Shown piece after piece: positions 1 to 64,000 of a stretch of 64,000 bases of DNA (the stretch's first letter is position 1; each line of letters begins with the position of its first letter). The notes beneath the pieces are model-generated. The model worked only from the letters and a program-made list of their open reading frames with translations, did not search any database and was not told the DNA's origin. This stretch comes from Dichotomocladium elegans. Lineage: Eukaryota; Mucoromycota; Mucoromycetes; Mucorales; Lichtheimiaceae. Location of the stretch: assembly GCA_025716815.1 (NCBI GenBank), contig JAIXMN010000004.1, positions 1,550,001 through 1,614,000 on the forward strand, written 5' to 3'. A program made the translations under genes and the position numbers.

Positions 1-2
1 AT

Positions 3-1196
3 GACGTTCGCACAGCTGTCCGTCTCGCTACATTGCATACCTATGACAATACCACCAGCTCGTCTGTGACCGAAGAAAGCAGTGAAGACGATGAGGAAGA
101 AGAAGAAGAAGAAGAAGAAGAAGAAGAAAATGTTTTCAGCCATCCTGACGCTCTGATGCTCAACATTCCCTACAGCAGTCCTACAATCTGGGAGGCAGCC
201 AAGAGCGGAGACGCGCTTGCCTTAGAGCGAGCCGTCATGATGACCGGCCTTGATCCTTCCCTGGTTGTCAACATGCGCGACCCCGACACGGAATCGACTC
301 CACTTTACCTCAGTGTGGCTCATTCACAGAATCCATTCCCTCTTATAGAGTTCCTTCTTCTCCACGGAGCCGATCCTAACCGCCATAACATATACAATGT
401 CCACGCAATTCACGCTTTGCCCCTCCATTGTATCGACCCGGTCCGACCAATGGAGCTCCTGCTCCAACATGAGGCTGACCCAAACGCCCGGGACGGCGAC
501 GATTGGACACCGCTGCATTACTGCGCCCGGTTCTGCAGCGACCCGCTGCCTGCCATGGAGCTTCTTGTCCACCACGGAGCCAACGTTAATGCAGTCGATG
601 TCAGCAAGAAATCCCCGCTCTTCGCTCTCCTTGCGAACGGCGATTACCCTGCCGTTGTCGATTGGCTCATACACTCGGCCAAGGCTGACGTCAGTCTTAA
701 GGGAGATTTTACGAACCAGAATCGCAGCACCTACCCTGGAACTGTCTTCCTCCAAGCCGTGAAGTATGCTCGCATTGCATCCCTTAGAGTTTTGGTGGAT
801 TCCGACATTTCATACGAACGACTTAAACGTGTGATGAACCGCCAAGAATTTGAGAGTGCTATGGAGATGATTTTAAAGTTCAGGGACCAAAACAGGCCGG
901 AGGACGTGGCAAACGACATGTTCGCCATTCTTTTGTCTTTTAGGCAGAGGCTAGAGGACGACTCGGAGTCTTTAGTGTATTTTGAACGGACTGGACAAAT
1001 GTTTAACGGCATGCTCTCGCGACGACAGCCTATTCTAGGTACTTTCCGAAGAAAGCTACGGCCCACGTCAGCCATTACAGAATGTACCAAAGACCTTCAA
1101 AGCACTGGAGAGGAACAGCAACCTGCCTATCATTCTCCAAATTTGTTGAAGCGATTGAGTGCTTTTTTCACAAGCCAAAAGAGCACTGTTCAATAG
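3..1196 (+). CDS. Ankyrin-repeat protein (5' end outside window)
   Basis: An open frame runs from base 3 to the stop at 1194-1196 (397 residues visible) with no convincing start, so the gene probably begins left of the window; the first in-frame ATG lies well inside the repeat region. An acidic run of about 15 Asp/Glu lies near residues 28-45. Ankyrin-type repeats follow at about residues 60-235, with recognisable cores such as LLLHGADPN, LLQHEADPNARDGDDWTPLH and LLVHHGANVNAVD. The C-terminal 150 residues are basic and helical with no domain I recognise. Ankyrin repeats mediate protein-protein contacts; nothing here indicates the partner or location. The coding assignment is strong, the function is unknown. 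Confidence 0.8.
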   Translation, partial: DVRTAVRLATLHTYDNTTSSSVTEESSEDDEEEEEEEEEEEENVFSHPDALMLNIPYSSPTIWEAAKSGDALALERAVMMTGLDPSLVVNMRDPDTESTPLYLSVAHSQNPFPLIEFLLLHGADPNRHNIYNVHAIHALPLHCIDPVRPMELLLQHEADPNARDGDDWTPLHYCARFCSDPLPAMELLVHHGANVNAVDVSKKSPLFALLANGDYPAVVDWLIHSAKADVSLKGDFTNQNRSTYPGTVFLQAVKYARIASLRVLVDSDISYERLKRVMNRQEFESAMEMILKFRDQNRPEDVANDMFAILLSFRQRLEDDSESLVYFERTGQMFNGMLSRRQPILGTFRRKLRPTSAITECTKDLQSTGEEQQPAYHSPNLLKRLSAFFTSQKSTVQ

Positions 1197-4100
1197 CGTA
1201 CAAGACACCCACTGCTCCCGTCACTGGAAGTAAAAAAGAGAAATGTGTACTATTAAACTATTTTGCACGCTCTCCTTTCCCAAAACAAATATCATACGCT
1301 ATATGAAATGAAGATTATGATAGTGCAATAAGAGAACATTGCATCCAATGCATCGATGAAAAATTCTGCGAGGCACAGGTGAATGGAAAGAGAGTTATAG
1401 TCATGAATGTGAGTAACAAACATAGCGGGTTAACGCATCTGAGCTTTACTAAACAGTCTGCAGTATTTGTTTCTTTCCCGCATATTTTTTACGACTCATA
1501 GCAGCACGTTACGCGAGGCAAATATGTAAGTTCTGATAATAATTATCACGGAGTCTCAAGGCACTCCGTCGAGAGGACCAGATACCTATCTGGCCCTGAT
1601 GAAAGCTAGTATAGATGGCTTCAAAGCATGTTCCATATATCCGCATGCGAGAAAGCATTACAGATGACAGAATTAACTTGATTGTTTGTTTGGTCACATT
1701 AATAAACCTCTTTAGAAGTAGATGCTTAATCGAACGATTTGATTACGCAGAACATAATTTCCGGACGTATAAAGCTCACATATCTGCCAACCCCCCATGA
1801 AAATGTATATACCGCCCAACGCACTATGACCAACACACTGCAGATACTTTCTGATGTATGATAAATATCACACATTTTTCTAAGACATAATGTTCTAGAG
1901 TTTCTCATACCCATGAGGATGTTGGAAAGCAAAGAAGAAGCGGTCTATTTAGTTTTCTTGGATATCCATAATCCTATACGCGTCGCACACAAAATTGTCT
2001 TGGAGATGCAGGAGGAAACCCAACATGCGATAAAACTGGCTTTTGGGGAATCTTTTGAATCACGTCATTTGATGAATATGCGGTGAGCGTCCCCGAATTG
2101 GGGGCATGCACCCGCTTTTCATGGTATTCAATGGCTGCTGGGTCTACTATACAGAAGTTGTTTTATGCAATGTCTCACTTAGTTAAGCGCATAAGGGATA
2201 TATGAAGAGAAGGCGTTTGCCTCTCCCATGCCCAAGAATAAAGGAAATCATCATATATCAAGGGGAGTACATTTATGATGCGACGCAAGGGAGTTATGAA
2301 AGTACATGATAATACCTTACAACATGTCCTTTGCACCGTAGTTGAGGGAGGAGACAGTTGCTTTGTTCAATTAGAGTTGCACCCTGCAGATCCTCCCCGT
2401 TTATCGAGAAATTTCCCAATTTTTCGATCTTTAACGCTTTCCCTTCCGTACCCTTTCGAATCCTGGAATACCCAGGCTATGGCGGACATATCAATATTTG
2501 ACGTGGTTACGGTTAAGTACCGCACAGAGGCGCCTGAGGCAGCAGTAGCACTGGACCTTATCAGAAATTGTGTGTAGTACAACGAGTAACTCGTTCCGAC
2601 TATATGTTGAGAATGGATTTTTATGTACGTACTGTAGATGCTCTGGTGTGATTTGGTGCTTATCAATTCCATATACAGGTAATGGCCTGTAATTCTATAG
2701 AAAGTCAGACGTTTTAAAAAGTAGGGTTGAAGAGGCCTAAGAAGAATTATCTCCGTGGTCGTTTAGCCCAATTCACCACACATAAAGATTGATTTTTAAA
2801 CTACTTGGCCATCTGTGTGCATTTTCCATACTGCTTACTTCCTGGAACAGGCTTGTTGGATATATCGCATTTTAAGTTGACTTTTCTAATATAGTCTGTC
2901 TTGCAAATGGCGTAAATCCGCTTAGCTAAATGGTCGATGATCTTTGGTCTTGACGTCGGAAGTCTTCTTACCAAATATTAGGACGACTGATATCGAGTGT
3001 GAATCGTACTTTGCCTGGCACCCGGAATCAACACGCGTCGCGCCATAAACTCGGTCATCCACTTGTCAGAAATCTAATATCAGAAGAGTAGCTCAGGGTT
3101 CATCCCGCTAGCCTGTCCCAAAATAAAGGGGCGTATCGTAGGCATGGGTAATCACAGTGATCTTCTTGAGTGCGGAAAGGTTTCCACGCGCCATTTGCAA
3201 ATGATCCAAGTAGGTGTCGCTCATCCGGTGCAGCACATATCTCTGCCGGAGAAGATCATCAATGCCATAATGTGCTCGCCTTTCTCGAGGTTGAACTCGT
3301 TTTCGGCCCATTTTGGGAAAAAAGGAGATACTTCGTTCTCATATTTTGGCAAGATATCTGCATAAATGGATAACTGCTCTGGATCTTTGTTATTATTCAG
3401 GAACAAAGAAAAGGTTAAACAATGATAACCAAGAAAAAGTGCAACTGGATCATATAGACTTTAATTAAATTAGCAGATATCCATTGTAGTAAGCACGGAT
3501 AAGGCTGCCCGGTTTATGAAATGTTCGGACAGTGAACCAGCAAACTTTTCAAAGGCTCTCAACCATTTGCCGGGCCAGAACAAAGATGAAGCATATGAAA
3601 TGTTTTTCCACAATTCTTCAAGAACATGCAGTAATTTTTGGAAAGACCACATGCTGTGGAATGCCTCTAACATAACATAGCTTTTTTAAACTGAAATCGG
3701 GCCCTAGCAATTCTGGAAGTCACAACATCAACGAAATTGAAATCTTTACGCGCGATAATGAATCTTTATCGACTTGTTTTTATTCGTTTTGCCTTTATAG
3801 ATTGGCCAATCGCACCCATACTTGATGAGCCATGGAAGAGGAGCCCCCGGATAACCTTTCACTCCTTCTTTCCAGCTGCCGCCTCTGGTCTTAATACTGC
3901 CGCATTCTCCTCGCACTGATGGGCTCTTCCTCCTCCTCAAGTCTTCCTTTCTGGTTATCTCCAGGACACCCATACTACTCTTTGGAGGAAAAGTTAACGT
4001 CTACGAGGAAGAATTACTGTTTCCTGTTGGATAATGATTATCGATAGAAAATAAAGTATATCACGATCTCTCGCGCTATTTCCTCTTCGATTTCATCATA

Positions 4101-4710
4101 CGCAAATCGCACGGCGATTTTCATGTGCATAGTTGTGCCGCTCGTTTTGTTCATCTTATAGGCTTGTCATGCCATGTATTTACAACATATATTCTCATAT
4201 GATATCAATAAATCATATCAGCGTCTTTTTTTAACATTATAGCACCCCTTGCACGCAAGTCAACATCTTGTCTCCCTCGAATATTAGGGTGATCTCACCT
4301 CTTATGGGCATACCGCCTTTGCGTACAGTTACTGCTATTTCATCCAAGTTTGATGCCTATGAGCTTTTGATTTTAAGAATTTTCTGACATGGTAGAGGTA
4401 TTTCAACTTCTGAGATATCTATATCTGTACCAATCTCTCATGTTTTTATCTTATCGCGAGACTTACATAGGATCATTCCAGCTAGTGTTGCAGCAGAAAG
4501 ATATCGATTTTCTCAGGTAATGGCGCGAACAAGTCGATAAAGAACCAAAAAAGCAGGCGTGAAAAGAATAGTTGTAGAGTATCAATGCCTTGGAGCTTTT
4601 AGGCTTCTGAAGACTGAATCTGTGGATTTCATTTTCACTCAACTATAGTGGTTGTCTTGTTTTCTTTTCTTTATTATTTCTAGCAAGGTTGCTTACTGCC
4701 GGCTCTTGAT
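1197..4710. other. Gene-poor interval
   Basis: About 3.5 kb of AT-rich sequence between the ankyrin gene and SEN54. Only short open frames occur, none with convincing splice structure or a familiar motif, apart from a possible decayed fragment on the minus strand near 3108-3406. The last few hundred bases before 4711 presumably contain the SEN54 promoter. No RNA gene was recognised. Confidence 0.5.
3108..3406 (-). pseudogene. Possible decayed protein-coding fragment
   Basis: Two overlapping minus-strand frames look like one coding stretch broken by a frameshift near 3260. The first frame (3406 down to about 3260) reads through DPEQLSIYADILPKYENEV and FNLEKGEHI. The second continues with GIDDLLRQRYVLHRMSD and ITVITHAYDTPLYFGTG. 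The composition is protein-like and the second half vaguely recalls SGNH-type hydrolases, but the family is not identified. A further minus-strand frame at 3470-3673 could belong to the same locus. Chance open frames are not excluded. Confidence 0.25.
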
Positions 4711-5928
4711 ATGAGCGATACCGACGAAGAACCACGCGACTTCTCCAGTTTGCTGCACAAATCACGGTACCAATGATCTACATGCGTAAATAAATGCAAA
4801 CTAATGACATTGCCGAATCGAAGTCATGTACGCAGTAAAGACAATGTGCCAAATGAATCCAAGGATCAGATCGACGCCCTTTCTGCATCCCGTGATGCGC
4901 TTTTTATGCTAATTGGCGAAGAGCGCCATGCAAGCGCCAAGAATATCTGCAAGGGCGTCCTCGACCAAGTCACAGGTCTCACGCATCTCACGCATGCACG
5001 CGGTACTCATTTGCGTGTAATGGGCCATTCGGATCGTGGCCAAATTGTACTCTATCCCGAAGAAGCGGCCTGGCTACTGAATATGCGCCTCTTGGACGTC
5101 AGCATATCGGACAGTGGAGACCGCCAAGCTGATCTAAGCGATTATTTTGATTTGATGTTCTGTAGTGTTGATGGTTGGATTTCATTCGAAAAATATCAGG
5201 CAAGAAATATAGAAACGAAAGAGATTTTATGCTAACTTTGATAGAAATTAAAGGTATATGCCTATCTCCGTCGACTTGGTTATATTGTTCAGAGAGCAAA
5301 ACCGCCGCGTATAGTTGAAACAAGTAGCATACTTCAAAAAGGCCGGAATATTGTCCATGTTTTGGTCAATTTCTTATATTCCATCCTCTACAAGCTTTTT
5401 GGGACAAGGCATATAGGACATTGGAGTTCTCGTAAGAAATCAGAGAAAAAATCAAAAGAGCAGTGCCATAGTCAGGAGCTAGAAGTAACGGTTTTATTTT
5501 TGTAGCGACGTCCGTACTCCAGATTATCCCGAGTAGCCCACAGTATAAGCCCTTTACAAGCTCTTGCCAAAAATCGCATATCCATTGGGATGTTTATAAG
5601 CCGAATCCACAATGGAAAAAAAGGGATCCCGGTATTCCTGATTTCCGAATAGTGGTTTCCAGGTAACATATAAGATGTCGTGGTTATCGCAAAGCAGAAT
5701 CTCAAACAATACAGTGCCAAGGATGCCGCGCCTACGCTTGGAACATATCAACGAATCTTTGGCCAATTGGACCAGCTTCCTCGTCCGTCACAGTTTCCAT
5801 ACGTGCGCATCAGAAACACGGCATCACCCGAAGATGCATTAACGTTTTTAATGGCTGTAGTTGACGATACGGAGGGCATTGGATTTTTACGTATTACAGG
5901 CGATAACGTTGTCGATTTGACCCTGTAG
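4711..5928 (+). CDS. SEN54: tRNA-splicing endonuclease subunit Sen54
   Basis: Five exons in consistent phase: 4711-4766, 4824-5199, 5254-5431, 5506-5662 and 5715-5928, giving 326 residues. Sen54 is a structural subunit of the heterotetrameric endonuclease that cuts introns from nuclear pre-tRNAs. The N-terminal domain shows RGTHLRVMGHSDRGQIVLYPEEAAWLL and, across intron 2, FEKYQ joined to VYAYLRRLGYIVQR, a hallmark of the family. The C-terminal part has LQIIPSS, WKKRDPGIPDFRIVV and a final block around YVRIRN. The ATG at 4711 begins MSDTDEEPRDFSSLL and is joined through a 57-nt intron with branch-like CTAAT. Intron 2 (5200-5253) starts with GC rather than GT, follows CAG and has a GCTAAC branch site. 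Family identification is firm; the exon 3 boundary is less so. Confidence 0.88.
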
Positions 5929-6916
5929 AAAAGAAATAAAGCGTTACTACAACGGGAACGTTCAAAAAGATTTGAAGCAAAAGTCGCCATTACATTTAGT
6001 AGTTCCAAGAGCAACGCTCCCGGGCAAACCGATCATGGCAGTAGGCGAGGTCAATAGGTCTACGGTCACCAACAATCCTACCGATCTTGTTCTTACTCTG
6101 CTATCCTTTTCATGATAATACTCATTTCTGCTGCTCCGTGAGTATTTCGTTCATTCTTCCTTCCTTCATCACTGGCAATCGTTTTATAGTTATCGTTGCT
6201 GAAAAGTTTGCAGAGGGCGCGATTAATATTCATGGTATTATTCTCAGCGAAATTGCGAGAGCGCGCATTAAGGTTAGCAGCGCACTATACACAGTACGCC
6301 ATTACGTACTGATGTATCCATCCTGATCTCGAGGACGGCACTGTATATGGAGGCCATGTATCTAAATAATACCGTAGGTACTGGGCGCAAATACTGCGGA
6401 TACATGCATACCATACATCGCAAGTATGCAAGCATACTGACGTATTAAAGTGCCATAAAAGATATGCCATTCTCTATGTCGCATCTTCGGTTATTTCCCT
6501 TACTTCTATGCTTTATCCCCTTTCTGCCTTCAACATTGTCCATCATGTCGCATCTCCTCCGTCTCTTTCTACGAATGGGTTTCGCTACTGCCAATACAGC
6601 TTCATCCTGTTTTATCTTGGCACGCACTGAAAACAAAAGGCTAAGCTCCGAATGCAGACGCATGATAGAAGGGAAAGCGTCTAAGGTACGCTTACTCCCC
6701 AGGCCGCGGAGCATCTGAAGATAGTAAATAAATTAGCCGGGAGTCGTTTTGTCCAGCCAGCAAACTTTTTTTTTCTTCACCCAAGTCACGCGGGGTCTGT
6801 CGGGCTTCACCCTGGTTAGCGACCAGCAAAACCCACCACCCCCCGGCCAAATACCGTCACCCACGCGCACAAATTCTCTGTCACCTTTTTCTCTCCTTTG
6901 AGAAATAAATATAGCA
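5929..6916. other. Intergenic region before ATP2
   Basis: About 1 kb between SEN54 and ATP2. Two overlapping open frames lie at 6445-6718; the minus-strand one would encode a basic 89-residue protein beginning MLRGLGSKRTLD, divergent from ATP2, but it has no known motif. The last 200 bases, with pyrimidine-rich tracts, probably contain the ATP2 promoter and leader. No RNA gene was seen. Confidence 0.4.
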
Positions 6917-8668
<1,752 letters not shown>

Positions 8669-8959
8669 ACTTGTCATCTTGTCCACCCTTTCCTCCATAC
8701 ACGCTTTGATCCATTCATATTCACACATATATACACACGCACACATACACGCAAACCAGAGATGGTTGCCACCCAGAAAACGCAAAACATTGATCCTCTT
8801 AGAAATCTTCTGACCTAAAGCTGTAATAAAAAAATTGTCACGAGACCTAAAAAGGAAAGTGTTTTCTATCTCTGGATGTTTACATCCTATTCCACCTTCC
8901 TTATACACGGCCATTTTATTAATTGGCACTTTTTTCTTTCTTTTCTTCTGTTCGTTCTC

Positions 8960-9840
8960 ATGTTTAAAATACTTACCCAAAAGAAAAAGCGCTCGTCGTC
9001 GGTTGAATTGCTGCCGCCTAGCAGTAAAGCATATTTTGATGCTCGAGACCAGGCACCTGTTCGAGTTGCGAAAAAGGAGATTCCACAGAACCGCGGGGAG
9101 ACTCCTGTTTTGGCCATGCCTAAACCAAAGTACGCTAATCCACCTACTGAAGCTGTTCTGTCCTGCTATGATCATGATAAGACCGAAATTGAAGAGATGG
9201 ATAATCTCGGCGCCCAAAAAGAAGACCCACAAAGTAAAAGCAGTATGTTGCCCTAAAAGGGCAATCATCTTTTGAAATGAAAGGTTGTGGCGATTGACTC
9301 TGACTATGATACTTAGATCCGCAGGAGGAGAAGAAGACGGAGACGATGATGATAGCAGAGGAATATGTCAGGGTATTACAACAGCAGGTGGTGCTGATAC
9401 AAAGACAGTGTGAACTAGAACGCGCAGAGTGGCAAAAGCGTGAAGAGGAGCATAAGAAACGCGAGCAGGAGATGATGGAGACCATTTACAAGGCACAAGA
9501 CCAACTCAGACTCGTCGCCTACTACAGCTCACAGAAGAAAACGTGGCAGCGACCTCATTCGATGATGTCGGCCGAAGAGGAGTATGATGACGCTGACGAT
9601 GACTATCCTGTATGGCAATACCTGCGATTGCAGCCTACAAGATCAAGGAGAAATAGCGCTTCATCGTTCAAGGACCATCATGACCCGTTTTTGGGATACC
9701 ACGACGATCTAAGCGACCCATTTCTCGGACGTTTTCCCATTGTTAGACAAAGTGGAAGCAGATCAAGTACACCACATCAACATTATCAACACCAACGACG
9801 CCGTACCAGCACGTTTTATAATGCCTATGGCTTGGTCTAG
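8960..9840 (+). CDS. Coiled-coil protein of unknown function
   Basis: Two exons, 8960-9242 and 9317-9840, joined by a 74-nt GTATGT...TAG intron in consistent phase, give 268 residues. The start MFKILTQKKKRSS is basic. A Glu/Gln/Lys-rich helical stretch (about residues 100-165, around VRVLQQQVVLIQRQ and WQKREEEHKKREQEM) should form a coiled coil. The rest is low-complexity: an acidic YDDADDDYP patch, repeated DPFLG motifs and a His/Arg-rich tail. The gene follows ATP2 by about 290 bp on the same strand. No family recognised; a scaffold or cytoskeletal role is possible but is only a guess. Confidence 0.65.
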
Positions 9841-10615
9841 CTTGGACAGCTTCCTGTATACCTATCCCAAATTATCTCATTGTAATTATTACTATTTATA
9901 TTTCTACCTCACTCTCTGCCCCAGTCGCCAAGGGATCGTATATACAGTACATACCGTTCCGTCCTGTATGTAGATTCCATGTGTGTAACCAACTTTGTCC
10001 TACTGTGTCCTGTGCATATGCATGAGTAAGCAGCCAGCGCAAAGGGGAATGATATTAAATGTGTAGATCTTTCTTTGTACAAATAGTTCTCAGATTGGCG
10101 GTGGTACATCCGTAGCTACCTGTTTTTACAGCGTCATCAGTGCGAATGCTTGTAACATCTGATAGATAGGAAGGACATTCTTTTGTGGAGTCCCAGGCCG
10201 ATGGCTAAAGAAAAACAAATACAAAAAGACCAAAATAACGTGAAAGATTGCACGCGTGCCATAGGCGGAGACTATTTCTTCCAAGGAGAATCCCAATATC
10301 ATTCAGAGAGGATAGCTCTAAGAGAGAGGGGGCCAAGATGGGTGCTCCTTATCGTCTTCCCCTCGGGGTAAAGAATGATCATAAGCTGTTGTTCTCTGTG
10401 AAGTAGAAGGTCACTGGCTAATAATAGCTCATTAAATCCCAGCGGCGAAAAGACCATTGTGGGTGCAGACACCGGTGTAACCGACCAAATTTAAATTCAT
10501 GGGCGATCACAGACTACCTTTCCTTCCTTTTCTTCCTTTTCTTTGAGGTTGTTTTTTTTACTTCTTCCTTGCATTCTTTTTTTCATTGTTTATTTTTTGG
10601 ATACCTCTTTTTGAA
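9841..10615. other. Intergenic region
   Basis: About 775 bp between two plus-strand genes. It has short open frames only, a T-rich stretch at 10,540-10,600 just before the next start codon, and no recognisable RNA gene or repeat. Confidence 0.5.
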
Positions 10616-11866
10616 ATGCATCGTTCCTATATGTTTGCTGTACTTTCAGCAACTGTTCTGTGCGTTGTACCAACCTCTTTTGCGCTGCGTTTTGGTGAGC
10701 AGTGTGATGCCAGTCCCATTTATTCGTAGGTTGATTATATGTATATATTTATCTTGAAACTCCGGGAAAGGGATGCTGATTTGAAGGCAAACAGGCCAAC
10801 TTGGCAATACGATGATTCTTGCTCAAACGTCTACCTCTTTTGCGATCCTGCTACAAATACCTGCAACTATCGAGGATGTACGAACAGCGACTATCTCGCA
10901 AAGTATGCCGTTCTCCTTGTTGCTCTCCCTCTACTCGTTTCTCATTCATTTTTTCTCCTCTAGCTGGGATACAGCAGTACATCCCTTCCCTCCTCGATGC
11001 ACTGGAAACACCTTTTGTCCTGACGATAATTCCCAATGTCGAGAAAAAATAGCACCAGGCCAACACTGTGAAATGGTAACGACTTAAATAATAACAACAG
11101 AGATAGCAGAATCCTGACATGGATGTTTCGGAGCATCATTAGCAACGGGATGACGAGTGTTCTGGTATCAACGCCATCTGTCTCAATGCAACTTGTTATA
11201 TTAAGGAAGCGCCTCTTGGAGGTGCTTGTGGTTCAGACACGTAAGATGCTGAGGATGGTTTATGCCACAACGTACTTAATTTTTTTGAGCGACAATAGAA
11301 CCATGTATGTTTCGTACGACAAGGACAATTATGCGTTCCAACAGGTCATCATTCGAGATAACTGCACATCCGGTACTTATTGCGTTGATGCCACCTGCGT
11401 CTCATCAAAAGTGAATGGAGCCTCATGCCAGCAAGATCGAGAATGTATCTCCGAGTACTGCAGCACGAACGGTATCTGCGTTAACGGCCCTGATGTTTTC
11501 CGCACTATTCCCAATTGGCTGTGGGGCGTGGTGGGTGCCGCAATTGTACTTTTTGTTCTCTTTATACTCCTGATCCTCTGGTTCCTTCACCGCTATCAGT
11601 CTAAGAAGGAGCACGCCAAGATCTCAAAGTTCTTTGGTGATAACGAGGAGTTCGCAAAATATGCCATGCTCGAGAACGATGACTCGCCGCTTGTCCACGA
11701 CGGTCAGAACTACAGCCCCAATGAAAGCCGTGCGAACATTGTCTATCTGACGACTCCACAATACTATGAATCTGGTGCGCTCAGCAATCACCGCGAATTC
11801 CGAGACTCGAACATTTCTCTTCCTCAGAGAGATACGCCCGGACGTTCTCGCACTCCAGACATCTGA
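10616..11866 (+). CDS. Cysteine-rich type I membrane protein
   Basis: Five exons (10616-10725, 10771-10902, 10964-11075, 11143-11240, 11299-11866) join in phase to 339 residues. Residues 1-24 (from MHRSYMFAVLSATVLCVV) form a secretory signal peptide. The next 200 residues contain about 18 cysteines in short CX4-8C spacings (CDPATNTC, CPDDNSQC, DECSGINAIC, CQQDRECISEYC), resembling small disulphide-rich Dickkopf/EGF-like modules. A single transmembrane helix (LWGVVGAAIVLFVLFILLIL) lies near residues 226-250, followed by a basic stop and a polar cytoplasmic tail rich in Ser/Thr-Pro. The layout is that of a cell-surface protein or sensor. Intron 1 is only 45 nt, so that junction is the weakest. 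Confidence 0.72.
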
Positions 11867-12391
11867 ATTTAGTTTACAATAGATCCTATTCTTTCAACTC
11901 ACCCTGCATGATGGCGTAAAAGGCCTGTCCATCTCTTTCTCTTGTGTATCAGTAATGCATTTCATAAAACTTCGTCCCAGCTCCATACAATTTATGATTT
12001 GCACGCGTGACGGTGCTGAGTGGGGATTTCTGAAAAAGGAGGGTAGCGGGAACGCCTTGCTCACAGAGATCATTACAAATCTTTTCTTCTCCCCTCCCTC
12101 CCTTCCTTCCTTCCTCCCCCATGACAGGTATCACCAATGAAAACGAATCACGGAACATTACTCCATATAGAGATCGCGTAAGAGGCTTGGTATCTTCATT
12201 TCACTTTTCCAGGCCCCTAATTCAATAAGTAGCAAAAATTGTCGCGGGAATCTACCCCTCAGACCGACAGCAGCCCACGGCCATCCTTGCAGACAAAGCA
12301 TGTCAACGCGTCCAGCGTAAGCGCCCTTCTTTCTGGGTCAATTTCGTCTTTTCCTCTGCTAATTTTCTTTTCTTTGTCATTGTAGACGGAT
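11867..12391. other. Intergenic region with probable 5'-leader intron
   Basis: About 525 bp upstream of the next coiled-coil gene. A good intron (GTAAGC at 12317, pyrimidine-rich end, TTGTAG ending at 12385) precedes its first in-frame ATG by 6 nt, so it is probably a leader intron. The upstream exon is open in frame but lacks an ATG. Confidence 0.45.
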
Positions 12392-13091
12392 ATGACTCTG
12401 TGTGATCCCAAGAAGCATATAGTAGCAACACCTGATTTTAAGGTAAGATTCATGACTACTTGTTCATTCAAAGGATTGATCGCCTATACGGCCGTAAAAG
12501 TCTTCTTCCGTGAAGAGTCATTCGTCCATGTCGCCCTTGTCCAGTCCGCTTCGCGAGCGATTCTCCATCAACATATACCCTGAATTCGAAACGGATCGAC
12601 AATCGCGCAGCACAGACCCTGCAGTCAAAAAGCCGACACGACCTGATATGGTGAAGAGCAGCAGCAGCACTGCCTCGGAACCAGAAGAAGAGGAAGCCAA
12701 AGAATCACCGACCGTTCTGTTTGCCAAATTGGCCGCGGAAAAGAATAAAATGAAGGAGATGCAGCATCAACTGAGACGCGCGCGTGCCGAGCGACTCAGG
12801 ATGCAAGCCGAGTTGGAGCTGCTCAAAAAACAACTTTCCGAGAAACGCGACGAGTTGGATGCATTGGCAATCAATATTGGAGACCAAAACGAAGAAAAGG
12901 TCAAGGAACGACTGGCAGCCATTCAAGACGAAATCGATGAAAACCGGACCATCCTCGAAGAGGCCGAGGCGCTCAAGCGGGACGGCCAGGAGGAACTTGA
13001 GGAACAGGAAAACGAGATTACCAGGCTCATGAATGAAATCCCTGAAAAGATGCTTGAAGCTGATGATCTGCGAGCGCTTCTCGCTAAATAA
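12392..13091 (+). CDS. Coiled-co protein with acidic/Ser-rich N-terminus, unknown function
   Basis: Two exons, 12392-12442 and 12501-13091, separated by a 58-nt GTAAGA intron, give 213 residues starting MTLCDPKKHIVATPDF. Residues 20-85 are Ser/Pro-rich and disordered, with an EEEEAKES patch. From about residue 88 to the end the sequence is a continuous heptad-like coiled coil (for example KLAAEKNKMKEMQHQL and EEAEALKRDGQEELEEQE). No enzymatic motif is present and I do not recognise the family. The gene converges on the RAD51-like gene, with 64 bp between the stop codons. If the spliced start is wrong, translation could begin at the in-frame ATG at 12528. Confidence 0.65.
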
Positions 13092-13155
13092 AGAAGGCAA
13101 CCTTCCCGAATCTTAGTGTTTATATATGTATACAAGTCGTGTGAATGAATGGCCG

Positions 13156-14653
13156 TTACTTTATGGAGTAGTAAGGGGGAGGGGAATAATCGGATATTAA
13201 CGGCGAATACCACCCTACCAGTCCTTCTCTCGGCGTTAGTTGAGTCTGCAAAACTGATAAGATCGCTAGTGTTACCAATTGCATTGTTGAATTTGTTTGT
13301 GCCACCTTAATATTCTGTCAGTATCTTCATCATTGAATATCCTTCCCGTCCCCGCTTACCTTTGCTCGTGCCTTCAGGACTTTGCATGTTACACCCGATT
13401 GGCGACGCGGTATCAGCATTAGGCGAACGTCAATACCCATATCCCATTGCTCAACGAGTCCCTGTGCTTTAATCATCCAGGGCCTAGTTGTTTTTGGATT
13501 CCCAGTTGTACTGTGTATGATCTTGTAGCCGTCTTAGACGCTTGTACCGAATACCTCGTGTTTGCTTACCAAAAACGATAAATCAACGCTACGCAAGGAC
13601 TTGATATCATTCGCCATGCTTGACCCTGTTACGAGATAAAAAAATGAATTGGTCTGTGAAATCATGGATAACGCATTTATAGTACTTTGTTCTGAGGTAG
13701 TGTTCCATTCCGATTCCAGTAAGTGGACCACATCGTTCATAACAATCATCCCGGGCACAGAGGTCAGCAACTGTCTGGCGCCAATCTGTACTAACAAGTT
13801 ACTGGTTTCGTGGGCTGTGAACACCGTGTAGCACTGAATCCGTTCCATCATTGTGATATCCTGCAGAGAAAACGTCAACCTTGGACACAGCTATGGTGCT
13901 AAAGAGAGCCCCTCATCTCTTACCTGTCTCTTATGTTTCTTTTGCGCTTGTGTTATTGTTGCTTCGATTTCTCGTAATCCGATCATCCCTGTCGTTGATA
14001 TGTAGTGTACAATCCCCGTAGGATAACTATGGAGGAAAGACTCCATGATATAGATGGATACCTATTTTTTTTTTTAGTTTAGACAATGTTTGGGCGCATG
14101 GTGACGAGAGTTCTAGCCCAACAATTATGAATACCGCCGACAACCTTGGTGTTTGTGGCCTTTGTCAGTCCGGTGATCTCGACAGCATGATTGCGATAGA
14201 AACCCCCGCAGAGGTACTGATCCAATCTATAACGGAAATGAGGATTTCTTCCTTTCTTTGCATGGGACAAAATGCAGCAGCAGCACGTACGCGCAAAACC
14301 CAGTTGAATATTGCGATGTACTGCCAAAAGCGATCGCCTCGGACGCAACAGAGAGATGGGCAACCTTTTGTTTTAAAGCACGCAATAGCTACGACGTAAC
14401 GTACGGTTTTCGTTAGGCTAAGCCGTCATTTGTTATATTGAGGATGTCCAGCTACCTGAGGTGCAGTGGGTAATTGTCTGCTGAGCATCTTCAGATCAGC
14501 TTTCAAAAGCGCGAGATCTGGGGATCCAAATTAGCATCCCGTTAGGCTGTAAAAGTTAAGTAGCATACCTGTTGTAATTCCAAGATCGGCCAAGGCATTG
14601 ATGAGATCTGTATACCTGTGTTCATTTGCTAGAAGAGCCTTGAGCTTTCGCAT
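13156..14653 (-). CDS. RAD51D-like recombinase paralogue with degenerate Walker motifs
   Basis: Eight exons, transcription order 14653-14569, 14517-14456, 14364-14291, 14226-14145, 14061-13924, 13860-13570, 13521-13360, 13245-13156, join in phase to 327 residues, almost the length of human RAD51D. RecA-fold mediators of this family assist Rad51 filament assembly in homologous recombination. The N-terminal helical domain (MRKLKALLANEHRYTDLINA) precedes the conserved STGFCALDQYLCGGF then HAVEITG lead-in to the ATP site. The core continues with IVHYIST, MIVMNDVVHLL and the late segment RPWMIKAQGLVEQWDMG. Walker A reads GLTKATNTK, lacking the usual GKT lysine, and the Walker B aspartate is displaced. 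The exon 4 donor GTTGTC is weak. RAD51D is the best match; XRCC2 or another paralogue is possible. Confidence 0.72.
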
Positions 14654-15761
14654 GTTCTACGGTTGAAAAAGTAAAGTAGAAAAACGGTGGATATCACACC
14701 TATTTTACAAAGTCCTTCCTGGACCCATGCCCGCCTGATTGTGCATTTCATACCAGGGTTGCAGCATTTTGACGAGACCAGTAGACGCTAAAGATTTGCA
14801 ATCATTAGGCCCATACGACCAATCGTTGTTTGGGGGGAGTCTAGTGCCGGCATGCTCAATAATGCGTCGTGCAGAACAGCAAGGTCGTGTGAAAGTAACA
14901 GCAGAGCCGTTAAGCAATATGCCAGCGATTTGTCCCCTCTCTCCTCTGTTGAACCATAGGTTGACCATTCAACCGTTCGCGTATGGGTTAACGTATGCTA
15001 GACGCAAATATTTGCTGTTTGGCTACATGACGAAAGGAACCAGGCCGCATTCTTTCATGTGGTATCTCACGACATGTGGGACCATGCGTTTCTGGTATTA
15101 ATAGTATAAACACAACAGCCGGTCTTAATACTGGTTTTTTGACAGCGCATATGGATACTCTTCCGTCCAAATTTATACGGCTATCTTCACACCCTACTCA
15201 GTGTGTGCCTGACTGGATACAACGCATCAATGCCTGTCGGAATTGGAGGCTGGTTATGCATTTGCCGTCGCGAATCTGTGGCAGCACCTCGATGTTGACC
15301 GTGAGAATGCATCTTATCCTTGCATCCTCGGGTATTCCCCTCAGTACAATCTGTCAAGATACAGGCCATGTCACAGCTTCTGGTGTTGTCTGCAGGACAT
15401 TAACCCGATTCGGTATGTACTTCCTGTTCCAAACAACATCAACTGAGGGGATGGATGGGTGGGTGGCTAACTGCGACTTTGGTTTCGCTACAGGGTTAGT
15501 GCGTCAATCGCTGGGCACGACAGCCTGTTTGCTGCTTCATTTGCAGTCGTATATTCCTTATCTGATGCCTCTTTCCCTTATCCACTGCAAAATCAACACA
15601 CTAGATGACATAACGATTCTCACCGTCTATTCCAACCTGATGCATTTTTGCCTGCTGATTCATTTGTATTGAAAAGCACCAATGACTGCGGTGCCTACCG
15701 TTGCCATTATCCGCTCCGGCCAGATATCCGGTGCAAGCCTCACCTTTGCTCGCTGGAACTG
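14654..15761. other. Interval without recognised gene
   Basis: About 1.1 kb between the RAD51-like gene and a decayed transposon. Overlapping plus-strand frames at 14739-15101 and 15076-15672 are open but have no clear family match, an odd composition and no consistent splice structure. The first 100-200 bases presumably hold the promoter of the minus-strand RAD51-like gene. Confidence 0.4.
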
Positions 15762-16600
15762 TCAACCGGAAGCGCGAATGTCGCGATCAAGCCCCTTCTT
15801 GCGCGGTGTCCTGATCTCCATGTCCTCAAACTCGACCCGCGATACCTCTGTCCGCGGCCGACATGCCAAGTAATCCTTAAAATGTGACCACGGCTCAGCC
15901 ATTTGCTGATATGTACTCATCTTGAACCGATATATGATACCGGATGGTCCCAGAAAGGAAAGCGCAGTTTTTTCTGAAGTCAACGCCGGCCCTGTCCCAT
16001 CTGCGCACCCAGTCAAGGCGCTTTGGATATTCGCAGCACTATTCCTGTCTACAGGTTGAAACTGAGCCATTTTCAATGTCAACTTGCATTCGGTTTTCAT
16101 AAATCCATGGAGCGGCATTCTAGATATTTTGAGACCCTCAAATCGCTGGACCAGTTGGTCCATCAGCTGCTCTAGGATAATGGATGGATTCTCATCAATG
16201 TATTCTATAATAACGCTCTTATGCTCTTCCTTAAGAATACCCGAACGATCCCTCGCTTTAAGTTTCTTAAAGATGCTGTCGGTGACTTTCTCGTACTGCA
16301 ATGCCCATCGCTGTGCTGAACGAACGTGGATTCCTAGCTGTTTGCAGCAGCTGATGTACTCAAGACCTTCTCAAACATCAATTCGAAAACCTGACCTTGC
16401 GTTGGTCAGTGTATGCTGTGTAACTGCGCTTGATCCCCGCCTCTTTCATCCTGATGTCTGTATCCTTTCACTTGGGAATGTACGTAGCAATAAGCTCAGA
16501 GATATCTTTGCAAGGTATGCTACGCAGTGCGAGAACAAACGGACTGCAGAGAGTACATTAACAACGACATGGCCTTGCCCATTGTAAAAAACAGCTTTTT
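15762..16600 (-). mobile_element. Decayed Tc1/mariner-type transposon (copy 1)
   Basis: The minus strand carries a broken transposase related to the copies near 27 kb and 47 kb. From right to left: an eroded N-terminus (YNGQGHVVVN, compare EDGQGHVFDENG of copy 3), then MKEAGIKRSYTAYTDQ, a frameshift, the helix-turn-helix block SAAAKQLGIHVRSAQRW, the linker RSGILKEEHKSVIIEYIDEN and KMAQFQPVDRNS. The catalytic region breaks up after about 15,990 and no intact DDE triad remains. In other family members the order is N-terminal acidic leader, helix-turn-helix, DDE core. Ends and terminal repeats could not be defined. Confidence 0.75.
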
Positions 16601-16951
16601 TGTGCGACATCTTGCGGTGTATGCATGGGGAATTCGATTTGCCATTGCGTGTAAAGATTTCTGGGCTACATGCGATTTATTTTGCGACCCTGCGACTTCA
16701 AAACTGGCAGGGTGCGATTTTGATTTTAGAAAAGAGTATAGCTACTTGGTTATTTCCGATGATCGGTAAAACACGTATTATCCATGAGAATACGTAAATT
16801 CACATCCGATATATATATGTATATAGCATAATAGGGCTAAAGACTTTCCATTCTCGTACGGAAAGGACATTCATATGGGAAACTAAGGGTGGGCCAAGGA
16901 GTTATATGATACTAAAAGCTTTGCATACAAGAATAAAGAGGTGTTTGGTAA

Positions 16952-19492
16952 TTATTTTGATCCTTCTTTAGCAGCTTGAATCAAAGGTGAGAGACTGCAG
17001 AGTGGATCAGCTTCTTTTAGGAAAGGGTGCTCAAGCATAACCGCGGCCGATGGCCTTTTCTCTGGGTCTACTTCAAGGCAACTTGCTAAGAAGTTACGGA
17101 ACTCCGTACTAAGCGCTTCTGGATTTTGCAGCTGCGGCGTGCCATTTGTAGCAATCAGATACAAGGCTCTCAGAGGGTTTTCATTTAGATAAGGGGGCTC
17201 TCCTTCCACCATTTCAATGGCCATGATGCCCAGTGACCAGATGTCCACCTGTGGGCCGTATTCTTTGCGGGTGACTACTTCAGGGGCCATCTGATCAAAC
17301 GCTCCAGTTAGTGTTCGTGGACAATTGTTTAACATCGATCAAATGTGCCTTGACTCCTTACCCAGTAAGGTGTCCCAACCATTGTTGTGCGCTTAGACTG
17401 CCCTTCGTTTAACTGTGCGCAGAAACCAAAATCGGCTAATGTGCAAATACAGATAAGAATGTTTGTATCCGTATCTGCTACTTAAAATGGGAATGAAGAT
17501 CGTCTGGTTATACTTACTCAGCTTAATATCTCCATCCGAACTTAACAGTACATTGTCACTTTTAATATCTCGGTGGATGACGCCACTCAAATGCAGATGG
17601 TGTAGACCTTGAAGAACCTCCCGGCAAACGGCGGCTATCTGACCGTCGGTCATCATATTGCACGTAACGACATCTGTCAAGCTTCCGCCTTCCATGTACT
17701 CCATCACAACCCAGAGATCCCCTTTCCAGAGATAGGAGTCAATGAAATTGACAATATTGGGATGCTGTGAATGTTTCATAACCATAATTTCGTTCATGAT
17801 GAGCTCCTTCTTGGGCTGTTGGTCTAGGTTCATCTGCTTGATTGCCACAGGATTATCCTTCTTGCCTGATTGATGTGCTGTAAAAACGCCTCCTGATGCA
17901 CTAGGGAGCATTTTTTTACATGCATCCTGATGAGTTCTCATTCTTGCTATCATGGCAGCGTACCCGAATCTCTATTTTTCTTTTTACCCTTGACCAATTT
18001 TGACCATATCCACATATGTCTTGGTAGGATCTGCAAGCTTGCAAAGCTCCCGGAGTTTTCGTAAAAGCTCGTCGTCAGCCTCTGTTTTCTCCTTGCCGAC
18101 GCGTCGCTTGACAACGCCTGCCGAAGATTTACTTTGTGCCTCGGGGTCGGCTTCTTTGGCCGCGCTTTTCTCCCCTGCGTCTGCCTCCTTTCTGTCGCTA
18201 TCCGATGCTGCTACCTGTTCCACTCGTGCTGCTGGGTCTTGGGGTGGAGTAAGAGATATTTCTTGTGCTTCTTGCTCTTCAGTTATTGTATTTTTTACAA
18301 CGTTCCCCTGCGCTCACTGTTATTATCCAAATTCTTGTAACCACTAGTGAAGCTAATAACAACAGATTACCTGCTTTTTAGCTTCCCCTGTTGCCATTCT
18401 AGATAGACGGCGCCATGATTTACTAATACTTGTGAGCCCATCCGCCCTCTTCTGTGATGGTTCCTCCTTATGTGAGGAAGCGGCAGGTAATTCGTCTGAG
18501 GCAACAGTGCCGTTTGGAATCTTGTGCCAAACCGAGTCTTCATCACGTGCATGAGCTTCTTGATAGAATTCGATCGCATTTATGACAGCCTAATTGGCCA
18601 TGACAGAATTGGTCGGCGTTGGACTTCCTTAACATGACCCACACTTAAGCGTACCTGGGGATTCTGCTCCTGTTCCATTCTTGTGATGCCGCTATGCTTC
18701 AACAGCACAAGCCATTCACCCGGCAACCCTGTAAATTCCCCCGTGTTGGCATCAAAACCCACGTGCGTAACATGGCGAGTGTTATACGGCGAGGAAATAT
18801 CCATGGATTTTCCTCCATTATTACTCATGCTATTTGCACCACCGTTTTGATTACTAGACAAGAGATCTTGCAGAACAAGATGCATATTTAGTACTCCCCA
18901 CCTCTCCGTTTGACTCGCATAGCCAGTGCTTGTACTCACCAACAACTTTATCTAGTACGCCTTTAAACGTAGTGCGATCACGTGCTCTGTGGACTGGTTC
19001 GAGGCAAGGATCAGACTGCTCAATTGTCGAAGTCCTTCTCGAGTTGGTAGGATCACTACCTTTGTAGCTCTTTAACGATGGTGGCGGCTGTTCCTGCTCC
19101 TGCTGGAGGGAATCCTGGAGCGAGTGTTGCTGCTGATTTGTTAGATGCACCTGAATGGGTTGTGTCCCAGTATAGCTAGATGACGGCATGAGGGCACCGG
19201 TATTGTAGAGTTTGGTAACATGAGCTTTCGAGCCAAGCGATAATGTCCGAGATAGAGAAGGAGTCGACTTGTGTGCTTTTATGGAGTGGCCCACATTATT
19301 ACGCGAGGTGCCTGAAAAGACACTAACCAAAGAACGTCGAGAGGTCGAGTTGCGGACAATTTGAGCCCGACTATCTGTGGATAAAGATCAAAACTGACTA
19401 TCAGAACAACTAATTTTCTTTCATGCCAAGCGACGGCGGCCGATGTTGCCTTTCTTTTCTGTTCCCCGTATTTCTGAAACCGTGGCCTGCAT
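16952..19492 (-). CDS. STE20: PAK/Ste20-type protein kinase with CRIB domain
   Basis: Eight exons, transcription order 19492-19450 (tentative), 19374-18940, 18866-18655, 18589-18371, 18307-17988, 17900-17518, 17435-17362, 17290-16952, give 674 residues. PAK kinases bind GTP-loaded Cdc42/Rac and drive polarity, mating and MAPK signalling. The N-terminal half is Ser/Gln-rich and disordered. The CRIB motif [15 protein letters not shown] with [10 protein letters not shown] lies near residues 184-205. The kinase domain starts near 402 (IGQGASGGVF) with the VAIK lysine, HRDIKSDN catalytic loop, KLTDFGFCAQ (formed across an exon junction) and MAPEV. No PH domain is visible, arguing for the Ste20/Pak1 rather than the Cla4 branch. 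The first exon requires a GC-AG intron (19449-19375) and is uncertain. It is divergent from the CLIP gene. Confidence 0.9.
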
Positions 19493-20069
19493 TTTACGAA
19501 GAAGAAGAAGATGAAGAAGAAGAAGAAGAGTAAAACGTGAGGAGATGATGAAGAAGGAAAGTTAGGAGTGTGCTAATTTGGACATTGTCTAACATCTCTT
19601 TCTACAGGGGCTGTTGAAAGCGCCTCCCCTTATTTCAACGTCTGTAGACCGGATGAACCAGGAGAGACCATGGATGATCAAACCGTGTTTCTTCATATAC
19701 GTTAACGGGAGAAAGGCTCTCTTGCTCTATAGGCGAGATTACAATAGGACGTATGCTTTCCCGTCCGGATTTCTTCTAGTACTCATAAGCCCTTCCGTAT
19801 TTGTGTATGCACACGAATGCATTCCGGAGGTCATCGATTGTGCCCTGACGAGATATGGAGTGGGCGCTGAATTCGGAAAGCGTGCTTTTTTATGCTCAAT
19901 GCTCAAAAGGTTAGGCGTACTGCACACTTGTCAGAAAGCAATCAATTTGACCGAGAGTAGATTTTTAATGGCCGAAAATTTGGTTTTTCTTAAAAAAAGG
20001 AAAAAGAGAGCGAGAGGGGTTGGAGTTCCGTCTCATGCTTATACCGTTTCTACTTTGCAGAGCAACATC
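19493..20069. promoter_or_regulatory. Shared upstream region of PAK and CLIP genes
   Basis: About 580 bp separate the two divergent start codons, so both promoters should lie here. GAA-rich runs occur at 19,500-19,535. A strong acceptor (TTTGCAG ending at 20,060) lies just before the CLIP start, implying a leader intron. The sequence is also open in the CLIP frame from 19,614, so a longer N-terminus cannot be excluded, although that part looks non-conserved. Confidence 0.45.
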
Positions 20070-23039
20070 ATGTCCCGAATTGCGAGACCCATTCACCTTT
20101 CTGGAACCGATACCGCTATTCAAGAACCAAATATTCTACGTACGACCAGAATCGCCAGCTCAATATCCCCACCAAAGAAAACATCAAAATACTCATTATC
20201 CAATCCCACGTTGGATGATGCCTCAGGTCCATTCGCAGCAGACGCGCCCAAATTGCAGCGTCGTTCTATAAAGGCAGCGATGGGAACGGCGAAGTTGTCA
20301 AAGAAGGCAATTGTCAGGACATCGACTTCGTCAACAGAGGAATTATCAGAGACGGAATCACTTTCTCGTTTTACGCCATCCTCAAAAGTTAGCACACCGC
20401 GATCGTCATGGACTCGATCACCAACTCAAACGCCTGCAGCGTTAGAAACGAAAAAATCTGTAGTAATTCAGGAACAGCCGCAAGTTAATAATAATACCCT
20501 TGTTGTCGGCCACCGTGTGGCCGTTCCGAGCATGAACATCGTTGGCACGCTTCGTTTCCTAGGTCCAACCACTTTTAAACCAGGAAGTTGGGCAGGTATT
20601 GAACTCGATATCGCCGGAACGGGCAAGAATGACGGCCAGGTCCAAGGGTAAGTAAGACAAAGAAGAAATCATGTTTACGATAACTTCACCGCTCACCCTA
20701 CGACTCTTCACTTTCGCAGCGTGCGCTATTTCACATGCCCACCGCAAAGCGGTCTGTTCATTCTTGAGTCTAAAGTAATCCCTGTACCACAACAAGAAAA
20801 GCCACATGAACCAACGGGTGATAAAATCCCTGTTGTTGAGAAACACAGCATTGTGAAGACTTTGCGCTCGAGCCACCAGCCAATGCCAGAGCGGACGAGA
20901 TCATCTGCATATACCAAACGATCCAAAACACTAGCTGGCCCGCCACAAAAATTGACACCCAGTAAAACCATGACGATACGGTCGACTGAGAAGCGCCCCT
21001 CGCGCTTTTCTTTGGGGTCATCAAAGCATCCAGAGCCTGTACCACCGTTGCCACGAACAATCTCGGACATTAGTGCAGCAACGACATCAATGCAGTCGCA
21101 ACAACAGCAGCCACTTGCTGAACCAGTAATAGTCGAGACACCAGCAGATATTATGTCGCGTACGCCTCCACCACCACCGCCATCACCGCCAATTGAGGAA
21201 ACTTCAAATAAACCAGCGAAAGCGCCGGTACCCGATGAGCCGGTATCCTCAAACATTATATCCAAAGATGAGCTATATCAGATATACGATCTCCTGGAAA
21301 CAACGAAAGCGGAAAAGGACAAATTGGTGGCTGAAATGGCCAGCAAAGAGGCTGCTTGGGAAAAGATTGTATCGACGAAAGAGAGCTATGCGCTACAGCT
21401 TCGAGAGAAAGAAGAAGATATGGTACGCCTACGTCAACAACTTGCGGATACGCGTGACCGATGCGATGAACTTCAGAAGCAGGTGGAGGAAAAAGAGGCT
21501 ATTCTGGCACAGAATGTTAAGGACGATGCCGTATTAGAGCAGTATCAGCGCCGGATTGAAAAACTCGAAACGATCATCGAGGATCTGAACAAAAAGGCGG
21601 CAGAAACTGCAGAAGCGCATAAAGTCGAGCTGGAGAAGAAGCAATCGATCAATGATCAAATGCGACATGCGTTGTCAGATCAGGAAACTATGACTACAAC
21701 TCTTGAGCGGGAGTGCGAGGAATTGCGGCGAGCAGGTCTTGATGCGATCAGCGCATACGAGTCTTCGGTGATGCAGCTCAAAAAGCAAAATGAAGAGTTG
21801 GAGACTCAAAAGAATATGGAGATCAGCCATCTTAACAAGGTGGTTGAAGATCTTCGACACCGAAACATGGTCATGGGTCTCCCGGAAGAGGACGAGAGGG
21901 ACGACTATGCCGATGAATGGCACGATCAGCGACAACGGCTTGAGGAGCAGCTTGAGCTTGCGATGACTGAACTTGAGCAGGAGCGCCTCACCGTTGAATC
22001 CTTGACTGCTGAAACGGACCGTCTTCAAAAGGAGCTTCAACGTCTGCACATGAATAATACTGCGTCTGATGATCGATATCAAAACCTGCAACGAGAACTT
22101 GAGCAGGAAGTTCGGGACAAGCGTCGACTTATGGAGGAAGCCGACGCGTTGTTTGAAGCACATGCTCGGGCGGAAGACGAAAAATACCAGATGAAGATGG
22201 ATCGTGTGAAGATGGAGCGCGAGCTGGCAGAGGCTCTGCAGACAATCGAACAACTCAAGCAAAGCAGCAAAACATCCAACACCGTTGATTCTTCAGAAGC
22301 AGATACCTCATTCCTTCAGTCTCAACTAGATGAGGTCAAAAAACACAGTGCTGCGCTAGAGCAGGAGTGCCAGAAGCTACGGGATTCAAACAAGGATATG
22401 GAACAGGAATGCATGCGTCTTATGGATGAAATGCTACTCCTCGAAAAGGCAGAGGAAAATAAAGACGGGGCAGCTGCTTCCGCCAATAGCAACGATACCC
22501 AGAAGCTGCTCACAAAGATCGAGAACCTAGAACATGAACTCCAGGAAGAACGACTACGGGTGAACGCAATCGAGCTAGCAAAACATACTGAAATCAACCA
22601 TTTAAATAAGGAGCTCGCCGAATTAGAATCTCTAGTTGAGAGTCGGGTATTTGGAGAAGCAGACTTGGAACAAACCCTTGAGATGGAGCGAAGGCGAGTT
22701 CTCGAGCTGGAGGAGGAGCTTCGTGAGCTAAAGAGCCTACGGAGCGGATCTGAAACAGCATCGTTAGCAAAGAAGCCTGCGCCCCATGACGATGTGCATT
22801 TTGACGCTAAGCCCTACTGTGATATTTGCGAAGAATACGGCCATGACGTTATTAGCTGTACGGCGCTTCTGAAGACCGAGTCAAAGCAGCAGATGACTGC
22901 GGTGAGTGTCTAGACGACTTGCTAGCTTTATTAAGAAATTAATATATGTATGCATATGTTGGTATAGTACTGTGAAAATTGTGAGAAGTACGGCATGCAC
23001 TCGACAGATGACTGTCCCAATCAAGATGAAGTATTCTAG
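20070..23039 (+). CDS. CLIP-170/Bik1-like microtubule plus-end protein
   Basis: Three exons (20070-20647, 20720-22901, 22968-23039) give 943 residues. The CAP-Gly domain spans about residues 145-215, with the signature GKNDGQVQG completed across intron 1 by VRYF, and the aromatic/Gly core GSWAGIELD. A long coiled coil occupies about residues 370-885. Two CCHC-type zinc knuckles close the protein: YCDICEEYGHDVISC near residue 892 and YCENCEKYGMHSTDDC in the last exon. This order (CAP-Gly, coiled coil, zinc knuckles) is diagnostic of CLIP-170 family proteins, which track growing microtubule ends and bind dynein cofactors. The start MSRIARPIHLSG follows a probable leader intron. The gene is convergent with the BTB gene, about 140 bp between stops. 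Confidence 0.92.
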
Positions 23040-23177
23040 AGGCCCTCTCCTGACCTGCTCATACACACACACACACACACACCCTCTTTTTTCCCTCTAT
23101 TTTTTTCGGACTTCTTGTGCATATTACTGTAGTAAGGGATGGATTAAAAAATAGTCGTCTACGCTGGCAACTCCATC

Positions 23178-25657
23178 TCAAATGTGGCCCATGACGATAG
23201 AGAAGCGCAAGTTAGCGCTTCCCACAGGAATGCTGGCTGTCGCCACGGGAATCTCATCTAGTCCTGCTGGTTGGGTGTCGGGAGTTCGAGCCAAATTTGG
23301 CTGAGAGCTGTTGCCATGCGAAGTGGTGTCGGTTGTCAAATGAACAGCAGCCTCACCTCCGCTAGCATTGTTATGCCCTGATGACAGTGCCTCATCAGCG
23401 CAAAGTGTAGTGCTTCTCCATCCCTGATAAGTGCATCATGGACCATTATAGTTAAAAAGGGAATAAGCTGGGGGGGGCAAGGTTCTGGGGAAGGGCGGAA
23501 GGAAGGGGATGAGAACAGATATTGAACAGCATCCACATACCCAACTTTGAAGAACTGCAAAGACATCAGGGCTGCTCTGGAACAAGGTGAGGGTATGTCG
23601 TGGCCCCCGTGCGGGACAGTAGATTTTGAACCAGGTCTTGACTTTTTCGCGCTTGTCAGCATAGCGGGAAAAGGGAGATAGGTTGGGTGTGCACAGCCGG
23701 GTGCAGTGCTGGTGACCATTCTCTTGGTGCGACGGACCATTTTCTCGGTGGTTACAATGGCCGAAAGGAATAGATTGGCGATGCAGGTACACGCCTAGCT
23801 GAAGGACTCCCTTTCGCAGAGACCGAGTCTTTTGTATGTACATGTTCCAATTGGATCTGTGAATGCATCAGGTGATATGGTCAGTTGAAAACAAAAAGGG
23901 TTCCCCATGTGCCCGATTAGCCCGCCCAACTTTATATGTTACCCTGCATAAAATACGGTTTTGGAATACACGCGGATATTGTGCTCCAGTTTTGCAAAGT
24001 CAGCAAACTCCACACTGAAGCGGAAGGGGGGATATAAAGAGTATTGCTTGCCCTCAGGCTTCTTGGATTCACTTTCGGTGTTCGTATTCGCCGCGGCAGT
24101 GCGCCTTCGTTTCGATTCCTGGTTGATAGCTGCTGAAGGGGACGACATCGAGGTGGTGGCAGTAGAGGACTCGCCAGTATAAACGGTCATGTCGTTTGAG
24201 GGTATCAGTTGGAGCTGCTCCGTCTGCTGTTTCGTCGCTTCATGCTCTGGAATGGTCAAACCGAGGGTTGTCTCGTGCTCACCTATACCCTCGATTCTGG
24301 CGCGCATCCGTATTTGCTGCCACAGAGCATCTTTGAGAATGTGATCTGGCACCAGTGGAGCGCCAGTGAATGGGTTGACATCGGATCGGATTGCCTCAAG
24401 TTGCTCAAAGGTCATATGGACATAATGAATCGAGTGCGTAAAAATACTGTGGAACACTTGGAGTTCTTCATCTACGTTTTCGCATTCGCCCGGTCGGGGG
24501 ACGGATACATAGATGGAGCACTTCTGGAAGTCGTCACTCAATATGTCTTCCACGTCTACAGCGGGTTCTTTTTCGATGGATGGGGTAGTGCAGTTATCAT
24601 CATTATCGTCATCATCGGGGCCCTGGTGTTGCAGTTTATAGACCCGATGCCGCGTCGTTAGGACCCGATGAGCGAACCGGTACCTATCATACTCACTAGA
24701 CAGGATTGTTTGTTCACATACCACCCACAGGTTGCACAGACCAATAACAGCTTACCTTGGAACCCAGAAGGCGTCGCATTCAATAACCTTCTTGAGATAG
24801 GATACCGGTAATTCGATGAGATGTTCGACATCCATAGAGTAGGCCTCGCGGTACAGATACGTCATAGTGGCGCTTAGGATTCTGTCGCTGCCACATACCA
24901 TGTTCTCGTCCGCAAAAGTTAGATAGGTGACCACATTGCTATCGTTCAAGGTGCGCAAGATGTAGTCGACGCAAAGGTCGGACATATGGTCCAGTTGGAA
25001 GAAGGAGCAGGTTGCTAGGATTCGACGCACATTTTCTGCATTGATGCACGGATCATAAAGTTTGCCATAAAGTTGCGTGAGAACAAAATAAAAGGATTCT
25101 TCAGTAATGAAAGGGTTGTTCTCGAAATGAAGGGTGATACTGTCGGATGAAGTCTCCCGGAAACCTCCTTCCAACATCACGCGAAAGTACTGGTTTTGGT
25201 CCAGTATTAATCGATGGAGATTATACGTCTTGTTCCATGCCGGCACATGAACCGTGATATCGCTGCCAATGCCATCGAATAAACCTCGTAACAGGATATG
25301 ACGGCAGAGCATAAGTGAATTGAGTCGCCAATCGTATCTTAATCCTGATCCTCCGGTCGCGCCGATAGGGTGTGGGGACGAGCTCTCGGATTGGTTTTGG
25401 CTTCTGCAGGCAGCTGCCGCTGCTCCAGACGAGGCAGCCCAAGGTAAGCCAGTTATTTTGTTGGTATTGTTGCCTGAACTGTTCCGTGCGCTGTAGGAGT
25501 TGACAGACTGGTCGCCCAGTGTATATGCAACGCCATGCCAAGGACTAGTATGCGAGTTCATCAGGTCAGTTGAAGTGCGGTACATGCCGGGGTAAAGAGA
25601 GACGTCATTAGGGAGGTCATCGATGGCCATGTTTGTAGACACAATTTCCGTGAGCAT
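23178..25657 (-). CDS. BTB/POZ protein, germ-cell-less type
   Basis: Four exons, transcription order 25657-24756, 24695-23943, 23856-23541, 23423-23178, join in phase to 738 residues. The BTB domain lies near residues 115-215 (FDGIGSDITVHVPAW, HRLILDQNQYFRVMLEGGF), followed by a BACK-like helical region ending AFWVPR, which joins across intron 1 to SEYDRYRFAHRVL as in germ-cell-less proteins. The C-terminal part contains PPFRFSVEFADFAKLEHNIRV, FYAGSNWNMYIQK, LQLGVYLHRQ and the closing FSIVMG. BTB proteins of this type act as adaptors for Cul3 ubiquitin ligases or at the nuclear envelope; the role in fungi is not established here. Residues 340-430 are an acidic and Ser/Thr-rich linker. The start could also be the downstream in-frame ATG near 25631. 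Confidence 0.85.
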
Positions 25658-26155
25658 TAGAAATGGGAGCGTCGGCGTAGGTGGAAAAGACAGGTTGCGT
25701 TTCTTTCTTATCCCCCCCACAAAGAATTTCAATTCTACTGTGTTTGTGCGATGGTAAAAAAAAAGCCTATCCGCCTCACATGACTTACCCGGTCTCCTGG
25801 TGCCCCTTCCAAGATGGCCTCTCTCTCTCTCGGCACTCGCGGCTTGATGAAATGTTTGTAATGCACCTTCGTTTGACCACAAAACAAAGAAAAATGCCGT
25901 ATAGATTCGAGTTATTTGGCGTCCTATGGGATCACCTCCATTCCCATAGCCCGTTACTTCTCGCAACTATGTTATACTGCAGCGACTTTGGTTTCACAAT
26001 TTCATGATGATCTTCTTCCATCTTGCTAGAATCTATTTTTTATATTTGTTGCTGGGTAGATTATCAGATTCTTATCGGACTAGGTACAAAACTCATGGTG
26101 CTATACCAAATTTCCCAAATCGAGATCCTCTTCTGTGAACATTCACTATTCTAAG
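25658..26155. other. Upstream region of the BTB gene
   Basis: About 500 bp between the BTB start codon and a decayed transposon. Open frames occur on both strands but without conserved content; the part next to 25,657 presumably carries the promoter and leader. Nothing else is seen. Confidence 0.4.
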
Positions 26156-26640
26156 ATGAGCAATCGATTTCGCTACAAGGATAGACAGGGCCATGTTGTC
26201 GGTTATCACGGCTGCTTTGATCATAGGGGTTATGCTGTTGATGAGGAGACACACACTCTACAATGCGTTGTTCCCACAAAGAGCAACTGCATATTCTATC
26301 TTGCAATCGTAAGTCTGAGTTCTTTGCTCCGCATATCCCCAAGCAAAAGGATGGATCATACCGACGAAAGAAACATACTTTACGCATAATTATACGACTT
26401 ACACCAGCCAACGCGAGGTCAGAAGTTTTCAAGGTGATGTTTGAATGCATCAGCAGTTAGGGATACATGTCTGTTCGCTTAGTTTTAACGAAGAAAGTGG
26501 GAGTATCATTACAGAATGCGCTGATGAGTACTCATCTCTTGTCCTCAAGCATGTTTATCAATTCATGGAAAACAAGTATAACATGTCACTGAAACCGAGC
26601 TTGATTTCTGCCTGTAGATAGGAATAGTGAAGTTAAAAAT
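26156..26640 (+). mobile_element. Decayed Tc1/mariner-type transposon (copy 2a)
   Basis: The plus strand opens with the family N-terminus (MSNRFRYKDRQGHVVGYHG, then YAVDEETHTLQCV), compare DGQGHVFDENG and VVDEELFAIE of copy 3. It is followed by stop-riddled remnants of the KRSYTAYIDQ region near 26,350 and of the FMATECSLSVKQAQF region near 26,565. At about 26,640 it meets, tail to tail, a second copy in the opposite orientation. Most of the helix-turn-helix is lost and there is no catalytic core. Confidence 0.6.
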
Positions 26641-27186
26641 CCCATGGAGCGTCGTTTTAGATACTTGAGACCCTCAAGTCTTTGGAGCAGTTGATTCATC
26701 AGCTGCTCTAGGACAATGGATGGATTCTCGTCAACGCATTCTAGAATAACGCTTTTATGCTCTTCATTAAGTATACGAGGACGATCCCTCGCTTAATTTT
26801 CTTAAAGATGCTTTCAGGGTCTTTCTCGTGCGGTAATGCCCATTGCTGGGCTGAACGAACGTGGATTCCTAGCGCTTTTGCAGCAGCTGATGCACTCAAG
26901 ACCTTCTCATACATCAGCTTGAAAAATCTGACCTTGTCTTGGTCAATGTACGCTGTGTAACTGCGCTTGATCCCCACTTCTTTCATCCGATTGTCTGTAT
27001 CCTTTTGCTTATGGTAGTCAGGTCATAGTTATCTCTGCAAGATATGCCATGCAGATATTCAGTGCGAGTACAAACGGACTGCAGAGAGTACATTTCTTCA
27101 TCAACAACATAGTCCATAGGTTCCGAATAGCCATTCTCATCAACGGCTTGACCTTGTCCATCTTCATACAAAAATAGGTCGCTCAT
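26641..27186 (-). mobile_element. Decayed Tc1/mariner-type transposon (copy 2b)
   Basis: On the minus strand, from 27,186 leftwards: MSDLFLYEDGQGQAVDENG, EPMDYVVDEEMYSLQSV, then MKEVGIKRSYTAYIDQDKVRFFKLMYEKV and the helix-turn-helix SASAAAKALGIHVRSAQQW. A frameshift after the KDPESIFKK block and loss of everything downstream leave only the DNA-binding half. It is closely similar at DNA level to copy 1 (15.8-16.6 kb), including the run around 26,640-26,760. The orientation opposes copy 2a, so the locus is an inverted pair of truncated elements. Confidence 0.72.
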
Positions 27187-27889
27187 TTCAGAATGTAAAA
27201 GTGTACAAAAGAGAAATAGTCCAAAGGAAGTGATGGATCTGCCAAGCGACATCGCTCCATGGATGCATGTGGCATTTGTTCTGTCATTGTGCGTATTCTG
27301 CGCAAAATACGATTTTAAAGATCTTCAAACCTTTTAAGTATCCCGTTCATTGCTTCAGGACGATGACATGGGATACTCGTCAATACAACATAAAATAATA
27401 CTCTTATGGTGTTCAGAGGTATTATGCGAATGCTCCTCGCGCTGCTTTTTTCCTAACTATGTTGCCAGGGTTCTCTTGATGCTGTAATATTCATCGCTAC
27501 GCTGGGCGAACGAGTATTATCCCTAACTGTTTTCTTTTCTGCTTTTTACTTTGGAAATATATGTACGGCAGCAGCGAGTTCAGAGACGCCTTTCCAAGAT
27601 GAAAAAGTCAAATTCCATGTGCGAACAAACACATTGAAGACCGTATGTCACCTCATCAACAGCATAAAGCCGTGCTCATCGACAACCTAGTCCTGTCTAT
27701 CTTAGTAACGAAATCGATTGCTCATTTCAGAATGCTGAATGTGCATTGAAAGGAAGAAGATCGATAGCTCCCATCCGAAAAGGCTTATGTGCTTTTGTAT
27801 TCAAGTGCCGCTTTTGAGAATATGGAGACTACATTTTCAGAGTACGCGGCTGAAGTTTCAGCTTTTCAACCTTCAATAATATAGGCTAA
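27187..27889. other. Transposon debris upstream of the ALADIN gene
   Basis: About 700 bp of AT-rich sequence. At 27,640-27,750 the minus strand shows a further eroded N-terminal fragment of the same Tc1/mariner family (MSNRFRY followed by stops). The remainder has no recognisable gene; the end next to 27,890 presumably serves as the ALADIN promoter. Confidence 0.45.
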
Positions 27890-29845
27890 ATGGGCGAAAT
27901 CCTGGGTGAATACAAGCGAACGCTAGGTATAAGTCCATAAACGATATAAAAACCAATGCATTGATCCGTTTTCTTTCCTAGTGTCTGCTGGCAACGTGAG
28001 CCAATACAATGTAGGCTACTAAGAAAAAAATAGGCGCGCAATATGTTTGACGCGCTTATGCTGATTGATTAAATCAACCATTCCAACTGGTTCAGATACC
28101 CATACTCTCGACGATTGAGATCAATACCGTCCCTGGTCTTGAACTCAAGGAGAACTCGACTTTACACGAGGAAAATGCCTTTGGAGGATTGATCAACGAT
28201 GTCTGTGACGCCGCTCGACATCAGCTGGGCGAGCTGTAAGTTTTGATTGTTGTTAATCGGAATGCCAGCAAACAAAGCATCGAACTCTCATTCTGCATTT
28301 TGTGCTCTCTAGTCAAAATTACCTCGAGGATAAAACAGATAACATGTAGGTTTGAGGCAATTGCTTTTGATTATCGTCAGCTATGCTCAACACAACATAT
28401 AAGCAGCTCCCTTCCAGCCTATGTACGAAATGCCTGGGATGTAGCACTTCGCTGCTGGAACGGTAGCGTCAAGGATGTACCATGGAAATCAAGTATGACC
28501 AAGTGTATGGCGTGGCATCCGCACCGTAATATGCTTGCTGTTGCTTTTCAAGACCATACAGTACATGTTTATGAGAGAGAAGCGCACGACTCAACTTGGT
28601 ATTGCAGTGTACTCCAACATCAATTTATGCGGGGTATTACCTGTTTAGAATGGAAGAAGCGTGCTCGTGGCATGCTTGCCGTCGGCTGCAAGTACGAACA
28701 AGGACTAAGTGGTGGTGGTCGAAGAGAAGCAATGGGGGTGATGTTAAAAGAAGTCTTTAAAACAATGTTAGGCAAGGCGTGTGTGTATGGAATATTGACA
28801 ATGATCCAGCCAATCGCTCCGTCGACCCAAATATCTGCACCAGCGCATCGATGAATTATCTGTGCTACCCGGGCCATGAAGATATCATCTCAGTTGCCTG
28901 GGATCCTACGCCAGCAAGTCATCTTTTGGCCGCCGCATCTGCAATAAGCGGAACAATTGTCATTTATGATATAAAAACCTTGACATCAAACCCCCTGAAA
29001 CGAGCGGGCAAAGGGAACGTACTGATGCGATGGAGCCCTGATGGCATGTGGCTCTTTGTGGCTACAGGGTAAGAAGATTTTATTTTTGTTCCTTTGTGTA
29101 TGCACAAGAGAAGAAGCTAGAGTGCTCACTAGCCTTGGGACATAGTGAAGGGACTTCACGCATGTGGGATACCTGCAGGTGGAGATATAAAGACCTAGTC
29201 AACCCGCCCGGATTGTGGGTCCAAGTAAGAGACCAGGATTTTTGATCCTCATGCTTTTTGATTTACGCCTATCTGTAGGCTGCGTGTTGGGCTCCCGACA
29301 GCAAAAACCTATTCATATCAATGCATGGAAAAAGTGATATACATGTCATTTACTGGACAAACTCAGGACCAAAAGAAGGTGCAGACCGATGGAACCACTA
29401 TCACCTTATATGTATCTTAACAAATGCTCTATAGAACTTCTGCACCGAAAGCTCCATTCGGTAAAAGCCCCCATGGAAGGGATGCCCTCTGAAGTAAAAA
29501 CGACCGGGATCAAAGAGATTGCCCTTTCCTCACGCGATGGGAAGCGGCTAGCGGTCATTTTTGACCAGTCGAACAGCGTTGCTCTGTACACGGCAGATGT
29601 ACATGCCCTCCCAGCCCTTGGTGTGAATAGCAGTCTTCAACTGATGTAGGCAGGAGAATTACTGATATACTTAATTGAGTACTGACCGATTGTTGTTGAA
29701 TAGTGGTTCAACCGATCTGGGCGTTTCCGACACTTCTGTCAGCCAGCCTATTCGTATTGCATACTCATCATGTGACAGCTCGGGCTCCACATTGGCGGTA
29801 CTCCGTAAAGATGGAAAAATTTCATTTATCTATCAGGTAGCATGA
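27890..29845 (+). CDS. ALADIN-type WD40 nucleoporin
   Basis: Ten exons (27890-27926, 27982-28010, 28096-28235, 28313-28345, 28404-28691, 28772-29068, 29146-29224, 29279-29378, 29435-29645, 29704-29845) join in phase to 451 residues. ALADIN (human AAAS) is a WD40 component of the nuclear pore cytoplasmic ring. Supporting segments are WDVALRCWNGSVKDVPW, KCMAWHPHRNMLAVAFQD, AVGCKQGVCVWNIDND (built across an exon junction), CYPGHEDIISVAWDP, LMRWSPDGMWLFVATGEGTSRMWDTCRW and AACWAPDSKNLFISM. The protein is shorter than human AAAS (546 residues), mainly at the C-terminus. The first two tiny exons are supported by phase and splice signals only. The gene converges on the L1-domain gene, 122 bp between stops. 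Confidence 0.85.
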
Positions 29846-29967
29846 TCATAAAGATACACAACATCTCAAGGGACCAATTTCGGCGAATGATGTATGCGCG
29901 TTATTTTATTACTAGAGAGGCGGTGTGGATGGTTACCTCTGAATGCAATGAAAAGTTTATGATATTA

Positions 29968-30995
29968 TTACATTGGAAGGGAGTTGTAGAAAGGAAGGGG
30001 AGGGCTAGTCCCTGTCTTCAAAGATATTTCTTGGATATCCTCGAATGGCAGGTGCTCTTCAAGACCCTTCAAAAGCTCAAGCATGTTCTCCACGACCTCA
30101 TCTTTAGAAAGCCCAAAATGGCCAACTTGAAGCAAACTGGTATCAAAGCCATGTTAGCCATCACTAGTTGTTTCAAGGAAATTTAAACACTTACACTTGA
30201 GGACCCATGATGTTAAAATATTGACCGGCAAAAGCAGTTTTCATCGAAGCCACCTTATTTTTGACACGAAGGTTCACAGGAAAAGGGGTACTAGAAATGA
30301 CATGCGATGAATACCGTGTACCTATTCATAGATTATGGTGCAGAAAAAAAAGGACAGCTGCTTACGTCTTCCGTTTTTTCAAGAAGACACTACCAAGGAG
30401 GCCGGGCATGAAGCTGACAATACGATCATCAACATAGAAACTGTCGTGTGCCATGAGAAGATTACGTCTTCTTTCAAAGGTGTTAAAAGAAGCCTTGAGT
30501 TCATCCATCGCATAAACCTAGACGAAAAGAACTAAGAACATTGACCACGTCTTGGAGCTACCAAAATTCACACATACCTTAACATTCTTCAGGCCACCTT
30601 TAATTAACTCTTGCTCCAAAGCCTTGGCATCTGACTTGACAAAAAGGCACATATTGGAATCCTTGGGGAAAAGGGGATGCTTTGCCTTGCTGGGAATGTC
30701 TTATCGATTAGCAAAAGCGTACAAGATCTCATTCTAGAGCTTACATTTTCTTTCCACGGTTACAGTACTCTAAAAAGCTCGAAGGGATCTTCTTCATGAC
30801 TACTTGCATAAACAAATAGCTATTTTTCGAACTAAGCAGATCGACATCCTCTTTTGATCGCTCGAATTTAGCAAGTGCAGCATATGCAGATTTGGCCTGT
30901 ACATATGCTTTGTTAATTACGATGCTCTCAACCCATTTTTCGATCTGGATAGTGATCATTACCTGAGCCAGGTGGCGATCCTCTAGTGATGACAT
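29968..30995 (-). CDS. Ribosomal L1-domain ribosome-biogenesis protein (Utp30/RSL1D1 family)
   Basis: Five exons, transcription order 30995-30764, 30699-30578, 30517-30366, 30290-30195, 30136-29968, give 256 residues, near the length of yeast Utp30. The L1 fold is recognisable throughout: VINKAYVQAKSAYAALAKF, the VVMKKIPSSF strand, KHPLFPKDSNMCLFVKSD, LLMAHDSFYVDDRIVSFMPGLLG with LKKRK, and the segment GPQVLLQVGHFGLSKDEVVENML. Such proteins bind pre-rRNA in the nucleolus. A GTAATG...CCAG stretch of 18 nt near 30,960-30,945 mimics an intron but is too short and keeps frame, so it is retained. The first 20 residues are the least certain. The C-terminal Lys-rich tail of RSL1D1 is absent. Confidence 0.8.
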
Positions 30996-32688
30996 TGTAT
31001 TATATATAAAAAAAAAGAATTGCTCCTGAACAATGAAACAAAAATAGGTGAGATAAGTCACAGCGAGTCACGATGCGTTGATTTACAAATCTGAACTTCG
31101 TCCAAAGAGTTTCTTGCACAGTATTCGTTCATCCGACCCAGATGCACCCGAGATGATTCATAGCTTGTGTGCTATACAGCATTGCTCAAATCAAGGTCGC
31201 ATTTGTTAAAAAATCTTCCTGGAAAATGACAAATCACCTGACGCATACACGGAAATAAGATGTCGCATGAAAAGCTCGGCAAACTTCCTATCAGCAGAGC
31301 AATCTTCGCGAATGTTGTGTTTAGCAATTCAAAAGAGACAGGGAGTCATCGAGCAAAGAGAATAATCCCTCTATTGCCATTTAATCAAGCTCATTCTAAC
31401 ACAGCAATGAAAATAATTAGGCTTCTCTCAGGGTCTAAGAGATTATATTAGCCACCTTAGTCCAAATCCGTTAAAAAGTATAAACCCGCAGAGTAGCGTA
31501 GAGAACCCATCCACTTGCATGCTTGTTTATCTCTAATCTGCGCATTTCCCATGCGTGAAGTGGAGATAAGGGATAAGAAGTCGTCATTTGTGATGCACAT
31601 GCGATGGGCTTATGCCCGCCTACACGTGGATTCAAACAGACATGAATTACATGCTTTATGAAAGTATGTATGTGGAAGGAAATCTTGGATAGGCGAAAAA
31701 GTCAACAATGAAAGATATGTGAGCGCTTATTTCTGACGGCCATGCATTTGCCACATATGGTGCAAAAGATCCGTTTTCTTGTGCCTGGCAATGGTCCCCT
31801 GAACGATGGCAGACCATTTGAGCGAGATGTCCAGATGCGATATGGTTCATTCGGTACGATTGGTTCAGTACGTTAGCGTCGTTGAGCGTCCTAGTGGGAG
31901 ACAAAAGAACGCGTACCAAATCTACAGATTACTTCGAGTAACTTCTTCAAGGATCACCGGTGGTTCCTTGTCGTCATAAAACTGGCCATGGCAAGCCGTT
32001 CCCATACCCAGCGTGTTCAATCAAACGCGCTGAACATCACTGAAAAAGCCGCACTTGGCATTAGCAATCATTATCTTCTCCAGAGATGAAGCAATTAGCG
32101 AAACAAAGATATTGGTCGATGACCCCGCAGGGTGTCCAAGCCAGTACTTTTCCTTATCTCGAGGTACTCGGTGATCTGAGCTGGTACCATAAGCCCTTTC
32201 CTCATAGTCTTTATGTCTTTTTTGGAGAACTGGATGTCCAAGCTTCCCAGCGGCATCAGGTTGCTGATGAAAATAATCATGATAATTCGGACAAAAAGGC
32301 CTTAGCCCATTAGGGAACGGTTGGCATGATACCTTGGGTTTTCGCAGATTGAGTTCGATCACGGCGGACGGTGCAGCGACCTGGAACAGAACCGCCTCTT
32401 TTGGATGAACGCTCCATCCCTTTACGTTTTCCTTTAGGTAAGTATCGAATACGTGTCTGATAGTAACGCCAGCAAGTTCGATCATCATCTGCTTCAGCAA
32501 AAAGTTCAATTGCTGTCTTAAAATTGCCGGATCGCGAAATTAGAGGACGAGTCCTGTCCAGATACGCATGGTGACAAAGCAGATGTCCCATCCTTCTTAT
32601 TTTGGAAACTGAAGTATGGCTGGAAGCGCGGTTAAATAAAAATAAAATGATTAGGGAAAGTCACGCACCTTTTCTCGGTCTCCAGGCC
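30996..32688. other. Unresolved interval
   Basis: About 1.7 kb. The right part contains a candidate minus-strand gene (see 32,021-32,591). A minus-strand frame at 31,656-31,919 (with NDANVLNQSYRMNHIASG) may be its continuation or a decayed exon; no splice path joins them cleanly. The left 600 bp hold short frames only. No RNA gene recognised. Confidence 0.35.
32021..32591 (-). pseudogene. Candidate gene or gene remnant of unknown family
   Basis: On the minus strand an exon-like segment (around IELAGVTIRHVFDTYLKENV and HPKEAVLFQVAAPSAVIELN) ends at a GTATCA donor after 32,333. A pyrimidine-containing acceptor at 32,264 gives a 69-nt intron in phase 0, and the second segment reads on (GKLGHPVLQKRHKDYEERAY, SSTNIFVSLIASSLEKIMIA) to a stop at 32,021. 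The sequence is protein-like, but an upstream frame (FKTAIELFAEADDD) overlaps it in another phase, suggesting a frameshift. No family identified. It may be a real gene with a misread exon or a decaying one. Confidence 0.3.
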
Positions 32689-32956
32689 ATGGCCAAAGTC
32701 AACAAGCTATACACCTTTGCTGCCCTCATGGTGGGCATGGGCATTGGAAGTACTACTGTGAACAAGGTAGATGTCTCGTTTTTTTTTTCGGATGGATAGT
32801 AACACTGATGACCCGCTGCATTTATATTATATTCACAAAAGATTATGAAGCCGAACATGGTAAGATAGATTTAGTTCTCTGCATGTGGCCTTTTTCTTTC
32901 TCATTCCTGATGGTCTCCTGCAGTCCATTCCTCGTCCCAAGATTGATAAACAGTGA
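32689..32956 (+). CDS. Spliced 42-residue membrane microprotein
   Basis: Three tiny exons, 32689-32766, 32842-32859 and 32924-32956, all in phase 0, encode 42 residues. The introns (75 and 64 nt) have GT donors; intron 2 has a GTAAGA donor and a long pyrimidine tract ending CTCCTGCAG. The protein starts MAKVNKLYTF, has one hydrophobic glycine/methionine-rich segment (AALMVGMGIG) and a basic tail ending PRPKIDKQ. This is the layout of small inner-membrane or ER proteins such as respiratory-chain accessory subunits, but no family is recognised. The stop is only 12 bp from the stop of the opposing membrane-protein gene. Two independent in-phase introns around six codons argue against chance. Confidence 0.55.
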
Positions 32957-32968
32957 AAGAACAGCAAA

Positions 32969-33824
32969 TTATAAAATATGGTTTCTGAAGCTTCTGAAAT
33001 ACGTGTTTCCCACGCCACCAATACCAAATGCAGGCCCGATTCTTCCAACCCGAGCAAAGGCGCTCTTCAGATATTCAGACCGGACGAAATGGAATCGCTG
33101 GAATGGAGAGGCTCCTGGTCTGTTGTAGAGATCGAGACCAAGGAGATGGAAAGGAGTGCTGACAAATTGGACGGTGGCCGGGCAGATGAGCTGAGCAGTG
33201 ACATGTGCATTCTTTTGCGAGGCGGATTGGTTTTCCTGGAGCCATTGGGCAACTAAAGGTGGGGCTGTGAAGCTGGCTGCGATGGTGAGTGCATCTCGGG
33301 AAGCAAACAGCAGGTAGGTAAGGATTGGGAGACCGCGCACAGCAGTAACGCCAAACATGCGAGTGAAGGCCCTGTCCTTGAGGATGCAAAGGGACATGTT
33401 GACGACGGTGGTGGCGAGGAACTTGTTCCAGGCTGCTTGTCCGGCAGGCACCGTGAGAATTTCGCTAGTGGTGTCCATTACATTGGCAGTAATATAGGTC
33501 GAGAAGTAGAGGCCAAAGATCAATCGGAACTGGGGTGTGCCGGCAAACTGGATTGGTTTAGAGAATGCTGTTTGAAAGCCTTTGATCAGGCCTTGCCCGA
33601 GTGGCCGCTTCCCGTTTGCATTTTCTATAATAGCTCTGTGTGGATATCAGCATTCTGGTCTAGATCCCGTTAAATCACAATTTCTTGGAAATTCACCTGT
33701 CGACGATTGAAATGAAGGGCGCGACGAGTACAGAGGAAGAGGCTGCAGCGGCAAAGTCGATACCGTAAAGCCCAAATAGAATGCCTCGGTGGTTAGACTT
33801 TTCAGCCTCCATGGTTGTGGACAT
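32969..33824 (-). CDS. Conserved multi-pass membrane protein, unknown function
   Basis: Two exons, 33824-33697 and 33635-32969, with a 61-nt GTGAAT...CACACAG intron, give 264 residues. The start MSTTMEAEKSNHRGILFGLY leads into a first hydrophobic helix (FAAAASSSVLVAPFISIV). Further hydrophobic stretches lie around RLIFGLYFSTYITANV, GLPILTYLLFASRDALTIA and PATVQFVSTPFHLLGLDLY. The last block, RVGRIGPAFGIGGVGNTYF, looks like a conserved family motif; I have the impression of a fungal mitochondrial membrane protein family but cannot name it. Sideroflexin was considered but its hallmark motifs are absent. No typical presequence is evident. Confidence 0.72.
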
Positions 33825-35302
33825 GTCAAGGAAAAAAAAACGCGGAGGAGCTTGCCGGAATGAAATTACTTGTGTGTAACAGAAAGTGACTTTACCTATT
33901 TCACCGGTTTCCCACGTTGCCCCTCCCCTCCTTCGGCTCTCTCATCTGTCTAGGTCGGCTGATCTGTGCTTGCTCGTGTTAATCAAAGCCAAAAGAGAGA
34001 ACAAGAGGCGTCAACTTGAACTCTTCACCCGGTCTTGTAACTTTGCACGCTTGATCATTTGAATAATGCGGTGACGTAAACTTTTTTTTATATTTCCAAG
34101 AACAAACAATGATTGGCGGCAAATATTGACATCCTCCTATGCAGAAAAAATCCTTTTCTCTTTTGGTTGCGTATTGGAAATAGGGGAAGACGACGATGAA
34201 TGAATGGTCTTTGCCGTAAGAACAGATGCACGTGCGCTTCCCTTCTGCCACTGCGTATGGGTTCCGCAGTGTGTGCTTTTGCTCGTTTTTGTCTCTATGT
34301 ATGCATATGCTATCAGGAGTAAAGATGTATACAAAAGAATTTATGAAGGTAAGACTGAGAAAAAGCAGCATTAACACGAGGCCACACTTTTGGTGATGTG
34401 CCATAGATGCACTCCTGATTTTCTGCTGAGAGCAGAGAGAGAGAGAGAGAAAAGGAAATAAATGACGTTAAACACATTCCACAGCAGAGATTAAACGAAT
34501 ATCATCAATTGGGGAAACAGGAGGAGCACTTGACGTAAATGTCATTCCATTTCGCGTCTTGATGCTAGATAAACGATTGTATATTCTAGTTTATGGATGG
34601 TATTGAACGAAGAAATCCATTTAACAAGCGAACCAGCAAGGCAACATAATCCGAAGGAACGAACGAGAGTAAGATAAACGGAGGGAGTAACTCTCAAAGA
34701 TCTCTCGTTTTGGTCAAAGGACCTATAGAAGAAGGAGACCAGTCGCAAGATATCATTCTTTCATGTCTACTTTAGGACAAATTGTATTGGGAGAGAGGGC
34801 CTTCTTACTGCGTGTGAGTGAGTGAAATAATAGAGACACGACAAGACCGCCCCCCTGAATTGTATCTTCTAAAAGACCCTTTCGTCTCCTTTTTGGATGC
34901 GCGAGAGCAGAGAAAGAAAGGGGACTACGAGGCCACGTACACCCATCAAACTTCTCTCCTCAACTGTGTGAGTCTATATACCTGAATACCGACTTATTCC
35001 CCACTCGTGGCCAAACCAATCTAGTGGGATTAATAGTGTTATAATTTTCCAATTCAAGTGGCCTGCTGCTGCACATACGCATATCTCGCTAAGATAGTAT
35101 TACTCAACACGGCTGATATTCTTGCCCAGAACAAACTTGAACAAGACAATCCTAAATCTTGACAATAACTCCTTTTGGCTGTTGTCGATCAGGTACCAGT
35201 GAACAGCAGTATTTAAATCCTCTTCTCATTCCTTTCGAGCATCTCTTTTCACACATTATATCTTTTGTCCTCCAGCGTGCGCGAACTTCACTAAAAACTG
35301 CT
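33825..35302. promoter_or_regulatory. Long upstream region of the C2H2 factor gene
   Basis: About 1.5 kb between divergent start codons, unusually long for this window. It contains a GA dinucleotide run at about 34,430-34,452, many purine-rich patches and a Gln/His-free open stretch just before the ATG. Long 5' regions are common for transcription-factor genes. A minus-strand frame at 33,979-34,404 with a hydrophobic start was not accepted as a gene. Confidence 0.4.
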
Positions 35303-37120
35303 ATGTCGTCCGCTACGTCAGCTTTTGAGCACCAGCAACCCAACACTCCTCCCCAGACCATCGATAAGTCGCATCAAGTACAACTTTCCGAGACACGTTC
35401 TTCTGTTATGACCCCCAGCATCTATTCGTCTTCAGCTGCAACATGCTATTATCACAGCATCCCCTCTTCTATGAACGCTGCCCCGCTATACGCTACCCAG
35501 AACGTGGTATCACCCCCGCTCACACCTGCCGTCTCGCCTTCATCTTTTGTTCTCGATGCTTCTCAACTCAACCAGCAACAGCAACAACGCAAGTACTCTG
35601 TCGATGTCGGATCTTTCGGCTATAGCAACTATCAGCAATCAATGGATGATTCTTGCAATTATCACCGGCTATCCTCCTGCTCTGCGCTTTTGCCCACAGC
35701 TGATCAAAGTGGCAATAATCAGCTGCAGCAACAGCAGCGATTTCGTCCTCAGACAACGACGATGGACTTTACCGTCCTCTTGGGAAGTGACTCGGCGGAG
35801 GAAATCATCGCATCATCATTGCCGGCTGCTGTGAACGACGAAGACAAAATTAACAGTGGTCGGGACAGTAGCAAAGCCGGCAGTAGCAATGCACTCGTTG
35901 CCACTACTGTCGCATCCGCAGCAGCCAAAGGGCACAAGCATGTGTGCAAATACGCGTTTTGCGGCTGGAGCTTCAAGCGCTATGAACACCTCAAGCGCCA
36001 TATGCTCGTTCACACGGGTGAACGACCTCACGTATGTCAATTTCCCGGCTGCGGCAAGAGCTTTAGCCGATCTGACAATTTCCATGCACATTGCCGAACG
36101 CACACGAAAAAATCAATGTCACTGGTTTCTTTTTCTTCTACCTCATCATCTTCATCTTCCTCCTCATCCTCCTTTTCTTTCTCTTCCCAAAACCTACAAC
36201 GCAAAACTCCAAAGCAGAAAAGTGCCTCGACGGGTCTTTCACCGCCAATCCAGCACCAGTATCAACAAGGATCTGGCGGGGACGGACAAAATATCGAGGC
36301 CTATACCGCAGCGATCCCTCTACCCGCATCAGCAGTAAGTGTTTTGTGCTTCGCTTTCCTCTGAGAGTTATTTTTTTTCTCTTTGCAAAGTGACACTCAC
36401 CTCGGATAAATTCTTATGAAGTCTTCGTATGAATCAATCCATCATATGACCCATTCAAACGATGATCTCTTGTTCTCTACATCGTCGCTCTTGACCCATA
36501 ATGCGCCGACCTCTCAAACACTTTTTAACCATCATAATCAACAGCAGACGGAAGCTTCCTCTGTCTTTGCTTATCCTCACCATCCGTCACAGTACTATTC
36601 GCAATACACGATCAACGCCCCCACTACGGGTGCACCAAATGGTAGCTCTGCAAGCCAATGTCCCGCCGTCGCAGCAGCAGCAGCCGCGGTCGCGGCAGCC
36701 GCAATCGTCTCTGCTGCAGCGTCCTCGTCCTCCTCTCCCAACGGCCCGGCAAATGCATTGACGTCAAAATCGACTCGAATCGCTAAGGCATTCCCATACA
36801 TTTCACAGCGTCGAGCGCCCAACAACAAATGCAACGGCAGCAGCACCAACGACCAGCACAAATCTCACATGTGCCCTGTCATGCAGTGTCAGCGACGATT
36901 CAAGCGTCTTGAGCATCTTAAGCGACATATGCGCATCCATACCCTTGAGCGCCCTTTTGCATGCACTTATCCAAGCTGCCACAAGAGCTTCTCACGGTCG
37001 GATAATCTATCGCAACATATGAAAACACATCAGCGCCACGAAGACAGACTACGCCAGCAGCAACAGCAACAGCACCATCACTATTTTAACCCAATATCAT
37101 CTTCGGTAGACAATTGCTAA
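35303..37120 (+). CDS. C2H2 transcription factor with two separate zinc-finger pairs
   Basis: Two exons, 35303-36334 and 36422-37120, joined in phase 0 through an 87-nt GTAAGT intron, give 576 residues. The first pair of C2H2 fingers lies near residues 212-270 ([19 protein letters not shown], then [19 protein letters not shown]), the second near 491-550 ([19 protein letters not shown], then [19 protein letters not shown]). The finger pairs resemble those of Ste12-type and Msn2-type fungal regulators, with FKR.EHLKRH and FSRSDN contact helices. The rest is Gln, Ser and Ala homopolymer-rich. The two halves could be read as adjacent genes only 50 bp apart; the in-phase intron makes one gene more likely. 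The acceptor (TTATGAAG) is weak. The ATG at 35,303 is the first in frame. Confidence 0.75.
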
Positions 37121-37828
37121 TCGAGGTGCGTGAGACGGGGAGCAAGGTTGATGCTTGAGAGAAGCCAAGTCTCTTCTTGATGCCTATTCTCCACATTCAT
37201 ACACATGTCTTTTTCTTTTTATTATTGTTATTCGTCGCATTTATATATTTCAATTTCAACCGTGTTTTCATCATGCTTTTTTTTTTGTCTTCTTCTGTAC
37301 AGACTTCTTTTTCTTCCTTTTCATTTATGCTTCTTTCTTTCTAATACTCTCCACTCACTGATTTCTTCGCAAAACCCACCACCCTTACCCCAAAGAAGGA
37401 TGCAACGTCGTATTGTTTCCCTCTTTCGCACATATTAACCCTAAGCATATCCTACATGCACATACACCTCCAGCCCTCACGCACAGTTAACATTATTATG
37501 TTCCTTCCCTCCCCCCGAAAAAAAAGAAATGCTACATCAACAATGTATACTCTTTTCTTCAATATGGCTCATTTTCTTTTCCAATAATGACAACTATATA
37601 ATAAAAAGGTGATATTGCAAATATACATATAATAAAACGGAGGAGAGTTCTATTACACAATCTAACGATGAATCAAGCAAAAGACAATGGGTGGAATATT
37701 ATGTATATATGAAAAAATAAAATACCAGTGATTATGAAGGATGATGAGAAAGGGAAACGGCAGTACGTCAAGGATGTTTAACTTGTTACCGGATGCAAGG
37801 TATTCGAGCAAGCGAGTGGTTCTTTTTC
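37121..37828. other. 3' region between convergent genes
   Basis: About 700 bp between the stops of the C2H2 factor gene and the phosphotransferase gene. It is very T-rich from 37,190 to 37,340 and AT-rich around 37,600-37,730 with AATAAA-like words (for example near 37,715), consistent with 3' untranslated and polyadenylation sequence for both genes. No coding sequence is seen. Confidence 0.5.
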
Positions 37829-39498
37829 TTAGTGAAAGGTGCTATATGTACTACGGCCTTCATCATCCATTGCAGCAGCTGTTCTGGTAGGATCCGCAGT
37901 ATCGATGCTTCTCGCTCCGGTGGCGACGCCCTGTTCCTCAGCCTCGAGTAGCGCATCTTCTTTGGGTTTTACAACCCAGGTGAAAAGACATGTGAGCTGA
38001 GCTTTCGTTTTTTTTTAAAAGAAAAAAGCAGGATCTTCATCCTTACCTTCTGGCGAAATACGACCTTCGGGCTGCTTTTGACGGCGGATGACAAGGCATC
38101 GGATGCCGAGAAAGCTACAGAAGCCATCGATCACAAGCGTAGACCAGATACCATAGCCTACGCTTGCGCCCACAAAAATAAGCCACAAAAGCCCCAGCTC
38201 AGTCCCGGGTGATAAAATGGGACCCCCAAAAAGTACGTCGCCATTGACCATAATAGCGATAACAACCATCGGAGTGACCATGGGCGCCAGATTGGGGTAG
38301 GGTGATCGGGTCAAATGAGCAAGTATGATGTTGGATGCCATCAACCCGAAAAGGGTGCCTGCAGTCAGTCCAAACAAACAAAGATGCCGGCCCGTGAGAA
38401 CCACTGAGCTGGGCGAGATAGCCCAGCAATATTCTGCAAGCGCAAACACCACGATGGGGAACAAGGTATTCGTGAGTGCAAGGACAACATCCTGCTTCCT
38501 CTCGATGCATGCGCCATAGATTGCGTAAAGACTATACAGGACCAACCGCAGTAAGCAATATGTCCTTGAAGCAAGGAATTGACTCCCCTACCTCGGGACC
38601 AGAATGGTCAAAATAAAGAAGAAAACGAGATTCCAGACGAAGACATCCGCCATTGTCGTGTTACTCGGCAAAAGCTGTCCGATCATCGGAATCCCTTCGC
38701 TTAACGGAACGTGCCATGATGCGGCACCTAAGCAGACCAATTTTTTTTTACCTACCCGTCAGCACGATGTCCCCTCGAGATGCATCTACCTTACCGTAAA
38801 AGCCAGTCCAAAGGAACGCCATGCAGGTGAGCAAAATGCCTTCTGTGGGACCATTTACAACACCAAGATATAACACTTTTGTGTAATACTCCTCCGCAGT
38901 GGACATATAGAACCCAGCAACAGTGGTAATATAAACAATAATTGAGTATTGCGTATGCCCAAGGCCGAGTGCAGCGCATTGAAGGATGGCCACAAAAGTC
39001 GTATTGAGAGCATCGCAGCCATGATCGAATAGCTCGCCTAATGGTGATGATGTTCCTGTACGGCGTGCCTGCTTGCCATCCACATTATCAAAGGTAGAGT
39101 ATAGCCAGAGACCAGCTGCAAAGCTAAAATATATCCAACTCGGGGCTTCGGTCCCCAAATCAGGGACATAGTAAAATACAAGAAGAACGTTGAAGACCAT
39201 AAAACCCAGTCCAATGAGGGTAATGAGGTTAGGACTATATAAACAATGTGCATCATGAGTCGGTCTGATGAGAAGACAATTGTAAAAACGGCTTTTCCTT
39301 TCCCCCCTTCCCAACAACGCCTTACGCAATCCACATTGGGAAGAGCGTAACGGCCCAATTCCAGTAATGGGAGAGAAAGTATTTTGTCACATAAGACTTG
39401 TCGACAGCAGAGTATTTGTAATATCGCAGATTCTCGAGTTGTTCTTGCGTTGGAAACTCTAGGTTGTATTTGGATTTAAGCCAGCGCTGAAGCCACAT
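37829..39498 (-). CDS. Choline/ethanolamine phosphotransferase
   Basis: Five exons, transcription order 39498-39326, 39234-38795, 38727-38592, 38531-38047, 38001-37829, give 468 residues. The enzyme transfers phosphocholine or phosphoethanolamine from the CDP-alcohol to diacylglycerol in the ER, the last step of the Kennedy pathway. The CDP-alcohol signature DGxxARx8GxxxDxxxD is complete at residues 110-132 (D110, G111, A114, R115, G124, D128, D132). The N-terminus (MWLQRWLKSKYNLEFPTQEQL, then LRYYKYSAVDKS) matches yeast Cpt1/Ept1. About eight hydrophobic helices follow. The last exon adds a cytoplasmic tail of about 60 residues, longer than in yeast. The last intron is only 45 nt. Whether choline or ethanolamine is preferred cannot be told. 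Confidence 0.92.
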
Positions 39499-40964
39499 AG
39501 TCTTTCTCTCGGTGAGTGTGCGTGTGTGTCTGTTTCTGTGTGTGTGTGCTTGCCGAAAGGGCCGGGATCGGAACGGGGACGAAAGACAGGAAGAGGAAGG
39601 AGACGTCCGACGCCTTGTCAAACTTTTTTTTTTGGGCGTTTCAGCTACAGGCAAACCCTCATCCTCAGGACTCCGCCCCTCGGGTAAAGCCCATACAACC
39701 CGAAACAATCGCGCCCTATCCGAATGAATGTAGTTCCAACGTTCCCCCCTTGTGATACAGCGCCGGTTGGGCGGCGCATACAGTATAAATTAAGGATCAC
39801 AGCGAAGTGCCAAGATATAAATCCTCGATGATTGACAGGCAGCATCCTTGATATTCAGGATTTTCTGCTTTCTATATATATTTCTGCTATATAAAAGTCA
39901 AAAGCTGCAGAAAGGCATGCACATGTTCTTTATCAAGGAAACAAACACCCTATTTCCATCGCTCCCGAATGGGGGTATGTGTGTTGCATATGGGTGTTCT
40001 TATCGCATTTTAATGGCGATCTTTGAGTTCCCAAACGTTAGAGTGATAATCCATGGTCGAATGCCCGTGGTTGGCATCGTTGACGATGGGAGATTTGCCT
40101 TATTGGGTCTGAACCTTGCTGCCCACTTTTCATTTCCGCCATAGCGTAAAACGATATTAGCTTGTTGTTGTGTTTGCACGCTAATTTAAGAATGAGAAAA
40201 GAGATGGATGTAACTAGGGGTGACTGGTTGTCGTCATTTACCATGTTACACTTTTTGTTGATTGTGGCTAGAATCCTCCACTCAAATTACATCGGGTAAA
40301 CACTAGCCACGCCCATCCTTACCACCTCCCTCGCACCTTTTTTAGCTCTCAGCTTCACGTGCACCGGGAAAATACTTTGTTCTTCTCGTAAACACCCCCG
40401 TGTATAATATGATCTGCAATTAAGAAAGAAAGACGTACAGATATTTTCGATGACAAGACCCAACGGATGCCAAGTACTGAAAATACGCACCGCGGACCTG
40501 ACAATTTCGATAAACTACAGCACTCTGGTAACCGATGGAGCTGGGAGTAATTCGATAAACTAAATTTAAAAAGCTATGCCTGGAAGCGCAGTTGGGTGTA
40601 CAGAAGTCCAGCTTTGAAACACTTCCAGTCCACAAGCGGTAATAATCCTTCTGACAAAGTTGTCGGTCAACCAAATAGATGCACCAAGAAGGCCGCATAA
40701 AGCTGTTGCAAGGCACATACTAATTAACCCAAATCGCCGGGTTCCGAATCCTAAAGCACTGGCGAGAGAGAGAAAGAGAAAGAGAGAGCAATTGACAACA
40801 CACACGCGTGAAGTGGGGAACGCAACATTTTCTTTCTCCTCTTTCTTCCATTTCCTTTTGTGCCAATAAATCTTCACGCTACTATTTCGACTAATTTTAC
40901 CACTCCCCTTTCACTTTTTTCCCTTCCTTCCCCTCCCCCTTTCCCTCTTTATTTCTTTGCTCTG
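39499..40964. promoter_or_regulatory. Divergent intergenic region
   Basis: About 1.5 kb between the phosphotransferase and RhoGEF start codons. It contains a GT-rich run near 39,510-39,550, scattered short frames and a pyrimidine-rich leader at 40,840-40,960 just before the RhoGEF start. No conserved coding content or RNA gene is recognised; both promoters should lie here. Confidence 0.4.
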
Positions 40965-43900
40965 ATGCCTACGAATCATTTGCAACCGACAGTGCTTGTT
41001 GGAGAGCCCGGCGTTGCTCACAATCCATATAGACACCAAGGTGCATATGCAATCCGGCGGTCGCCTTCGAATATAGCACCATTGCCACCACCTACTCGTA
41101 AAAGCAGTATTCCTGACGATGTGAAAAAGAGCTATGAGCGACAACAATTGCCCGTGCGAAATCAAAGCCTCACTGCAGCAGTTGTTATTACCAAGGCTGC
41201 CAGCGCATTTTTCACACACCATGGCTCTCAGCAGCAACACCAATATCATCATCACCACTACCAGGGCAACGATCAGACCCATTCCGCTGCACAGGGCGAT
41301 CACACAATCACTGACGAGCTTGCTTCAACAGCATCATCGCCTCCTCCTGCTTATCCTCATAATAATAATAATAATATTAATCAGCAGCAGCAGCAGCAGC
41401 GACAGCATCGTTTGCCCTTGAGAACAGACGATCTAGCACCAATATCTATTCCCATTGATTGCGATAAAGCAAACCCGATCATTCACATCCATCGATCCAA
41501 CTCGAACACCAGCGAAAGTAACAATGATGAATCAGAGAACGAGGATGACGAGGATAGCTTGTCATTACAACAACCTCCAGAAGGTAGATATTAGATCACC
41601 CCACGGTTGACTACCGTCGATCCTCGTTCTGCTTATCTATTTATTGACTCGCAAGAATCAGAGAGCCCTCTGGGTCTTAATTTGGTGTCACCGACAACTT
41701 GTGAGGTGGAGGAACATAAGACGTGTTCCTTTTTGCATGGTATGCAAAATAGTCTTGGTGACAACGCAGCTATGCTATCCCATGTGGCGCGTAAGCTCTA
41801 CAGTAGGATTTTGCCCGAGGACGTCTCAAGGGACGGGGTCGAGTACCACTACCTTTTCACTGGCAAGGAAGCTGTGGTAGTGTACACAATCTCTCTCACT
41901 CCTTTTTGAAGGGGAAACTTAAAAAGTTGATTTTTTAACTTAGGACCATTTGGTCGATATTATACATCTCGACGACAGCGCCAAGCATAACCGTGATCAA
42001 GCGCTCATGATTGGGCGCTCACTTGAATCATTAGGCCTGTTTCGGGCAGTGGATGGGAGCGGCCGCCTGCAAGATGGCACGAGAGAGCTGTATCGATTTG
42101 AGGCGGAGGCCGTCGAGAACGTCAAACAGCAGGAAGGTCAGAGGTGCACAATGCGGCGCAACTTGCTTAAACGATAAATCTAAAAAAAAATAATATAGGT
42201 GACACGAATGGTCTGCCTACAGGTATTTTCACGCCATTGACAGCGTGCTATTCGCCAACTTGTAATGGGGATAGCCCCTGTTACTCTTACAGTTGCCCTG
42301 GATTTTGGAGAAAGGTAAACTTCAGCCATCTGTAAAAGGATCCTCCCTCGTCTGTCATTTCGGCACTTTCGCTAGCCGTTGCTCATCCCATATGCCATTG
42401 TAGAAGAGTCAGTCCGCCAGACAGTCCATCCTGCCTGACAAGGTAGCATAATAATGGCAAAGATCACCCAAATGACAGTTAATTCTCATCTTGTTTATCT
42501 AGAATAAGCGAGCATTATGGATACATTCCGTTCCCAAAGATCTCATTGCTGCGACACCACCCGAAGAAAGGAAACGGCAGGAATGTATATACGAGTTAAT
42601 ATTTACTGAAGAAGACTTTGCAAAGGATCTGGATTATGTACATAACGTAAGTAGATACATCGTATTAGTCTCCATGATGCACGTCTAAAAATACATTCTT
42701 TTTGTATCCTAGCACTGGGTCATTCCACTCATGACGACGGATGTGCTTAGCAGCCACACGGAGAAACGCGAATTGATAGTTAAAGAGATTTTCTGGAACA
42801 TGGCTGACATTCGCCGGGTGAGCACAGGATTTTCGTATGCGCTTTCGAAGCGACGGAAGGAGCAGGACCTGGTAGACACGATTGGCGATATCATGATCTC
42901 GTTTGTTCGCCAATTTGAGCCTTATATCTCCTATGGTGCCCACCAAGTGATTGGAAAGCACCGGTTCGAGCTCGAGAAACGCAAGAATCCAAAATTTGCA
43001 CAGTTCGTTAGGGACACGGAGCGCAAGCCCGAGTCTAAACGGCTCGAATTGAATGGATATTTGACAAAACCAACCACGCGCCTGGGGCGGTATAACCTCT
43101 TGCTCCGGGAAATCCTCAAACGTACACCCCCAGGAAACTCTGACCTTGAACTGATACCGCAGATCATGGAGGCCATTGCTGGCCTTCTTGAACAGGTTAA
43201 TAGCCAGACTGGGAAAGTCTCTCAGTGTTTTACGCTGAAACTCATTGAAGAACGCCTGATATCTAAGCCTATGAGCATTGTGACGGTAAAAATATGTCTT
43301 TTCCTTTCTTATCTTGACCCCACGACATTGACATGAATGAATCGTGATCTTCCTCTCTAGGATCTCAAGCTGCAAGATCCAGGCCGTGAATTATTGATGC
43401 AGGGCCGGCTGAGCCGGAAAGAAAACGGCTCGTCGGATTCATCAGATCTTCATGTCTTTCTGTTTGACCATTTCCTTTTGATGACAAAGCCGAAGTTGCA
43501 TAACAGGGTCGAACATTACAAGGTGTTCCGAAAGGTACCACGGATAGAAATTGGAAGTGACTATGGGTTCTCACAGCTTGAATGTAGCCTATTCCCCTCA
43601 GCGACTTGTCGATTTCTGTCGTCGATTCTCCTATGTCGCTCAGCAGGAGTCGGTCGATCACTTCTCCCTCCTCATCCACCTCGACCTCGTTTACCTCTGC
43701 TTCCGCATCTACTACACATTCCTCACATCCTTCGCCATCGCAGCGTTCACAGCAGTTACCACACTCCCCCCACTCGAGCGGGATATCTGCAGGTCCAGAT
43801 TCATTCTTGAAAAACCCAGTCAGCACCATTAGCCTGATGTTGGCCGATCAGAACACTGCTTCTTCTACTTCTGCTACTAATTCTATTTCTACTACCAATG

Positions 43901-44154
43901 TCTCCGCCTCTACCACTACTTCTATTATTGCTACTGCTGCCGCTGCTACCTCTGATGTATCCTCTGTGGCCCCAATTATCAGTTACGGTATCATCATTTA
44001 TCATCATGGGAAAAACGGGTCCCCTCCAATCGCACTATTCACGTCCGAGGCTACGCGAGAACTCTGGGTCGAGAAGATACTGGGGCAGAAGGAAGCTACG
44101 CAGACTTCGTGCAGTGTTAGGACATCCAACGACACCGAGACGAGCTGCGAATAG
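40965..44154 (+). CDS. Rho1 guanine nucleotide exchange factor (DEP-DH-PH, no CNH)
   Basis: Nine exons (40965-41583, 41656-41876, 41944-42136, 42199-42314, 42404-42442, 42503-42646, 42713-43285, 43361-43534, 43588-44154), all phase-consistent, give 881 residues. Rom1/Rom2-type GEFs activate Rho1 in the cell-wall integrity pathway. After a Gln/His/Asn-rich N-terminus comes a DEP domain (about 240-345: LSHVARKLYSRILPEDVS, GRSLESLGLFR), the family block GIFTPLTACYSPTC, then the DH domain (about 400-610: YELIFTEEDFAKDLDYV, LNGYLTKPTTRLGRYNLLL). A PH domain follows, interrupted by a Ser/Thr-rich insert of about 130 residues between PIPLSDL and ISYGIIIYHH. The frame stops right after LWVEKILGQKEA, so the C-terminal citron-homology domain usual in this family is missing; the next 200 bp are non-coding and an opposing gene follows. 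Confidence 0.88.
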
Positions 44155-44352
44155 CATCTTGGGCTCATGGGTTGCTAATGAATAAAACGTTCTTAAGGGT
44201 GTAAAACCCGAAAGCGCACACCTCTCCCTTTCTCGCAAACGGAAGAGAACCCATTTCACGAAAATAGCGTCCGTATACTTGCTTTTTCCCTTCCAAGGTC
44301 TCGATATCTTTTCGAATGACGGATGTATGATTTATTTTAATAGCTGCGAACC

Positions 44353-46921
44353 TCATTTGTCCTTCTTTGTCTCACTCTCTTCGGAACCTTCAATCTGCTT
44401 CTTCGCCTCTCCCGCGTTCTCGCCAACCTGCCCGAATTCGTTCGCACGCTTGGGGTCAACCTTGTACACATAGCGCTGATAGAGGTACACAAAGAAGACA
44501 ACGTCGTCTCTCAGACACGCTAGACGATGAAGTGTAGGCATTTTGATTACAAATGCAAACAAGTCGTCTATTCGAAAAATAGGATGCCCACATTATCAAT
44601 TCCGGATTCTAATGGCTGCAAGTTTCAAAGAAAAAAAAAGGCAACTCACCGATAAAGGTGTTAAGTGACTTATACATGAGGGTCTTCCAGGGCATGTGTG
44701 CAACCTATAAAGATTGAGACCTGTGTCAGTATATCGTCTGTTCTCGCCCCCCGGGATCCGGGAACAAATTGATACTGAAAAGGGTATACTAACGCTCTTG
44801 AGGCGGTAATTAATGTACAATTGGGGGATCATTGTGATGAAGCCAAACATGTACACGAACTCCACCAACGTTTTGAGTACATACGAGTACCAGCTCTTAT
44901 GCTCGTCATACAGCAGAGAATAAACTGCATAACCACCAAGGAGAGGGTAGGCTATCCACGACAGGTATTTGAACGCGATGGCATCGTACTCAGCCGTCTC
45001 GTCCTCAACCTCAGTCGACTCAGTCTGCCGCGTTCCAACTGAGGGCAGAAGCGATCCCGGTGTCCACACAAGCTCATATTTGAGAGCCTTGAACACCTTC
45101 CATATCTCAATTAGCAGGCCCACACCCTGGCTGATCAAAATCATCCATGATGTCTCCTGGTTATTATCCATCAAGAAGAGGAAGATGACAATCTGGAAAA
45201 ATATATTCGTAAACAGACTGCGGACCGACACTCCGGTGCTGTTATCTTTCTTCTTCCAGAAAGCAATATCTGACAATCGACTGGCATTAAGAACTCGCAA
45301 CACATTACCCCCCCTTGCCATCCTTTCTCACCATTTTTGAAGGCCAAGAATTCAAACGCGCTGTGAAGAAGACTGACAGCAGCGGTAGTCGCCAGCAAGA
45401 CTGGGTTAGTTTCCAAAAGCATACGTTTCAGCTCGTCCATTTCCGTTGCAGACATGCCACCCAACGGATTATTTGCTTGCTGTTTCATAGAGTCGTCGAA
45501 CGCGGCGTACATATTGAACTTCCACATCGACATCGGCTCGAGATGAATTGTCAGTGGCAGTTCGCTAGCCGGACGAGCGAAAGAAAGCGTGCAATGAGAT
45601 GTCTGTCGATACAATGGCGAGTATGATGCCCTTACCTTACGGTCTCGTTGATGGGATACGTATTTGATTTGAGATCCCAGAATTCGTTCGGGAAAACAAT
45701 AGGACGATAGAATCCATTCTTGCCTGAAGCATCCCGGTGGGTGGTGACGGGTATATCTGAAAATGTCTTTTAAGAATTATGTCCCTATTGCTCACCGCCA
45801 TCATCCCAAAAAAATACTGACATTTCAGAATAGCTGGCTGGAGTGAACTTTTGGGAATAGCAGACTTGGGTTCGTTGATGATCGAGATAGTTATGTTCTC
45901 ATGCCAGTAGGCGACCAAGGGAGCCCGTCGAGTAAAGTTGGCCAGAAACCCACTAACCAAGTGTCCATCCTCAGGTTCTTCGAGATGCTCGGGCTCCCGC
46001 TGCTCGGTCACCTCCTCGATTTGCACGTTTTCATCTTCCTCATCGTCGCGTTGCAGCAGCTTCTTCTGCTTTACAATATTTTTTTTGGGGTAATATTTTG
46101 TCAAAACTAGAAGCAGAAATGTAAATCTTTCATTCTCTGCCTCTCTCTCTTCAAACTTTCCAAACTCCTTCACCTACGATGACGGTAATAGACCAGCGCA
46201 TCAGGAACAAATTTCGGGTTGCTTGGGTCAATTGGTGCGCCTTTCTGAGTCACAAATATATGAGCATACAGACTGCCATTGTGCTGCAAGTTCTATATTT
46301 AAAACAAGTTGTCGTCAGCATAAAAAGAAAATGTATACAATCGGCATCGCTTGCGGACACGTACGTGCGTCGCCGGGATTTTCACGGTGTGTTCGCGGCT
46401 CTGCACATTGTCAAGATCTATGTCCACGGCGTGCCAAGCAGGCTTGGTATGGTAGTCCACAAAGTACTCATTTTCAGACACATAGACGTCCATGTCGACC
46501 AGGGCCTGATTAGGCCATAGAGCATAGAGAGCGTTCGGCAACTCCTGATGCGGAATCTGGAGGGGGTAAGGGCTATGATAGACGCCGGCCGGAAGCACCG
46601 GATAAAAGTCCATTGCCGATCCCCGATTGCCTTCCGCTGCTGGTGACGTTGAAGCAGTCGAGTCAGCAGGTCCAGTAGGAGGATGGGGTTGGGCATCACG
46701 CTTTTGACCTGGGGATGGAGGACAAATAAAAGCCGGAAACAAGTTGGCATTCCAGAAAGGATTCAACGAATGAAAATGATTGTCTTACCGAAGAAGTACT
46801 GCATGGCCAGCCACATTATGAAGGCACGTAGGATCGTGCCGCCATATTGCTTCAGCACACCACCATCCTCGCGCCTATTCGGGGGTGCAGTATCGCCAGC
46901 GGGGCGCGTTGGCTCTGACAT
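44353..46921 (-). CDS. CLPTM1 family membrane protein
   Basis: Nine exons, transcription order 46921-46789, 46708-46365, 46292-46178, 46106-45822, 45756-45636, 45564-45332, 45269-44794, 44704-44650, 44567-44353, give 658 residues, close to human CLPTM1 (669). The protein is an ER/plasma-membrane multi-pass protein; the mammalian relatives are implicated in lipid scrambling and receptor trafficking. Conserved stretches include LQHNGSLYAHIFVTQKGAPI, LLTKYYPKK, YPINETVSELPLTI (across intron 5), DIAFWKKKDNSTGVSVRSLF, SWMILISQGVGLLIEIWKVF, LSWIAYPLLGGYAVYSLLYD, FGFITMIPQLYINYRLKSVAH and DDVVFFVYLYQRYVYKVD. The N-terminal anchor is ILRAFIMWLAMQYFFG. Alternative splice sites exist at introns 3 and 5; those chosen restore family sequence. 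The C-terminus is Glu/Lys-rich. Confidence 0.9.
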
Positions 46922-47177
46922 GACGGAACGCGTTTAAGGGAGAGAGAACAAGAAGAATTTGTGTCACTTGCTTAAAAAATAGTATTTACAGTCATTTCAA
47001 CAATGATGTCGACTGATTCAAAAATAAAGTCGTGTCACGTGCCATGAACTTCGTTTACTTTTACTTGTCGCTTAGTAATTAAGCAATAAGCCTTGGCACT
47101 TTTATTTTTATAAAAGAAGGCGATTTTGAAGTAGTTTTTTTCCGGTTTCTTTTTCCGGTTTACAACAGACATTCAGA
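46922..47177. other. Region between CLPTM1 gene and transposon relic
   Basis: About 250 bp, AT-rich. It would contain the CLPTM1-family promoter and possibly the left end of the adjacent Tc1/mariner relic. No terminal inverted repeat could be recognised by eye. Confidence 0.35.
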
Positions 47178-48365
47178 ATGAATGTGCAATTTCTTTATGA
47201 AGATGGACAAGGACACGTTTTTGATGAGAACGGTGTTGAGCCTATGGATTTTGTTGTTGACGAGGAGTTATTCGCTATCGAAACACTAAGTTGTCGTACT
47301 CAATTCCTAATGAATAAACCTCTGGAAAGTCCTTCTATGTAATCCTGTAATACATCCAGTTACTAATGTAAGGAACAATGAAGACGTTGATATGGAGTTA
47401 TGCAATAAGTGACGTTATACACTTTACTCTGATGAAGACAAGACGAGATTTTTTCAGCAAATGTTTGAATCCTTCTGCTGCTGCGAGACAATTAGGTATT
47501 CATATCCGAGCAGCACAGAGATGGGTCAAACGTTATTACGATGACCCTGAAAGCATCTTTGAGAAGAAGAAAAAGCCAGGTAGACGTCGTATTCTTGCGG
47601 AGGAGCATAAGCAGTTTCTTTTAAATTGAAGTGGCAGAAATTTTAACGCAAAACTTTGTGGATCTTAATGTTTCTCGTAGCACAATTTATAACTTCATGG
47701 CAACTGAGTGTAGTTTATCTGTTAAGCAGGCACAATTCCAGCCTGTAGAAAGAAATAGCGAAGAAAAGATTCAACAAAGGTACGATTGGGTACAAAAGTG
47801 GCAGCAAACTGACATGGACTTTACAACAAATTGCGTCTTTCTGGATGAATCAGCTTTTCACATTCATTTGAAACGAGGTATGGCCTGGTCAAAGAAGGGA
47901 ACTCCAGCAATAGTTACAGTACCTACAACTAAAGCGAATGCAACATCGATCTTAGGTGCCATATCTGTCACTGGCTTAATTAATGTTAGTTTGAGAGTTC
48001 CAAAACGTATTAAAAAGAGAAAGGTTGGACGCGAAGCTGATGGTTATAGTATAGGAACAGTGACAGGGCATTATCTTGTTATGGATAATGCTCCAAACCA
48101 TAGCTCAATTGATATAGGAAAGTATATTCACTCTCGAGGATATCGCTGCGTTTATCTTCCTCCATATTTCCTGAACTAAATCCAATTGAGCAGTTCTGGT
48201 CAGTTATCAAGAGTAAAGTTAAGCGGAATAAGTTTTTGGAAAAGGAATCGCTAATGACAAGAATCAGTGAGGCATGCGATAATTTATATATGAGTGACTT
48301 CAAAGGCTTTGTAACTCATTCTGCTAAATGTTTCGCTATATGCCTCAATAAAGAGAAGTTACAAG
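47178..48365 (+). mobile_element. Tc1/mariner transposon relic (copy 3), best preserved
   Basis: The broken transposase starts MNVQFLYEDGQGHVFDENG. A TGA interrupts it before RYTLYSDEDKTRFF, a frameshift precedes the helix-turn-helix SAAARQLGIHIRAAQRWV, and another stop lies near 47,630. The catalytic region is then nearly intact: KQAQFQPVERNS, the first acidic motif CVFLDESAFH, HLKRGMAWSKKGTP, the second motif VMDNAPNH, and PYF-frameshift-LNPIEQFWSVIKSK with the final Glu. The gap between the second Asp and the Glu is 34 residues if the missing base is allowed for, the DD34E spacing of Tc1-like elements. Several lesions make it inactive. It ends against the left edge of the giant palindromic element. 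Confidence 0.82.
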
Positions 48366-48593
48366 GTTGAATCCAGTGCAAAGTGGGCCACCTGGCCACT
48401 CTTTTCTTTTCAAACCAGCGTAAAGAGGGTTGCCTAACCTTGGTTATTTTATTTTTTGATCTGTGGAAGATCTCCTACTTGTAAATGAAATGGTACTGAG
48501 GATAAGGGTGAAGAGATATACATGATAGGAGTAGCAGACTTTTTTTTGCTGGTTGATGTGGTGGCTACAGTGCTGTTGCAGCTGCTGCAATAA

Positions 48594-49712
48594 CTATCGC
48601 GATCGCTTTGCACATTCTCTCCGACATCGAAATTTGTTGAGGATCTTGGTGTTCTTGAGCAAGTCATAACGAGAATATACTTCAACCTTATGACCAATAT
48701 CCACTACCACTTCTCGTATGGACTTATTCAAAGATATGAATAACCTGATGTCGTCAGGATTGGTCGACAATCCGGCATAGTCAATTACCACAAGGCGAAT
48801 TTGTCGAGCGGATTTTGTGATCTTGCTGATTAAGTCTTGTGTATTACCAGAGCAATCGTCGAAAGTATATGGTGGAGTTGTTGCATCCCGTTCGGCAATT
48901 GGGTCGTCGGCAGAAGTGTTGTAAGACACAAATACATCTTCACATAAGAGCTTCGTCTTCATCTTGTAGATTTGGAGATTTACTAGCTTCTTTTTGGTTT
49001 TGTCATGTTCATTGGTATTTGATTTTCGTACATAACCGATAGTACATTTGGTGGCCATTGACGATTTGACCAGTGACCTATATTCCTGAATATTTGAAAG
49101 ATCATCCCAAGTAAAATCTAATCAAAATAAGAAGAATATTTTTAATAAAAAATAGATAGATACTTTCCGGGCATTACCTCTGTAAACTTTTTTGACGACA
49201 TTGAGCAAACGGCCACGTTTTCTTTTATTATTAGATTGCTTTCGAATAGTCGTACTCCATCTGCCATCTTTTGACATCCAGGCGGAAAGGTCAGCTGACC
49301 TGACAGTATCCTTTGGAATATAAGCTGAAACAAGGTCATGGACTTCAGTTTCCGAAAGAAAATGCTCTTCAGTTATGCCTGGGATGGGTGTGGAAGGCAT
49401 AATCTTAGCCACAAGATCAAGAACTGCTGATCGTGATGGTGGTATGGAAACAATAAAGGATTCACTACTGTTGCTATCGTCGCATTGTTGTTCTTGTTCG
49501 GTATTCTGTGGGAGACGCTGGTATCTCCAAGGCTCCAAGTTCACTTTCTTTGTTGACATGGCAACTGCAACGGTGGGATCGCCATTGACTAACGTAACAG
49601 GTTCCAAACCAGCATCTTTAAGTTGTTGTAATGTTGAAAGTTGATTCTCCATAGTGATTTCGAGTCCATAAATCGAACAAACAGCATCAGCTGCAGATAA
49701 TATGATTGTCAT
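48594..49712 (-). CDS. Resolvase/serine-recombinase-like protein, left copy
   Basis: Two exons, 49712-49178 and 49117-48594, with a 60-nt GTAATG...GATTAG intron, give 352 residues. The N-terminal half has no known domain (MTIILSAADAVCSIYGLEI; an acidic QEQQCDDSN patch; a basic KQSNNKRKRGRLLNVVKKV segment that could bind DNA). After the intron, DFTWDDLSNIQEYRSLVKSS leads into CTIGYVRKSNT, which resembles the YxRxS catalytic strand of serine recombinases, then VFVSYNTSADDPIAERD and RLVVIDYAGLSTNPDD, where classical enzymes have the DRLxR motif; here the arginine is absent. So it is a divergent or degenerate relative. The start codon lies about 40 bp from array A, whose units would form its promoter region. 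The resolvase relation is by motif impression only. Confidence 0.6.
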
Positions 49713-49749
49713 AGTTGGTAAAAAAAGTGGTAAAAAAGTGGTAAAAAAA

Positions 49750-50125
49750 AAGAAGAACAGTGGCCAGGTGGCCATTTTATCTTGGGCAAAAAAAGGAGAG
49801 ACCCATTTTACGCTAGTCAAAAAGAAGAGAGAGTGGCCAGGTGGTCATTTTACCCTGGTAAAAAAAAATAGAGAGAGTGGCCAGGTGGCCATTTTACGCT
49901 AGTCAAAAAAAGAGAGAGTGGCCAGGCGGCCATTTTACACTAGTCAAAAAGAAGAGAGAGCGGCCAGGTGGCCATTTTACCCTAGTAAAAAAAAATAGGG
50001 TGGCCAGGTGGCCATTTTACACTGGTAAAAAAAAGAGAGAGTGGCCAGGCGGCCATTTTATTACACTAGTCAAAAAGAAGAGAGAGTGGCGAGGTGGCCA
50101 TTTTACCCTAGTCAAAAAAAAATAT
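49750..50125 (-). repeat. Short dyad array A, left
   Basis: About eight or nine units of roughly 42 bp. On the plus strand each has TGGCCA, core GG, then TGGCCA (some GGCGGCCA), followed by TTTTAC and a CTAGT-type word. Read on the minus strand the unit aligns with the array B unit, so array A is inverted relative to the neighbouring array B. It ends about 40 bp from the start codon of the resolvase-like gene. Short Arg/Trp/Pro-rich open frames across it are repeat translations, not genes. Confidence 0.85.
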
Positions 50126-50136
50126 ATGTGAAAATT

Positions 50137-50808
50137 TTATTGATATGGAATATATTTCAAATCATAGTCATTGGGAGCCTCACGTTTAGAATGGCAATTT
50201 TCCTGAGACCAATACAAATACTCCCTTGTACCAGGTCTTTTGGCGCGTACCACAACTCCAAATATATCGCTCACTTCTACCACAACGTATCTTCTTGTGC
50301 TGCCATCCGATCTTGAATAGTTCCACGAATGCAACTAGTTTCTCGCAACTTCGGGAGTCTTTACTTCATAAATAGCTCTGCTTGAAGATATATTTGATGT
50401 TGCCAAAGTTTCGGAGCGTCCCCGGCTTAACAGCAGCTTTTGCTTTGCTCGCGTCCACCAAAATATGCAGCCTGACGTAAGACTCTCAACTTGTGCCTCC
50501 ATATACGATCTTCTCTTTTGAACAGTCGACTACCAGTTTCTACTAATTACGACTCGTCAATACTGACACCATTATATGACTTATTCTGCCATGCCCAGAA
50601 GTTTTTCGGTTAACTTTAAACCGTAAATAAATGATGGTGGCTTCTCCAAATGGACCCCAAATTTCGGGACTGATACAATTCATTTTCGATCAATTTTTCA
50701 CCGAAGATACTCCTTGTTCATAGTCTGTATCGATATCTGAGCAATCGCCTGACGTTCCCGTCTTCGTTTTCGTTTTCGTTTTCGTTTTCGTACAGCAGCT
50801 AATTCCAC
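50137..50808 (-). pseudogene. Decayed arm gene, left copy
   Basis: Mirror of 61,861-62,532. The minus strand reads from a basic segment (KRKRKRKRRRERQAIAQ), through broken frames containing PEIWGPFGEATIIYL, to a final open piece of 65 codons (HSWNYSRSDGSTRRYVVVEV, REYLYWSQENCHS). An in-frame TAG separates that piece from an upstream run of about 60 codons. There is no consistent splice path, so this appears to be a dead gene or a gene with unrecognised introns. The family is unknown. Confidence 0.45.
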
Positions 50809-50813
50809 TACTA

Positions 50814-50842
50814 TGGTGCATTTCATTTATAATAGCCACAAA
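50814..50842 (+). repeat. Left terminal inverted repeat of the transposon
   Basis: 29 bp, complementary without mismatch to 53,549-53,577. Preceded by the TA target duplication. Confidence 0.92.
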
Positions 50843-51389
50843 AAATCAAATTTTTTAAATGCTGATAAAAAATTATTGAGGCAGTATTTCATAATTCTAA
50901 TCTGATAACATTGTTCTCCTTGCGTTATAGATTAAATCTATTGGACCAGAATTGTAGTATTGCCCTTTGTTAAAAAGTTATGGAGGTTCAAAAATCGGTA
51001 TAAAGTGCTTGGAAGGGTGGGTTTTCAAGGAAATTGAAACACACTACGGAGTTTGTAACTCAATAGCGGAGATGAAATTGCCTTGCTTGGGCTCTGTATA
51101 AGTCGAGAGCAACCCGGTTATATGCTTTTCCATGACAACCGGAACATATATTACCCGTACAATGATTGTTCTACATATATCAGTTTCCTAACAGCAGTTT
51201 CCATAATATTTTAATGATACAACATGGTAAAAGCACTCTTTAAGAACCAATAGATGTATCTAAAAATATTGACGAAGGAATATAAACTACCTGAGGAGAT
51301 ATTAAGCTTATGCGGCTGACTGAAATAATATGTGGAGATCTTGTCACGGGCCTGAAAAAATCTTCGTAGTTCCTTATCACTATCATATC

Positions 51390-53486
51390 ATGGCACCGTT
51401 ATCCAAACGTCAAAAGCTTTTGAAGCAGAGACAACGAAATGAAACAGGGCAATTGGCTCCTCAGCCATTTCCTGTTGGAGAGACCGAGATGGTAGAGGAT
51501 CTGATCCCAGATGTTGAAGATTGGGATGTTTTGGGGCTTTCTGGAGATGCAGTCGCTGCTGCTGCTGCCCTCCCATTGGTGTGGAATGAGAAAGCCGATA
51601 GCCACCTGCGAGGCACATATTCCAAGGACTCTCGGACAACTATCTGGCGCCATAGAAAGGAGATGGAAATCGCCGCAAGCATGTCGCAGAAGCTTTCCGC
51701 TTTCGGTTTTACCCGCCAGCAACGTCAGACGAACCAAGACGATCGATATGAGGAAGAGCTTATTGCTGGAGCTATCAATAGGCTGGAAGAGCTTATAAGA
51801 CCTCGAATTTCAGCATCCAATGCCGGAGATTCCATCAGCCCTTTCCAGTTGTGTAAGCTTGAAGCAGTACACAGGTACCTTGTGTATCGTCTTGCTGGTA
51901 AGAAAGCAATTGCTGCGTCGCAGGACGCTGCCAAAGATATCTGGCATACACCCTCGCAAGATTACCGCCCCAAGGTTATCCGTCACTGGGCAAAAGAATT
52001 TCTTCAATTTGGGATTGTATCATCTCACCGCCAAGGAATACACAGCAAGAGGATTTCGGTTTTGTCTGATGAGCACCTCTCGGACAACATCTGCAAGTGG
52101 ATTCGTGAACAGTTACCTGACAAGCGAAATATCATTAGTATATTGAAGTTTGTCAATGAATCAGCAATTCCAGATGTATTTGGTGTACCTGGAAGTGTGA
52201 GTGAAACAACCCTTTGGCGATACATGAACGAATGGGGCTTCTTGTTTCGGCGTAACACCAAAGACGTCTATTACGACGGCCATGAAAGGGAAGATGTCGT
52301 TGTGTACTGTAAGGAATGGTCACGACGCATGACGGCCTACCGGACAATGACAGAACACTTCGAAGGGGAATTGATGGACGAAGTTATACCACCAATTCTT
52401 GCACCCGGAGAAAAGATGCTGGTGATGGTAACTCATGATGAGTCGACCTTCTATGCCAATGATGGCAAGCAAGTTCTGTGGCTGGCAGCCGGCGAAACTG
52501 TAATGCGGAATAAGTGTCCTGGCATGTCGATTATGGTCAGTGAATTCCAGTGTCCATGTCATGGAACAATGAGACATGGAGATCTTATCTCCCGACAATT
52601 CTTCGAAGCTGGCGCTGGGCGTGAGGGATACTGGGCCAGTGAACATATGTTGCACCAACTGCAAATCACCGTCATCCCGTTATTTGAACTATTGCATCCT
52701 GGTTGTAGAGCCCTGTTCTTGTTTGACCAGAGTAGCAATCACAATGCCTTTGCTGCAGATGCTCTTTTGGTTCAAAGGATGACAAAATCTGAGAAACGCA
52801 TCGAAGAAGGCGAAAAGTACCGATTTCGGAATGGCTATTTCGTTGCAACAGGTCATGACGGTGCGCCAATGCATGTTCCTCAGAGCATGTACATAAAACG
52901 ACATGAGAACATTAAGAAGTGTAAACACGGCCATACGATAGTCACCTCACAGAAGAAAGAAGTAGAATACTTCAAAGGAATTGAAAGGATTCTGAAAGAG
53001 CGTGGACTTTGGTTTGATAAAGACCCCCACCGTCCCGACAAAGTATGGAGAATGGAGTGCAAAAACGATGCGGCGGACGATGCAAAATGTTGCGCAAAAC
53101 ATTTGCTTGCAGCACAGCCTGATTTCACAGCGCAGCGGACGGCATTGCAGGAAGCAGTGGAGGATAGTGGCCATATATTTGAGCTTTATCCAAAATTCCA
53201 TTGTGAATGCAATTGGATTGAACGCTATTGGAGCGCTGCAAAGCGTGAAGCTCGAGCACGGTGCGACTATTCTTTCAAGAGTCTAAAAGAACATCTCCCG
53301 AGCTTCCTTGACTCTGTTTCTCCTCCAAACCAGACTCCCACAACAATCCGCCGATACTACAATAAGGCTTGGCGCTATATTGAGGCTTATTCTAATGACA
53401 TGGATGCTAATGAGGCTGCAGAGCATGTTAGAAAGTTCTCAACTCGTATCTACAAGAGCCATCGTCGTGTTGGCTTACATGACTAG
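51390..53486 (+). CDS. DDE transposase (IS630-Tc1-mariner-related)
   Basis: One uninterrupted frame, 698 residues from the ATG at 51,390 (an in-frame ATG at 51,330 would add 20 less polar residues). The basic start APLSKRQKLLKQRQRN suggests nuclear import. A helical DNA-binding region (about 95-270, with PKVIRHWAKEF and SETTLWRYMNEWGFLFRR) precedes the catalytic core. Probable catalytic acids are D350 in THDESTFYAND, D446 in FLFDQSSNH and E611 in CECNWIERYW. The last acids are 164 residues apart because of a large insertion containing a Cys/His pair (KCKHGHT), unlike the 34 residues of Tc1. Relatives of this type are, from memory, abundant in fungal genomes. The gene fills the transposon between its terminal repeats. 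Confidence 0.88.
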   Translation: MAPLSKRQKLLKQRQRNETGQLAPQPFPVGETEMVEDLIPDVEDWDVLGLSGDAVAAAAALPLVWNEKADSHLRGTYSKDSRTTIWRHRKEMEIAASMSQKLSAFGFTRQQRQTNQDDRYEEELIAGAINRLEELIRPRISASNAGDSISPFQLCKLEAVHRYLVYRLAGKKAIAASQDAAKDIWHTPSQDYRPKVIRHWAKEFLQFGIVSSHRQGIHSKRISVLSDEHLSDNICKWIREQLPDKRNIISILKFVNESAIPDVFGVPGSVSETTLWRYMNEWGFLFRRNTKDVYYDGHEREDVVVYCKEWSRRMTAYRTMTEHFEGELMDEVIPPILAPGEKMLVMVTHDESTFYANDGKQVLWLAAGETVMRNKCPGMSIMVSEFQCPCHGTMRHGDLISRQFFEAGAGREGYWASEHMLHQLQITVIPLFELLHPGCRALFLFDQSSNHNAFAADALLVQRMTKSEKRIEEGEKYRFRNGYFVATGHDGAPMHVPQSMYIKRHENIKKCKHGHTIVTSQKKEVEYFKGIERILKERGLWFDKDPHRPDKVWRMECKNDAADDAKCCAKHLLAAQPDFTAQRTALQEAVEDSGHIFELYPKFHCECNWIERYWSAAKREARARCDYSFKSLKEHLPSFLDSVSPPNQTPTTIRRYYNKAWRYIEAYSNDMDANEAAEHVRKFSTRIYKSHRRVGLHD

Positions 53487-53548
53487 TATTAGACACATCC
53501 ATATATATATTATCTGCGTTTGAATATGAAAATTGAAACAAAATAAGG

Positions 53549-53577
53549 TTTGTGGCTATTATAAATGAAATGCACCA
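53549..53577 (-). repeat. Right terminal inverted repeat of the transposon
   Basis: 29 bp, reverse complement of 50,814-50,842; followed by TA and then by arm sequence that continues in the empty site of the right arm. Confidence 0.92.
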
Positions 53578-53619
53578 TACGTTACCGACATTCTTTCCTG
53601 GATATTTTCTCTTTTTTCC

Positions 53620-55672
53620 ACCAACTTAAAGTGGCCACCCAGCCACTTTCACTATTTTTTGCCAGCTTAAAGTGGCCACCCGGCCATTTTCGCTTTTTTT
53701 CCACCAGCTTAAAGTGGCCACCTGGCCATTTTCGTTTTTTTTCCACCAGCTTAAAGTGGCCACCTGGCCATTTTCACCTTTTTTTCCACCAGCTTAAAGT
53801 GGCCACCTGGCCATTTTCGCTTTTTTTTTTGCCAGCTTAAAGTGGCCACCTGGCCATTTTCGTTTTTTTTCCACCAGCTTAAAGTGGCCACCTGGCCATT
53901 TTCACCTCTTTTTCCACCAGCTTAAAGTGGCCACCCGGCCATTTTCACCTCTTTTTCCACCAGCTTAAAGTGGCCACCTGGCCATTTTCGCTTTTTTTTT
54001 TGCCAGCTTAAAGTGGCCACCTGGCCATTTTCGTTTTTTTTCCACCAGCTTAAAGTGGCCACCTGGCCATTTTCACCTCTTTTTCCACCAGCTTAAAGTG
54101 GCCACCTGGCCATTTTCGCTTTTTTTTTTGCCAGCTTAAAGTGGCCACCCGGCCATTTTCACCTCTTTTTCCACCAGCTTAAAGTGGCCACCCGGCCATT
54201 TTCACCTCTTTTTCCACCAGCTTAAAGTGGCCACCCGGCCATTTTCACCTCTTTTTCCACCAGCTTAAAGTGGCCACCTGGCCATTTTCACCTTTTTCTC
54301 CTCCAGCTTAAAGTGGCCACCTGGCCATTTTCGCTTTTTTTCCACCAGCTTAAAGTGGCCACCTGGCCATTTTCACCTCTTTTTCCACCAGCTTAAAGTG
54401 GCCACCCGGCCATTTTCGCTTTTTTTCCACCAGCTTAAAGTGGCCACCTGGCCATTTTCGCTTTTTTTCCACCAGCTTAAAGTGGCCACCTGGCCATTTT
54501 CGCTTTTTTTTTGCCAGCTTAAAGTGGCCACCTGGCCATTTTCACCTCTTTTTCCACCAGCTTAAAGTGGCCACCTGGCCATTTTCGCTTTTTTTCCACC
54601 AGCTTAAAGTGGCCACCTGGCCATTTTCACCTTTTTCTCCTCCAGCTTAAAGTGGCCACCTGGCCATTTTCGCTTTTTTTTCCACCAGCTTAAAGTGGCC
54701 ACCTGGCCATTTTCGTTTTTTTTCCACCAGCTTAAAGTGGCCACCTGGCCATTTTCGCTTTTTTTCCCACCAGCTTAAAGTGGCCACCTGGCCATTTTCG
54801 TTTTTTTTCCACCAGCTTAAAGTGGCCACCTGGCCATTTTCGCTTTTTTTTTTGCCAGCTTAAAGTGGCCACCCGGCCATTTTCACCTCTTTTTCCACCA
54901 GCTTAAAGTGGCCACCCGGCCATTTTCACCTCTTTTTCCACCAGCTTAAAGTGGCCACCTGGCCATTTTCACCTCTTTTTCCACCAGCTTAAAGTGGCCA
55001 CCTGGCCATTTTCACCTTTTTTTCCACCAGCTTAAAGTGGCCACCTGGCCATTTTCGCTTTTTTTTCCACCAGCTTAAAGTGGCCACCCGGCCATTTTCA
55101 CCTTTTTCTCCTCCAGCTTAAAGTGGCCACCCGGCCATTTTCACCTTTTTCTCCTCCAGCTTAAAGTGGCCACCTGGCCATTTTCACCTCTTTTTCCACC
55201 AGCTTAAAGTGGCCACCTGGCCATTTTCGCCTCTTTTTCCACCAGCTTAAAGTGGCCACCTGGCCATTTTCACCTCTTTTTCCACCAGCTTAAAGTGGCC
55301 ACCCGGCCATTTTCACCTCTTTTTCCACCAGCTTAAAGTGGCCACCTGGCCATTTTCACCTTTTTCTCCTCCAGCTTAAAGTGGCCACCTGGCCATTTTC
55401 GCTTTTTTTTCCACCAGCTTAAAGTGGCCAGGTGGCCATTTTCACCTCTTTTTTTTGCCAGCTTAAAATGGCCACCTGGCCATTTTCACCTTTTTTTCCA
55501 CCAGCTTAAAGTGGCCACCTGGCCATTTTCACCTCTTTTTTTTGCCAGCTTAAAATGGCCACCTGGCCATTTTCACCTCTTTTTCCACCAGCTTAAAGTG
55601 GCCACCTGGCCATTTTCGCTGATTTTTTGCTAGCTTAAAGTGGCCACCCGGCCATTTTCACCTTCGCTCAGC
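53620..55672 (+). repeat. Long dyad array B, left
   Basis: About 45-50 tandem units of roughly 43 bp. Consensus parts: CCACCAGCTT, then AAAGTGGCCA, core CC, TGGCCATTTT, then a C plus T-rich spacer. TGGCCA is itself a palindrome, so the unit is a near-perfect 10+10 dyad around a non-palindromic two-base core. Variants include GGCCACCCGGCCA, spacers with CACCTCTTTTT or CGCTTTTTTT, and a GCCAGCTT form. The unit at 55,421-55,440 has core GG instead of CC. The outermost unit (CACCCAGCCACTTTC) also ends the right array. Longer open frames across it are repeat translations, not genes. Confidence 0.93.
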
Positions 55673-58600
55673 AGCTTTGGATTTTCGTTCAAATAAAACT
55701 CAGTGTAGATAGAATGTTTTTATTGGTCAGATTTTAACGGTATGAGTGGAGAACCTTTCCGGCCACCGATAACCTTATTTATCGGTATTTTCCAGCCAAA
55801 AATGGCCATGTTTTTAAAAATCTCACCGGTAAACGCTCTACCGGTATATATAGCGACCAGTAAATCGAGCGCTGACTCTAATTACAAAGTATTGGTGCTA
55901 AGCTCGAACTAAATTCTACCAGATTTTGATGTGCTGCGTACATGATTTGGTCCCATTACAAGTTGCCGTCTGTATCCGCCATTTCATAGACTTTTTCTTC
56001 CAGGCTACTGCCAAAGAACATTCTGAGAGCACATTAACGGATATGGAAGAGTCTCTTCGACTATATCATATGGATTCTCGGATTTTCGAGCGTTGGTCAA
56101 AAGTAATTGTTATCCTATTACATTTCCAGACCAGCAATACTTATAAGCCGATATAGAGCAAAATGCGCTTTCCAAAAAACCATATGTGAGTAAATACTGT
56201 GGAGACATACGACGGTATGGCGCTGTAGCTGGGTATAGCACAAGTAGCTCAGAGCGACAACATCGGTATGATGCAAAGGCCCCAGCAAAACATGTGAATT
56301 TCAATAGCACCACTTATATCCATCAGGTTTGTACATGACATAAACATATATCAAGTGCACGAGTCCGAAATAACACAATACTATGCAATCAATGCCATAG
56401 CTCAGTACTTATATTTTTTACCGCGATCTTCTTGATGACCAATACTACCACTTGAAATCATTGGCCCAATCACCTAGTCAGACAGCAGCCTCCTCCTCTG
56501 AAAAGCAATTATATCCAACTTTCTCACTCCGTTCGTGTCGAAATAATGGTGCACCCATTTCTTTTAACGACTTGAAAAACCAGAAGGGAATGTTCAGGAG
56601 GTTGAAAACATTGTTGCGTACAGAGCTTGATTACCAGGATGGCCACATGTCATCTGTCGCTGTAAAAAATCTGCCACGGGTCGAAGACAAGGCAAGGTTG
56701 CAATCACCTTGCTCTCCGTCCTTTCGCTAAATATATTACCAAACGTAGATCATAGTGTACAATGCGCTAATGATCACTGCAGTAGACGTTGATGGCGATC
56801 AGTACTCATACACTATTCAGGGTTATCCTCAGTTTCGAGGTGTTGACCAGTTGTCAGAATATAACTGGGGGTAGTCTAGGTAGCAGGACTTGCGCTCGGA
56901 CAGAGGACAGGATAAGAGGAAGGTACGGACTAGGAACTGGAAGATAGCGGTAATGCTGGTAATGGAATAAAGTGGAAAGATCAGGAAGCTATTCTAAAAT
57001 CAACGCTAGTACTACTAACCAGAAGTATGCCAGATGGCAGATCAAAACAAGACAAGAAGAGAACAGGAAGCAAGTCAAGAGCTAGACTAAAGGGGTGGGT
57101 GTTAGGTACTTTCCATTACGCAGCATACACCAAGTCGGATAACTACCAGGAACAAGGCAGAGCCGGAGAGGCGCGATAAGACGGATCAGATACTTCGGGA
57201 TAAGAGCAGAAATGGTTTACAGGATAGGACCGAGGCTTGACCAGGACAAGGTAAGTGGTATTTGGTAATTGTGACAATAATCTGATGATATTTATTAGGA
57301 CAAACTATGACAGTATTTATACTAGCTATGATGTGTAGGACCAGAGTTCAGATAGCCTTGGACGTTGAGATACTGACTGGAAATTAATAAATACAGTCGA
57401 TAGATTGGGGAATTGGCCGGGAAGCAAATTAATGCAATGAGGGTGTCCATTGCATGAATGAAAATGCACGACCCTAAATGATTCCCATTTTGGTCATGAC
57501 ACCAGTTTGACTTTGTGCAGCTGCAAAATAGTCATGATAAAGATATTTTTGCCCAAGTACATCTCTTGTTTAAAGCTCGAAGAGTTGTCGACGGTCAGAG
57601 AATGGCGCCCACGGACTTCTGCTATGTCGAACTTTTCAGACACGCCGACAAACGGCATGCAAGCGGATTACAAGTTTTACTGCCACCTGAAGTCGGACAT
57701 ACTGCTTTTGTTGTTTTCCCAGTGTCGCGCATCAAGATGCAAGTACATATCGTTCCAGACTTTTCTACAGCGCTTAACGATGACCAAAAAGGCCCATATG
57801 AGCAGTATCTCATATATCGCGACGCGAATATTTTGCAATGGGCCTATGGACAGAGCAATCTTCCAGAGTTAGGGGAGGAATATGTGGGATGAACGGACAG
57901 GGAAGATGAGAGCGACAATGGGAATTAATGCGCGGAGGAAAGCGATGTTGAAGCCAAGACGAAGATAGCAGCAAGAATAATGTGAATGCTCCTGCAGACG
58001 GCGAGGATAATGACGACAGCGGAATGTTTGAATAAATACTGTTATCCAGAAGATATAGATGATGATTTCAGATACAGAGACTAGACCTGTAAGTTGTTCA
58101 AATGCATCGCAGGGCTGGCGATAAAGGTTATCGCTCTGCAATAGCTTTACAAAGGCACTGCGGTACAAAACGAAATTATTGCTGGGTTCTAAATGACAGG
58201 CAGAGTACTGAATGGCCTACAGGACACCAAAAGACGTGCAGTGCACCAAAATGTCTGCACAGTTTCATATATAGCAGTGCACACAGTCTTCAGTGATTTA
58301 TAAGGAACAGGATGATTGTCCAAAAAAATAGTAACCATGATTTTTAAAAACAGGATGATACTTACTGGATAAAAGTCTAGAAAGAAATCCAACGATATAC
58401 CCGATTGTACATACCCTGGTGTAGAGCCTTTATCTAGACCAATGCAAGCAATGTAAGCGAGCATTGGATGACCTCCCTGGCAAAAAAAAAAGTGGAAGTG
58501 GCCGGGTTGAGATGGATGGGTTAGAGAGAATGAAAAAAGACAACGAGAAAAATATCTTTGAGGTTGATGTTTATTCCTGAAAATAAAATAACTCTTATAA

Positions 58601-59261
58601 TAATTCTATTAGAACGGCGATGTAAGTGCTTAACCCTGTTAGGACGTAACAGATGAGAGCATTCTCTTTTCATTGTCCTCTTCAAGACCAGTGATGGATC
58701 CTGGCTAAAGGAAGTGTCGCATAGGTGATTACGGATTAAAGGATCCATGACGCCGCGTTATAACCAGATCCATTTCCACAGTCTTTTTCCCTCTATTTTT
58801 CTCCCACTGGGTTTTTATGAGGTTTTACCGACGTGAGGATGGTCTGAGAGGAACAAGGACACATAATCTATGATAGAGGGCACCGATACACACACAAGCA
58901 CCTTATCTTTAATAGTGCTACCATCTCCGAGTACCCATGTAAGACGGAGTATCCAGTTGACTTAATTAGGACCTCTTCATAAATCATATAAATAGTAGAT
59001 ATACGTGTAGCAATGGAGGATCTTAATTCCGATTTCATTCGAATAAAAGACATCCACGAGTCTCATCATATCCTAACTGTCCAACTTAAAAAACAACTAA
59101 AACACCACAGGAAGTACCTTTGATAGGTGCGATTGTCCTGTCATGCAAGCAGATATGAAAATATCAGTCCCTGAACATCAATGTGTCAAATTCATCATTT
59201 GTCTTAGTTTCAGGATATCGGCGATAGTGAAGTGAAACCGGCTAAGTTCTCTAACACAGAT
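55673..59261. other. Spacer of the palindrome
   Basis: About 3.6 kb unique to the centre. It holds the transposase-like remnants at 55,926-57,892. The left part (55,740-55,860) has small inverted words around ACCGGTA and a lone TGGCCA. From 57,900 to 59,260 only short frames are present, with no recognisable gene. A stem-loop-rich AT segment follows, then array B right. Confidence 0.5.
55926..57892 (+). pseudogene. Remnant of a Plavaka/KDZ-like transposase
   Basis: Two well-separated plus-strand fragments recall the C-terminal half of large CACTA-related transposases (Plavaka/KDZ type) of fungi. At about 55,960-56,100 the sequence AVCIRHFIDFFFQATAKEHS with LTDMEESLRLYH fits the region preceding the conserved Phe-Pro-Lys-His motif. 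At 57,510-57,890 IFAQVHLLFKARRV, DFCYVELFRHADKRHASG and MQVHIVPDFSTAL fit the C-terminal domain with its IVP motif. Between them lies a stop-riddled stretch with one open piece (56,452-56,730). The family is assigned from memory of its pattern; the gene is clearly broken. Confidence 0.45.
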
Positions 59262-61830
59262 CAATGTCCACCACACGGGTGGCCACTTTAACCTGGTGGG
59301 AAAAAAAGCGAAATTTGCCGGGTGGCCACTTTACGCTGGTGGAAAAAAAGGTGAAAATGGCCGGGTGGCCACTTTAAGCTGGTGGAAAAAGAGGTGAAAA
59401 TGGCCAGGTGGCCACTTTAAGCTGGCAAAAAAAAAAGCGAAAATGGCCAGGTGGCCACTTTAAGCTGGTGGAAAAAAAACGAAAATGGCCAGGTGGCCAC
59501 TTTAAGCTGGTGGGAAAAAAAGCGAAAATGGCCAGGTGGCCACTTTAAGCTGGTGGAAAAAAAACGAAAATGGCCAGGTGGCCACTTTAAGCTGGTGGAA
59601 AAAAAAGCGAAAATGGCCAGGTGGCCACTTTAAGCTGGAGGAGAAAAAGGTGAAAATGGCCAGGTGGCCACTTTAAGCTGGTGGAAAAAAAGCGAAAATG
59701 GCCAGGTGGCCACTTTAAGCTGGTGGAAAAAGAGGTGAAAATGGCCAGGTGGCCACTTTTAGCTGGTGGGAAAAAAAGCGAAAATGGCCAGGTGGCCACT
59801 TTAAGCTGGCAAAAAAAAAAAAGCGAAAATGGCCAGGTGGCCACTTTAAGCTGGTGGAAAAAAAAGCGAAAATGGCCAGGTGGCCACTTTAAGCTGGAGG
59901 AGAAAAAGGTGAAAATGGCCAGGTGGCCACTTTAAGCTGGTGGAAAAAGAGGTGAAAATGGCCGGGTGGCCACTTTAAGCTGGTGGAAAAAGAGGTGAAA
60001 ATGGCCAGGTGGCCACTTTAAGCTGGTGGAAAAAAAGCGAAAATGGCCAGGTGGCCACTTTAAGCTGGTGGAAAAAGAGGTGAAAATGGCCAGGTGGCCA
60101 CTTTAAGCTGGAGGAGAAAAAGGTGAAAATGGCCAGGTGGCCACTTTAAGCTGGTGGAAAAAGAGGTGAAAATGGCCAGGTGGCCACTTTAAGCTGGTGG
60201 AAAAAAAAGCGAAAATGGCCAGGTGGCCACTTTAAGCTGGAGGAGAAAAAGGTGAAAATGGCCAGGTGGCCACTTTAAGCTGGCAAAAAAAAGCGAAAAT
60301 GGCCAGGTGGCCACTTTAAGCTGGTGGAAAAAGAGGTGAAAATGGCCGGGTGGCCACTTTAAGCTGGTGGAAAAAGAGGTGAAAATGGCCGGGTGGCCAC
60401 TTTAAGCTGGCAAAAAAAAGCGAAAATGGCCAGGTGGCCACTTTAAGCTGGTGGAAAAAAAGCGAAAATGGCCAGGTGGCCACTTTAAGCTGGTGGAAAA
60501 AGAGGTGAAAATGGCCAGGTGGCCACTTTAAGCTGGTGGAAAAAAAGCGAAAATGGCCAGGTGGCCACTTTAAGCTGGTGGAAAAAGAGGTGAAAATGGC
60601 CGGGTGGCCACTTTAAGCTGGTGGAAAAAGAGGTGAAAATGGCCGGGTGGCCACTTTAAGCTGGCAAAAAAAAAGCGAAAATGGCCAGGTGGCCACTTTA
60701 AGCTGGTGGAAAAAAAGCGAAAATGGCCAGGTGGCCACTTTAAGCTGGTGGAAAAAGAGGTGAAAATGGCCGGGTGGCCACTTTAAGCTGGTGGAAAAAG
60801 AGGTGAAAATGGCCAGGTGGCCACTTTAAGCTGGTGGAAAAAAAGCGAAAATGGCCAGGTGGCCACTTTAAGCTGGTGGAAAAAGAGGTGAAAATGGCCA
60901 GGTGGCCACTTTAAGCTGGTGGAAAAAGAGGTGAAAATGGCCGGGTGGCCACTTTAAGCTGGTGGAAAAAGAGGTGAAAATGGCCAGGTGGCCACTTTAA
61001 GCTGGTGGAAAAAAAGCGAAAATGGCCAGGTGGCCACTTTAAGCTGGTGGAAAAAGAGGTGAAAATGGCCAGGTGGCCACTTTAAGCTGGTGGAAAAAGA
61101 GGTGAAAATGGCCGGGTGGCCACTTTAAGCTGGTGGAAAAAGAGGTGAAAATGGCCGGGTGGCCACTTTAAGCTGGCAAAAAAAAAGCGAAAATGGCCAG
61201 GTGGCCACTTTAAGCTGGTGGAAAAAAAGCGAAAATGGCCAGGTGGCCACTTTAAGCTGGTGGAAAAAGAGGTGAAAATGGCCGGGTGGCCACTTTAAGC
61301 TGGTGGAAAAAGAGGTGAAAATGGCCAGGTGGCCACTTTAAGCTGGTGGAAAAAAAGCGAAAATGGCCAGGTGGCCACTTTAAGCTGGTGGAAAAAGAGG
61401 TGAAAATGGCCAGGTGGCCACTTTAAGCTGGTGGAAAAAGAGGTGAAAATGGCCGGGTGGCCACTTTAAGCTGGTGGAAAAAGAGGTGAAAATGGCCGGG
61501 TGGCCACTTTAAGCTGGCAAAAAAAAAAGCGAAAATGGCCAGGTGGCCACTTTAAGCTGGAGGAGAAAAAGGTGAAAATGGCCAGGTGGCCACTTTAAGC
61601 TGGTGGAAAAAGAGGTGAAAATGGCCGGGTGGCCACTTTAAGCTGGTGGAAAAAGAGGTGAAAATGGCCAGGTGGCCACTTTAAGCTGGTGGAAAAAAAA
61701 CGAAAATGGCCAGGTGGCCACTTTAAGCTGGTGGAAAAAAAGCGAAAATGGCCGGGTGGCCACTTTAAGCTGGCAAAAAATAGTGAAAGTGGCTGGGTGG
61801 CCACTTTAAGTTGGTGGAAAAAAGAGAAAA
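59262..61830 (-). repeat. Long dyad array B, right
   Basis: About 58-60 units of the same 43-bp repeat in reverse orientation. The first variants from the outer end (unit with CCCAGCCA, then the GCCAGCTT and CGCTTTTTTT forms) occur in the same order as in the left array; further in the order diverges and the array is about 500 bp longer. The inner end (59,262-59,340) is eroded: units with CCACACGGGTGG and TTGCCGGGTGG. Confidence 0.93.
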
Positions 61831-61860
61831 TATCCAGGAAAGAATGTCGGTAACGTAGTA

Positions 61861-62532
61861 GTGGAATTAGCTGCTGTACGAAAACGAAAACGAAAACGAA
61901 AACGAAGACGGGAACGTCAGGCGATTGCTCAGATATCGATACAGACTATGAACAAGGAGTATCTTCGGTGAAAAATTGATCGAAAATGAATTGTATCAGT
62001 CCCGAAATTTGGGGTCCATTTGGAGAAGCCACCATCATTTATTTACGGTTTAAAGTTAACCGAAAAACTTCTGGGCATGGCAGAATAAGTCATATAATGG
62101 TGTCAGTATTGACGAGTCGTAATTAGTAGAAACTGGTAGTCGACTGTTCAAAAGAGAAGATCGTATATGGAGGCACAAGTTGAGAGTCCTACGTCAGGCT
62201 GCATATTTTGGTGGACGCGAGCAAAGCAAAAGCTGCTGTTAAGCCGGGGACGCTCCGAAACTTTGGCAACATCAAATATATCTTCAAGCAGAGCTATTTA
62301 TGAAGTAAAGACTCCCGAAGTTGCGAGAAACTAGTTGCATTCGTGGAACTATTCAAGATCGGATGGCAGCACAAGAAGATACGTTGTGGTAGAAGTGAGC
62401 GATATATTTGGAGTTGTGGTACGCGCCAAAAGACCTGGTACAAGGGAGTATTTGTATTGGTCTCAGGAAAATTGCCATTCTAAACGTGAGGCTCCCAATG
62501 ACTATGATTTGAAATATATTCCATATCAATAA
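61861..62532 (+). pseudogene. Decayed arm gene, right copy
   Basis: Same content as the left copy, in reverse complement. It begins with VELAAVRKRKRKRKRRRERQ, a strong nuclear-localisation-like basic run encoded by a repeated CGAAAA word. An in-frame TAG at 62,332-62,334 splits the last 125 codons. The lesions are the same in both arms, so the gene decayed before the arms were duplicated or has since been homogenised. Confidence 0.45.
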
Positions 62533-62544
62533 AATTTTCACATA

Positions 62545-62920
62545 TATTTTTTTTTGACTAGGGTAAAATGGCCACCTCGCCACTCTCTCTTCTTTTTGAC
62601 TAGTGTAATAAAATGGCCGCCTGGCCACTCTCTCTTTTTTTTACCAGTGTAAAATGGCCACCTGGCCACCCTATTTTTTTTTACTAGGGTAAAATGGCCA
62701 CCTGGCCGCTCTCTCTTCTTTTTGACTAGTGTAAAATGGCCGCCTGGCCACTCTCTCTTTTTTTGACTAGCGTAAAATGGCCACCTGGCCACTCTCTCTA
62801 TTTTTTTTTACCAGGGTAAAATGACCACCTGGCCACTCTCTCTTCTTTTTGACTAGCGTAAAATGGGTCTCTCCTTTTTTTGCCCAAGATAAAATGGCCA
62901 CCTGGCCACTGTTCTTCTTT
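62545..62920 (+). repeat. Short dyad array A, right
   Basis: Reverse complement of the left array A with the same number and order of units, lying immediately upstream of the right resolvase-like gene. Unit variants (for example the AATAAAATGGCCGCC unit near 62,606) occur at the mirrored positions of the left array. Confidence 0.85.
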
Positions 62921-62956
62921 TTTTTTACCACTTTTTTACCACTTTTTTTACCAACT

Positions 62957-64000
62957 ATGACAATCATATTATCTGCAGCTGATGCTGCTTGTTCGATTTA
63001 TGGACTCGAAATCACTATGGAGAATCAACTTTCAACATTACAACAACTTAAAGATGCTGGTTTGGAACCTGTTACGTTAGTCAATGGCGATCCCACCGTT
63101 GCAGTTGCCATGTCAACAAAGAAAGTGAACTTGGAGCCTTGGAGATACCAGCGTCTCCCACAGAATACCGAACAAGAACAACAATGCGACGATAGCAACA
63201 GTAGTGAATCCTTTATTGTTTCCATACCACCATCACGATCAGCAGTTCTTGATCTTGTGGCTAAGATTATGCCTTCCACACCCATCCCAGGCATAACTGA
63301 AGAGCATTTTCTTTCGGAAACTGAAGTCCATGACCTTGTTTCAGCTTATATTCCAAAGGATACTGTCAGGTCAGCTGACCTTTCCGCCTGGATGTCAAAA
63401 GATGGCAGATGGAGTACGACTATTCGAAAGCAATCTAATAATAAAAGAAAACGTGGCCGTTTGCTCAATGTCGTCAAAAAAGTTTACAGAGGTAATGCCC
63501 GGAAAGTATCTATCTATTTTTTATTAAAAATATTCTTCTTATTTTGATTAGATTTTACTTGGGATGATCTTTCAAATATTCAGGAATATAGGTCACTGGT
63601 CAAATCGTCAATGGCCACCAAATGTACTATCGGTTATGTACGAAAATCAAATACCAATGAACATGACAAAACCAAAAAGAAGCTAGTAAATCTCCAAATC
63701 TACAAGATGAAGACGAAGCTCTTATGTGAAGATGTATTTGTGTCTTACAACACTTCTGCCGACGACCCAATTGCCGAACGGGATGCAACAACTCCACCAT
63801 ATACTTTCGACGATTGCTCTGGTAATACACAAGACTTAATCAGCAAGATCACAAAATCCGCTCGACAAATTCGCCTTGTGGTAATTGACTATGCCGGATT
63901 GTCGACCAATCCTGACGACATCAGGTTATTCATATCTTTGAATAAGTCCATACGAGAAGTGGTAGTGGATATTGGTCATAAGGTTGAAGTATATTCTCGT
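62957..64000 (+). CDS. Resolvase/serine-recombinase-like protein, right copy (3' end outside window)
   Basis: Mirror of the left copy: exon 1 62957-63491, intron 63492-63551, exon 2 from 63552 to the window edge; by symmetry the stop would be at about 64,075. The protein is identical to the left copy over the visible part except Ala for Val near residue 12 (SAADAACSIYG). Both copies are uninterrupted, so both could be expressed, each reading outward from its array A. Near identity suggests recent duplication or gene conversion between arms. Confidence 0.6.

Follow-up and report, generated by a model that had tools for sequence, protein, structure and literature searches.

The palindrome spanning positions 46,989-65,713 (18,725 bp) in Dichotomocladium elegans is probably a single palindromic transposon of the IS630/Tc1-mariner group that moved as a whole, whose arms are kept alike and whose accessory protein possibly binds the tandem arrays of the element. 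Positions are those of the window, a stretch of 64,000 nt (assembly GCA_025716815.1, contig JAIXMN010000004.1, positions 1,550,001-1,614,000, forward strand). The contig is named C57 here; the palindrome lies at C57:1596-1617 kb and its right end is located beyond the window. We read the family as a foldback-like Tc1 group with the transposase gene inside the arms; no palindromic Tc1 element of this kind was met in literature searches covering titles and abstract openings.

The element starts with TA followed by CAGTCATTTCA and finishes with TGAAATGACTG followed by TA. Its right terminus, CAGTCATTTCAGAAAGTGAAGTCG at 65713, lies outside the window. The sequences flanking the two ends are unrelated, which together with the TA and terminal inverted repeat (TIR) at both extremities makes the palindrome look like one Tc1/mariner (IS630-type) insertion. 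About 50 bp are missing at the left end, immediately inside the first 11 bp, and are kept at the right end. The first-pass annotation had placed the outer limits at 48,380 and about 64,290. These are wrong because the arms run on through the transposase gene to 46,989 and 65,713. The arms, previously estimated as at least 4.2 kb, are thus about 5.9 kb long on the left, excluding a later insertion, and about 6.4 kb on the right. Boundaries shared between copies and a target duplication, suggested earlier as the mark of one mobile unit, do exist at these other coordinates in the form of the TIR and TA. The components of the element are:

46987..47031, + strand: left end, TA target site at 46987-46988 followed by the TIR
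47172..48361, + strand: Tc1/IS630-type DDE_3 transposase pseudogene of the left arm, with matches in several frames and internal stops
48379..48440, + strand: lone array-like unit just beyond the transposase, array core at 48385
48594..49712, - strand: accessory gene of the left arm, intact, 352 aa, two exons and a 60-nt intron
49760..50121, - strand: array A of the left arm, units of 41-42 bp, lying immediately upstream of the accessory gene
50125..50811, + strand: arm stretch of unassigned origin (a dead gene in the first-pass annotation), mirrored at 61856-62544
50814..53577, + strand: later insertion of 2,764 bp with a 27-bp TIR and TA duplication
53612..55664, - strand: array B of the left arm, 43-bp units, 48.0 copies
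55665..59275, + strand: central spacer, mostly nested repeats and insertions
55879-56852 and 57501-58316: repeat E1 in the spacer, interrupted by an LTR-like repeat of 650 bp (56852-57501)
58708-59114: 400-bp repeat in the spacer
59278..61823, + strand: array B of the right arm, 43-bp units, 59.7 copies
61856..62544, - strand: right-arm mirror of the 50125-50813 stretch
62549..62866, + strand: array A of the right arm
62957..64000, + strand: accessory gene of the right arm, likewise intact, running beyond the window to about 64075
C57:1614308-1615497, outside the window: mirror transposase copy of the right arm, 100% identical in nucleotides to the left copy over 1,190 bp

The remainder of the spacer is about 770 bp of other sequence. 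The later insertion holds an ORF of 718 aa (51330-53486) and its empty site is preserved in the right arm. Elsewhere, the stretch 50125-50811 has a single diverged relative, located at C29:597991 (70% identity over part of it).

The internal description of the palindrome given by the first-pass annotation was confirmed: inverted arms surround a 3.6-kb spacer, paired coordinates add up to 112,669 and both arms have the gene first, then array A, the dead stretch and array B. The outer 2.1 kb, described as almost free of substitutions, corresponds to a 2,145-bp block inside the window that the repeat finder reports as 100% complementary; comparison base by base of 48,300-50,813 with its mirror reveals mismatches at 49,681 and 50,480. 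Over the longer alignment of 47,071-50,813 with 65,598-61,856, which extends past the window, 3 mismatches occur in 3,743 bp (99.92% identity). A chance origin of the palindrome is excluded. Long perfect palindromes are a known type of artefact, and an assembly or amplification chimera was therefore weighed; its probability is close to negligible. Both arms stop at transposon ends with unrelated flanks, a private 2.76-kb insertion is carried by one arm only and the copy number of array B is not the same in the two arms (48.0 against 59.7), making a simple assembly chimera very unlikely. Moreover, several independent loci share the architecture. No second copy of the window element itself was found.

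The window transposase pseudogene matches two relatives. One is the transposase of a 7,528-bp locus in C31, open and identical in both arms (DDE_3, E 5.9e-30), and the other belongs to a 3,246-bp element with a single transposase and ends of the same type (C68:916175-919420, termed here the C68 monomer; DDE_3, E 3e-28). The transposase ORF has a DD34E spacing, as counted by eye, and dN/dS is 0.142 for two of the three comparisons made and saturated for the other. A short TIR with a CAGT-type start is common to both ends, and TA is found on both sides of the window element, the C31 locus, C68p (C68:675918-681361) and the C68 monomer. DDE_3 enzyme, TA target and CAGT-starting TIRs are all features of Tc1/mariner (IS630) transposons. 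Members of this group are typically small and have a single gene and short TIRs. In contrast, the inverted arms described here are kilobases long and enclose the transposase, sometimes with an accessory gene and arrays. The proposal of a single mobile unit is supported. Rather than the resolvase-like protein, the enzyme that mobilises it is most likely the DDE transposase of Tc1 type, whose gene falls beyond the limits first drawn. Elements moved by tyrosine recombinases, such as Starships and Cryptons, are disfavoured as relatives, the unit carrying a DDE transposase, TIRs and TA instead.

It is envisaged that the TIRs expanded over the whole transposase gene and, in the window copy, also over the accessory gene and two arrays, so that most of the element became self-complementary. 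A transposase of the Tc1 type would then act on the outermost ends and move the entire palindrome by cut and paste. Both window transposases being dead, mobilisation of this copy would need to occur in trans.

Transposase copies facing inwards in inverted arms are found at eight loci, the window and seven others of which six are convincing: C31, C49, C68p, C68q (C68:1482-1487 kb), C43p (C43:190912), C43r (C43:320-332 kb) and C35p (C35:1588745). The loci at C51, C112:998 kb, C53, C31:20 kb and C68:1.07 Mb were left out of the inspection. Both TIRs with TA are present at three of the eight (window, C31 and C68p, the latter a 5,444-bp element of equivalent layout). A single end is seen at C49, with its first base altered, C43p and C35p; no TIR ends were found at C68q or C43r. 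A related element occupies different sites in C37 and C49, with identity beginning at the TIR (one end each); the C37 comparison covers 2355-5522 and 6301-7300, one half only. The TIR and TA at both ends, the recurrent architecture and this relative at two sites all favour the foldback-type, single mobile unit among the origins first suggested.

Another of these origins, two monomers inserted head to head that lost their inner ends and form a palindrome by accident, would find its building block in the C68 monomer. C43r, at 320.8-331.6 kb, which has neither arrays nor accessory gene, may itself consist of two separate insertions. Three outward-facing pairs of transposases, known from position and orientation only, also exist. 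As a general account it is nevertheless quite improbable. The two transposases of each locus are 97.1-100% identical and are mutual closest relatives at eight of eight loci, while the nearest transposase at another locus has at most 86.2% identity. Among 96 merged transposase copies, the 10 neighbouring pairs less than 18 kb apart comprise 7 inward, 3 outward and none in the same direction. The pattern scan detected no inner TIR in the window copy, although a decayed one could escape it, and the same TIR and TA are common to both outer ends. The eight loci suggest that the palindrome, with a transposase gene in each arm, is a form that cut-and-paste Tc1 elements can take repeatedly. This form is expected to be fragile when replicated and to supply fungal RNA interference with plentiful double-stranded RNA.

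The accessory gene was matched at four of the eight two-transposase loci (window, C31, C68p and C49) and was absent from each of the other four tested (C43p, C35p, C68q and C43r); hence it is not a constant part of the element. At 11 of 13 loci examined, a transposase of the clade adjoins an accessory gene. The accessory-gene loci at C68 (916 kb), C112, C79, C35 and C1 are not full palindromes in the inspected sequence. Predicted proteins of Rhizopus (P0012) and Phycomyces (P0015) are consistent with the splicing of the gene, and the protein occurs in several families of Mucorales, where the named records listed are hypothetical or uncharacterized proteins; it now gains a genomic context and a candidate role.

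Its qualification as recombinase-like holds for a short motif but not for placement in the resolvase family by profiles. The carboxyl-terminal part features GYVRKS and DYAGLS motifs, the former resembling the short GYxRxS motif of serine recombinases (resolvase/invertase, IS607). Y-x-R-x-S, which in serine recombinases stands at the N-terminus of the domain, is found in 12 of the 20 rows reaching this region in the 36-row protein alignment (A1), window protein included, and at all nine genomic loci listed. The serine recombinase active-site motif D-R-L-x-R, seen in the resolvases compared, is replaced in the accessory protein by DYAGLS and variants. The Resolvase profile PF00239 gave one match among the 36 family members (E 0.032), not credible, and none in a search over the genome; an hhalign comparison with three resolvases was limited to 21 columns around GYVRKS (P 0.011, probability 3.9). 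The 352-aa protein had no match in Pfam, tyrosine recombinases included, no credible match in a PDB sequence search and no homologue in the viral and prokaryote contig collections searched. A match of 2 of the 36 members to NCBIfam SinI (2.5e-4) was taken as chance. Values of dN/dS for the accessory gene, 0.42-1.18 over short exons among C112, C35 and C79 and 0.49 over 45 codons between the window and C30, were left uninterpreted; three further comparisons are saturated.

Clear tandem arrays are present at five of the eight two-transposase loci, with units that mostly differ between loci. They occur at 10 of 16 clade loci; by comparison, 116,250 bp of other sequence contained one array. These arrays may be binding sites of the accessory protein, which might thereby aid expression, counteract silencing or assist synapsis of the ends. 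VANDAL elements of Arabidopsis belong to a different transposon superfamily. For the VANC anti-silencing system, a similar pairing of an element-coded accessory protein with family-specific noncoding tandem-repeat motifs is described (PMC5735166), a comparison drawn here from array conservation.

Binding of the accessory protein is the least certain step of the favoured reading because two loci, C43p and C68q, have inner arrays without a recognisable accessory gene. The transposase could instead be what binds the arrays, in line with proposals for the Galileo TIR repeats, leaving another role for the accessory protein; we hold this to be a real possibility, if somewhat less probable than its negation. 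Tandem repeats in foldback TIRs are discussed as secondary transposase-binding sites in two reports (PMC4079207, PMC3573991). A related element found in C44 and at C57:1663 kb, whose two copies share 2.75 kb at 98% identity, carries, roughly 1 kb beyond its transposase, a short 18-bp repeat in 3-5 copies and has no accessory match. This repeat and the four loci lacking the accessory gene add weight to transposase binding and take some from the main reading. On the other side, array A of the window is directly upstream of the accessory gene, an arrangement found likewise in the C68 monomer, and arrays flank or adjoin the gene in C31, C49, C112, C79 and C35.

Very long TIRs with internal tandem repeats are shared with the foldback elements FB, Galileo and Tetris of Drosophila, as described in PMC3573991 and PMC4079207. 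Galileo belongs to the P superfamily. The foldback form is described as a product of TIR elongation with loss of the transposase (PMC4079207, PMC3573991). Unlike in those elements, the transposase gene sits here inside the repeated arms, and the enzyme is DDE_3 rather than a P-superfamily transposase. Ciliate Tec, Thon and Sardine elements combine an IS630/Tc1 transposase with a recombinase-type second gene, Thon and Sardine having palindromic TIRs of ~700 and 425 bp, according to PMC3464196. The second gene of the ciliate elements codes for a tyrosine recombinase in that account (PMC3464196), whereas the one described here matches no family; the arms here extend to 6 kb.

The age of the arms was compared to that of the spacer. 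Repeat E1 of the window carries 21 private substitutions in 815 bp, as dated with three of the five other E1 copies. Arms as old as E1 would be expected to show 193 differences in the 3,743 bp that hold only three, so that the arms were probably homogenised or recopied; this clock would be weakened if the window E1 stems from an older E1 lineage, as it may. One arm would act as template for the other, by inter-arm gene conversion or by copying in post-excision repair. C49 and C37 give a star-like pattern, with 10, 12 and 12 differences shared over 2 kb, indicating that arm-to-arm conversion is not continuous there.

The arms could also have been copied recently by template switching in excision-gap repair, giving palindromes that are mostly dead ends and not mobile. 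Arms that appear far younger than the spacer and dead transposases identical between them would fit such an origin, which we judge somewhat unlikely. Against it, the two arms of C31 hold transposases that are open and identical, and the C49/C37 element is found at two sites (in C37 as one half). The C49 arms are no more alike than C49 is to C37, and thus were already similar when the element moved. A stronger form of the transposon reading takes the palindrome as the working form of the element, with transposase in both arms, arms rebuilt exactly at each transposition, a serine-recombinase-related accessory protein acting on the arrays (synapsis, inversion or a shield against silencing) and co-evolution of array and protein; so complete a scheme is unlikely. 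Alike arms next to older spacers and accessory genes next to locus-specific arrays provide natural experiments. RIP-like mutation was rejected as the source of the 21 E1 differences: C to T and G to A changes account for 10, and the remainder are mixed. The LTR-like repeat that splits E1 has 7 of its 9 changes of these two types and may display a RIP-like bias.

The palindrome of the window is a unit bounded by terminal inverted repeats (TIRs) and a TA target site. Its inverted arms had been recognised in the first-pass annotation, but the limits assigned there were incorrect. A 2,145-bp block inside the window is 100% complementary according to the repeat finder, which also gave hundreds of array matches. 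The arm match extends past the window, with 47,071-50,813 pairing to 65,598-61,856 (3,743 bp, 99.92%, 3 mismatches). Farther out it is broken by two indels, one of 1 bp and one longer, and reaches TTCAACAATGATGTCG at 46,996 and 65,652. The true ends, with TIR and TA, are localized at 46,989 and 65,713, the left one without about 50 bp, and the left and right flanks outside the TA are unrelated. The palindrome is 18,725 bp long, or 15,959 bp minus a later insertion and its extra TA.

Landmarks of the palindrome (window coordinates)
46,989: left end, TA followed by CAGTCATTTCA
48,385: single array-like unit, inward of the transposase pseudogene
50814-53577: later insertion, left arm only; 2,764 bp, 27-bp TIR, 718-aa ORF, TA duplicated
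65,713: right end, CAGTCATTTCAGAAAGTGAAGTCG in inward reading, with TA before it

The order from each end inward is a Tc1-type transposase pseudogene, the array-like unit, the accessory gene, tandem array A, a stretch with one diverged relative elsewhere, array B and the spacer. The accessory gene is oriented outward and array A sits directly upstream. The left-arm gene is intact (352 aa, 60-nt intron), its splice being consistent with Rhizopus and Phycomyces predicted proteins, and the right-arm gene has both exons open with a single V to A difference. The right arm is the empty site for the 2,764-bp insertion. The 718-aa ORF of this insertion codes perhaps an unusual large transposase. Its sole Pfam match is DDE_3, sub-threshold at E 0.013. 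The spacer contains the repeat E1 in two pieces split by a 650-bp LTR-like repeat, a 400-bp repeat, and about 770 bp left over. E1 has copies at five other places of the genome (96-97%). The LTR-like repeat has CCAGT on either side (edges judged by eye) and other copies, some paired about 5.4 kb apart.

The palindromic plan recurs in the genome, which was searched over 39.4 Mb in 122 contigs (C31, C68 and the like). The transposase of contig C31 gave at least 116 matches; transposase counts are lower bounds because 97 of 2,565 candidates were scored. The matches merge to at least 96 copies, of which 10 neighbouring pairs lie no more than 18 kb apart: seven inward, three outward and none in the same direction.

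Neighbouring transposase pairs
Inward: window
Inward: C31
Inward: C68 at 676 kb (C68p) and at 1.48 Mb (C68q)
Inward: C43 at 191 kb (C43p) and at 321 kb (C43r)
Inward: C35 at 1.58 Mb (C35p)
Outward, same clade: C53:8744-12898, C31:20236-22975, C68:1068183-1078045

Inclusion of C49 from its contig sequence brings the inward loci to eight. The accessory gene is matched in four of them (window, C31, C68p and C49), and searches of each of the two-transposase loci C43p, C35p, C68q and C43r gave no match. C43r is counted as doubtful because it has neither arrays nor accessory gene. Of the members seen, the palindrome at C31:604207-611734 (7.5 kb) is the best preserved: its two transposase genes are open and identical, and an accessory gene of several exons lies in the middle. 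Searched against the genome, the accessory protein gave 23 matches (E of 1 or less), grouped manually in 14 loci; C68p was recognised later as an additional one. A clade transposase is found near the accessory gene at 11 of 13 loci examined (C51 and C112:998 kb are outside this set), the exceptions being C30, with none within 20 kb, and C90, with none in the 3.1 kb covered. The accessory gene at C30:650143-650577 is solitary and decayed, with no transposase or array within 20 kb. A further palindrome, C57:1446135-1453656 (7.5 kb, 97.8%), lies 150 kb from that of the window on the same contig. It contains sequence weakly related to the N-terminal accessory region and, on a single side, a transposase piece; no TIR ends were found.

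Literature searches in open-licence papers found no Tc1 element with a transposase in both arms. The closest precedents are foldback elements with repeats within long TIRs (PMC4079207, PMC3573991), Tc1-type elements of ciliates, which have palindromic TIRs and a recombinase as second gene (PMC3464196), and VANC proteins, which have tandem-repeat targets (PMC5735166).

Tandem arrays (period of at least 10, at least 3.5 copies) are found in 10 of 16 loci versus one in a 116,250-bp control drawn from other parts of the genome. This control takes in C30, C43r, C44 and C57:1663 kb, and the one array in it is the 18-bp repeat at C57:1663 kb. The locus count includes short stretches (C1, C79b, C90, C37); the six loci below the threshold are C68p (2-3 copies only), C35p, C57b, C1, C79b and C90. 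Five of the eight two-transposase loci have arrays (window, C31, C49, C43p, C68q). The units are mostly unlike between loci.

Array units
Window: 41-43 bp, containing TGGCCAGGTGGCCA
C68: 34 bp
C31: 23 bp
C112, C79 and C35: 31 bp, common to these three
C37 and C49: 31-33 bp, common to both
C43p: 15-20 bp
C68q: 10 bp

Window arrays A and B have a common core, TGGCCAGGTGGCCAYTTTA, and different linkers. Allowing at most one mismatch, the core is confined to the arrays and the unit at 48,385 among the window parts checked. This pattern hints at a candidate protein-binding site; either the accessory protein or the transposase would bind the arrays.

Both TIRs with TA were found in the window, C31 (7,528 bp), C68p (5,444 bp) and a single-transposase element of C68 (3,246 bp). 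One end was found in C43p, C35p, C49 (first base T) and C37, and none was recognised in C68q and C43r. One element related to the window palindrome is present at two sites, C37 and C49: judged by eye, in a comparison covering one half of C37, identity begins at the TIR and the flanks are unrelated past a few bases. A dN/dS of 0.142 in two comparisons (a third was saturated) indicates past purifying selection on the DDE transposase clade. The whole palindrome would be mobilised as a unit, the window copy in trans.

A nucleotide tree of 21 transposase sequences places same-locus copies as sisters in 8/8 pairs; they are 97.1-100% identical, and the nearest other locus reaches at most 86.2%. The window copy of E1 carries 21 private substitutions over 815 bp, and three other copies (three of five compared) differ by 0-1; the window LTR-like repeat has 9 private substitutions versus two other copies. 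The arms show 3 differences in 3,743 bp versus 193 expected on the E1 clock, which argues that they were homogenised after E1 arrived, unless the window E1 is from an older lineage. One arm would be copied onto the other. The two C49 arms and C37 are related as a star (shared differences 10, 12 and 12 over 2,000 bp), indicating that the C49 arms were alike when the element moved and have diverged separately since. C44 and C57:1663 kb carry one and the same element (98.2% over 2,752 bp), which has a short 18-bp repeat in 3-5 copies, no long inverted arms in the sequence covered and no accessory match. The stretch common to both, C44:468172-470887, stops one base before an E1 repeat (C44:470888-472675). 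E1 may go with a different transposase element.

The label resolvase-like, initially given to the accessory gene, stems from its GYxRxS motif. Y-x-R-x-S is present in 12 of the 20 alignment rows reaching the region, the window among them, and in 9/9 genomic loci printed. DYAGLS and variants replace the resolvase DRLxR motif and profile tests for resolvase relationship fail. A Pfam search with the whole protein gave no match.

The best matches of the window proteins are from Mucorales. Accessory protein matches include Rhizopus, Radiomyces, Phycomyces, Halteromyces and Mucor, among others; Radiomyces and Phycomyces were checked to be Mucorales of different families. In each of five named species the top match has 77-89% identity and covers 79-100% of its length (Rhizopus microsporus 89, Radiomyces 85, Halteromyces 85, Phycomyces 83, Hesseltinella 77); another hit is at 93% and further named ones go down to 37%. 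Horizontal spread within Mucorales is possible and would fit these values, the comparison being with one host gene and no species in common: a BTB-domain host protein has 48-70% identity to eight named hits (Lichtheimia, Circinella, Syncephalastrum and Apophysomyces among others), in species other than those of the accessory hits. Likewise, the C31 transposase has 84-88% identity to its best matches among named records, from Rhizopus and Absidia.
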